Shown here: in pieces, positions 1 through 40,069 of the stretch
How positions within the stretch are numbered: position 1 is the stretch's first letter
Layout of the letters: every line of letters begins with the position of its first letter
Assembly (NCBI GenBank): GCA_947585965.1
Contig: CANPXK010000016.1
Location: forward strand, 1-40,069
DNA length: 40,069 bases
Origin: an uncultured Clostridia bacterium
Lineage (GTDB): Bacteria > Bacillota > Clostridia > Oscillospirales > Acutalibacteraceae
Direction: 5' to 3'
The notes under the pieces: model-generated
What the model saw: the letters and a program-made list of their open reading frames with translations, nothing else
What the model was told of the DNA's origin: nothing
Database searches by the model: none
Position numbers and translations under genes: made by a program

Positions 1-1016
1 GTAACACTGTCAGGTATGATATAGGCACCTTTTTTACCTCCGGGATATGTAAATAAAACGGATTTATCTTTGCTAAATAAAACACCATTATCGGATGTAT
101 AGTATTCGTTATTTTTATCAACATTAATACTTGTCAGTCCGGTACAACCGGAAAATGCATTATCTTGTATTGATGTAACACCTTTTCCAATTGTCACGCT
201 TGTCAGTCCTGTACAATCTTCAAATGCCGCATAACTTATTGATGTGACACTGTCAGGTATTGTTACACTTGTCAGTCCGGTACAACCGGAAAATACCACC
301 CAGTCTATCACCTTAACACTGTCAGGTATTGTTACGCTTGTCAGTCCGGTACAATTCTCAAATGCACCATCTCCTATATAGGTAACACTGTCAGGTATTG
401 TTACGCTTGTCAGTCCGGTACAACCGGAAAATGCACCATCACCTATATACGTAACACCATTTCCTATTGTTACGCTTGTTAGTCCGGTACAACCGTAAAA
501 TGCTTCAAAGTCTATATGTGTAACACTGTCAGGTATGATGTAGGCACCTTTTTTACCTCCGGGATATATTTCTAAAACGGATTTATCTTTGTTAAATAAA
601 ACACTGTTTTCGGATGTATAGTTTTTGTTATCCTTATTGACATTAATACTTGTCAGTCCGGTACAACCAGAAAATGCACCATATTCTATATACTCAACAC
701 CTTTTCCAATTGTTACGCTCGTCAGTCCTGTGCAATTCTCAAATGCATCAGAGCCTATCTCCGTAACAGGTTTTCCGTCAATTTTATCAGGTATAACAAC
801 ATCTCCGCCCTCACCGGTATAGCTTGTAATAGTTACGCCGCCGTCATCATTTTCTTTCCACTCAAAACCATCATCAGTTGTTCCTTCGCTTGCCGCATTT
901 ACTGCAATCCCGCTCTCCGCCACAGCCGGCAAAACCGTGACCGCACTGCCGCCAATCACGAGAGCGGAGAGGGATATTGCCAAGATTTTTTTCATGCTCT
1001 TTTTTAAATCAACCAT
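1..1016 (-). CDS. BspA-like leucine-rich repeat surface protein, N-terminal part (runs off window)
   Basis: About 338 codons are visible before the left edge; the C-terminus lies outside. The start is the ATG at 1016-1014, preceded on the minus strand by an AACGGAGGT ribosome site. The N-terminus is a signal peptide (MVDLKKSMKKILAISL, a hydrophobic stretch, then a small-residue region ending near VNAASEG), so the protein is exported. From about residue 60 come BspA/LRR_5 repeats of about 23 residues with the core CTGLTSVTIPDSVT. They are broken by a longer module (SINVNKDNKNYTSENSVLF, then YPGGKKGAYIIPDSV). The mature start is almost the same as that of the 1592-residue protein at 4556, so the two are recent paralogues. 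LRR_5 proteins are commonly surface adhesins; the ligand is unknown. Confidence 0.9.
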   Translation of the reverse strand, partial: MVDLKKSMKKILAISLSALVIGGSAVTVLPAVAESGIAVNAASEGTTDDGFEWKENDDGGVTITSYTGEGGDVVIPDKIDGKPVTEIGSDAFENCTGLTSVTIGKGVEYIEYGAFSGCTGLTSINVNKDNKNYTSENSVLFNKDKSVLEIYPGGKKGAYIIPDSVTHIDFEAFYGCTGLTSVTIGNGVTYIGDGAFSGCTGLTSVTIPDSVTYIGDGAFENCTGLTSVTIPDSVKVIDWVVFSGCTGLTSVTIPDSVTSISYAAFEDCTGLTSVTIGKGVTSIQDNAFSGCTGLTSINVDKNNEYYTSDNGVLFSKDKSVLFTYPGGKKGAYIIPDSV

Positions 1017-1100
1017 AATTTAACCTCCGTTTTATAAATTTCTAACAAAATCATTTATCATGCCTTTCGTGTAAGACACAAACGTGATTGTTATGATTGT

Positions 1101-1129
1101 ATTATATAATTACATTATATTTGTTTCAA
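1101..1129 (-). promoter_or_regulatory. Promoter of the left-edge BspA-like gene
   Basis: Read on the minus strand: -35 TTGAAA (1129-1124), a 17-base spacer, then -10 TATAAT (1106-1101). It lies about 85 bases upstream of the ATG at 1016. Confidence 0.75.
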
Positions 1130-1187
1130 TACATTTGTAAAAAAAATAGATATACTATGTATCTGATATAAACATAATACTGCATAG

Positions 1188-1217
1188 CAGATATAAAATC
1201 GATATATGGTATATCTG
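1188..1217. promoter_or_regulatory. Inverted repeats ahead of the Arc-like gene, candidate operator
   Basis: CAGATATA (1188-1195) and TATATCTG (1210-1217) form a perfect 8-base inverted repeat around 14 bases. Inside it, GATATA-TGG-TATATC (1201-1215) is a second perfect palindrome. A related AGATATAC/GTATCT element sits at 1148-1164. The cluster ends 16 bases before the start of the ribbon-helix-helix gene and lies between two divergent genes, so autoregulation is a reasonable inference. Confidence 0.45.
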
Positions 1218-1233
1218 TTTTTGGGGTGATTTT

Positions 1234-1437
1234 ATGGCAGTAAAAAGCGTATCTATTCGTATTGAGGAGGAAATGCTGAGAAAGATCGGCTATGTTGCGG
1301 ATTATGAGGGCAGATCCGTGAACAGCCATATACTCGTGCTGATAAGGGAAAGCATAAAAAAATTTGAAATGGAAAACGGAAAAATCGAGAACACAATACG
1401 TCCGGATATAAATGTTAAGCCGACAAGAAAAAATTGA
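1234..1437 (+). CDS. Arc-type ribbon-helix-helix DNA-binding protein
   Basis: This is a 67-residue protein with a GGGGTGA ribosome site just before the ATG. Residues about 4-46 match the Arc/MetJ fold. The N-terminal SVSIRI strand would insert in the DNA major groove, helix 1 follows, and then comes the turn-plus-helix GRSVNSHILVLIRESIKK, close to the GRSVNSEI signature of phage P22 Arc. The last 20 residues are polar and probably disordered. Such proteins bind operators as dimers of dimers. Its position between the divergent BspA-like gene and ilvB, next to a group of GATATA palindromes, suggests it regulates itself and perhaps the BspA-like gene. Confidence 0.85.
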   Translation: MAVKSVSIRIEEEMLRKIGYVADYEGRSVNSHILVLIRESIKKFEMENGKIENTIRPDINVKPTRKN

Positions 1438-1470
1438 TATAATATTACATATTTTTCTTTTGCTACCCAC

Positions 1471-1499
1471 TTGACATAATGCGGCGAAAATTGTATTAT
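1471..1499 (+). promoter_or_regulatory. Promoter of the ilvB T-box transcript
   Basis: TTGACA (1471-1476), a 17-base spacer and TATTAT (1494-1499). It lies just upstream of the T-box leader. Confidence 0.8.
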
Positions 1500-1529
1500 A
1501 TGTTTATAACTATATATTAAAATGCTATG

Positions 1530-1800
1530 AAAAGAAGGAGTAATACCCCAAAGCTGTGCAAAGAGAGCCGCCGCTGCTGAGAGTGCGGTCACGGCCGGGT
1601 ATGAAGGTAGTCTTGGAGCAGCATTGCAGAACATCGCAAAGGCGTCAGTAAGCAGTGCCGTGTGCCGACCGTTATTTCGGCTGATATTCGATTGCGTTTG
1701 CAGTCCGATATGAATTTATGCCATATAAGAGTGGTACAGCGAAGACAATACCCGGCTTCGTCTCTTTGTCATAAGGAGATGAGGTCGTTTTTTCATCATT
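1530..1800 (+). ncRNA. T-box leader riboswitch upstream of ilvB, probably isoleucine-specific
   Basis: The approximately 270-base leader has the features of a T-box. An AG-rich AGAGAG stretch (1563-1568) lies near the base of stem I. A GAAC followed by AUC (1633-1635) fits a specifier codon for isoleucine. The T-box sequence AGAGTGGTACAGCG (1728-1741) matches the family consensus AGGGTGGTACCGCG. An intrinsic terminator follows. Family knowledge: uncharged tRNA pairs with the specifier and with the T-box bulge, stabilising the antiterminator so that ilvB is transcribed when the amino acid is short. The T-box and terminator are clear; the isoleucine assignment is an inference from one triplet in context. 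Confidence 0.85.
1756..1793 (+). terminator. T-box regulated intrinsic terminator
   Basis: The left arm 1756-1767 (CTTCGTCTCTTT) pairs over 12 positions, three of them wobbles, with 1773-1784 (AAGGAGATGAGG). TCGTTTTTT follows. The stem would be excluded when the T-box bulge at 1728-1741 forms the antiterminator. Confidence 0.85.
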
Positions 1801-1823
1801 TAATAATTGGAGGAGATTTTTCA

Positions 1824-3497
1824 ATGAAACTTAACGGCTCGGAAATTATAGCAGAATGTCTGCTTGAACAGGGAGTTGATACCGTATTCGGTTATCCCGG
1901 CGGTGCGGTTCTTAATATTTATGACGCACTCTATAAGTACAGCGATAGAATTACGCATATTCTTTCTTCACATGAACAGGGTGCCGCCCATGCTGCTGAC
2001 GGTTACGCAAGAACAACCGGAAAATGCGGCGTTGTTATAGCAACCTCGGGACCCGGTGCAACTAACCTTGTGACAGGAATAGCAACCGCATATATGGATT
2101 CTATACCGATAGTTGCCATAACAGGTAACGTCACAAACGATCTGCTTGCCCGTGACAGCTTTCAAGAGGTCGATATCTGTGGAATATCTATGCCGATAAC
2201 CAAACATAACTTTATTGTTAAAGATGTTAAAGACCTTGCAAATGTAATACGCAAAGCTTTCAGAATTGCAATGAGCGGAAGAAAGGGACCTGTTCTTATT
2301 GATATTCCGAAGGATGTAACCGGGGCAATATGCGAATTTGAAACTGTTATACCTGAGGTTATCGTTAATCCGACTGTATCGGATAAAACAGATTTTGAAA
2401 CGGCATCGAAAATTATTGCAGAGTCGAAACGTCCTATGATATATATGGGCGGCGGTGTTGTAAGTGCGGATGCGGAAAAGGAAATAATTGCCTTTGCGGA
2501 AAAGGTGGACTGCCCTGTCGCTACATCCATAATGGGACTTGGCGGCTTCCCGGCTTCACACAGGCTTTTTATGGGTACGATAGGTATGCACGGCGGCTAT
2601 GAAACAGGAAAGGCTACGGATAACTGCGATCTGATTATAACCATAGGTGCAAGATTTTCCGACCGTGTTGCCGGTGACAGAGAGAAATTCGGCAAGGATG
2701 CAAAAATTATTCAGCTTGATATAGATAAAGCGGAAATCAATAAGAATGTAAAGATAGACTCCTATATTTTGGGTGACCTTAAATCCACGCTCAAAACCCT
2801 CACAGACACAGTAGAAAAAGCGGATCATTCGGAGTGGATAGCACAGGTAAACGAATGGGGCAAAAACAGCAGTGTATCAGAAACACCAAAGTCTGACGAA
2901 TACGCTCATCCTTATCATGTTATAGAGGCTGTAAGAGCAATTACAAAGGACAGCGATATAATAGTAACAGATGTAGGACAGCACCAGATGTGGGTATCGC
3001 AAAAATACCGCTTTGAAGAACCGAGGACATGGTGTACCTCCGGAGGTCTTGGCACAATGGGTTACGGACTCGGTGCGGCGATAGGTTCGGCCGTTGCACA
3101 TCCGGAAAAGACGGTAGTACTTTTTACAGGTGACGGAAGTTTCCATATGAACCTCAATGAGCTTGCAACGGTTTGCTCGTATAACCTTAACATAAAGGTT
3201 ATAGTTATGAATAATACCGTGCTTGGAATGGTAAGGCAGTGGCAGAAGCTTTTCTACGGCAGACGTTTTTCACAGACCGATCCGCACAGAAAAACGGATT
3301 TTGCAAAGCTTGCCGAGGCATTCGGAATTAAGGGAATGAGAATACATAATGATGACGATGCGGAAACTGTACTGAATGAGGCATTTTCCACGAATGAGCC
3401 GGTTGTTATAGACTGCCGCATTTCGCCGGACGAAAATGTTCTCCCGATGATTCCTCCGGGAAAAACGGTTGACGATCTGATTACGGAAATGGAGTGA
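1824..3497 (+). CDS. ilvB: Acetolactate (acetohydroxyacid) synthase, large catalytic subunit
   Basis: The enzyme is cytoplasmic and uses thiamine diphosphate (with FAD in this family) to condense two pyruvates to acetolactate, or pyruvate with 2-oxobutyrate, the first common step to valine, leucine and isoleucine. The protein is 557 residues, the usual length. The N-terminal pyrimidine-binding domain has the catalytic Glu in SSHEQGAAHAADGYAR (E51). The central FAD/Rossmann-like domain includes GARFSDRVAG. The C-terminal diphosphate domain has GDGSFHMNLNEL at about 436 and ends its Mg-binding motif with NN. An in-frame start further upstream (1662) would translate the T-box leader. The ATG at 1824 after TTGGAGGAG is clearly right and begins with the typical MKLNGSEII. 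It is followed after five bases by ilvN. Confidence 0.97.
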   Translation: MKLNGSEIIAECLLEQGVDTVFGYPGGAVLNIYDALYKYSDRITHILSSHEQGAAHAADGYARTTGKCGVVIATSGPGATNLVTGIATAYMDSIPIVAITGNVTNDLLARDSFQEVDICGISMPITKHNFIVKDVKDLANVIRKAFRIAMSGRKGPVLIDIPKDVTGAICEFETVIPEVIVNPTVSDKTDFETASKIIAESKRPMIYMGGGVVSADAEKEIIAFAEKVDCPVATSIMGLGGFPASHRLFMGTIGMHGGYETGKATDNCDLIITIGARFSDRVAGDREKFGKDAKIIQLDIDKAEINKNVKIDSYILGDLKSTLKTLTDTVEKADHSEWIAQVNEWGKNSSVSETPKSDEYAHPYHVIEAVRAITKDSDIIVTDVGQHQMWVSQKYRFEEPRTWCTSGGLGTMGYGLGAAIGSAVAHPEKTVVLFTGDGSFHMNLNELATVCSYNLNIKVIVMNNTVLGMVRQWQKLFYGRRFSQTDPHRKTDFAKLAEAFGIKGMRIHNDDDAETVLNEAFSTNEPVVIDCRISPDENVLPMIPPGKTVDDLITEME

Positions 3498-3502
3498 TAT
3501 AT

Positions 3503-4000
3503 ATGGAAAATAAGCAGATAATAGGTCTTTTGGTGCATAACCACCCGGGGGTCCTGCTGAGGGTTACAAGTCTTATTTCACGCAGGGGCTTCAATATTGA
3601 CAGTCTTACGGTCAGTCCGGCAGGAATGGACGGTTATTCAAGAATGACGATAAGAATAAACGGTGATGATGATAAGGTCGAGCAGTTTATAAGTCAGATG
3701 CTTAAAATCGTTGATGTAAAAAGGGCGGAGGTACTGCCGGAGGACGGTTCGGTCGCATCCGAGCTTATACTCATAAAGATCGGCACAGACGGTCACGACA
3801 ATAACGAGATTATAGAAGTGACAGCAAAATATCATGCGTCCCTTGTCAACATCGGAGAACATTCCATGACCTTTAGAGCAAGCGGAACACCGCATGAGAT
3901 TGACACACTTGTATCCGAGCTTGAGAAATACGGCATACTTGAAATGGCACGCACCGGCATTGCCGCCCTCGAAAACGGCGACAAAAAGCTGAGTGATTAA
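3503..4000 (+). CDS. ilvN: Acetolactate synthase, small regulatory subunit
   Basis: This 165-residue protein binds the IlvB catalytic subunit, raises its activity and gives feedback control by valine. The N-terminal ACT domain (about residues 4-75) begins IIGLLVHNHPGVLLRVTSL and has the characteristic RRGFNIDSLTV. The C-terminal domain ending near MARTGIAAL is typical of the IlvN/IlvH family. The ATG at 3503 is preferred over the in-frame GTG at 3494 because GGAG at 3491-3494 sits at the right distance. It starts five bases after ilvB and shares its T-box control; a strong terminator follows. Confidence 0.96.
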   Translation: MENKQIIGLLVHNHPGVLLRVTSLISRRGFNIDSLTVSPAGMDGYSRMTIRINGDDDKVEQFISQMLKIVDVKRAEVLPEDGSVASELILIKIGTDGHDNNEIIEVTAKYHASLVNIGEHSMTFRASGTPHEIDTLVSELEKYGILEMARTGIAALENGDKKLSD

Positions 4001-4012
4001 TTGAATATTTTT

Positions 4013-4043
4013 GCCGCTCCGAAAAGAATCGGGGCGGCGTTTT
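4013..4043 (+). terminator. Intrinsic terminator of ilvBN
   Basis: GCCGCTCCGA (4013-4022) pairs with TCGGGGCGGC (4029-4038) around a six-base loop. TTTT follows the stem within one base. Confidence 0.85.
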
Positions 4044-4053
4044 GCATTTAACA

Positions 4054-4091
4054 GAGAAACGGTCCGACAAATTGCTGTCAGACCGTTTCTC
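4054..4091. terminator. Long hairpin overlapping the 3' end of the XRE gene
   Basis: Arms 4054-4069 and 4076-4091 pair over 16 positions with one mismatch. The stop codon of the minus-strand regulator lies inside the stem. No good U-tract follows on either strand, so it may be a 3'-end stabiliser or an inefficient terminator between two convergent units. Confidence 0.5.
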
Positions 4092-4359
4092 TCATATCAT
4101 CTATAATTTGTTGTATATGTGCTATTTTAACTCCGTTAAGTCCTGTTATTTCAACATATTTTTTATTATCAAGACCGAGAAGATAATCTGTGCTTACGGA
4201 GAAAAAATCAGCAATTTTTATGAGCATATCAATTGACGGCTGTATATTGTCGTTTTCCCAATTTGACACACTTTGTTTAGATACCGAAAGCCCCTTTGCG
4301 AGTGCCACCTGTGTTATATTACGTTCTGTCCTGAGTTCCTTTATACGTTCGTTAAGCAT
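4078..4359 (-). CDS. XRE-family (Cro/C1-type) helix-turn-helix regulator
   Basis: The protein is 93 residues from the ATG at 4359. The in-frame ATG at 4368 lies only one base from the AAGGAG ribosome site, whereas 4359 is correctly spaced. Residues about 3-57 are an HTH_3 domain: RIKELRTERNITQVALAKGL, then SVSKQSVSNWENDN as the turn and recognition helix, then a dimer helix with FFSVSTDYLLG. The C-terminal tail of about 35 residues is short and helical. It is divergent from the BspA-like gene at 4556, and the two promoters overlap, so it probably represses itself and may control that surface protein. Confidence 0.85.
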   Translation of the reverse strand: MLNERIKELRTERNITQVALAKGLSVSKQSVSNWENDNIQPSIDMLIKIADFFSVSTDYLLGLDNKKYVEITGLNGVKIAHIQQIIDDMRETV

Positions 4360-4389
4360 TATCGGCATACTCCTTACAAGTCAAATATT

Positions 4390-4419
4390 ACAATACTATT
4401 ATATAAAAAATATTGACAA
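4390..4419 (-). promoter_or_regulatory. Possible promoter of the XRE regulator
   Basis: On the minus strand TTGTCA (4419-4414) is followed after 18 bases by TATTGT (4395-4390). The -35 box shares bases with the -35 of the divergent plus-strand promoter. Confidence 0.45.
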
Positions 4420-4441
4420 ATATAAAATACTATGATATTGT
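4413..4441 (+). promoter_or_regulatory. Promoter of the 1592-residue BspA-like gene
   Basis: TTGACA (4413-4418), 17 bases, TATTGT (4436-4441). A direct repeat of AATACTAT (4392-4399 and 4426-4433) flanks the overlapping divergent promoters and could be regulator sites. The leader of about 105 bases carries a GTGAAACG / CGTTTCCC inverted pair around 4454-4516. Confidence 0.65.
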
Positions 4442-4555
4442 ATTATTGGACGTGAAACGCATATACGGTAAATATGCAGGTATATCCTTGGTGTATTGCA
4501 GCCTTTGTCGTTTCCCGTACGAAGTAATATTATTATATACAGGAGGTAAATAATT

Positions 4556-7500
4556 ATGGGCAAATTGAAAAAGAGAGCAAAAAAAGTGTTGAGTGTTGCA
4601 CTTTCCGCCCTTATGCTTGGCGGCAGTGCTGTTACGGTTTTGCCGGCTGTGGCAGAGAGCGGGATTGTGGCAAGTGCGGCAAGCGAGGGAACAACTGATG
4701 ATGGTTTTTATTGGGAAGAAAATGGTGACGGCGGTGTAACAATTACATACTACACAGGCAAAGGCGGAGATGTTGTTATACCTGATAAGATTGACGGAAA
4801 ACCTGTTACTGAGATAGGCTCTGATGCATTTGATAATTGCACAGGACTGACAAGCGTAACAATACCTGACAGTGTCACATCAATAGTAGAGGATGCATTT
4901 TACGGTTGTGCAGAACTGACAAGTATTAATGTCAATAAGGATAACAAAAACTATACATCCGAGAACGGTGTTTTATTTAACAAAAACAAATCACTTTTAA
5001 TAAAATACCCCGGAGCTAAAACAGGTGCCTACATCATACCTGACAGTGTTACTGAGATAGAGGACTATGCATTTTACGGTTGTAGCGGACTGACAAGTGT
5101 AACAATACCTGACAGTATTACATCGATAGGTTATTGTGCATTTTACGGTTGCACCGGACTGACAAGTGTAACAATACCTGACAGTGTTACGAAGATAGGC
5201 TGGGGTGCATTTTACGGTTGTACCGGACTGATAAGCGTAACAATACCTGACAGTGTTACGGAGATAGGCGATTATGCATTTAGAAGTTGTACCGGACTGA
5301 CAAGTATTAATGTTGATAAGAATAACAAAAACTATACATCCGATAGCGGAGTTTTATTTAACAAAGATAAATCCGTTTTAAAAATATATCCGGAAGGTAA
5401 AAAAGGTGCCTACATCATACCTAACAGTGTTACGGAGATAGACGATTGGGCATTTTACGATTGTACAGGACTGACAAGCGTAACAATACCTGGCAGTGTT
5501 ACGTATATAGACTGGGGGGTATTTTCCGGCTGTACCGGACTGACAAGCGTAACAATAGGAAAAGGTGTTAAGTCAATAGGTGCTTATGCATTTTACGGTT
5601 GTACCGGACTGACAAGTGTAACAATACCTGACAGTATTACGTCGATAGGCTATTGTGCATTTTACGGTTGTACCGGACTGACAAGCGTAACAATACCTGG
5701 CAGCGGTACGGTGATAGGTGATTGTGCATTTTCCGGTTGTGCCGGACTTACAAGCGTAACAATAGGAAAAGGTGTTACATCAATAGGAAAGGATGCATTT
5801 TACGGTTGTACCGGACTGACAAGCGTAACAATTGAAAAAGGTGTTGAGTCAATAGGTGATCATGCATTTAGAGGTTGCACTGGACTGACAAGTATAACAA
5901 TACCTGACAGTGTTACAGAGATAGGTGATCGTGCATTTTCCGGTTGTGCCGGACTTACAAGCGTAACAATACCTGACGGTGTTACGTATATAGACTGGAG
6001 TGTATTTTCCGGTTGTACCGGACTGACAAGTGTAACAATAGGAAAAGGTGTTACATCAATACAAGAGAATGCATTTTACGGTTGTACCGGACTGACAAGT
6101 ATTAATGTTGATAAGAATAACGAATACTATACATCCGATAACGGAGTTTTATTTAGCAAAGATAAACACGTTTTAAAAATATATCCGGAAGGTAAAAAAG
6201 GTGCCTACATCATACCTGACAGTGTTACGGAGATAGGCGGTTCTGCATTTAGTAATTGTACCGGACTGACAAGCGTAACAATACCTGACAGTGTTACGAC
6301 TATATGGGAGATATTTTCCGGTTGTACCGGACTAACAAGTATTAATGTTGATAAGAGTAACGAATACTATACATCTGATAACGGAGTTTTATTTAACAAA
6401 GATAAATCCGTTTTAGTGGCATATCCCGGAGGTAAAAAAGGTGCCTACATCATACCTGACAGTGTTACGTATATAGATTGGGAGGCATTTTACGGTTGTA
6501 CCGGACTGAAAAGCGTAACAATACCTGACAGTGTTACTGAGATAGGCGGGGATGCATTTCACGGTTGTACCGGACTGACAAGTATTAATGTCAATAAGGA
6601 TAATAAAAACTATACATCCGAGAACGGTGTTTTATTTAACAAAGATAAATCCGTTTTAGAAATATATCCTGGAGGTAAAAAAGGTGCCTACATCATACCT
6701 GACAGCGTCACATCGATAGAAGAGGATGCATTTGAGGATTGTACCAGACTGACAAGCGTAACAATACCTGACAGTGTTACGAAGATAGGCTGGGAGGCAT
6801 TTTGTGGTTGTACCGGACTGACAAGTGTAACAATACCTGACAGTGTTACGAAGATAGGCTGGGAGGCATTTTGTGGTTGTACCGGACTGACAAGCGTAAC
6901 AATACCGGACAGTGTTACGGAGATAGGTGAGGATGCATTTGGATATTATTGGGACGAAAAGGCTGAAGAATACTTACATACCGATCTGATAATATTTGGT
7001 AAGGTTGGATCTGCTGCCGAAGAATATGCCATAGGAAATGATATACCTTTTGTAGATGTTGATAATCCTGTTATACCTGTTGTAAGGGTAACATTGGATA
7101 AGACAGAGGTAGAGGTTGAGGCAGGAAAAACAGCAACCCTGACAGCGACAATAACACCGGACAATGCTACAGATAAGACAGTAACATGGACTACGGACAA
7201 CAATAAGGTTGCAACTGTTGAAAACGGTACGGTTAAGGCTGTAGCCGCAGGCACTGCTACGATAACTGCAAAGACAAGCAACGGTAAGACAGCGACCTGT
7301 AAGGTAACGGTAACAGAGCCTATGGTAGCTGTAACGGGCATAAAGCTTAACAAGACAGCCTTAACACTTGAAAAAGGCAAGACTGAAACACTGACGGCAA
7401 CAATAACACCGGACAATGCCACTGATAAGACAGTAACGTGGACTACGGACAACAATAAGGTTGCAACAGTCGTAAATGGAAAGATAACAGCTGTAGGTGC

Positions 7501-9334
7501 AGGCACTGCTACAATAACAGCAAAAACAAGCAACGGCAAGACGGCAACCTGTAAGGTAACGGTAACAGAGCCCGTAGTAGCTGTAACGGGCGTAAAGCTT
7601 AACAAGACAAGTCTGAACCTTGAAAAAGGAAAAACCGAAACACTGACGGCAACAATAACCCCGGACAATGCCGCTGATAAGACAGTAACATGGACTACGG
7701 ATAACAATAAGGTTGCAACAGTTGAAAACGGTACGGTTAAGGCCGTAGGTGAAGGTACGGCTACAATAACAGCAAAAACAAGCAACGGCAAGACAGCCAC
7801 CTGTAAAGTAACCGTAAAGAACCCTGTAGTAGCTGTAACGGGCATAAAGCTTAACAAAACAAGCCTGAACCTTGAAAAAGGCAAGAGTGAAAAGCTTACG
7901 GCAACAATAACACCAAGCAACGCTACAAACAAGAGCGTGACATGGACAAGCTCCAATACAAAAGTAGCCACTGTATCAAACGGCACGGTTAAAGCAGTAA
8001 GTGCAGGCACTGCTACGATAACAGCTAAGACAAGCAACGGTAAGACAGCGACCTGTAAGGTAACGGTAAAGAACCCTGTTATAAATGTAACAAGTGTAAA
8101 GCTTAACAAGACAAGCGTAAGCCTCGAAAAAGGCAAGACTACAACCCTTAAGGCAACAGTGAACCCGAGCAACGCTACAAATAAGACCTTAAAGTGGACA
8201 AGTTCAAATACTAAGGTTGCGACTGTTTCTAACGGCAAGATTACAGCCAAAGCCGCAGGTACGGCAACTATTACCGTACAGACCGCCAACGGCAAAAAAG
8301 CTACCTGTAAGGTAACGGTAAAGAACCCCAAAACCGTTAATCCGACAAGCGTTAAACTTAGTAAGACATCTGTAACATTGAACAAGGGCAAGACTACAAC
8401 CCTTAAGGCAACAGTGAACCCGAGCAACGCTACAAATAAGACCTTAAAGTGGACAAGTTCAAATACTAAGGTTGCGACTGTATCAAATGGTAAGATAACA
8501 GCTAAAGCCGCAGGTACGGCAACAATAACCGTACAGACCGCCAACGGCAAAAAGGCTACTTGTAAGGTAACGGTAAAGAACCCCAAAACCGTTAATCCGA
8601 CAAGCGTTAAACTTAGTAAGACATCTGTTACACTATATAGAGGTAAAAATACTACCATTAAGGCTACCGTAAACCCCTCCAATGCTACAAACAAAAAGGT
8701 AACATGGAAAACCAGCAACAGCAAGGTTGCGACTGTTTCTAATGGTAAGATAACAGCTAAAGCCGCTGGTACGGCAACGATAACCGTACAGACCGCTAAC
8801 GGTAAAAAGGCTACCTGTAAGGTGACTGTAAAGAACCCGAAGACGGTCAACCCGACAAGCGTTAAACTGAGCAAAACGTCTGTTACGCTCGGTAAGGGAA
8901 AGACTACTACCCTTAAGGCAACAGTGAACCCGAGCAATGCTACAAACAAAAAGGTAACATGGAAAACCAGCAACAGCAAGGTTGCCACAGTATCAAACGG
9001 TAAGATAACTGCCAAGGGTGTGGGTACGGCAACAATAACCGTAAAAACCGCCAACGGCAAACAAGCGACTTGTAAGGTTACTGTCAAAAACCTGCCTACA
9101 AGCGTTAAGCTGAGCAAAACATCTGCTACGCTCAATAAGGGCAAAACACTTACCCTTAAGGCAACAGTTTCACCGAGCAAAAATGTTATTAACACCGTTA
9201 CATGGTCTACTTCTAACAGCAAGGTTGCAACTGTTAAAAACGGTAAGGTTACAGCTAAGGCAAAAGGTACAGCTACAATAACCGTAAAAACCACAAACGG
9301 CAAGAAAGCAACTTGCAAGGTTACTGTAAAATAA
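4556..9334 (+). CDS. Very large exported BspA-type LRR_5 and Big_2 protein
   Basis: The protein is 1592 residues, starting at an ATG after AGGAGG (4541-4546). It has a signal peptide (KKRAKKVLSVALSALM, cleavage likely near the AVAES/ASAASEG region). LRR_5/BspA repeats of about 23 residues, core CTGLTSVTIPDSVTEIG, run from about 60 to 800. Four copies of a longer YTSENGVLFNKDKSVL-type module interrupt them. A cap (HTDLIIFGKVGSAAEEYA) is followed from about 842 to the end by nine tandem Big_2 Ig-like domains of about 83 residues, each ending NGKTATCKVTVK or close. No membrane anchor or LPXTG motif is seen, so it is secreted or held non-covalently. Two adjacent LRR units are nearly identical at the DNA level. 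Its N-terminal half closely resembles the left-edge gene and its Big_2 half the next two genes. Adhesion or polysaccharide binding is inferred. Confidence 0.93.
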   Translation: MGKLKKRAKKVLSVALSALMLGGSAVTVLPAVAESGIVASAASEGTTDDGFYWEENGDGGVTITYYTGKGGDVVIPDKIDGKPVTEIGSDAFDNCTGLTSVTIPDSVTSIVEDAFYGCAELTSINVNKDNKNYTSENGVLFNKNKSLLIKYPGAKTGAYIIPDSVTEIEDYAFYGCSGLTSVTIPDSITSIGYCAFYGCTGLTSVTIPDSVTKIGWGAFYGCTGLISVTIPDSVTEIGDYAFRSCTGLTSINVDKNNKNYTSDSGVLFNKDKSVLKIYPEGKKGAYIIPNSVTEIDDWAFYDCTGLTSVTIPGSVTYIDWGVFSGCTGLTSVTIGKGVKSIGAYAFYGCTGLTSVTIPDSITSIGYCAFYGCTGLTSVTIPGSGTVIGDCAFSGCAGLTSVTIGKGVTSIGKDAFYGCTGLTSVTIEKGVESIGDHAFRGCTGLTSITIPDSVTEIGDRAFSGCAGLTSVTIPDGVTYIDWSVFSGCTGLTSVTIGKGVTSIQENAFYGCTGLTSINVDKNNEYYTSDNGVLFSKDKHVLKIYPEGKKGAYIIPDSVTEIGGSAFSNCTGLTSVTIPDSVTTIWEIFSGCTGLTSINVDKSNEYYTSDNGVLFNKDKSVLVAYPGGKKGAYIIPDSVTYIDWEAFYGCTGLKSVTIPDSVTEIGGDAFHGCTGLTSINVNKDNKNYTSENGVLFNKDKSVLEIYPGGKKGAYIIPDSVTSIEEDAFEDCTRLTSVTIPDSVTKIGWEAFCGCTGLTSVTIPDSVTKIGWEAFCGCTGLTSVTIPDSVTEIGEDAFGYYWDEKAEEYLHTDLIIFGKVGSAAEEYAIGNDIPFVDVDNPVIPVVRVTLDKTEVEVEAGKTATLTATITPDNATDKTVTWTTDNNKVATVENGTVKAVAAGTATITAKTSNGKTATCKVTVTEPMVAVTGIKLNKTALTLEKGKTETLTATITPDNATDKTVTWTTDNNKVATVVNGKITAVGAGTATITAKTSNGKTATCKVTVTEPVVAVTGVKLNKTSLNLEKGKTETLTATITPDNAADKTVTWTTDNNKVATVENGTVKAVGEGTATITAKTSNGKTATCKVTVKNPVVAVTGIKLNKTSLNLEKGKSEKLTATITPSNATNKSVTWTSSNTKVATVSNGTVKAVSAGTATITAKTSNGKTATCKVTVKNPVINVTSVKLNKTSVSLEKGKTTTLKATVNPSNATNKTLKWTSSNTKVATVSNGKITAKAAGTATITVQTANGKKATCKVTVKNPKTVNPTSVKLSKTSVTLNKGKTTTLKATVNPSNATNKTLKWTSSNTKVATVSNGKITAKAAGTATITVQTANGKKATCKVTVKNPKTVNPTSVKLSKTSVTLYRGKNTTIKATVNPSNATNKKVTWKTSNSKVATVSNGKITAKAAGTATITVQTANGKKATCKVTVKNPKTVNPTSVKLSKTSVTLGKGKTTTLKATVNPSNATNKKVTWKTSNSKVATVSNGKITAKGVGTATITVKTANGKQATCKVTVKNLPTSVKLSKTSATLNKGKTLTLKATVSPSKNVINTVTWSTSNSKVATVKNGKVTAKAKGTATITVKTTNGKKATCKVTVK
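6761..6898 (+). repeat. Tandem near-identical 69-base LRR units
   Basis: Two adjacent 23-codon repeats (6761-6829 and 6830-6898), both encoding VTKIGWEAFCGC, differ by a single T/C. The other units in the gene are clearly diverged. This is a recent in-frame duplication. Confidence 0.85.
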
Positions 9335-9403
9335 AATTAACTCCACACTCTCAACGCTCTGCACTGCCTGAAGGGCGGCTTGCAAAATTGTTGTAATGTA
9401 AAT

Positions 9404-9446
9404 AAAACCGGACGATGCCGAAAATTAATCGTTATCGCCCGGTTTT
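9404..9446 (+). terminator. Intrinsic terminator after the 1592-residue gene
   Basis: AAAACCGGACGAT (9404-9416) pairs with ATCGCCCGGTTTT (9434-9446), with one mismatch. The arm itself ends in TTTT. The rest of 9335-9671 holds only this hairpin and the next promoter; no convincing gene is seen. Confidence 0.75.
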
Positions 9447-9584
9447 AAGATATTCTTTTTTATCTTCAGACAAGTATATACAGCTTTTAAAGCATCAGGA
9501 TAACATCGGATGTTTTTTATCATGCAGATTAAAACATCATTGCCGATAAAAAATTGAATTGTATAACAAAATGGCAAAAAAGTA

Positions 9585-9613
9585 TTTACATTCACACGGT
9601 GATATGTTATAAT
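9585..9613 (+). promoter_or_regulatory. Promoter of the CAP-domain protein gene
   Basis: TTTACA (9585-9590), 17 bases, TATAAT (9608-9613), about 59 bases before the start codon. Confidence 0.75.
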
Positions 9614-9671
9614 ACAGAAAAATGTAAGCATAAGTGTTACTTTAAGTGATTTTTTACAGGTGGGATTTATT

Positions 9672-12095
9672 ATGAAAAAAATTATTGCCTATTTAACAAC
9701 CCTTGCGATAATGATTACGCTGACCATGGCCATACCGCCCGAAACCGCAGGTGCAATTACGGTTTTACCTACAACCTCCTCAACTCCGGCTCCGGACTGT
9801 ACATTTCTTGGGATTGAGGGAAAATACATAACACAAATTCAGGACTCTATCAATCTTATCAATAAAATTCGCCTTGAGGCCTGCAACGAGGGTGTTGAAA
9901 ATCCGGATACGGGCAATCCGCTGACCCCTGATGACTATGTCCCCATACAATGGTCTGCCGACTTGGAATATATCGCAAGAATACGTGCGGCGGAAGCAAG
10001 CGTTACTATGAATCACGCAAGAACAAACGGTGAAAGTATCTGGTTCAGCGGACCAAACGGTATCAGAAGCAATTCCGAGGTCATTGCATGGAACTGGAGC
10101 GAAACCATGACGGACGGCATCAATCAGTGGTATGGTGAAAAATATGATTGGGTGAACAATACCGGCGGGGTTACAGGGCATTATACCTCCATGATAGATC
10201 CCTGCAACCGGTTTGTGGGATTGGGCACATTCTGTTCCGACATCACAAGTTATTATAACACCACAGCGGGTGAATTTTCAAGGGTGTTAAGCGTTCCGGA
10301 TAAATCATACGGAAACTCTACGGGAACTATCATTCAGACACTTGAAGTAAAAAACGAGGATATAAGCTATGAGATAAGCGGCTCGAACAGCTTTTATATA
10401 ACTGCCGCAGTGACATTCCGGGATTACTGGTCGGGGGTTGTAAAAACCACAGGACTTACTCTGACGGCTGATACTGCTGAAAATGTTCAATGGAGCACTT
10501 CGGACAGCAATATTGTTTCCGTATCAAACGGAAATGTAAATCTTAAATCATGCGGTACTGCCGTTATAACAGCGAAACTCCCTGACGGAAGCGTAATATC
10601 TAAAACAATTTCCAATCAGCATTCCTATAAAACTACAACGGTGCAGCCTACCTGTACAAGTGAAGGCACAAAAACATATACCTGTACGATTTGCGGCGAG
10701 AAAAAGACCGAAAGTATCCCCAAAACTCAGCACAGCTTTGGTGCTTATGTTGTAAAACGACAGCCGACCGTCACGACAGAGGGTATTGAAGAACGCACTT
10801 GTTCCGTCTGCGGTGCAAAAGAACAGCGAACTATAGCTAAGCTTACCGCACCAAGCATCAGGCTTAGCAAGACCGAAGTTACTCTTACCAAAGGCGAAAC
10901 AATTACTTTAAAAGCTTTTGTAAGTTCCGATAATGCAGCGGATAAGACCGTTACATGGACAAGCTCAAACAAAAATGTTGCTACGGTATCAAACGGTAAA
11001 ATTACTGCCAAGGGTGCGGGTACTGCAACAATAACAGCAAAGACAAGCAACGGCAAAAAAGCAACCTGTAAGGTAACTGTAAAGAACCCCAAGACGGTCA
11101 ACCCGACAAGCGTAAAACTTAGTAAGACATCTGTAACATTGAACAAGGGCAAGACTACAACGCTTAAGGCTACCGTGAACCCGAGCAATGCTACAAACAA
11201 AAAGGTAACATGGAAGACAAGTAACAGCAAGGTTGCGACTGTTTCCAACGGAAAAATAACAGCTAAAGCCGCAGGTACGGCAACTATTACCGCACAAACA
11301 GCAAACGGCAAAAAGGCTACTTGTAAGGTAACGGTAAAGAACCCCAAAACCGTTAATCCGACAAGCGTTAAACTTAGTAAGACATCTGTTACACTATATA
11401 AAGGTAAAAATACTACCATTAAGGCTACCGTAAACCCGAGTAATGCCACAAATAAGAAAGTGACATGGAAGACAAGCAACAGCAAAGTAGCGACTGTATC
11501 AAACGGTAAAATAACAGCCAAAGCCGCAGGCACGGCAACAATAACCGTACAGACCGCCAACGGTAAAAAGGCTACGTGTAGGGTAACTGTAAAGAACCCG
11601 AAGACGGTCAACCCGACAAGCGTTAAGTTGAGCAAAACATCTGTTACGCTCGGCAAGGGCAAGACCACTACCCTTAAGGCAACAGTGAATCCGAGCAATG
11701 CAACAAACAAAAAGGTGACGTGGACGACCTCAAATAAAAAGGTTGCCACAGTATCTAACGGTAAGATAACTGCCAAGGGTGTGGGTACGGCTACTATAAC
11801 CGTAAAAACAGCCAACGGCAAGAAAGCCACCTGCAAGGTTACTGTCAAAAACCTGCCTACAAGCGTTAAGCTGAGCAAAACATCTGCTACGCTCAAAAAG
11901 GGAAAAACTACTACACTAAAGGCAACTATTACGCCAAGTAAAAATGTGATTAGTACGGTTACATGGTCTACATCAAACAGCAAGGTTGCAACTGTTAAAA
12001 ACGGTAAGGTTACAGCTAAGGCTAAGGGTACGGCTACTATAACCGTAAAAACCACAAACGGAAAAAAGGCAACTTGCAAAATTACAGTAAAATAA
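9672..12095 (+). CDS. Exported CAP/SCP-domain protein with zinc-ribbon-like pair and Big_2 repeats
   Basis: The protein is 807 residues. The ATG at 9672 follows AGGTGGGA; an in-frame GTG at 9660 lies inside that ribosome site and is rejected. A signal peptide (MKKIIAYLTTLAIMITLTMA) is followed by a CAP/SCP domain at about 55-190. This has INLINKIRLEAC, a conserved His in NHARTNGESIW, and GHYTSMIDP. CAP domains in bacteria are exported and of varied or unknown activity. Next come one degenerate Big_2 unit (WSTSDSNIVSVSNG) and two CxxC pairs (CTICGEK and CSVCGAK, each after a HSY/HSFG motif, at about 330-395). Five Big_2 repeats follow to the C-terminus. No anchor is visible. The last four Big_2 units match those of the upstream neighbour almost unit for unit, indicating exchange between the genes. 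Confidence 0.92.
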   Translation: MKKIIAYLTTLAIMITLTMAIPPETAGAITVLPTTSSTPAPDCTFLGIEGKYITQIQDSINLINKIRLEACNEGVENPDTGNPLTPDDYVPIQWSADLEYIARIRAAEASVTMNHARTNGESIWFSGPNGIRSNSEVIAWNWSETMTDGINQWYGEKYDWVNNTGGVTGHYTSMIDPCNRFVGLGTFCSDITSYYNTTAGEFSRVLSVPDKSYGNSTGTIIQTLEVKNEDISYEISGSNSFYITAAVTFRDYWSGVVKTTGLTLTADTAENVQWSTSDSNIVSVSNGNVNLKSCGTAVITAKLPDGSVISKTISNQHSYKTTTVQPTCTSEGTKTYTCTICGEKKTESIPKTQHSFGAYVVKRQPTVTTEGIEERTCSVCGAKEQRTIAKLTAPSIRLSKTEVTLTKGETITLKAFVSSDNAADKTVTWTSSNKNVATVSNGKITAKGAGTATITAKTSNGKKATCKVTVKNPKTVNPTSVKLSKTSVTLNKGKTTTLKATVNPSNATNKKVTWKTSNSKVATVSNGKITAKAAGTATITAQTANGKKATCKVTVKNPKTVNPTSVKLSKTSVTLYKGKNTTIKATVNPSNATNKKVTWKTSNSKVATVSNGKITAKAAGTATITVQTANGKKATCRVTVKNPKTVNPTSVKLSKTSVTLGKGKTTTLKATVNPSNATNKKVTWTTSNKKVATVSNGKITAKGVGTATITVKTANGKKATCKVTVKNLPTSVKLSKTSATLKKGKTTTLKATITPSKNVISTVTWSTSNSKVATVKNGKVTAKAKGTATITVKTTNGKKATCKITVK

Positions 12096-12102
12096 AATTA
12101 TT

Positions 12103-12142
12103 GGTATACCACCGGCTCGTAAAATGCGGCCGGTGGTATACC
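12103..12142 (+). terminator. Perfect-stem hairpin terminator
   Basis: GGTATACCACCGGC (12103-12116) and GCCGGTGGTATACC (12129-12142) form a perfect 14-base stem. The downstream sequence is AT-rich (TGAATTAATTTATTT) rather than a pure U-tract. A related hairpin follows the next gene. Confidence 0.7.
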
Positions 12143-12171
12143 TGAATTAATTTATTTAAGTCAAAAAAACA

Positions 12172-12200
12172 TTGAAATTTGTAGAATATAATTGTATAAT
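12172..12200 (+). promoter_or_regulatory. Promoter of the CBM26-like/LRR/Big_2 gene
   Basis: TTGAAA (12172-12177), 17 bases, TATAAT (12195-12200). It is the counterpart of the promoter at 15077-15105. Confidence 0.8.
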
Positions 12201-12205
12201 GTAAT

Positions 12206-12280
12206 TGTGCTTTGGCAGAAATTGTATGTCGCAAATCGGGCGGTATATTTTCAAATTTTTGTCAAGTAAATTATGAACGG
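12206..12280 (+). repeat. 75-base 5' leader identical to that of the next BspA gene (copy 1)
   Basis: Every base from 12206 to 12280 is the same as 15111-15185. It spans the transcribed leader from just after the -10 box to the ribosome site. Both copies are open in frame with the genes from a TTG, but the good ribosome site and ATG come later, so I treat the segment as leader. No strong hairpin is visible. Confidence 0.85.
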
Positions 12281-12289
12281 AGGAATATT

Positions 12290-14989
12290 ATGAAAAACTT
12301 AAAAAAGAGCATAAAAAAAATCATGGCAATATCCCTTGCCGCCCTTATGCTCGGCGGCAGTGCCGTTACGGTTTTGCCGGAGGTGGCTGACAGTAGTATA
12401 TCAGCGAATGCGAAAACTCCTTCCGGGTATTACAAAACAAACCTGTCAGACTATGTATATTTTGACAACAGTGAAACTCAATGGGATGGGGTATGGGCAT
12501 TTTGGTGGAACTCTGATTTTACGAAAACATACGACATTGAAGGAAACACATATGATACAACCTACTATCCCGGACTAAAAATGAAAAAAATAGGGAAAAG
12601 TGATATATGGCAGTTGAGAATACCGTATGGTGCAACAAAGATCATGTTCAATAGCGGTGTGACAGATGAAAAAGTAGAAGCAGGTGGAATAGCTTATCAG
12701 ACATCTGATCTTGAGTTCGATTCATATGCTAATGCAGGTCAGGTTTATACAATAGACACAAGAGTTGAGCCTAAACCCGGCAGAGGCATATGGAAAACAA
12801 AGTTTACGTACTCTGAAGGTGCTTGGTCATATTACGATGGTGATTATGTTTCCGAGATGGTGATAGACCCCGGTACAGCTGCCAAAAGCGTAAAACTGAG
12901 CAAGACATCCTTAACATTGTACAAAGGTAAGACAACAACACTCAAGGCTACCGTGAGTCCGGATAATGAAGCAAATAGGAAAGTGACATGGACGACAAGC
13001 AACAGCAAGGTTGCCACAGTATCAAACGGAAAGATTACCGCAAAGAGTGTAGGTACTGCAACTATCACAGTAAAGACTGCTAACGGTAAAAAAGCAACCT
13101 GTAAGGTTACCGTAAAGAATCAGGTCAACCCGACAAGTGTTAAGCTCAGCAAGACGTCCGTGACATTATATAAGGGCAAGACAACAACACTCAAGGCTAC
13201 CGTTAACCCGAGCAATGCAACAAACAAAAAGGTAACATGGACAACAAGCAACAAAAAGGTTGCAACAGTATCAAACGGAAAAATTACTGCCAAAGGTGTA
13301 GGTACTGCAACTATTACGGTTAAGACTGCTAACGGCAAAAAAGCAACCTGTAAGGTTACCGTAAAGAAACAAGTCAACCCGACAAGCGTTAAACTGAGCA
13401 AGACATCTGTTAAACTGAACAAGGGTAAGACTACAACTATCAAGGCGACTGTAAACCCATCCAATGCCACAAACAAAAAGGTAACATGGAAGACAAGCAA
13501 CAGCAAGGTTGCAACAGTTAAAAACGGTAAAATTACAGCCAAGGCAAAAGGTACTGCGACAATAACCGCACAAACTGCAAACGGAAAAAAGGCAACCTGC
13601 AAGGTATCGGTAATAGTCCCCAATACTCCTGATTATTATGATTTTCTGTGGGAGGAAACAAGTGACGGCAAAATAATGATAAGAAGTTATACAGGCAATG
13701 GCGAGGATGTTGTTATACCATCAAAAATTAAGGGAAAACCTGTTACATGGATCGTTGGTGGAGGGTTTTCCTTTAATAACGATCTTAAAAGTATAACCAT
13801 ACCTGAAAGCGTTACAAAAATTAATTTGTGTGCATTCACCGGATGCGATAATTTGCTGAATATCAATGTAAATGCTAAGAACAAATATTTTTCTTCTAAA
13901 AATGGAGTTTTATTTAATAAAGCAAAAACTAAGTTGATACAATATCCGGGAGGAAAAGGCGGTAAGTATACCGTACCTTCCAGTGTCAAAATAATTGGCG
14001 AGGGTGCGTTTGCCAATAATAACAAATTGCAAATTGTGGATATGTCCGATAAAGTGACCAAGATAGAATATGATGCATTTTGTGGTTGTGAGGGTTTGAA
14101 AAAAATAAATATTTCCAATGGCATTAAAGAAATAGATTTAAGAGTATTTTTGCGTTGTTCAAAGTTGGACAATGTGGTAATTCCTAAAAATGTTTCCATA
14201 ATACGTATGGGTGCATTTTCCGGTTGTAAAAGTCTTACAAAATTAACAATATCTCCCGGTGTTAAAGAGATTGTTATGGGTGCGTTCAACGGATGTACAA
14301 AACTTAAAAGAGTAACAATACCGAAAAGTGTAACAAAAATTGCGGATTATTCGATTGGTTATGACGTGGATTCTATTTATTATGACGGTTATTCTCACGA
14401 TATTTATACAAAAACACCGGGTTTCACTATTGAAGGTTATAAAGGCTCAGAGGCAGAAAAATATGCTAAAAATAATGGATTTAAATTTATCGCCATAAGT
14501 ACAGCTGCCAAAAGCGTAAAACTCAGTAAAACATCTGTTACACTCGGCAAGGGCAAGACCACTACCCTTAAGGCTACTGTAAATCCGAGCAATGCTACAA
14601 ACAAAAAGGTGACGTGGGCAACCTCAAATAAAAAGGTTGCTACAGTATCTAACGGTAAGATAACTGCCAAGGGTGTGGGTACGGCTACTATAACCGTAAA
14701 AACAGCCAACGGCAAAAAAGCTACCTGCAAGGTTACTGTCAAAAACCTGCCTACAAGCGTTAAGCTGAGCAAAACATCTGCTACGCTCAACAAGGGTAAA
14801 ACACTTACTCTTAAGGCAACAGTTTCACCGAGCAAGAATGTTATAAATACAGTATCATGGACAAGCTCCAACAGCAAGGTTGCAACTGTTAAAAACGGTA
14901 AGGTTACAGCTAAGGCTAAGGGTACGGCTACAATAACCGTAAAAACCACAAACGGAAAAAAGGCAACTTGCAAAATTACTGTAAAATAA
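12290..14989 (+). CDS. Exported protein with CBM26-like starch-binding module, Big_2 and LRR_5 domains
   Basis: The protein is 899 residues, with an ATG after AACGGAGGAAT. Order: a signal peptide (MKNLKKSIKKIMAISLAALM); a module at about 52-185 reading YVYFDNSETQWDGVWAFWW, YYPGLKMKKIG, then GATKIMFNSG; three Big_2 repeats; an LRR_5 stretch at about 450-735; two more Big_2 repeats. The YFDNS...W...PG.KM...IMFNSG spacing is that of CBM25/26 starch-binding modules, so binding to starch or a related glucan is likely. The LRR units are more diverged than in neighbours, as though inserted earlier. No anchor is seen. The leader is identical to that of the next gene. The CBM assignment is from pattern only. 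Confidence 0.9.
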   Translation: MKNLKKSIKKIMAISLAALMLGGSAVTVLPEVADSSISANAKTPSGYYKTNLSDYVYFDNSETQWDGVWAFWWNSDFTKTYDIEGNTYDTTYYPGLKMKKIGKSDIWQLRIPYGATKIMFNSGVTDEKVEAGGIAYQTSDLEFDSYANAGQVYTIDTRVEPKPGRGIWKTKFTYSEGAWSYYDGDYVSEMVIDPGTAAKSVKLSKTSLTLYKGKTTTLKATVSPDNEANRKVTWTTSNSKVATVSNGKITAKSVGTATITVKTANGKKATCKVTVKNQVNPTSVKLSKTSVTLYKGKTTTLKATVNPSNATNKKVTWTTSNKKVATVSNGKITAKGVGTATITVKTANGKKATCKVTVKKQVNPTSVKLSKTSVKLNKGKTTTIKATVNPSNATNKKVTWKTSNSKVATVKNGKITAKAKGTATITAQTANGKKATCKVSVIVPNTPDYYDFLWEETSDGKIMIRSYTGNGEDVVIPSKIKGKPVTWIVGGGFSFNNDLKSITIPESVTKINLCAFTGCDNLLNINVNAKNKYFSSKNGVLFNKAKTKLIQYPGGKGGKYTVPSSVKIIGEGAFANNNKLQIVDMSDKVTKIEYDAFCGCEGLKKINISNGIKEIDLRVFLRCSKLDNVVIPKNVSIIRMGAFSGCKSLTKLTISPGVKEIVMGAFNGCTKLKRVTIPKSVTKIADYSIGYDVDSIYYDGYSHDIYTKTPGFTIEGYKGSEAEKYAKNNGFKFIAISTAAKSVKLSKTSVTLGKGKTTTLKATVNPSNATNKKVTWATSNKKVATVSNGKITAKGVGTATITVKTANGKKATCKVTVKNLPTSVKLSKTSATLNKGKTLTLKATVSPSKNVINTVSWTSSNSKVATVKNGKVTAKAKGTATITVKTTNGKKATCKITVK

Positions 14990-14998
14990 AATTATTGG

Positions 14999-15040
14999 TA
15001 TACCACTGAGCCGTAAAAATGCGGTCAGTGGTATATTTTT
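14999..15040 (+). terminator. Intrinsic terminator
   Basis: TATACCACTGAGCCG (14999-15013) pairs with CGGTCAGTGGTATA (15022-15035) with one bulged base. TTTTT follows directly. Confidence 0.85.
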
Positions 15041-15076
15041 ATGCCCAAATTGATTTATTTAAATCAACGAAAAATA

Positions 15077-15105
15077 TTGCAATTTGTACAATACAATTGT
15101 ATAAT
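15077..15105 (+). promoter_or_regulatory. Promoter of the membrane-anchored BspA gene
   Basis: TTGCAA (15077-15082), 17 bases, TATAAT (15100-15105). The identical leader starts six bases later. Confidence 0.8.
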
Positions 15106-15110
15106 GTAAC

Positions 15111-15185
15111 TGTGCTTTGGCAGAAATTGTATGTCGCAAATCGGGCGGTATATTTTCAAATTTTTGTCAAGTAAATTATGAACGG
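15111..15185 (+). repeat. 75-base 5' leader identical to that of the previous BspA gene (copy 2)
   Basis: Identical to 12206-12280. The coding sequences just downstream already differ at several codons in the signal peptide, and the promoters upstream differ too. Confidence 0.85.
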
Positions 15186-15194
15186 GGGAATAGT

Positions 15195-17129
15195 ATGGAA
15201 AACTTAAAAAAGAGCATGAAAAAAATCATGACAATATCCCTTGTCACTGCTATGCTCGGCGGCAGTGCTGTTACGGTTTTGCCGGCAGTGGCAGAGGGCG
15301 GGATTGCTGCAAGTGCGGCAAGCGAGGGAACAACTGCCGAGGGTCTTGTATGGCTTGATAATTATGATGGTGACGTTGTAATTTGCGGATATACCGGTAA
15401 AGGCGGGGGCGTTGTTATTCCGTCGGAGATTGACGGGAGGGCTGTTAAGGAAATAGGTGGTTATACGTTTGACGATTGCACCGGACTGACAAGTGTAACG
15501 ATACCCGATAGTGTTACGAAGATAGGCGATAATGCGTTTGCCGGTTGCACCGGACTGACAAGCATAACTATACCCGATGGTGTTAAGGAAATAAGCTCTT
15601 ATGTGTTTAGTGATTGCAAGCGACTTGCAAACGTAGCAATACCCGGCGGCGTTACTAAGATAGAGATTAGTGCATTTTCCGGTTGCAGCGGACTGACAAG
15701 TGTGACGATACCCGATAGTGTTACGGAGATAGAAAAGTCTGCATTTTCCGGTTGCAGCGGACTGAAAAGTGTAACGATACCCGACGGAGTTACGGAGATA
15801 GGCGATAATGCATTTGAGGGGTGTACCGGACTGACAAGCGTCACGATATCCGATAGTGTTACGGAGATAGGCAGTTATGCATTTTCCGGTTGCAGCGGAC
15901 TGACAGGCGTAACGATATCCAACAGTGTTACGGACATAGGCTGGCATGCATTTTCCGATTGCAGCGGACTGACAAGTATTAATGTTGATAAGAATAACAG
16001 AAACTATACATCAGAGAATGGTGTTTTATTTAACAAAGATAAATCCAGTTTAATACAATATCCGGGAGGTAAAAAAGGTGCCTATACCATATCTGACAGT
16101 GTTACTGATATAGACTGGAATTCATTTGAGAATTGTACCGGACTGACAAGCGTAACAATAGGAAAGGGTATTAAAGAGATAAGTTTGGAAGCATTTTCCG
16201 GTTGTACCGGACTGACAAGTGTAACGATATCTGATAGTGTTACGTTGATAGACAGTTATGCATTTTCCGGTTGTACCGGACTGACAAGCGTAACAATACC
16301 CGACAGTGTTACGAAGATAGGTACGTCTGCATTTCAAGGTTGTACCGGACTGACAAGCGTAACCGTTCCCGGCAATGTTACCGAGATAGGGGACGATGCA
16401 TTCGGATATTATATGGACGAAAAGGGAGAACGATACTTACATACCGATCTGATAATATTTGGTAAGGTTGGTTCTGTCGCCGAAGAATATGCCGGAGAAA
16501 ATGGCATACCTTTTGTAGATGTTGATAATCCTGTTATACCTGTTGTAAGATTAACGTTGGATAAGACAGAGGCAGAGATTGAGGCAGGCAAAACATTAAC
16601 CCTGACAGCAACAATAACTCCGGACAATGCCGCTGATAAGACAATAACATGGAAAACGGACAACAATAAGGTTGCAACTGTTGAAAACGGTACGGTTAAG
16701 GCTGTAGGCGGAGGCCGGGCAACTATAATAGCAAGAACAAGCAATGGTGAGACAGCGACTTGTGAAGTAACCGTAAAAGAGGTGAAGGCAACAGACGTAA
16801 AGCTTAACAAGACAAGTCTGGATCTTGAAAAAGGCAAGAGTGAAAAGCTTACGGCAACAATAATACCGAGCAACGCTTCAAACAAGAGCGTGACATGGAT
16901 AAGCTCCGATACAAAAGTTGCCACTGTATCAAATGGTACGGTCGAAGCCGTAAGTGCAGGCACGGCAATAATAACCGTACTGACGGCAAACGGCAAAATG
17001 ACGAAATGTGAAGTAAAAGTATCGCAGACAGGCATTGACATCATTATATATGTGCTTGCAGTATTTGTGGTTTTGGTATTGGCTGCGGCGATTATAATAT
17101 TCATACGCCGCAAAAAGACAGAAAAATAA
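15195..17129 (+). CDS. Membrane-anchored BspA-type LRR_5/Big_2 protein
   Basis: The protein is 644 residues, with an ATG after AACGGGGGAA. A signal peptide (MENLKKSMKKIMTISLVTAM) is followed by about 15 LRR_5 units at about 60-410 and a cap (HTDLIIFGKVGSVAEEYA) shared with the 1592-residue protein. Two Big_2 domains lie at about 455-610. A C-terminal hydrophobic helix (IIIYVLAVFVVLVLAAAIII) ends in RRKKTEK. No LPXTG-type motif precedes the helix, so it looks like a simple membrane anchor with the repeats outside. The basic tail RRKKTEK and the 3' flank match those of the gene at 17804. It probably presents an adhesive surface; the ligand is unknown. Confidence 0.92.
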   Translation: MENLKKSMKKIMTISLVTAMLGGSAVTVLPAVAEGGIAASAASEGTTAEGLVWLDNYDGDVVICGYTGKGGGVVIPSEIDGRAVKEIGGYTFDDCTGLTSVTIPDSVTKIGDNAFAGCTGLTSITIPDGVKEISSYVFSDCKRLANVAIPGGVTKIEISAFSGCSGLTSVTIPDSVTEIEKSAFSGCSGLKSVTIPDGVTEIGDNAFEGCTGLTSVTISDSVTEIGSYAFSGCSGLTGVTISNSVTDIGWHAFSDCSGLTSINVDKNNRNYTSENGVLFNKDKSSLIQYPGGKKGAYTISDSVTDIDWNSFENCTGLTSVTIGKGIKEISLEAFSGCTGLTSVTISDSVTLIDSYAFSGCTGLTSVTIPDSVTKIGTSAFQGCTGLTSVTVPGNVTEIGDDAFGYYMDEKGERYLHTDLIIFGKVGSVAEEYAGENGIPFVDVDNPVIPVVRLTLDKTEAEIEAGKTLTLTATITPDNAADKTITWKTDNNKVATVENGTVKAVGGGRATIIARTSNGETATCEVTVKEVKATDVKLNKTSLDLEKGKSEKLTATIIPSNASNKSVTWISSDTKVATVSNGTVEAVSAGTAIITVLTANGKMTKCEVKVSQTGIDIIIYVLAVFVVLVLAAAIIIFIRRKKTEK

Positions 17130-17152
17130 TTGGTATCATATAAGGTGGAATT

Positions 17153-17183
17153 ACCGCCGCTCCGGCATTATGGGAGCGGCGGT
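17153..17183 (+). terminator. Strong GC hairpin after the anchored BspA gene
   Basis: ACCGCCGCTCC (17153-17163) and GGAGCGGCGGT (17173-17183) form a perfect 11-base stem followed by TCTG. The U-tract is weak. It lies between two convergent genes and may serve both. Confidence 0.65.
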
Positions 17184-17248
17184 TCTGCATATCAGGCGGA
17201 AAAATCATTACTTACGGAACGTGGTGGTTACAGACAGCACGGGAACAG

Positions 17249-17608
17249 TCAGCGTGTGACGAATTCAATCAATAGAAGATTAAGTATTTTTTGCTGTCTT
17301 GCACTGAGTCCCTTGAAATTTAAATTTCTGTCCCGAAATTCCTCGACAATTATTTTGAGCAGCTCAATTTGTGAGTTACTTAGCCCGGTTGTGCTTAGCG
17401 TTTCGGTTTTCTCCTTGCCCACAAGATAATCAAGTGAAACATTAAATTCGTTTGATATTTTTATCAGTACATCAAGCGGCGGGGTTTTTATGTTGTTTTC
17501 GTAGCTGCTTATAACAGGTTTGCTCCTGCCTATTCTTTTCCCCAAGGTTTCCTGCGACATATTGCGGGATTCCCGAAGTTCACGTATTCTTAAGCCAAAA
17601 TCAAACAT
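17249..17608 (-). CDS. XRE-family helix-turn-helix regulator
   Basis: The protein is 119 residues, with an ATG after CAAGGAGAT on the minus strand. The HTH_3 domain is at about 5-62: LRIRELRESRNMSQETLGKR, the recognition segment GRSKPVISSYENN, then PLDVLIKISNEFNVSLDYLVG. The rest is a helical tail ending QQKILNLLLIEFVTR. It is divergent from the sortase-anchored BspA gene at 17804. A TTGCA-TTT-TGCAA palindrome sits on the -35 box of that gene, so this protein is a likely direct repressor. It is about 25 residues longer than the XRE protein at 4078 and only distantly similar. Confidence 0.87.
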   Translation of the reverse strand: MFDFGLRIRELRESRNMSQETLGKRIGRSKPVISSYENNIKTPPLDVLIKISNEFNVSLDYLVGKEKTETLSTTGLSNSQIELLKIIVEEFRDRNLNFKGLSARQQKILNLLLIEFVTR

Positions 17609-17655
17609 AATTTATCTCCTTGAAAAGTTTTTTTAATAAAAACATTTTAAACCAC

Positions 17656-17684
17656 TTGCATTTTGCAATCGAAAACTGTATAAT
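17656..17684 (+). promoter_or_regulatory. Promoter of the sortase-anchored BspA gene with embedded palindrome
   Basis: TTGCAT (17656-17661), 17 bases, TATAAT (17679-17684). TTGCA-TTT-TGCAA (17656-17668) is a perfect 5-base-arm palindrome covering the -35. A 13-base direct repeat AATAAAAACATTT (17635-17647 and 17699-17711) brackets the promoter. Confidence 0.75.
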
Positions 17685-17803
17685 ATAATTGTTTCCAAAA
17701 TAAAAACATTTATGTATTTATGTTTACTTTTAGAAAATATATGTAGTACATGAAATACAAATGTTTGCTGAGAAAATATTAAATTGTGAACGGAGGAAGA
17801 AAA

Positions 17804-20692
17804 ATGGCAGATTTTAAGAAACTGGCAAGGAAGATTTGTTGTATATCCCTTGCAGCATTATTAGTCGGCGGCGGTATGGCCGTTGCCTTGCCGCAAATGT
17901 TTAACAGCAACATTACGGCAGAAGCGGCAAGCGAAGGAACAACTGATGACGGTTTTGTATGGGAAGACAAATGGGACGACGGCGATGTGACAATTACAGG
18001 TTATGTCGGAAATGGCGGAGATGTTGTTATTCCGTCAGAAATTGACGGCAAGTCTGTTACATCAATAAGCGATCTTGCGTTTCGTGATCGCACAGGACTG
18101 AAAAGCGTAACTATACCCAACAGTGTTACGGAGATAGGTAGTTATGCGTTTTCCGGTTGCACAGGACTGACAGACGTAACAATACCCGACAGTGTTACGC
18201 ATATAGAGTGGTGTGTGTTTGCATATTGCACAGGGCTGACAAGCGTAACGTTACCCTCCAGTGTTACGTATATAGAGTGGGGTGCGTTTGAAGATTGCAC
18301 AGGACTGACAAGCGTAACGATACCCTCCAGTGTTACGTATATAAGTGCTTGTGCATTTTATAATTGTGCAGGACTGACAAATATCAATGTAAGTGCGGAT
18401 AATGAATATTACAGTAGTGACAACGGAGTACTTTTGAATAAGTCGCAAAAAGACCTTGTATGTTGCCCTGCAGGATTTAAAGGTTCTTATACAATCCCCG
18501 ACAGTATTACAGGGATAGATGAGTATGCGTTTTCCGGTTGTACAGGACTGACAAACGTGGAAATTCCTGATAGTATTACAGTGATAGGTGAGTATGCATT
18601 TGAAGATTGCACAGGACTGACAAGTGTAACGATACCCGACAGTGTTACATCAATAGACTATTGTACGTTTCAATGGTGTACAGGACTGACAAACATAACG
18701 ATACCCAACAGTGTCACATCAATATACGATAGTGCGTTTAGAGGTTGCACAGGACTGACAGGCGTGGAAATCCCCGACAGTGTTGAATTAATAGGTGGGT
18801 ATGCGTTTTCCGGTTGCACAGGACTGACAAGCGTAACCATACCCAACAGTGTTACGGAGATAGATATATATGCGTTTTCCGGTTGCACAGGACTGACAAG
18901 TATCAATGTAAGTGTGGATAATGAATATTACAGCAGTGACAACGGAGTACTTTTGAATAAGTCGCAAAAAAAACTTATATGTTGCCCTGCTGGATTTAAA
19001 GGTTCTTATACAATCCCCGACAGTGTTACGTCAATAATTGAAAGTGCGTTTCAAGATTGCACAGGACTGACAAGCGTAATGATACCCGGCAGTGTTACAG
19101 ATATGAGCTCCGATGCGTTTGACGGTTGCACAGGACTGACAAGTATCAATGTAAGTGTGGATAATGAATATTACAGCAGTGACAATGGAGTACTTTTGGA
19201 TAAGGGACAAGAAGAATTGATACGTTGCCCCGAGGGATTTAAAGGTTCTTATGAGATACCCGACAGTGTTACATCAATAGGTCAGGCTGCGTTTGAATGG
19301 TGCACAGGACTGACAAGTGTAACAATACCCAACAGTGTAATATCAATAGGTGATCGTTCGTTTTATGATTGCGCAGGACTGACAAACGTAATGATCCTTA
19401 ATTCAGGTGCAGAGATAGGGTATCAAGCGTTTGGATATGGATACGCTGATGTGAATGAAATAAAATTTGATGATTTGGTAATACATGGTATGGAAGGTTC
19501 AACTGCGGAAACCTATGCGAATGAAAATGGTTTCATTTTTGTGGCAATAGATGAAGAGTCAAGTGAGGAACCAAGTGAAGAGCCGAGCGAAGAACCGAGT
19601 GAAGAACCAAGCGAGGAGCCGAGTGAAGAGCCAAGCGAGGAGCCGAGTGAAGAGCCAAGCGAGGAGCCGAGTGAAGAGCCAAGTGAGGAGCCGAGTGAAG
19701 AGCCAAGTGAGGAGCCGAGTGAAGAGCCAAGTGAGGAGCCGAGTGAAGAGCCGAGCGAGGAGCCGAGTGAAGAGCCGAGTGAAGAACCAAGCGAGGAGCC
19801 GAGTGAAGAACCGAGCGAAGAACCAAGCGAGGAGTCGAGCGAAGAACCGAGCGAAGAGCCAAGTGAGGAACCGAGCGAAGAACCGAGTGAAGAGCCAAGC
19901 GAGGAGCCGAGTGAAGAGCCGAGTGAAGAACCAAGCGAGGAGCCGAGTGAAGAACCGAGCGTGGAGCCGAGTGAAGAGCCAAGCGAAGAACCAAGTGAAG
20001 AACCAAGTGAGGAGCCGAGCGACAACAATACTACACTTACAGATAAGTACACAAATGTTACCGTAAGTGGAGCAATACCGGAGGGTGCAAGGCTTGTGGT
20101 AAAACCGCTTACTTATCCTGTCAGCGAAAGTCCGGTTGTTGATATGTATGATATAACCCTTGTGGATTCGGAAAATGTTGCCGTACAGCCTGACGGAACA
20201 ATAAAAATATCCATACCAAGCGATAGGGACGACTGTAAGGTGATGTGGATACAGGATGACGGTACAGAAACCGATATGAATGCAACTGAGAAATTACAAT
20301 TAATGATGGAAAAATTGGTACATAATGACGTTACAAAAACCGATATGAATGCAACATACGAAAACGGATATTATGTATTCACAACCGATCATCTTTCGCT
20401 ATATACTGTTGAATTGAAAAATCCTATTCCGATGTATCCTACATCTGACCCCGATGATAAAACCGACAGTAACCCCGACAATAAGCCGGCAAATCCCACG
20501 GATAACCAGACAAGCGACAATACACCCGACAATACTCAAACAGATAACAATACCAACACTGATACCAACACAAATACCGATGTGCCGCAGACAGGCGACA
20601 ACGGAATAATGTTTGTGCTTGCAGCATTTGCGGCTATGGTATCGGGTGCGGCAATTACAATATTTAAACGCCGCAAAAAGACAGAAAAATAA
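17804..20692 (+). CDS. Sortase-anchored BspA-type surface protein with SEEP-repeat stalk
   Basis: The protein is 962 residues, with an ATG after CGGAGGAAG; an in-frame GTG at 17786 is too early. It has a signal peptide (FKKLARKICCISLAALLV). LRR_5 repeats lie at about 60-560, with three longer modules containing DNEYYSSDNGVLL. The cap is followed at about 587-738 by about 38 copies of Ser-Glu-Glu-Pro, a rigid, strongly acidic stalk. A beta-rich domain of about 120 residues (ending YYVFTTDHLSLYTVEL) and a Thr/Asn/Asp/Pro-rich spacer follow. The C-terminal sorting signal is VPQTGD, a hydrophobic helix and RRKKTEK, fitting sortase attachment to peptidoglycan. It is probably displayed beyond the wall as an adhesin. 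Expression is likely controlled by the divergent XRE gene. Confidence 0.93.
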   Translation: MADFKKLARKICCISLAALLVGGGMAVALPQMFNSNITAEAASEGTTDDGFVWEDKWDDGDVTITGYVGNGGDVVIPSEIDGKSVTSISDLAFRDRTGLKSVTIPNSVTEIGSYAFSGCTGLTDVTIPDSVTHIEWCVFAYCTGLTSVTLPSSVTYIEWGAFEDCTGLTSVTIPSSVTYISACAFYNCAGLTNINVSADNEYYSSDNGVLLNKSQKDLVCCPAGFKGSYTIPDSITGIDEYAFSGCTGLTNVEIPDSITVIGEYAFEDCTGLTSVTIPDSVTSIDYCTFQWCTGLTNITIPNSVTSIYDSAFRGCTGLTGVEIPDSVELIGGYAFSGCTGLTSVTIPNSVTEIDIYAFSGCTGLTSINVSVDNEYYSSDNGVLLNKSQKKLICCPAGFKGSYTIPDSVTSIIESAFQDCTGLTSVMIPGSVTDMSSDAFDGCTGLTSINVSVDNEYYSSDNGVLLDKGQEELIRCPEGFKGSYEIPDSVTSIGQAAFEWCTGLTSVTIPNSVISIGDRSFYDCAGLTNVMILNSGAEIGYQAFGYGYADVNEIKFDDLVIHGMEGSTAETYANENGFIFVAIDEESSEEPSEEPSEEPSEEPSEEPSEEPSEEPSEEPSEEPSEEPSEEPSEEPSEEPSEEPSEEPSEEPSEEPSEEPSEEPSEEPSEEPSEEPSEESSEEPSEEPSEEPSEEPSEEPSEEPSEEPSEEPSEEPSEEPSVEPSEEPSEEPSEEPSEEPSDNNTTLTDKYTNVTVSGAIPEGARLVVKPLTYPVSESPVVDMYDITLVDSENVAVQPDGTIKISIPSDRDDCKVMWIQDDGTETDMNATEKLQLMMEKLVHNDVTKTDMNATYENGYYVFTTDHLSLYTVELKNPIPMYPTSDPDDKTDSNPDNKPANPTDNQTSDNTPDNTQTDNNTNTDTNTNTDVPQTGDNGIMFVLAAFAAMVSGAAITIFKRRKKTEK
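19562..20017 (+). repeat. 12-base tandem repeat encoding (Ser-Glu-Glu-Pro)n
   Basis: About 38 in-frame units of AG(T/C)GA(A/G)GA(A/G)CC(A/G), with one TCG-for-CCG (Ser for Pro) and one GTG-for-GAG (Val for Glu) change. Synonymous variation between units is frequent, so the array is not freshly expanded, but its length may still vary by slippage. Confidence 0.95.
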
Positions 20693-20741
20693 TTGATATC
20701 CCATAAGGTGAAATTACCGCCTTTCCGAAAAAATGAACAGC

Positions 20742-20778
20742 CCCCCGTCAAAGTCCGTAAACTCTGACGGGGGAATTT
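20742..20778 (+). terminator. Intrinsic terminator of the sortase-anchored gene
   Basis: CCCCCGTCA (20742-20750) and TGACGGGGG (20765-20773) form a perfect 9-base GC-rich stem followed by AATTTTA. Confidence 0.85.
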
Positions 20779-20786
20779 TATGGTCA

Positions 20787-20815
20787 ATAGACCCTTCACC
20801 TCGTTATGGGTCTAT
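20787..20815. repeat. Inverted repeat of unknown role in the gap before the operon
   Basis: ATAGACCC (20787-20794) and GGGTCTAT (20808-20815) are perfect arms around 13 bases, with no U-tract. The gap 20693-21086 otherwise holds the terminator at 20742, a weak 39-codon hydrophobic frame (20814-20933, no ribosome site) and the operon promoter. Confidence 0.5.
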
Positions 20816-20978
20816 GATAGCGTATACAAAACGAAAAAGGAATATTGAGGAGAAAAAATTTGTTTGTTTCATAATTGTGTTATTCGTCATACTTATTGCA
20901 AAGGTTTTCGTTTCTCTGTTGCGTTTACTTTGAAAAATGACGTTTATATTTTTGCCCTGAAATCGGTAATATACTTAA

Positions 20979-21007
20979 TTGACAAATTAATATAAAAGTT
21001 ATATAAT
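20979..21007 (+). promoter_or_regulatory. Consensus promoter of the ATPase/coiled-coil operon
   Basis: TTGACA (20979-20984), exactly 17 bases, TATAAT (21002-21007). Both boxes are perfect sigma-A consensus. The leader to the first gene is about 70 bases. No other good promoter is seen until the gap at 33811. Confidence 0.85.
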
Positions 21008-21086
21008 AAAGCTGTATTATTTTGTTCAAATATATCAAAATTATGATTGTGAATGATAACGAATTAAAATAAAGAGGATGATTGAT

Positions 21087-22814
21087 ATGGAATCAATTAA
21101 TAATTATGATTTTAAAATGTACTACGACAAGACCGTCAGTGAAGAGTCAGAAAGTATCTGTAGAAATAATCAATTTAAAATTAAGTACGATGATGCGGGT
21201 TATTACCTTCCCGATACTCAGAGCATTATTAAAATAAAAATAATTGATAGATTTAATTATGTCACACACGTTTCTTTCGTACTGGTAAACGACGGAATTG
21301 TTTCTTTTTCTTGTGATGGTTCAGAGAGAAACTGCAAAAAAGATTTCTGCTGTCACTGCCGTGCGGCTTATGAATATATACAAAGGGAAAATCTTTTGCC
21401 TATATACATACCGGCTGCTGCTGTTGATGCGGAATTTCAGAGCGAAAAACCGATAGATGCCGATATTGATGAAAAAATATCCGCAATTTCCGATATGCTA
21501 CCCTACCATGAAACCGTTTCGGATGATTTCAAAAGTAACGACTCCCCGGAAATTGATTATACACAAAATATTGAATGTGCTGATGAAAATTCCGAAGAAC
21601 AAAATATGCTGGAGAAAGAGCAGTCTTCCGAGGTGGACTTTACGCCAAAGAGAATGAGTATATTGCTTGGCAGAGATATGGATACAAACGAAAACGTATA
21701 TTTATTTCCGAATGATACAGATTGTGTTATGAACAATAATATGGGTATCATAGGTACAATGGGTACGGGAAAAACGCAGTTTACAAAATCACTTATAACA
21801 CAATTTTATCATAATTCATCCGATAATTATGACGGTTCTCCTGTAGGAGTGCTTATATTCGATTATAAGGGTGATTACAACGAAACCAAAAATGATTTTG
21901 TTCGTGCGACCCACGCAAGAATTATAAAACCGTATAAGATGCCGTTTAATCCCCTCTCACTTAATCTGAAAAAACATAACAAAGCATTGTTGCCAATGCA
22001 TACAGCTAATACATTTAAGGATACACTTTCAAAAGTATATAATTTGGGACCCAAGCAAGAAAATACACTGTTTGATTGTATGATGTCTGCCTACGAAGAA
22101 CAGAAAATATATGTTGACAACGAATTAAGCTGGAAAAGACCGACTCCGACATTTGATATGGTTTATCGCCAATATGAAAAAAGCAGTGCGTTTAATGATA
22201 ACGATAAGTTGGCAGTAGTAATGAAAAAGCTCAAGGGCTTTTCTATCTTTGCACCGGATCCTCTCAAGGCAGTTTCACTTTCCGAATTGCTCAAGGGTGT
22301 AGTTGTTATAGATATTTCTGATTATGACGAGGATATACAGAGCCTTGTTGTTGCAATAACTCTTGATCAGTTCTATGCCCAGATGCAAACATTCGGTTCA
22401 AGCAAAACCAATGGAAAATATCGTCAGATTAAGACTATTATTTTGGTTGATGAGGCGGATAACTTTATGAAAATGGGTTTTGCATCCCTGCGTAAGATTA
22501 TGAAGGAAGGTAGGGAATTCGGAGTGGGAACTATCCTGTCTACCCAGAGTCTTGCTCATTTTTGCGGCAGCGATGATGATTATTCAAAATATATTAATAC
22601 ATGGGTAATACATAATGTTAATGACCTGAATAGGAAAAATATTGAAGCAGTGCTGAATCAGACGCAAAAAGGCATGGGGTCTGAGGATTTGTTCCGGATT
22701 GTAAAAGAACTAAGAAAGCATGAGAGCGTTGTTAAAATATCTAATAATAATCCTGTTATTATGCATGATAAACCCTTTTGGGAATTATACAATGATATAT
22801 CGGGAGGGATTTGA
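21087..22814 (+). CDS. HerA/FtsK-like P-loop ATPase with N-terminal Cys/His cluster
   Basis: The protein is 575 residues. The ATG at 21087 is spaced correctly from AAGAGG; the ATG at 21078 overlaps it. The N-terminal domain (1-100) carries C76, C83, C88, C89, H90 and C91 in SFSCDGSERNCKKDFCCHC, resembling a SWIM-type zinc finger (the final CxH is present, the first CxC is altered). An acidic linker (about 120-185) follows. The ATPase domain has Walker A GTMGTGKT (223-230), the HerA/DUF87-like FDYKGDYNE (258-266), Walker B IILVDEAD (451-458) and STQS (485-488). Related proteins are hexameric DNA or protein translocases and helicase partners in phage-defence and conjugation loci. It is first in the operon and ends two bases before the Hsp70-like gene. 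The substrate is unknown. Confidence 0.85.
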   Translation: MESINNYDFKMYYDKTVSEESESICRNNQFKIKYDDAGYYLPDTQSIIKIKIIDRFNYVTHVSFVLVNDGIVSFSCDGSERNCKKDFCCHCRAAYEYIQRENLLPIYIPAAAVDAEFQSEKPIDADIDEKISAISDMLPYHETVSDDFKSNDSPEIDYTQNIECADENSEEQNMLEKEQSSEVDFTPKRMSILLGRDMDTNENVYLFPNDTDCVMNNNMGIIGTMGTGKTQFTKSLITQFYHNSSDNYDGSPVGVLIFDYKGDYNETKNDFVRATHARIIKPYKMPFNPLSLNLKKHNKALLPMHTANTFKDTLSKVYNLGPKQENTLFDCMMSAYEEQKIYVDNELSWKRPTPTFDMVYRQYEKSSAFNDNDKLAVVMKKLKGFSIFAPDPLKAVSLSELLKGVVVIDISDYDEDIQSLVVAITLDQFYAQMQTFGSSKTNGKYRQIKTIILVDEADNFMKMGFASLRKIMKEGREFGVGTILSTQSLAHFCGSDDDYSKYINTWVIHNVNDLNRKNIEAVLNQTQKGMGSEDLFRIVKELRKHESVVKISNNNPVIMHDKPFWELYNDISGGI

Positions 22815-22816
22815 AA

Positions 22817-24607
22817 ATGAAAATAGGAATAGATTTTGGCAGTACCTATTCATTAATTTCTACGTATGACGAGATATCTGATGATATCAAAGAATTGCAG
22901 CCGGATGGTTCGACAGCCGTTACACCGTCTTATCTGAGCATTGACAGTGACGGAGAAGTGTTGTATGGAAATAATGCAAAGCGAAAGCTGACGGATAATG
23001 CTTACCGCCATTTCTCCGGGTTTAAAATGATGCTTGTAGAGCAAAAAAGCGATTCTGTGGGGATACAGACTTTGCAAAAAAACGGCTATGTCGGAAGCTA
23101 CAGCCCAAGATATATCACGCAGCTATATCTCAGGGAGATGCTGGACGGTGTGCTTTCCGAAACGAGCAGTGCAGGACAGCTACCGGAAATCCGCGAAGGG
23201 TTTGAGCAGATATATATATGTGTCCCGGAATTGTGGTCAAGAAGTATTAAAAAAATGGATGGCTGTTATGCCCTTAGAGAAATTTTGAAGGATGATCTTG
23301 GGATTGAGAATGTCAATATTGTTATGGAGCCTGAGGCTGCAAGTGCCTATTTTGCATATAAATACGAAAAAAACACACACAAGAAATTTAACGGGTATTT
23401 GTTTTTAATAGATTTTGGCGGCGGAACTTTGGATGTTACGTTATCAGAGGTCAGATCCGACAACAGTGGTTCAGTTGAGATAAAAAATCTATGCAGTGAC
23501 GGAGCAGGTGAAAACCATGAAAACTGCTATGGTCAGACCGAATCCGGTCAGGCGGGGATGGCATATATGCAACGATTGGTACAAAATGTACTTAATGCTC
23601 ACGGTGTAAATGATATAGATATTTTATCCTCTGATTTTAAAGAAACCATCGTTGATGTGGAAAATGCCTTAAAAAGTCCGAAGAACGGTAAATCAATCAG
23701 GGATTTCTTTTCAAGATTCAACAATTTTGAAGATATGAAAAAAGTGATGAATCAGGGATATACCGATGAAAGTAATCGAAATAATATATTTATGCAGTTC
23801 AAATACGGCAGGGATAAATATGTCGTTACCTTTGCACGGCTTTTTGAAACATACAAACAAGTCATAGCAACGGAATTGAATGATGTAATTGTTAATATGT
23901 GCGATACTGCGAAGAGGTTTATTAAGAAGGATCCCCGTTCAATAGAGTCGGGCATGGATAACGATTTTAAGATCGCATTGGTAGGTGGGTTCGGTTCTTT
24001 CTATTTTGTGAGGAAGCAGATAGAGTCCATTTTTAAATTTGATGAAATGAACGATCCGAGAACAGAAGGGCTGACTGATAACGAAAATGAAAAGGCTATA
24101 TCATTCGGTGCGGCTCTGCTGGCTGCCGGAAAGGTAAAATTGAGAAGGACGGCACCGTATTCTCTTGGCTTGCAGACCATAGATCAGCAAAGACATAGAC
24201 GTCTTCATTACGCAATAAAATTCCACCAAGAAATCGTGGAGGATGAGATATGTTATATACGCTGGAAAGGACCGGATATAAAGGATGAATCACAGAATCC
24301 TCCTGCGGAATTCTTAGGATTACGAAGTAACATAAGTCAGTTTATTGTGGGTGATTCTCCGGATTTGAAAAAAGGACGTCCTATGTCTCTTAAGGCGGAA
24401 TATCTTGAAAAATTGAAAAACCTTCCGGCACAAGGAGTATGGCGAATTGGTTTTTCTATTGACGAAAACTATATTATCACAATGCACGTTGTTCCAAAGG
24501 ACGCTGGAAAGAACGACAGAGGACTTGAATATAAATTATCGAATTACGAAGAAATGTTCGATTTGCAGATGTCTGTTCAGCTTACGGACGGTGAGGAAGT
24601 AGTATGA
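22817..24607 (+). CDS. Hsp70/actin-fold ATPase (DnaK-like)
   Basis: The protein is 596 residues, with an ATG after GGGAGGG. The nucleotide-binding fold is complete. Phosphate-1 is KIGIDFGSTYSLISTY at the N-terminus. MEPEAASAYFAYKY corresponds to the EPTAAA segment of Hsp70. Phosphate-2 is FLIDFGGGTLDVTLSEV at about 197, and the adenosine motif is ALVGGFGSFYFVRKQIE near 390. After the ATPase domain a PYSLGLQT segment recalls the start of an Hsp70 substrate-binding domain. The rest (about 450-596) is not a normal SBD and has no helical lid that I recognise. It may be a chaperone-like switch dedicated to this operon rather than a housekeeping DnaK. It overlaps the next gene by four bases (ATGA). 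Confidence 0.85.
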   Translation: MKIGIDFGSTYSLISTYDEISDDIKELQPDGSTAVTPSYLSIDSDGEVLYGNNAKRKLTDNAYRHFSGFKMMLVEQKSDSVGIQTLQKNGYVGSYSPRYITQLYLREMLDGVLSETSSAGQLPEIREGFEQIYICVPELWSRSIKKMDGCYALREILKDDLGIENVNIVMEPEAASAYFAYKYEKNTHKKFNGYLFLIDFGGGTLDVTLSEVRSDNSGSVEIKNLCSDGAGENHENCYGQTESGQAGMAYMQRLVQNVLNAHGVNDIDILSSDFKETIVDVENALKSPKNGKSIRDFFSRFNNFEDMKKVMNQGYTDESNRNNIFMQFKYGRDKYVVTFARLFETYKQVIATELNDVIVNMCDTAKRFIKKDPRSIESGMDNDFKIALVGGFGSFYFVRKQIESIFKFDEMNDPRTEGLTDNENEKAISFGAALLAAGKVKLRRTAPYSLGLQTIDQQRHRRLHYAIKFHQEIVEDEICYIRWKGPDIKDESQNPPAEFLGLRSNISQFIVGDSPDLKKGRPMSLKAEYLEKLKNLPAQGVWRIGFSIDENYIITMHVVPKDAGKNDRGLEYKLSNYEEMFDLQMSVQLTDGEEVV

Positions 24608-27312
24608 TTAATTTTAAACGATTTGAAAGAGCCAACAATCTCCATAAAAGCAGTGAATATACAATATGTGACTTTTTGTATTTTGTCAAATGTGTGATGC
24701 TTGATATCGAAGATAATTGCGGGTCTATTGAGGAATGGTCGGTGGGGGATGAAGATTTATTCGGCGATTTACTGACTAACCAGTGCTATGTTCTTGGTCG
24801 GATTATGAATGTCGTACAAAAATGCCAAAATAATCCTAACAAGAGATTGGATGAGCTCAATCTTGATATCGGAAAGATGAAGAAACAGACAGAGCAGTAC
24901 AAAGATAAATGTAGGTCTGTTGCTGATATGGAAAAACAAAAGCAGGAGCTTGAACAGAAGCTGAGTGAATTAAATAAACAGAAGAAAAAGTATGATGAAC
25001 TGGATGAGAAGATCAAAAAAACAAAACAGGCTATCTCAAATGCGGATGGTTTTGATTTAGAAACAACAAAGAAGTTACTTGAAAAACTGGAGAGTGAGTT
25101 AAACAGAAAAACAAAAAATATTGACGAACTCACTAATAACATTAAAGATTGCCGGGAAAAGTGTAATGATGCTAAACGTCAAGAGGATAGCTTACAGCAG
25201 CAGCTTGATAAACTGAAAGCGGCATCAGAAAACACAAATAATACTTTGAATGAGCTTAAAACCGATGTAAGTAAAAAGGAACGCGAAAAAGAAGGGCTCG
25301 AGAAAAACATTCGCGCACTTAATGATGCCTTCAAAGCTTTGAATGGTGAATTGGCAGTATATGGAGACGTAATTGAAGGTTGTAAAAAAGCTTTCGAGGA
25401 GGAAAAAGACCATCTTTCACAAGAAAACAGAACCAAGATAGCTGATGTGGAAAAACTCGCACAGGATATTTTGGGACTTCGGGAGACACAGAAGACTCTA
25501 CAGGATCAAGCAGAGCAGTTGGAAAAGGATAAGAGTCAGCTGGAAAAGAGCGTAGAAACGGTCAAGGATCTGGTGGAGTTGCTGAATTGCTCGACAGATG
25601 AATATACGAACAGAATAGAGGGTTATTCGGTTATCCTAAGGTTTACTATGAGTGAACTATCTGAAACATATAGTGATCTGCTTGCCCATGTAGAATCGAT
25701 TGGAAAAGAAATAGGACAACTGCATATCTCTATCAAAAAGAAATCAGAGCTAAAGGATATGCTTGTTATGGAGTTGGAAGCACTCAGGAAAAATGAAGAT
25801 TCACTCCAGGCGGCGATAGATTCCCTGCAAAACTCAGAAGAAGATTTTTGTTGCAGAGTTGGGGACTATATACAAATACTTAATGAAACCCAAGGAAGTC
25901 TGTCGGAGCAATGCAGCAAAAAGCATACGGAAGCTGTATCCATGTGCCAAAAAATTCAGAAATTGCAAGAAGAGATAGGAATACTTGATAATAAAGTTCA
26001 TTGCAGTGAGGTCAAGGCTGAGGAATTGAAAAATGCAAAGAAGAATATTCTCGAAACTTCAGATCGTATCAACAAAATTATCAGTGGTCTTGACGGAGAT
26101 ATGTCGGAATTGGAAGAAATATTCCAGGGGCTTGACAGCAGAAAGACAGAACATATGCAAAAGGCAGAAAGTAAACTGGAAGAAGATTACCAAAGGCTGA
26201 ATGACGAATATAACCGGTTTTATTACGGCACTCTTAAAATATTGCTCGACAATAACAGAAAAGTAAACGAAAAGATAAAAAATGAAAATGAGGAATTGCA
26301 GACTGCTCAAAATACAAACAACGACCTGCAGGAGAAGTTGGATAAGTTGAATAATGAGGTTAGCCGGCTTGCAGTTAAAAATGAAGATCTTCGGGGTGAT
26401 ATTAACCGAAAAAATACTAATCTTTCCCGAGTTAAACAGGAGTATGATAAGTTATATCATGAGAATGAGACGATTAATGATAATATTGCAAGTCTGACAG
26501 CACGAAACGAACAGTTGGAAAAGAAATTGATACCTGAGGCAAATAAGTTTCTTGAAAGCTGTAGATCAATTACGGATTCTCACGAGAAAACCGTCTGGGA
26601 AAAGGTAGCGGAACTATGCAAGCTGATAGAGCAGCTTAATGTGGATCTTATGCGGGAAATGTCTTCATTTAACAAAAAAGTAACCGACGAACTTGAAAAG
26701 CTGACAAATATCAGAAAAGAGTATGGGGAAAAAATCAGCCGTATATCCGAATATGATGATGAAATTAAAGAAAAGCAGGCACAAATCTGCGAGCTTGAAG
26801 AGAAAAATGATAAGGAACAGCGTGAAGGTGCAATACAGCAGCTTAATGATAAAATCAACAAATTAAAAGAAGATATTGAAGCTAGAAAAGATGAGATAAA
26901 GTGTCTTGAAAAATCAATTAAAGAACTAACTGAAGAATATAATGGATTTAAGTCTAAGAAAGATGAGTTAGATAAGCAGAACCAATCTTTCACTGCTAAA
27001 AAAGATGAGCTGAAACTTAAGTGCAGTGAGATTGAAGAACTTCTGGGAGATAATTTCTCAAATAAGCTGAACGAAATCGAAGAGAGACTTAATTTTCTCC
27101 AACCGCTTAATAATAACTTGTCAAAAATGCTGGAGTATATTTCAAAAATTTCGGAAAAAGAGTATACAGAGTATACTATTCCTAAACAGCAGCGAGTGAA
27201 CGTATATAATCGTGCATTGAATGATTTGAATGGTGTTTTTACAGAAATACGAAAATGTCTTGCTGGAGCATCGAAGGAACTGTCTGATTGGATAAAATTA
27301 GAGGAGGAATAA
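24604..27312 (+). CDS. Long coiled-coil protein, SMC-like rod without ATPase heads
   Basis: The protein is 902 residues. The ATG overlaps the upstream stop as ATGA. A small globular N-terminus (1-75, including ICDFLYFVKCVMLDIED) is followed by nearly continuous Lys/Glu/Leu heptads from about 80 to 830, for example KQKQELEQKLSELNKQKKK. Several helix breaks contain Cys or aromatic residues, near 330-420. A short C-terminal segment ends SDWIKLEEE. There is no Walker A or ABC signature, so this is not an SMC or RecN ATPase but a structural rod or scaffold of possibly 100 nm. Translational coupling to the Hsp70-like gene suggests the two proteins act together. The family is not recognised. Confidence 0.8.
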   Translation: MINFKRFERANNLHKSSEYTICDFLYFVKCVMLDIEDNCGSIEEWSVGDEDLFGDLLTNQCYVLGRIMNVVQKCQNNPNKRLDELNLDIGKMKKQTEQYKDKCRSVADMEKQKQELEQKLSELNKQKKKYDELDEKIKKTKQAISNADGFDLETTKKLLEKLESELNRKTKNIDELTNNIKDCREKCNDAKRQEDSLQQQLDKLKAASENTNNTLNELKTDVSKKEREKEGLEKNIRALNDAFKALNGELAVYGDVIEGCKKAFEEEKDHLSQENRTKIADVEKLAQDILGLRETQKTLQDQAEQLEKDKSQLEKSVETVKDLVELLNCSTDEYTNRIEGYSVILRFTMSELSETYSDLLAHVESIGKEIGQLHISIKKKSELKDMLVMELEALRKNEDSLQAAIDSLQNSEEDFCCRVGDYIQILNETQGSLSEQCSKKHTEAVSMCQKIQKLQEEIGILDNKVHCSEVKAEELKNAKKNILETSDRINKIISGLDGDMSELEEIFQGLDSRKTEHMQKAESKLEEDYQRLNDEYNRFYYGTLKILLDNNRKVNEKIKNENEELQTAQNTNNDLQEKLDKLNNEVSRLAVKNEDLRGDINRKNTNLSRVKQEYDKLYHENETINDNIASLTARNEQLEKKLIPEANKFLESCRSITDSHEKTVWEKVAELCKLIEQLNVDLMREMSSFNKKVTDELEKLTNIRKEYGEKISRISEYDDEIKEKQAQICELEEKNDKEQREGAIQQLNDKINKLKEDIEARKDEIKCLEKSIKELTEEYNGFKSKKDELDKQNQSFTAKKDELKLKCSEIEELLGDNFSNKLNEIEERLNFLQPLNNNLSKMLEYISKISEKEYTEYTIPKQQRVNVYNRALNDLNGVFTEIRKCLAGASKELSDWIKLEEE

Positions 27313-27314
27313 TT

Positions 27315-27833
27315 ATGAGCAGTATTAAAAAATGTATGGTGTGTGGGTATCAATATGACGGGGATCAGCTTCCGAAATGTCCGGTATGTAAATTTCAGGA
27401 AATAAATATTCTTGGAGATTATGAGAAAGGACTTAAAGAACTGCAACCGATTATTTTACAGAAAAAACAGGGACTGGCAAATAGACTGCAAATCGGTATG
27501 AAAATCTTTCAATATGAGCTTGACGGTACAAAGTTAGTCGACAAGGGTGAATCAGTAGTGCTTTTTGACACTGTCACAACAGATGATAAAGTGCATTGGC
27601 TTGATGATCATCTGGAAACAGTCAGCACCTTGGATGTTCTGGATGCGGAAGTGTATGTGCAGCTGGATGACAAAACATATTTATTGAATTTAAAAACAAA
27701 TAATATGAAGAATGCGGATTACATACAGGTGGGTATAGCTATTGATATTGATTTTTGTATGCGAATGGTTGTGAAGGATGATTCCAATAATCTGACACAA
27801 TCTGAAAAGGTGTATATATTTAATGGGAGCTGA
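27315..27833 (+). CDS. Zinc-ribbon protein of unknown function
   Basis: The protein is 172 residues. The ATG at 27315 follows GAGGAGGAA; an earlier in-frame ATG overlaps the coiled-coil gene and is rejected. The N-terminus has a rubredoxin-like ribbon, CMVCGYQYDGDQLPKCPVC (two CxxC knuckles, residues 7-25), expected to bind one Zn or Fe. The remainder (about 45-172) is a beta-rich domain rich in Asp/Val with no motif I can name. It starts two bases after the coiled-coil gene and ends five bases before the next, so it is a core member of the unit. It might be an adaptor or a metal-stabilised structural part. Confidence 0.75.
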   Translation: MSSIKKCMVCGYQYDGDQLPKCPVCKFQEINILGDYEKGLKELQPIILQKKQGLANRLQIGMKIFQYELDGTKLVDKGESVVLFDTVTTDDKVHWLDDHLETVSTLDVLDAEVYVQLDDKTYLLNLKTNNMKNADYIQVGIAIDIDFCMRMVVKDDSNNLTQSEKVYIFNGS

Positions 27834-27838
27834 GTATT

Positions 27839-29362
27839 GTGGGGCATAGTTATGAATATAACTTACCGGAATTTTCCTGTGATAATTGGCTGCAAATTGT
27901 ATTTGCAGATGAAAAAGATTATTATTACACAAGTAGCTTGCTGCGTCTTGAGCTTAATCAGTATTTATGGCTGTCACTTCGTCAGAATCATGATGCTGTA
28001 TGGTTTGTTACAGTAAAAATGAAGGAGAAAACGGCGAAGGTACGGCATTATAAGGACAGCGTCAATGACCTTGAAATAGCCAAATTAAAAAATTTTTGGG
28101 GAGCAAAAAAAGCTTTTGACTGGATCATGGAACAATTGGATCAAAAGGATGAAAAGAAAAGACAAGCTTTCGTGTTAGATCAGGATTCTTTCAAAATCTT
28201 ATTTGAAGACAGGAAGTTGACCGATGAGAATAAAAACAGACTCAAAAATAATACACTGATTCTGCTGCTGCCGCCATCGGTGGATAAAACTAAAGAACTT
28301 CTGCTTGGAAGTCAGGCTTTTGATAATCTTGATGCCAAGTTTGTAATAAAAAATCTGCGAGAAAGCCAAGCGGAAAACAAGGATATTTATCTTACCCTGT
28401 GCAATAGGTGCAAGGATGTATGCCTGTTCCTGAATGAATTTACAACAGATAGAATGAAATGGATGTTGTATTATTCACTTATGAGCCATCCTGAAAGAGA
28501 GGTTGATTCCAACACGTTGAAATGTATGGCAGCCTATTTGACCGAGTATCTCAACAACAGATGTCTTCGGTGGAGTGAAGAAGATAGATTTTTCGACGAA
28601 GAAGATAGATCTTTCGACCCGGCAGGTGTTAGGTATAGAGATATTGAACAACGGCTGGCTACTAAAGAGGTGTGGAATACACTTGAACAACGTGTGTGTG
28701 AGATACTTAGCACCTATGAAGGTGACGTCAAAGATGAACGTGACGTCAGAAAGGCATTAAAGCAATATATGGAGCGTAAGAATATCAGCTATGGTAGGAA
28801 ACGTATCTATATGAAACAACCGACAACGAGTACTATAATGTCTTATTATCTGGATTTGGATCGGTATAATAAAAATATTGCCATGTCATCTATACCGGAG
28901 AATTTGCGGAAGATTGTGTTGGAAGCTTATGAAGAAATTTATCAGCTTGTCTATACTACCGTCAACTGTCAAGAAAATACAGAATGTAAAAAGACACTTG
29001 ATGATTTGCTAAGTCAGCTTAACAACCATCAGCGTGAACCGGAGATATATTTCCGTTATTTGCTTTGTATAGGTAAATGTATGAGTTGGATTTATGAAAG
29101 TAATAACGAACAATTGCAAAGCCGTGCGGATCTTTTGAAAGGATATATGAAAGTTATTCTTAATGTATTTGAGAATAACTGGGATGACGATGACGGTAAG
29201 CGTCAGGAAATCAGAGAAGAGGTTAAGAAACTGAAACTTGATGAGTGTGTATGGGCACGGGAATGGGATGAGGATAAAATTAGAAAAAAAATCAAGGAAT
29301 GTGGAAAGTTGACACTAGGAAGTTCAGGAAGAGTTAAAGGTGAATGGATGGTCTTTACATAA
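27839..29362 (+). CDS. Operon protein of unknown function (507 residues)
   Basis: I do not recognise this family. The likely start is GTG at 27839, with GGGAG about eight bases upstream. No in-frame ATG fits as well, because the first lies far inside. The N-terminal 95 residues look like a mixed alpha/beta domain rich in aromatics (DEKDYYYTSSLLRLELNQYL). The middle and C-terminal parts are mainly helical and charged, with a few Cys (LCNRCKDVC near 185) and many Trp/Tyr. No signal peptide, membrane helix, Walker motif or catalytic signature is evident. It lies five bases after the zinc-ribbon gene; an 80-base gap follows. Confidence 0.7.
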   Translation: MGHSYEYNLPEFSCDNWLQIVFADEKDYYYTSSLLRLELNQYLWLSLRQNHDAVWFVTVKMKEKTAKVRHYKDSVNDLEIAKLKNFWGAKKAFDWIMEQLDQKDEKKRQAFVLDQDSFKILFEDRKLTDENKNRLKNNTLILLLPPSVDKTKELLLGSQAFDNLDAKFVIKNLRESQAENKDIYLTLCNRCKDVCLFLNEFTTDRMKWMLYYSLMSHPEREVDSNTLKCMAAYLTEYLNNRCLRWSEEDRFFDEEDRSFDPAGVRYRDIEQRLATKEVWNTLEQRVCEILSTYEGDVKDERDVRKALKQYMERKNISYGRKRIYMKQPTTSTIMSYYLDLDRYNKNIAMSSIPENLRKIVLEAYEEIYQLVYTTVNCQENTECKKTLDDLLSQLNNHQREPEIYFRYLLCIGKCMSWIYESNNEQLQSRADLLKGYMKVILNVFENNWDDDDGKRQEIREEVKKLKLDECVWAREWDEDKIRKKIKECGKLTLGSSGRVKGEWMVFT

Positions 29363-29442
29363 TAAAACAATGGTACATATGACCTGCAAAGAGTATTTTT
29401 TGTCGGAATAGTATGTTCAGTGCAGAAAGGAGGTTGGAAGCA

Positions 29443-30441
29443 GTGGCTGGAAATAGACAGAAAAGAAAAAATTCATCGATCACTTGGTGTAACAATACTA
29501 ATGACAGTGCGCAGAATATGAATGAAGGCTTACAGGATAACGAAGATAAGCCGGATATACTCAGTGATTATACAACCTGTGAAGATATTGTAGAAATACT
29601 CGATGAAATTAATTGGGAAGAAAGCTCACTTTCCCGGGAATATATTGAAAAAAGAGAACTTAAGGAGTCTATAGAGTGGCTTACAAATAACCTGAAAGAT
29701 AGTGAGATACCGGATATTGATCCGAATGTACAAAAGATTAATCATCATATGATGGAGTTGGCATATCTATTTGACATAGCAGTACAAAGCGGCTCCGAAC
29801 TTGCAGCAATAGCAGCAAGGGCGGGTATGATGAATTCACGCAAAATACGCAGCGAACTGTTCAAGATACAAAAAGTGTTCCCAAAAAACTTTGATCGATA
29901 TATGGAGAACTGCGACAAGTATCTGAACTGTTATGTTTTATATACTTATGTTTGCAGTCAGGTTGATGAAATCCGGGATATTATAGCGAAATGTAAGAAT
30001 GCATTGGATGAGAAACAAGATCAGTATGAGCAAACATTGGCTGATGTTTCAAAAAACATCAAAACAGATGAGAACTTGCAGAAGGCGTTGATTACATTCA
30101 AGGACCAGACATATAACCAGACCTCTGGTATGTGGTCAAGAGAACTGCATGATCTTTTTGAGAAAATTGTCAGCCTGAGCATACAACGGTTCAACATTGA
30201 CTATGAAACTTTCCTGTTGAAATCGGAAGAGACAAAATACCACGAGAAATCTGCTATCTTGCAACAACTTCGAGCTACGCTGAAATTTAGCAAACCGAGT
30301 CCGGTGGTGGATCTTATGGAGAATATGGAAATGGTCTATAGGGATGTGCTGGATAAATCCAGAAAATCCGAGCAGGAATATACACATATGTTGGAAACAA
30401 TGGAACAGCTCAGTGAGGAAATGGGGCAAATTTCCGGTTGA
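29443..30441 (+). CDS. Helical protein, paralogue of the next gene
   Basis: The protein is 332 residues from GTG at 29443, which is nine bases after AAAGGAGG. The ATG at 29413 lies upstream of that site and is less likely. A polar N-terminus is followed by long amphipathic helices. Shared with the next protein, in the same order, are an ILDEINWEESSL segment, AAIAARAGM, RYMENCDKYL, DENLQKAL and LHDLFEKIVSLSIQ, so the two arose by duplication. It ends in a coiled-coil segment (MLETMEQLSEEMGQI). No enzymatic motif is seen. A structural or oligomer-forming role, perhaps as substrate of the downstream AAA protein, is inferred. Confidence 0.72.
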   Translation: MAGNRQKRKNSSITWCNNTNDSAQNMNEGLQDNEDKPDILSDYTTCEDIVEILDEINWEESSLSREYIEKRELKESIEWLTNNLKDSEIPDIDPNVQKINHHMMELAYLFDIAVQSGSELAAIAARAGMMNSRKIRSELFKIQKVFPKNFDRYMENCDKYLNCYVLYTYVCSQVDEIRDIIAKCKNALDEKQDQYEQTLADVSKNIKTDENLQKALITFKDQTYNQTSGMWSRELHDLFEKIVSLSIQRFNIDYETFLLKSEETKYHEKSAILQQLRATLKFSKPSPVVDLMENMEMVYRDVLDKSRKSEQEYTHMLETMEQLSEEMGQISG

Positions 30442-30502
30442 TATTATGAACAACCGGTTGAATTTGAAAAGTTAATTTATTTTTGGAAGGAGATTACTGA
30501 AA

Positions 30503-31735
30503 ATGGGATTAAAAAAATCAAGATTATCCGGAGATTCTATGACACCATCAAAAACCAATAAACTGAATGAGTTTTTTGATGGTATTAAATCTAAAAAGAA
30601 ACAGAGGAAATTAGCTGCAAAAAGAAATATCAGCAATAGCAATGCGGCAAATGAGAAAAAAATACTGGATGTATTGAGTGAAATTGATTTCAGCAACAGC
30701 AACCTCGATCCGGAGTTGTTGGAACACAAAACAATTTCAACACAAAATGTTGGAGATCTGGAGCAAACCAGAAACGAAGTGATGGAAAAAATCATCAGTA
30801 ATACGAAAAATTCCGGTCTAAAACTGAAGGAATTTGATACGAGGCTGTATGAAATTGCACTGGAATATAAAAACGCCATAAGCAACGGTCATAAGAACGC
30901 TGCATTTGCGGCAAGATCCGCTCTGCATATCGGAGTTGTCCAAATCAGAAACCAACTGGCTGATATTAGAGATGAATGGCGTCAGAATTATCTTGACGAT
31001 TGTACGGTATATATGGGTAAGTGGATTCAATTAATCGAAACTTGTATATCCTTGGATGCATCCATGGATTCTTATGAGAAAAGTACGAAGCAGCTTGAAA
31101 CCAAACTCGCTGATTTGGAAAGAAGGAAAAGCGAATATAATGATCGGATAAAAAATGACGATAACTTAATAAAGAGATTAAATATGGTCAGGGATAAACC
31201 GGTAGGAGAAACACTCACCGACCCGGCTCTGAGAAGATTGTTTGATGATTTGGTCGATGTGAAAATTCGTGACACAATGATACAGTTCGATTTGACGATG
31301 AACAAAATGCAGAAGCGTAAACAGGTTCAGTATGCTCAGCAGGTGGAAACGCAACGCATAAGTGTTGAAGATATGCCTATTCCGAAGGATCCCTACAGTT
31401 TTCAGAAATTTAAGGATACTGTGGATAGTATGTTTAGGGAGGCAACTAAAGTTGAAAATGAGTATGCTGAATTTTTGCAGCTGATTTCTGATGTTGAAGG
31501 AAGAGTCAATCAAATGGCTCATTCTCAGGCGGCAAAGATGGAGAATCAGATGGTGCAGGATCAGATAAGTAAGATGGTTGAGGCTGTCAATTCTATGAGT
31601 GAAAGCGAATTGGATAAAATGCCAACAAGAGAACTTCGGGAGAAGCTGGGTCTCAAGGTAGAAGAGGAACAGAAAGAAGAAAATCGGAATGAGAACACAG
31701 AAACCGAAGATGAAACTGAAGAAAATCTGAATTAA
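30503..31735 (+). CDS. Helical/coiled-coil protein, larger paralogue of the preceding gene
   Basis: The protein is 410 residues, with an ATG after GGAAGGAGAT. A basic N-terminus (KSKKKQRKLAAKRN) could contact nucleic acid or lipid. The shared core has VLSEIDFSNSNL, AAFAARSAL, NYLDDCTVYM, DDNLIKRL and LRRLFDDLVDVKIR, matching the previous gene in order. Extra C-terminal parts are a helix with MAHSQAAKMENQMVQDQ, the short segment MPTRELREKLGLKVEEE, and an acidic tail (about 380-410). The acidic tail after a short helix could be a recruitment motif for the AAA partner. The family is unknown to me. Confidence 0.75.
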   Translation: MGLKKSRLSGDSMTPSKTNKLNEFFDGIKSKKKQRKLAAKRNISNSNAANEKKILDVLSEIDFSNSNLDPELLEHKTISTQNVGDLEQTRNEVMEKIISNTKNSGLKLKEFDTRLYEIALEYKNAISNGHKNAAFAARSALHIGVVQIRNQLADIRDEWRQNYLDDCTVYMGKWIQLIETCISLDASMDSYEKSTKQLETKLADLERRKSEYNDRIKNDDNLIKRLNMVRDKPVGETLTDPALRRLFDDLVDVKIRDTMIQFDLTMNKMQKRKQVQYAQQVETQRISVEDMPIPKDPYSFQKFKDTVDSMFREATKVENEYAEFLQLISDVEGRVNQMAHSQAAKMENQMVQDQISKMVEAVNSMSESELDKMPTRELREKLGLKVEEEQKEENRNENTETEDETEENLN

Positions 31736-31755
31736 TAGTCAGGAGGTTATGAATT

Positions 31756-32487
31756 ATGGCTATGAGTGATGTAAAGAATAAGTTATCCGAAATACAAAAT
31801 TTTATCCAAAAAATGACGAAGGATCGCAGTTATAGGAAGGCAAATAAATTTATGGAGTGGAAAAATAAATATTCCTTTGAAATTGTCAAATGTGCAGGAG
31901 AGCTTGAAGTCTGCAGACAATCGCTTTCGGTAATTATCTCTGATGTTGCAAGAAATATTCGTTTGGGCAATTCAGAGGCAAGGGATGTAAGTCTTCAGGA
32001 AATGGAACTTGAAAACGCAACGATAGGTTATCTTTCTGTGGATGATGCTGCATTTGCATTGCAGTCCGTTGAGAGCTATGATGCGATAAACAGTGCATTT
32101 GAAATGATAAATATGGCAACGAAAAGATTGTATGGCGGCAGCCCTAAGGCAAATCAGAGAACTCTTTTCCGACATCCCGAGCGTGATGACTTTAAAAAAC
32201 AGATGGAAGAAGATGAAGTACAGGCTTCAAGAGTGGCAATATACAGGGAAATTAAGGATGATTTGATTACCACAGGTCGTATTGAAGACTGTATGAAAAA
32301 ATACCGTCAGAATAAGAAAAAGCAGCAGGAGGTCAGGAAGGTATCCGGTAAAACTGCGGAAGAATATGATGCACCCGAGTCCCCTGCCGTACCGCAGACT
32401 GTTTCAGAGGATGATGTGTCTGAAAGACGTGCTAAAATTGATATGGATAAGAATATGGCATTTAATAGTGCTCCGCCTGAAATATAA
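31756..32487 (+). CDS. Small charged helical protein with disordered C-terminus
   Basis: The protein is 243 residues, with AGGAGG nine bases before the ATG. The first 130 residues are predicted as long helices (NKLSEIQNFIQKM; ELEVCRQSLSVIISDVARNI; AAFALQSVESYDAINSAFEM). The middle is very basic and acidic (KKYRQNKKKQQEVRK). The last 50 residues are Pro/Ser/Glu-rich and end in MDKNMAFNSAPPEI. The layout (helical bundle, then a flexible tail just before a Vps4-like ATPase gene) is reminiscent of AAA substrates, but I see no sequence match to ESCRT-III. The next gene's ribosome site begins at its stop codon. Confidence 0.72.
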   Translation: MAMSDVKNKLSEIQNFIQKMTKDRSYRKANKFMEWKNKYSFEIVKCAGELEVCRQSLSVIISDVARNIRLGNSEARDVSLQEMELENATIGYLSVDDAAFALQSVESYDAINSAFEMINMATKRLYGGSPKANQRTLFRHPERDDFKKQMEEDEVQASRVAIYREIKDDLITTGRIEDCMKKYRQNKKKQQEVRKVSGKTAEEYDAPESPAVPQTVSEDDVSERRAKIDMDKNMAFNSAPPEI

Positions 32488-32502
32488 ATGGAGGTGTTTT
32501 TG

Positions 32503-33810
32503 TTGAGTAGATTTGAAGATAAGACTGTTGAAATCAGGCGGTGGGAAATCAAGGCCAATGATGAATTTCGTTTGAATAAAAGGCATACTGAAAAAGAATG
32601 GAATTATCTGCTTAAAGCCGCAGAATGCTGCAGAGAAGTTTCCGATATGTGCCGCGGATATCCCGATTTACAAAAAGTCTGGATGATGAAGTCAGAGTAT
32701 TTTGAAAAAAAGGCAGATCAGTCACGATTGGTGCTGGATGAGGAAAAAAAGACTTCGGCTGAAAAATCTGACACAGGACCGAAAGAGACGAAACGAACGG
32801 AAGAAGAAATCCAGTACACCGAAAGGGCGGAACGGCCGGAAGAGGATACCGGCGGTTTTACCTCAAGAAATGCATCCAAGGAAGTACCGCTTGAGATGAT
32901 AAAGGGATGGCATCAGGAAAAGCCTGATCACGGTCTGGATGAAGTAGTGGGAATGGATGATCTCAAAGAAGAAGTACGAAAGGTAATATTGGATAGTATA
33001 GGTTGGGAAAAGCTTGAGAAGAAATATAAAATGCCAACCTTGAAATCCTATATGTTCTACGGACCTTTCGGTACGGGTAAGACATATTTTGTGGAAGGCC
33101 TGGCGAAGGAACTTATGGACAGGGGATTCAAGTTTCTTAAGCTTGACGGAACGGATCTGCACGGAAAATATGTGGGCAGCGGAGAAAAGGCTTTGAAGGC
33201 GGCTTTTCAGGAAGCTATCGACTGTGCCCCGAGTTTGTTGTTTTTTGATGAATTTGATAACGTCTGTGTTCAAAGAGATAGCAAAACAACAGAAGGACAT
33301 GAAAAAAGGCTTACTAATGAGTTTATTCAGGCATTCAACGATTTGAAATCTTCCAATAAAATGGTTATATTTATGGCTGCTACAAACTACCCTGACAAAA
33401 TAGACGGTGCGATGTTGTCCAGAATTTTGTCGTTTTTCCTTATTCCTTTGCCGTCAGAAGAGATGAGAGAGAAGTACTTTGAAAATAACTTGAGAGCTAT
33501 TGTGTTGGAAGAAGGTGTCAGCTATAGTTATATGGCTGATCTTACGGATAATTACAGTGTACGTGATCTTGATAAGATTGCCATAGCTATGAAAACCGAA
33601 CTGTTTGATACTGCAAAATCACAATTCGGCATAAGAGATGAAAATGGTGTTTTTATTCTTGAGGAATCGGTGAAAAGAGTAGATGAAGCATTGTCAACAG
33701 GTAAGGTCAGACTGACTAAAGAACTTTTTGACAGAATTCTTGAAAAGAATCCGCCTGAGAAAAAGGACGACATTCTTGCATCTTTGAGGGCGTTTGAGGC
33801 AAAACAATAA
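32503..33810 (+). CDS. Vps4/katanin-like AAA ATPase with MIT-like N-terminal helices
   Basis: The protein is 435 residues from TTG at 32503, seven bases after GGAGGTG; the ATG at 32488 overlaps that site. The broken gene at 35155 starts with the related MSDLAERLKKIRNFE, which supports the choice. Residues about 30-80 form a three-helix, MIT-like unit (EWNYLLKAAECCREVSDMC, then KVWMMKSEYFEKKADQ). An acidic linker is followed by the AAA domain: VVGMDDLKEEV, Walker A GPFGTGKT (187-194), pore loop GKYVGSGEK (221-229), Walker B LLFFDEFD (245-252), sensor AATN, then SRILSFFLIPLPSEEM. This last segment lines up with the Arg-finger region and IPLP motif of Vps4, though one Arg is replaced. Such proteins form hexamers that pull on helical tails. 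Confidence 0.85.
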   Translation: MSRFEDKTVEIRRWEIKANDEFRLNKRHTEKEWNYLLKAAECCREVSDMCRGYPDLQKVWMMKSEYFEKKADQSRLVLDEEKKTSAEKSDTGPKETKRTEEEIQYTERAERPEEDTGGFTSRNASKEVPLEMIKGWHQEKPDHGLDEVVGMDDLKEEVRKVILDSIGWEKLEKKYKMPTLKSYMFYGPFGTGKTYFVEGLAKELMDRGFKFLKLDGTDLHGKYVGSGEKALKAAFQEAIDCAPSLLFFDEFDNVCVQRDSKTTEGHEKRLTNEFIQAFNDLKSSNKMVIFMAATNYPDKIDGAMLSRILSFFLIPLPSEEMREKYFENNLRAIVLEEGVSYSYMADLTDNYSVRDLDKIAIAMKTELFDTAKSQFGIRDENGVFILEESVKRVDEALSTGKVRLTKELFDRILEKNPPEKKDDILASLRAFEAKQ

Positions 33811-33849
33811 ATATGCCTATATATCATATCTGAAAAATAATATTGTTTT

Positions 33850-33878
33850 TTGACCGGAAAATAAAACTATTATTATAT
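33850..33878 (+). promoter_or_regulatory. Possible internal promoter before the degenerate AAA gene
   Basis: TTGACC (33850-33855), 17 bases, TTATAT (33873-33878). It lies in the only gap over 100 bases inside the operon. Confidence 0.4.
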
Positions 33879-33898
33879 ACAGGTATCGTATATCAATA

Positions 33899-33926
33899 CC
33901 CCTGTTGTTTCGCAATGCAGCAGGGG
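33899..33926 (+). terminator. Hairpin in the operon gap, possible attenuator
   Basis: CCCCTGTTG (33899-33907) pairs with CAGCAGGGG (33918-33926), with one wobble, around ten bases. AAGTATTTTAAC follows. It may terminate part of the transcription coming from upstream. Confidence 0.5.
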
Positions 33927-33955
33927 AAGTATTTTAACAAAAAAGCGGTGATATT

Positions 33956-35104
33956 TTGGATACAAAAGTGTATAAAGATATACTGAATGAAAATGTGAAG
34001 TTTATTTTAAAAAAATCAGAACTTGAGCGTAAAAAGCTTATGGATAAGGCGAAATTCCTTTTTGGGGACGGATTTCTTTGGAACAGTATCGTGAAAAAAA
34101 TTGTTTCTCAAATATCTATATCCTGTGGCGGAATGGTTTTCGCTGGTCCGGAGGGCTGTGGCAAACATTCTGCGGCTGCGGTGGCTATCAGTGAATTTAT
34201 AAACATAGTAAATAACCCGGATAATGTTGGTTTTTTATACTTAACAGGTAGCGATTTTAATTTTAACGAGCAAATTGTCGATGCAGACACTAAATATCGC
34301 TCGGAGCTTAAAGATGAGGATTATTGCTATGATATTATACATTTACATATTGAAAGTTTGATTAATGGGATATTAGATGAATTCGGAGATGTGTTCAACA
34401 ATAAATTTATTGTTGTAATGTTAGATGATATTCAAAAAAGCGAATACTGTGAATTGATATGTAAATGGGTAGCGTATAATTATAATATTATGCGTTTGGC
34501 TTACTTTGAGGGATCGAAGGAATATCCAAGAATGTTTGTATTTATCTTGACAGATGATCTGTCAAAGATACCGCATTTTTTGCGTGAAGAACTGATTCTG
34601 CATAAGATGGATCTTCCCGATGAAAGCGAGAGAAAGTTGTTTATATCAAATTATTGTAAATTTAAGGTATATTCGTTAGACGAGAAAATCATTGATGTTT
34701 TAATAAATGAATCGGCAAATCTGAATTATATGGAGATAAAGGATCTTGTTGATGCACTTTCAGGTATTAAAACAACCGATGAAAATGTTGTGAAAAAATT
34801 GGTCAAAACCATGCTTTTACGTCCGATGAAGAACGTTGGTGTTCCTGTTGTAAATTCGGGAGCCGGGGATTCTGTCGCATTATTGACAGCAGTGAATGAA
34901 ATGATGGATAAAAAGTTTGCGGAAAATCAGCCGCATCAATTGATTTTGAATAACATTCCGGATGGCATGGACAGTGATATGCAGGGATTTGCCGGAGAAA
35001 GACCTGATCCTGAAAGAATCAAAGAAGATGCAAAAAATCAACCTTGGAATGATATTTTAAAGTATGTAGGGGTGGATTTTGACGAGACAGTAAATCAATC
35101 ATAA
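33956..35104 (+). CDS. Degenerate AAA+ protein
   Basis: The protein is 382 residues if it begins at TTG 33956, with a weak GCGGTGA site. A start at residue 29 is possible but has a poorer site. The P-loop reads GPEGCGKH (64-71), with His in place of the Ser/Thr that binds Mg. Walker B reads VVMLDDIQ (153-160), with Asp for the catalytic Glu. These changes suggest weak or absent hydrolysis; a regulatory or structural AAA subunit is likely. A sensor-like FILTDD follows. The C-terminal lid is helical, and a flexible tail ends PWNDILKYVGVDFDETVNQS, a motif that reappears after the broken gene downstream. Confidence 0.78.
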   Translation: MDTKVYKDILNENVKFILKKSELERKKLMDKAKFLFGDGFLWNSIVKKIVSQISISCGGMVFAGPEGCGKHSAAAVAISEFINIVNNPDNVGFLYLTGSDFNFNEQIVDADTKYRSELKDEDYCYDIIHLHIESLINGILDEFGDVFNNKFIVVMLDDIQKSEYCELICKWVAYNYNIMRLAYFEGSKEYPRMFVFILTDDLSKIPHFLREELILHKMDLPDESERKLFISNYCKFKVYSLDEKIIDVLINESANLNYMEIKDLVDALSGIKTTDENVVKKLVKTMLLRPMKNVGVPVVNSGAGDSVALLTAVNEMMDKKFAENQPHQLILNNIPDGMDSDMQGFAGERPDPERIKEDAKNQPWNDILKYVGVDFDETVNQS

Positions 35105-35154
35105 GCCAAAGTAAAACATACTAAGGTGAACTATATAAGAACCGGAGGAGAAAT

Positions 35155-35689
35155 ATGAGTGATCTCGCAGAAAGGCTGAAGAAAATTAGAAACTTTGAGA
35201 AAAAAGCAGGTAAAACATTTTTCTCACAAAAAACATAGCATACAAGAACTGGAATATCTCAGGAAAGCAGCCGATTGTTATAGGGATATGGTTATTGCTT
35301 ATGCTCAGATGAGTTTGGCATTTTTTAATAGATATAATTTTATTGAAAAAAAGTTTCGTTCTGTCGAATCGGCTTTGGATAGAGAAAATAAACCTGTGAA
35401 AATATCAACTGATGTGTTAGAGGTAGCTTTAGAAATGTGTGGTATTAGTATGAAAGTACATGATTATTTAAAAGTGCTTGAGCCCTTAGAAGTTGATATT
35501 GAATATTACAAAGAGGATCTTATATCAAACATTAAGCAATTAAGACAGTCTGCAAAAACGATGACGTGGGATTCTTTGTTAAAGCAAAGTAATATTAATA
35601 TTTTAGATATTACAAAAAAGATATCTTAAAATGATTGTTTAAAGAATTTAGGATTGAATGTTGACGAGATAGTAAATCAATCATTGTAG
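35155..35689 (+). pseudogene. Broken MIT-like protein gene (frameshift and internal stop)
   Basis: ATG 35155, after ACCGGAGGAG, opens MSDLAERLKKIRNFEKKAG, homologous to the start of the AAA protein at 32503, but stops at 35236-35238. The reading continues in the +1 frame (open from about 35195 to 35629) with LEYLRKAADCYRDMVIAYA, the same MIT-like helices. Two A- or T-rich runs lie in the overlap, so a one-base indel is the likely cause. After the TAA at 35627-35629, the same frame goes on with NDCLKNLGLNVDEIVNQSL and ends at 35687-35689. This tail is homologous to the C-terminus of the preceding AAA protein. The gene thus has two lesions. Programmed recoding or a sequencing error are alternatives. 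The rest (about residues 70-140) is helical and unrecognised. Confidence 0.7.
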
Positions 35690-35821
35690 GTTTACAATAG
35701 ATATGTTACAGTAAGCAAAAAAAGGTAACGAATGGGAAGAATCTGTGTTACAGTTACGATATGTAAAATAAACATAAACCGGAAAGGATCCTGTTTGCTA
35801 TGAATACTATACATAAAAGAT

Positions 35822-36123
35822 GAAGGGATGTTTCGGATAATACTATCAACCAGGAAAAAGAAATTGCCCATCGAAAATCTTTTGTACGCTATAAAGTGGA
35901 ACACGCATTTAATTACATAAAGGTTCGTTTCAAATTTACGAAAGTTCGTTATCGTGGTATCGTTAAAAATCTTAACAAGCTGAATGTAATGTTTGCCTGT
36001 ACAAATCTGATGATGTATGCGTATGTAAAAAAAGCATTCTGTTCAAGCCGTGGGGTAAGTGTACCTTCTTGGGGGGTAAGAACACTCACGAATAGCGTAT
36101 ATATGCTATTTTTATCAGATTAG
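35822..36123 (+). pseudogene. C-terminal fragment of an IS5-type transposase
   Basis: A reading frame opens after the TGA at 35821 and reads NQEKEIAHRKSFVRYKVEHA, FNYIKVRFKFTKVRYRGIVK, then NLNKLNVMFACTNLMMYAY. This is the signature C-terminal end of IS5-family DDE transposases, which carry the catalytic Glu of the form VE(H/R)xF. The N-terminal domain, start codon and terminal repeats are missing, so it is a dead remnant. It is a different element from the one at 37431. The stretch 35690-35821 shows nothing else I can support. Confidence 0.7.
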
Positions 36124-36278
36124 TGAAATAATTTGATGCGATATTGATTTAGACTCGGAGTACTCTGTTTTATTCAGTGTTTCCTTAAATATATAATATA
36201 GACAGATGATATTTATAATTCCAAAATTTTAGAATTATAAGCATAAATTATACAATGTGTAAAAATAGGAGAATAATT

Positions 36279-36560
36279 ATGGATTGGATGGAATGGATAA
36301 TAATAATATATTTGTTTTGTATTAATATCATTTCAATAGTAATTACAATATATGACAAAAAGGCATCAAAAAAACGAGGAAAAAGAATTCCTGAAAAGGA
36401 ACTGATCTTTCTCACAGTCATAGGTGGTGGAATAGGTATGTATATAACAATGCTTGCTTTCCGACACAAAACAAAACATCCGAAGTTTATGGTTGGCATA
36501 CCTGTAATTGTAGCAGTTGAGATTTTGTTACTTTTATTATTGAAATTTTACCTGAAATGA
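36279..36560 (+). CDS. DUF1294 family small membrane protein
   Basis: The protein is 93 residues, with an ATG after AATAGGAGAA; an upstream in-frame ATG at 36255 has no site. Helix 1 (WMEWIIIIYLFCINIISIVI) leads into the family signature YDKKASKKRGKRIPEKELIF. Helix 2 contains GGGIGMYITMLAFRHKTKH and helix 3 is PVIVAVEILLLLLLKFYL. The YDK, RIPE, GGxxG and FRHKT motifs define DUF1294, a widespread small membrane family of unknown biochemical role. It stands alone between two insertion-sequence remnants and appears intact. Confidence 0.88.
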   Translation: MDWMEWIIIIYLFCINIISIVITIYDKKASKKRGKRIPEKELIFLTVIGGGIGMYITMLAFRHKTKHPKFMVGIPVIVAVEILLLLLLKFYLK

Positions 36561-36648
36561 GTTTTCTATATCCGGAAAAGTTAAATTAACGAGTGGAGTA
36601 ATATTATAAAGCTTTGTGTTGAAACAGAGTATATAGCATATCTGCAAT

Positions 36649-37186
36649 ATGGACGAACTGGTCTGTGAGATCTGCGTCGGCAAACTTACCTGTATCGGAG
36701 AAGAATTTGTTAGTAGCAAGCTGAATATCATTTTGGCACAGATGGATGTTGCAGATATCTATAGCAAGGTCTACAAGTATGAACATTGCTCTAACGATGA
36801 ACAGACAAATATCTTCAAGGTTGCTGCTCCAATGTCCGTTATAAAGGTAAGCATGGAAACACCAACTGCGGCAACATTATGTTATGTAGCAGAGATATCA
36901 GCCAGATATGCTTCTCACAAGACAGTCAAAATACTCAAGATTTGTTCCGATATTGGCAGCAATACGCTTGCTGACCGAGTGAACAACAGTTCTATCATTG
37001 GTTTGACAGACTTATAGTGCAGGATGCGTGAAATAACTGCTTTCAAAATCGAATTATTCATTCTGATGAAACATCTTTGCGAGTTCTGTACAGAAACGGC
37101 AAGCCTACCGTTTCTCAATTAAGGATGTGGATATTCTGCAGCAGGCAGGGTTCAAAATATAAGATTTCCTGTACTATCATCATATA
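36649..37186 (+). pseudogene. Remnant of an IS66-family transposase
   Basis: 36649-37017 encodes LVCEICVGKLTCIGEEFV, followed by IILAQMDVADIYSKVYKYEH and PMSVIKVSMETPTAATLCYV. This follows the zinc-binding domain and linker of IS66 TnpC, although the second CxxC is eroded. After a frame change, 37050-37186 reads IIHSDETSLRVLYRNGKPT, then MWIFCSRQG, matching the catalytic HADET...GKxxSxxYMW block. Frameshift, stop codons and missing ends make it non-functional. No IS66 accessory genes are present. Confidence 0.72.
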
Positions 37187-37397
37187 ACAAATCGGGGCAG
37201 GTGGTCGTAAAATTTTTCAGGGTAAACGAATGATGATTTGGTTGGTATAAAAATTTAGAAAAAAGACACTTAAGGAACCATTGCTTGTAAAAATATTTTT
37301 CGAAACTAAATGCAACGAATTTTTGTTGATTTATAATTACCATCCGGTTCGAAATCTATAAATAGATTTAAATTAAATGCAACATGCTGTTGATTAG

Positions 37398-38235
37398 ACT
37401 ATGCTTGTTTGAAAAAGGTAGAAAGTTGTGCTACATTAACAAAATAGACATAGAAGCGAGGTAAATGAAACCTGGAAAAGAAGAGTTGAGCTTATCATAA
37501 CGAGTTGCAATTCAACGAAATCATTTTGTTTTTTGAAAAAAGCATTCAACAAGGTGACGCTCCTTGTAAACCCACCAATCGCAATACCATTGCTCTGAAT
37601 CTGTTGATTTTGGTGGAATAGTATAAACAGTACCTTGTTCAGTAATGTATGAACGAATAGATTTTGCACCGTAAGCTTTATCTTCCAGAACATTGTTCTC
37701 AGGGATGTCAACTTTGCTTAATAAATTAACATCGTGTTTTGAATCATGTTCGTTTCTGCAACTAAGCAGAAATTCTACCGGATTTCCCAGTCCATCTACA
37801 ATAGCATAAATTTTTGTGGTTCTTCCACCTCGGAACATACCTACGGCTTTGTTTTTGGAGTTTTTTCCCCCGTTAGCACTCTGCTTGATGTGGAATCTAT
37901 ACTTAGGTTTTCCATATCAGCGTCTTTTGAAAGTGCCTTAATATTAACTCTGATATTCATTCGTTTTTTTATTTGCGAAATTTTGAATACACAGTTTGCC
38001 AAGGTCCATGCTTTTCCGGGAGTTTTCTCCATTGTGCTCCACTTCGGGCAATCCACATCATTTCGTTCAACATGGTGCAGTTGTCTTTGACCGGTCGTTC
38101 TTTGTCTGTGTGTGGCTAAGGTAAAAGCTTCTCTATTCAATTCCATTGTTCAGTTGTTATTTTATATCTACTCATGCTCATATTTTACTCTATTTCTATT
38201 TTTTGTGCAACTTTTATTTTTTAAACAAGACCTAA
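37398..38235 (-). mobile_element. Decayed IS5-family insertion sequence
   Basis: The element is about 0.84 kb. The ends carry similar inverted sequences: CTTGTTTGAAAAAGG at 37404 on the plus strand, and CTTGTTTAAAAAATA from 38229 on the minus strand, each followed by an AAAGTTG shortly inward. They enclose one transposase pseudogene on the minus strand. The exact ends and target duplication are uncertain. The stretch 37187-37397 shows no feature I can support. Confidence 0.7.
37431..38175 (-). pseudogene. IS5-family (IS427-like) transposase, inactivated
   Basis: Reading from ATG 38175: MSRYKITTEQWN, stop, IEKLLP, stop, then MLNEMMWIARSGAQWRKLPE and KHGPWQTVYSKF, stop. In another frame come DADMENLSIDST, and then again shifted HIKQSANGGKNSKNKAVGMF, RGGRTTKIYAIVDGLGNPVE, RHLVECFFQ. 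The last shifted segment is FRRIATRYDKL up to MSILLM, ending at 37431. These are the conserved blocks of IS5-group transposases in order, including the two Asp motifs and the VE/ECFF block. Some of these IS use one programmed frameshift, but several stops and shifts show this copy is dead. Confidence 0.83.
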
Positions 38236-38312
38236 ATTCAGAAATGATTTTTAAAATTAAAGTGAAATCTGATATTTTGGTATAGTGAATATTTTGGCCG
38301 ATTCAAAATTTG

Positions 38313-38330
38313 AAACATATTTATATGTTT
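38313..38330. repeat. Palindrome in the gap before the LRR/RCC1-like gene
   Basis: AAACATAT and ATATGTTT are perfect 8-base arms around TT. The gap 38236-38558 is very AT-rich; apart from this palindrome I see no gene and no convincing promoter in it. Confidence 0.4.
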
Positions 38331-38558
38331 ATTTATTGATGTGCCATATGACGGATTGTAGGTATTTACTTTGTTGTCGAGAATACAAAGGCGAAGGGAT
38401 TGTTATAATTAATGAGGTATATTCCTAATGAACATTCTTGTAAAAATCATTACTTTTGTTTTTTTTACTAATTAAGTTATAAAAAATTTTATATATAATT
38501 ATAATTTTTGATTATATAAAAAACTATTGTTAATTTTTTATCGGAAAGGTTGATTAGA

Positions 38559-39956
38559 GTGAAAGAAACAATAAAGACAATATGCAGACTGACAGAAGCG
38601 GATAAGAAATGTATCAAGAAAAAATATTTTAGTATCACACCACAGGTATGCGGATGTAAATACTTCGGCATGATACTAAGGAGTGACGGTACGACCGAAA
38701 TAATCAATACTGCCGGAAATGAGATAGATTATGACAAGGATAGCTGGAGCAATATTACAAAGCTGTATTCCGGAGAAGGACACATAGCAGGACTTCGTGC
38801 GGACGGAACTGTCGTTGCAATTGGCGATAACGGCAGAGGTCAGTGTGAAACAAGCGAATGGAATAATATAATTGATATATCCGCCGGTAACGGATATACA
38901 ATAGGGCTTACATCAGATGATAAATATTTTATTGCCGGCGGCTTTGAAAGTATAGACGATGAATCGGACGAAAGTGAATTAGAGATATCGGAAGTGCCGG
39001 AAAATATACAGAAATCTGAAATAAAAGAAAATACAGAGAAGTCAAAAATAAGTGTAACAGACGATACAAAGATAGAATATACGCCTGTTGATGATTTTAA
39101 GTATGAATACAATAATGACAATACAGTAACAATAACAAAATACGTAGGGAATTTTACCGAAGTAAATATTCCTCCCAAAATAGAAGACCGTGTTGTTACG
39201 AATATTGGTAAGGACACATTTAAATGGTGTAATAAAATTATAACTATAACAATCCCTGACAGTGTTACTTCAATAGGCGACAATGCTTTCAGTGGTTGCA
39301 GCAGTCTTACAAGCATAATAATACCGAACAGTGTTACTTCAATAGGAGAATTGGCTTTCGGAGGTTGCAGCAGTCTTACAAACATAACAATCCCTCACAG
39401 TGTTACTTCTATAGGGGATTTGGCTTTCGACAGTTGTAGCAGTCTTACAAGCATAACAATTCCAGACAGTGTTACTTCGATAGGAGGTGCCGCTTTCAGT
39501 GGCTGCACAAGTCTTACAAGCATAATAATCCCTGACAGTGTTACTTCAATAGACGACAGTGCTTTCAGTGGTTGTAGCAGTCTTACAAGCATAACAATAC
39601 CGGACAGTGTTACTTCGATAGGAGGTGCCGCTTTCGATGGCTGCACAAATCTTACAAGCATAACAATCCATGACAGTGTTATCTTAATAGGAGACAGTGC
39701 TTTTTATGGTTGTAGCAGTCTTGAAAGCATAACAATACCGGACAGTGTTACTTCGATAGGAGGTTTCGCTTTCAGTGGCTGCACAAGTCTTACAAATATA
39801 ACAATTCCGGACAGTGTTGCTAAAATGGGAAGTTATGTATTTTCCGGATGTTCGAGTTTAAAAACGATTTATATAGAAGGTAAAAAGTCAATACCTAATT
39901 CTTGGAACATTTATTGGGATGATAATAATTCAGCTAAAATAATCCGGAATGCATGA
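38559..39956 (+). CDS. LRR_5 protein with RCC1-like N-terminal repeats, no signal peptide
   Basis: The protein is 465 residues from GTG 38559, nine bases after GGAAAGG. The TTG at 38550 is too close to that site. Residues about 25-130 hold RCC1/BLIP-II-like repeats: WSNITKLYSGEGHIAGLRAD, GTVVAIGDNGRGQCE, then WNNIIDISAGNGYTIGL. An acidic linker (about 130-170) follows. LRR_5 units of 23 residues (CSSLTSITIPDSVTSIGGAA type) run from about 205 to 440. There is no signal peptide, membrane helix or anchor, unlike the other LRR_5 proteins here, so it is probably cytoplasmic or exported by another route. Its LRR consensus uses CSSL rather than CTGL, a separate branch of the family. Function unknown. 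Confidence 0.85.
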   Translation: MKETIKTICRLTEADKKCIKKKYFSITPQVCGCKYFGMILRSDGTTEIINTAGNEIDYDKDSWSNITKLYSGEGHIAGLRADGTVVAIGDNGRGQCETSEWNNIIDISAGNGYTIGLTSDDKYFIAGGFESIDDESDESELEISEVPENIQKSEIKENTEKSKISVTDDTKIEYTPVDDFKYEYNNDNTVTITKYVGNFTEVNIPPKIEDRVVTNIGKDTFKWCNKIITITIPDSVTSIGDNAFSGCSSLTSIIIPNSVTSIGELAFGGCSSLTNITIPHSVTSIGDLAFDSCSSLTSITIPDSVTSIGGAAFSGCTSLTSIIIPDSVTSIDDSAFSGCSSLTSITIPDSVTSIGGAAFDGCTNLTSITIHDSVILIGDSAFYGCSSLESITIPDSVTSIGGFAFSGCTSLTNITIPDSVAKMGSYVFSGCSSLKTIYIEGKKSIPNSWNIYWDDNNSAKIIRNA

Positions 39957-39993
39957 TAATACGAATTTATAATACAGCATAGTGTTCTTGAAA

Positions 39994-40019
39994 GTATCCC
40001 CTCAATGTATCCCCTCAAT
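39994..40019 (+). repeat. 13-base tandem duplication at the right edge
   Basis: GTATCCCCTCAAT occurs twice in direct succession (39994-40006 and 40007-40019), 37 bases after the stop codon of the last gene. No function is evident. Confidence 0.7.
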
Positions 40020-40069
40020 CCTCCAGCGACTTCAAATAATAATTTGAAAATGGTAAAATAACTCCAAAG

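Follow-up and report, generated by a model that had tools for sequence, protein, structure and literature searches.

The cassette described here, ten genes in the genome of an uncultured Clostridia bacterium, is kept as a block and is patchily distributed. Judging from the sequences, its conserved core comprises an Hsp70-type ATPase (B), a headed rod (C), a zinc ribbon protein (D), protein E, one or two members of the F/G family, protein H, an intact ATPase (I), and a pseudo-ATPase (J). Genes for RCC1, LRR, kinase, PP2C, or vWA proteins adjoin part of the loci. With middling confidence, we interpret the operon as encoding one ATP-driven assembly machine, regulated by sensors and likeliest to answer phage or mobile DNA. 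No named counterpart of the set was found in Pfam, NCBIfam, PADLOC, or searches of the open-access PMC literature; the first-pass annotation, which knew of no named bacterial system with this composition, is upheld in that the three databases assign none to the ten proteins. A conserved machine that combines an Hsp70 with one active and one inactive AAA, a rod, and small helical proteins, and that appears to be connected to RCC1/LRR/kinase sensors, is a kind of bacterial system for which no named match was found. Should its function be immunity, gut Clostridia would gain a mechanism based on a polymer.

Organization of the cassette and its Hsp70, rod, zinc ribbon, and E proteins

In the window, that is, the whole 40,069-nucleotide stretch of contig that was analyzed, the cassette runs from 21078/21087 to 35104 as ten intact, co-directional open reading frames, all on the plus strand. 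Neighboring genes are separated by -25 to +61 nt, apart from a gap of 145 nt between I and J, and an ATGA overlap at 24604-24607 joins B and C. Upstream lies a sigma-70 consensus promoter (TTGACA-17-TATAAT, 20979..21007, plus strand) that matches at 12 of 12 positions and is the sole perfect site within 20600-36200; sites scoring 9/12 or better show no excess (54 versus 53.7 in shuffles). The promoter, the tight spacing, and the overlap had all been noted in the first-pass annotation and are borne out. Its count of about 11 co-directional genes holds for ten, as the eleventh, K (35155..35629, plus strand; as the eleventh gene, 35195-35629), is disrupted by a frame break: translation from an ATG at 35155, which follows a good ribosome site, would end 27 codons on, and the remainder of the gene lies in another frame. 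The downstream part of K resembles the N-terminal domain of I (16.3 bits with A10, the profile of that domain, in a one-sequence test). The extent first proposed, 21087..35689, is probably too small, since the system seems also to include an RCC1/LRR gene further downstream (38559-39956).

Pfam matches over the cut-off in the cassette are to DUF87/HerA, HSP70, AAA, and the rubredoxin-like zinc ribbon. The Hsp70-like ATPase B (22811..24607) scores 42.3 bits against HSP70 (cut-off 20.6), and its residues D8, K72, E173, D201, and T206, whose roles at the nucleotide site we take to be those of their DnaK equivalents, are kept in 54 of 54 aligned sequences. B consists of a nucleotide domain followed by a probable beta substrate domain; judged by eye, its C-terminal 150 residues look similar to DnaK landmarks, and the protein appears too short to leave room for a C-terminal lid. 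The 902-residue coiled-coil rod C (24604..27312) opens with a conserved helical domain of about 80 residues, the profile of which was found in 51 of 54 loci; the 46 rods used to build this profile come from the loci in which it was then counted. Protein D (27315..27833; the frame opens at 27288) combines a rubredoxin-like zinc ribbon (Pfam RUBY_RBDX, 27.5 bits; cut-off 26.5) with a further domain, and CxxC...CxxC is present in 41 of 41 sequences. The Hsp70-fold NTPase, the rod, and the zinc ribbon protein of the first-pass annotation are all confirmed by these results. Protein E (27839..29362), present in 48 of 54 loci, has no convincing match in Pfam or PDB and is, as far as searched, specific to the system. 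Its reading as a degenerate AAA was dropped (hhalign of E versus I, probability 0.3 on a scale of 0-100).

Helical proteins, the AAA pair, and the comparison with ESCRT-III

Three helical proteins follow, as had been noted: the paralogues F (29413..30441) and G (30503..31735), which share one profile, and the small, all-helical H (31756..32487). One H and one G were modeled. The G model (pLDDT 78.4) is all helical and ends in an acidic tail; fold comparison of F/G gave designed helical repeats and coiled coils as the top matches. Weak Pfam and PDB matches of F/G (Occludin/tricellulin, Sec10) look like coiled-coil noise and were set aside. In the structural comparison of the H model, the top rank went to CdvB2, an ESCRT-III protein. 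The H family has a basic N-terminus and an acidic C-terminus, and C-terminal tails are net acidic in 30 of 33 H and 35 of 42 F/G sequences. A tail motif occurs in 23 of the 42 F/G sequences and is absent from the other 19, against a mean of 3.8 and a maximum of 11 over 2000 shuffles. The Snf7 profile gave no match at H, its best score in the genome (11.6 bits) lying elsewhere, but none of the 14 control genomes, Sulfolobus among them, gave a score over the cut-off either. Similarity to PspA by hhalign was nil.

ATPase I (32488..33810) joins an N-terminal helical domain to an active-type classical AAA domain (Pfam AAA, 105.7 bits). Both Walker motifs, A and B, are intact in all 31 sequences, and 29 of these keep the arginine of an [AW]Mx(D/S)R-type motif past the second region; the exceptions are L054, with Ser, and L087, which is masked at this position. 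The profile of I aligns with VPS4B residues 2-358 (E 1.4e-50), Cdc48/p97 chains rank higher, and no MIT chain in PDB was found for A10. By sequence criteria, I belongs to the classical Cdc48/Vps4/PAN group and is not demonstrably a Vps4, so the first-pass assignment to a Vps4/katanin type stands for the group and is not demonstrated for the identity. Its degenerate AAA is J (33956..35104), which shares the profile of I, a profile that can match J as well. J is degenerate in relatives too: GxxGxGK[ST] occurs in 0 of 26 sequences, the P-loop being mostly GxxGxG[KRQ][HR]. In 25 of the sequences, H or R replaces the S/T, and one has no motif.

The first-pass annotation had proposed that helical assemblies are remodeled by a Vps4-like motor together with an Hsp70-like switch. 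This fits the conserved core, and H does rank an ESCRT-III protein first; the Vps4 identity is not demonstrated. Taken further, the same features might describe a bacterial ESCRT-III/Vps4-like machine serving membranes or the nucleoid rather than immunity, in which I/J would remodel filaments made of H, and perhaps also of F/G, with the Hsp70 and the rod as loaders. We regard this alternative as possible but doubtful. Like the ESCRT-III/Vps4 systems (archaeal Cdv; bacterial PspA/Vipp1), the cassette sets an AAA motor beside small helical proteins, and the H model lies nearest CdvB2. The sequence searches found no homology to ESCRT-III in the cassette and no MIT match, and the Hsp70, rod, and zinc ribbon are foreign to ESCRT. 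According to a recent review (PMC7615534), bacteria lack a clear Vps4 homologue, so that if H polymerizes and I/J remodels it, the pair would supply the Vps4-like partner for bacterial ESCRT-III-like polymers noted there as absent. We consider it rather unlikely that the cassette is, more specifically, an inducible filament-based immunity outside the PspA/Vipp1 line, with H (perhaps F/G) of ESCRT-III fold, I and J as the missing bacterial remodeler, the Hsp70 as gate, RCC1/LRR/kinase proteins as trigger, and a DndH-type motor for DNA in some versions.

A proteostasis or stress disaggregase, in which the Hsp70 and I/J would refold or extract clients picked by zinc ribbon and E adaptors, is quite unlikely. 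In its favor, the active-site motifs of the Hsp70 and of the classical AAA are intact. Against it, Pfam matches none of the ten proteins to DnaJ, GrpE, or a protease, the helical F/G/H proteins are co-inherited, and the distribution is patchy.

The DndH-like ATPase and relationships to known conflict systems

The first gene encodes A (21087..22814), which carries a SWIM-like zinc motif and a HerA/FtsK ATPase domain. Its frame opens at 21078; the start at 21087 is better placed, after AAAGAGG. The HerA-like assignment of the first-pass annotation is supported by Pfam DUF87 (44.1 bits) and can be refined: A is a stand-alone relative of the C-terminal ATPase of DndH, its residues 156-570 matching positions 1274-1685 of the 1686 in the PADLOC DndH profile (E 3e-167). 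The CxC...CxH motif occurs in 13 of 23 A sequences, and the A of the window deviates from the exact pattern. A was seen in 17 of 29 loci and not seen in 12, the far side being cut in some; seven of these 12 show at least 2 kb on either side of the cassette, and the whole genome G100 has the core and no A. A is an accessory to the core and is dispensable. DNA translocation by the HerA-like protein, which the first-pass annotation had entertained, is accordingly accessory at most.

The same absences weigh against the view that the cassette processes DNA and derives from the machinery of Dnd restriction, its remaining genes serving a DndH-like pump. Besides its match to the DndH profile, A shares 55% identity, over 389 residues, with the ATPase within a 1737 aa ORF of G053. 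However, A has 578 residues as against 1389-1715 in DndH models, and DndD at 1e-20 gave no match in G000 or G106, both of which carry A, whereas it was matched in G053 and also in G100, whose cassette lacks A. We hold this derivation to be very unlikely, and outright membership in a Dnd system was rejected because no DndD was found in the genome (assembly 97.6% complete) and a full DndH is lacking. Neither DndF nor DndG is among the PADLOC families listed for the ten proteins (for the rod, the best 25 of 33); the DndD match of the rod in PADLOC is coiled coil.

I matches PADLOC IetA at 1.4e-24, and the NCBIfam CDC48, PAN, and CdvC models outscore that match. The partner of IetA, IetS, is a protease; the cassette differs in having no protease partner among its ten proteins. 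More generally, no nuclease, protease, toxin, or membrane pore is recognizable among them with Pfam, PADLOC, or NCBIfam, and therefore no effector is identified. A close thematic likeness is to the CoCoNuT systems (PMC11090510, eLife 2024), which have as the base of type III-A and its extensions an McrB GTPase and an McrC homologue with RNases. As described there, they share coiled coils, an Hsp70-like NBD/SBD unit, zinc ribbons, and a kinase/PP2C/vWA switch with the cassette, and variants add Cdc48-like AAA, HerA-like ATPase, and LRRs. By comparison with that description, the Hsp70 of the cassette is a separate protein and the core is F/G, H, and the I/J pair; no McrB GTPase, McrC homologue, or RNase was matched by Pfam among the ten proteins. 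Chaperone-type NTPases, in some cases Hsp70, are likewise paired with sensor repeats in the NTP-dependent conflict systems (MoxR-vWA, GTPase-Hsp70-tubulin), as outlined for these systems (PMC7159879, eLife 2020). No MoxR, vWA, TRAFAC GTPase, tubulin, or STAND domain exceeds the Pfam cut-off in the cassette.

Flanking genes, proposed mechanism, and distribution

The RCC1-repeat and BspA-type LRR protein downstream (38559..39956, plus strand; the frame opens at 38550) is a likely sensor. It is the only RCC1_2 match detected in the 2.87 Mb genome, and its N-terminal 126 residues are 42-44% identical to RCC1 proteins of L071, L092, L095, and L099, whose genes lie 31-1291 bp away from the cassette. 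LRR proteins are common in the window's genome anyway. Among 132 flanking proteins scanned, RCC1_2 was matched by 14, LRR_5 by 11, DUF285 by 6, PP2C by 5, Pkinase by 4, and VWA by 3; the control covered RCC1 alone, in 3 genomes versus 14 control genomes. G106 and G100 have additional RCC1 genes distant from the cassette. The kinase, PP2C, and vWA genes of the TerY-P triad are each seen in some other flanks; the scan of 19 proteins in the window turned up none of them. Clustering in defense islands, which the first-pass annotation raised, is weakly supported: among the 25 of 36 families listed, the 132 proteins gave mad3 (3), mad6 (3), mad8 (2), MkoA (2), and BrxL (1), as well as up to 4 matches to PD-T4-6 that are probably mere kinases, and CRISPR type I-B abuts one locus.

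The likeliest role of the machine, in our view, is to respond in a controlled way when phage or other mobile DNA is present. The RCC1/LRR and zinc ribbon proteins, and in some genomes the kinase and phosphatase, would sense a trigger. The Hsp70 would hold and then free F/G and H, with the rod acting as a scaffold or exchange factor, and the freed subunits might polymerize. The I/J ring could then grip the acidic tails and remodel or dismantle the polymer, while A, where present, would couple the machine to DNA. Here we infer the protein contacts, the polymerization, and the tail recognition.

The cassette recurs in dozens of loci of gut and rumen Clostridia, and the co-occurrence of homologues on which the first-pass annotation had staked its proposal is therefore observed. 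An assembly of unrelated genes grouped by chance, for which nothing speaks beyond the absence of a named system, has a negligible probability and is refuted because the same block recurs in this way. The 54 loci are a lower bound, since the genome scan, mainly of Clostridia, used two short peptide patterns; they include close loci (L063/L064/L094, L091/L096, and others), and many reach contig ends. Genes were counted as naive ORFs (plus-strand and stop-to-stop), with profiles built from the loci in which they were counted; the matches are co-directional in 368 of 368 cases, B itself counted. Full-length B is found in 3 of 150 genomes and E in 1 of 398. F went undetected in 5 of 29 loci (L074, L089, L091, L092, and L096); in the last four, an unlabeled gene of 437-491 aa sits between D and H. 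No D was detected in L079, and the core of L074 is reduced to B, the rod, and D.

A phage origin was rejected: virus contigs (IMG/VR) yielded one weak relative of B (22% identity), a scan with the AAA gave at least 80 loci, all aligned only from residue 116 onward at 22-35% identity, and 49 phage records were matched by tblastn of the AAA, none of the 20 listed spanning 80% of the query. B matched 21 plasmid records, the best 20 of which cover at most 45% of it and are DnaK/HscC where annotated; the one record inspected has dnaK next to grpE and dnaJ. In Anaeromassilibacillus sp. An172 (L066), the cassette has every core gene as an open frame.

Gene content and conservation of the operon

The window is one entire contig (C16) of a 2.87-Mb genome assembled in 196 contigs. 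Its opening 20 kb is occupied by ilvB/ilvN-like genes and LRR/Big_2 proteins, the latter including a row of five large LRR_5/Big_2/CAP-type proteins (4556-20692), the last of which combines long SEEP repeats with a weak match to a cell-wall anchor. A promoter matching the consensus at 12/12 positions, as the first-pass annotation had noted, then precedes ten co-directional genes starting at 21087. In order, these encode a HerA-type ATPase (A), an Hsp70 (B), a 902-aa rod (C), a zinc ribbon (D), a protein without an assigned fold (E), three helical proteins (F, G, and H), an AAA protein (I), and a degenerate AAA protein (J). Pfam bears out the classes initially named for A, B, D, and I, and J is assigned by its motif and a profile shared with I. 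About 11 genes had been counted; ten are intact, and the 11th (K, 35155-35629), despite a good ribosome site, is disrupted by a change of reading frame close to its start. The downstream part of K has weak similarity to the N-terminal domain of I, and an intact function for K is doubtful. A terminator-like hairpin at 33899-33926, in a region where hairpins are no more frequent than in shuffles (9 versus 7.6), lies between I and J, and J may therefore be expressed separately or at a lower level.

Full-length relatives of B occur in 3 of 150 family genomes, namely that of the window and two others (G106 and G100), in which the same genes are blocked together in altered order. Scanning genome_contigs (one genome per species, 84,980 species) with the alignment of these three B proteins recovered 54 loci, all with Clostridia titles (Lachnospiraceae, Oscillospiraceae/Ruminococcus, Eubacterium, Clostridiales, and the like; Onthomonas is counted with them), and nearly all of them 28-41% identical across most of B. 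Gene presence, counted by profiles and stop-to-stop ORFs in the 29 loci with at least 9 kb after B, was 29 for C; 28 each for D, E, H, and I; 24 for F/G; and 17 for A. The recurrence asked about by the first-pass annotation is seen: 23 of these 29 loci combine C, D, E, F, H, and I. All 368 profile hits across the 54 loci, counting B, share the strand of B, and E is found at 1e-8 in the window genome alone among 398 genomes spread over the phylum. These locus counts, the strand agreement, and the rarity of E and full-length B mark the set as conserved, co-directional, and patchy. On this comparative evidence, we regard the operon as a real, conserved multi-gene machine, and the features first described hold, subject to the corrections on A, K, and the RCC1/LRR neighbor made in this text.

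ATPases and helical proteins

The Walker A and B motifs of I are intact in 31/31 sequences. None of 26 J sequences has the canonical GxxGxGK[ST], in keeping with its original description as degenerate: the Mg-binding Ser/Thr is replaced by His or Arg in 25, and the remaining one lacks the motif. I and J are thus a conserved intact/degenerate AAA pair. In B, five nucleotide-site residues, whose roles we assume from DnaK, are kept in 54/54 sequences. The rods share an N-terminal domain and vary from about 260 to 1070 aa, and the CxxC...CxxC of D is kept in 41/41. F/G sequences are widely divergent (11-26% identity to the window G). A [YFLI][NS] motif, picked after the tails were seen, lies within 5 residues of the C-terminus in 23/42 F/G proteins, whereas 2000 shuffles gave 3.8 on average and never more than 11. 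The tails of F/G and H are mostly acidic, and tails of this kind would lend themselves to being recognized by an AAA ring or by Hsp70.

A matches the C-terminal ATPase of DndH (E 3e-167). At 1e-30, this domain occurs in 3 of 150 family genomes, standing alone in those of the window and G106 and lying within a 1737-aa ORF in G053. DndD was not found in the window genome or G106; G053 has it, as does G100, with a cassette devoid of A. A is unseen in 12 loci. In seven of these (L058, L073, L075, L085, L086, L089, and L099), the sequence extends 2 kb or more beyond the cassette in both directions; in the other five, A could sit out of view. Because of these A-less loci and the distribution of the DndH-type domain and DndD, A is best viewed as a borrowed, optional motor.

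Neighboring genes and proposed role

In other genomes, the cassette neighbors include proteins with RCC1 repeats, to which zinc ribbons, LRRs, or kinase-like domains are added in some (partly by eye). Among the 25 families listed of 156 matching in 132 flanking proteins are RCC1_2 (14), LRR_5 (11), DUF285 (6), PP2C (5), Pkinase (4), and VWA (3). The single RCC1_2 match of the window genome (38754-38843, about 3 kb past the cassette) falls in an RCC1/LRR gene (38559-39956, forward strand). Residues 2-127 of its product share 42-44% identity with RCC1 proteins of L071, L092, L095, and L099 that are encoded at distances of 31 to 1291 bp from the cassette. In G106 and G100, an RCC1 gene directly adjoins the cassette, with a few more elsewhere in both genomes; RCC1_2 was matched in 0/14 control genomes. 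On this evidence, we take the window RCC1/LRR gene to be a probable part of the system. Between it and K (36255-38200) are fragmented ORFs resembling transposase/IS remnants by eye. Apparent fusions of an RCC1 part, coiled coil, zinc ribbon, and kinase-like domain, also by eye, adjoin the cassette in L071 (6438-8111), L083 (2421-4133), and L099 (6335-8026).

We propose that sensors would act on Hsp70 and adaptors, that Hsp70 and the rod would hold and then release helical subunits for assembly, and that an I/J ring would remodel the assembled subunits via their tails. A role in conflict is favored because of patchy inheritance, sensor neighbors, and the DndH-type motor; it is less certain because there is no identifiable effector and the defense neighborhood is thin. 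Of the defense-island clustering originally asked about, one locus pair (L040/L041, G100 contig 8) is an instance, adjoining a type I-B CRISPR-Cas locus (Cas8b, Cas5b, and Cas3). A bolder and rather unlikely option is a bacterial ESCRT-III/Vps4-type polymer machine, with H and perhaps F/G as subunits and I/J as remodeler. According to a review, a clear Vps4 homolog is absent from bacteria (PMC7615534), and the ATPase partner of bacterial ESCRT-III is left undecided in PMC8281802 and PMC11746142. No match of the ten-protein set to any named system was found with Pfam, NCBIfam, or PADLOC, in agreement with the first-pass annotation. Nearest in theme are the CoCoNuT systems (PMC11090510), followed by the conflict systems of PMC7159879, but the operon shares no core genes with either, as far as Pfam shows.

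Variant loci

In L074 (133-5540), B and a rod accompany an enlarged D (328 aa) in a reduced or rearranged form; E, F/G, H, and AAA were not detected within 10 kb after B. L091, L092, and L096 have an I extended at the C-terminus by a domain of about 130 residues, together with a longer J, of about 550 aa in L091 and L096; by these features, the three loci are a distinct branch of the system. Upstream of E in L091 and L096, two gene families, one of about 260 aa and one of 430-515 aa, are present in two copies each, with a gene of about 600 aa between them. The 515-aa protein of L096 is PP2C phosphatase-like by eye, and these duplicated families with a PP2C-like member suggest a signaling module.
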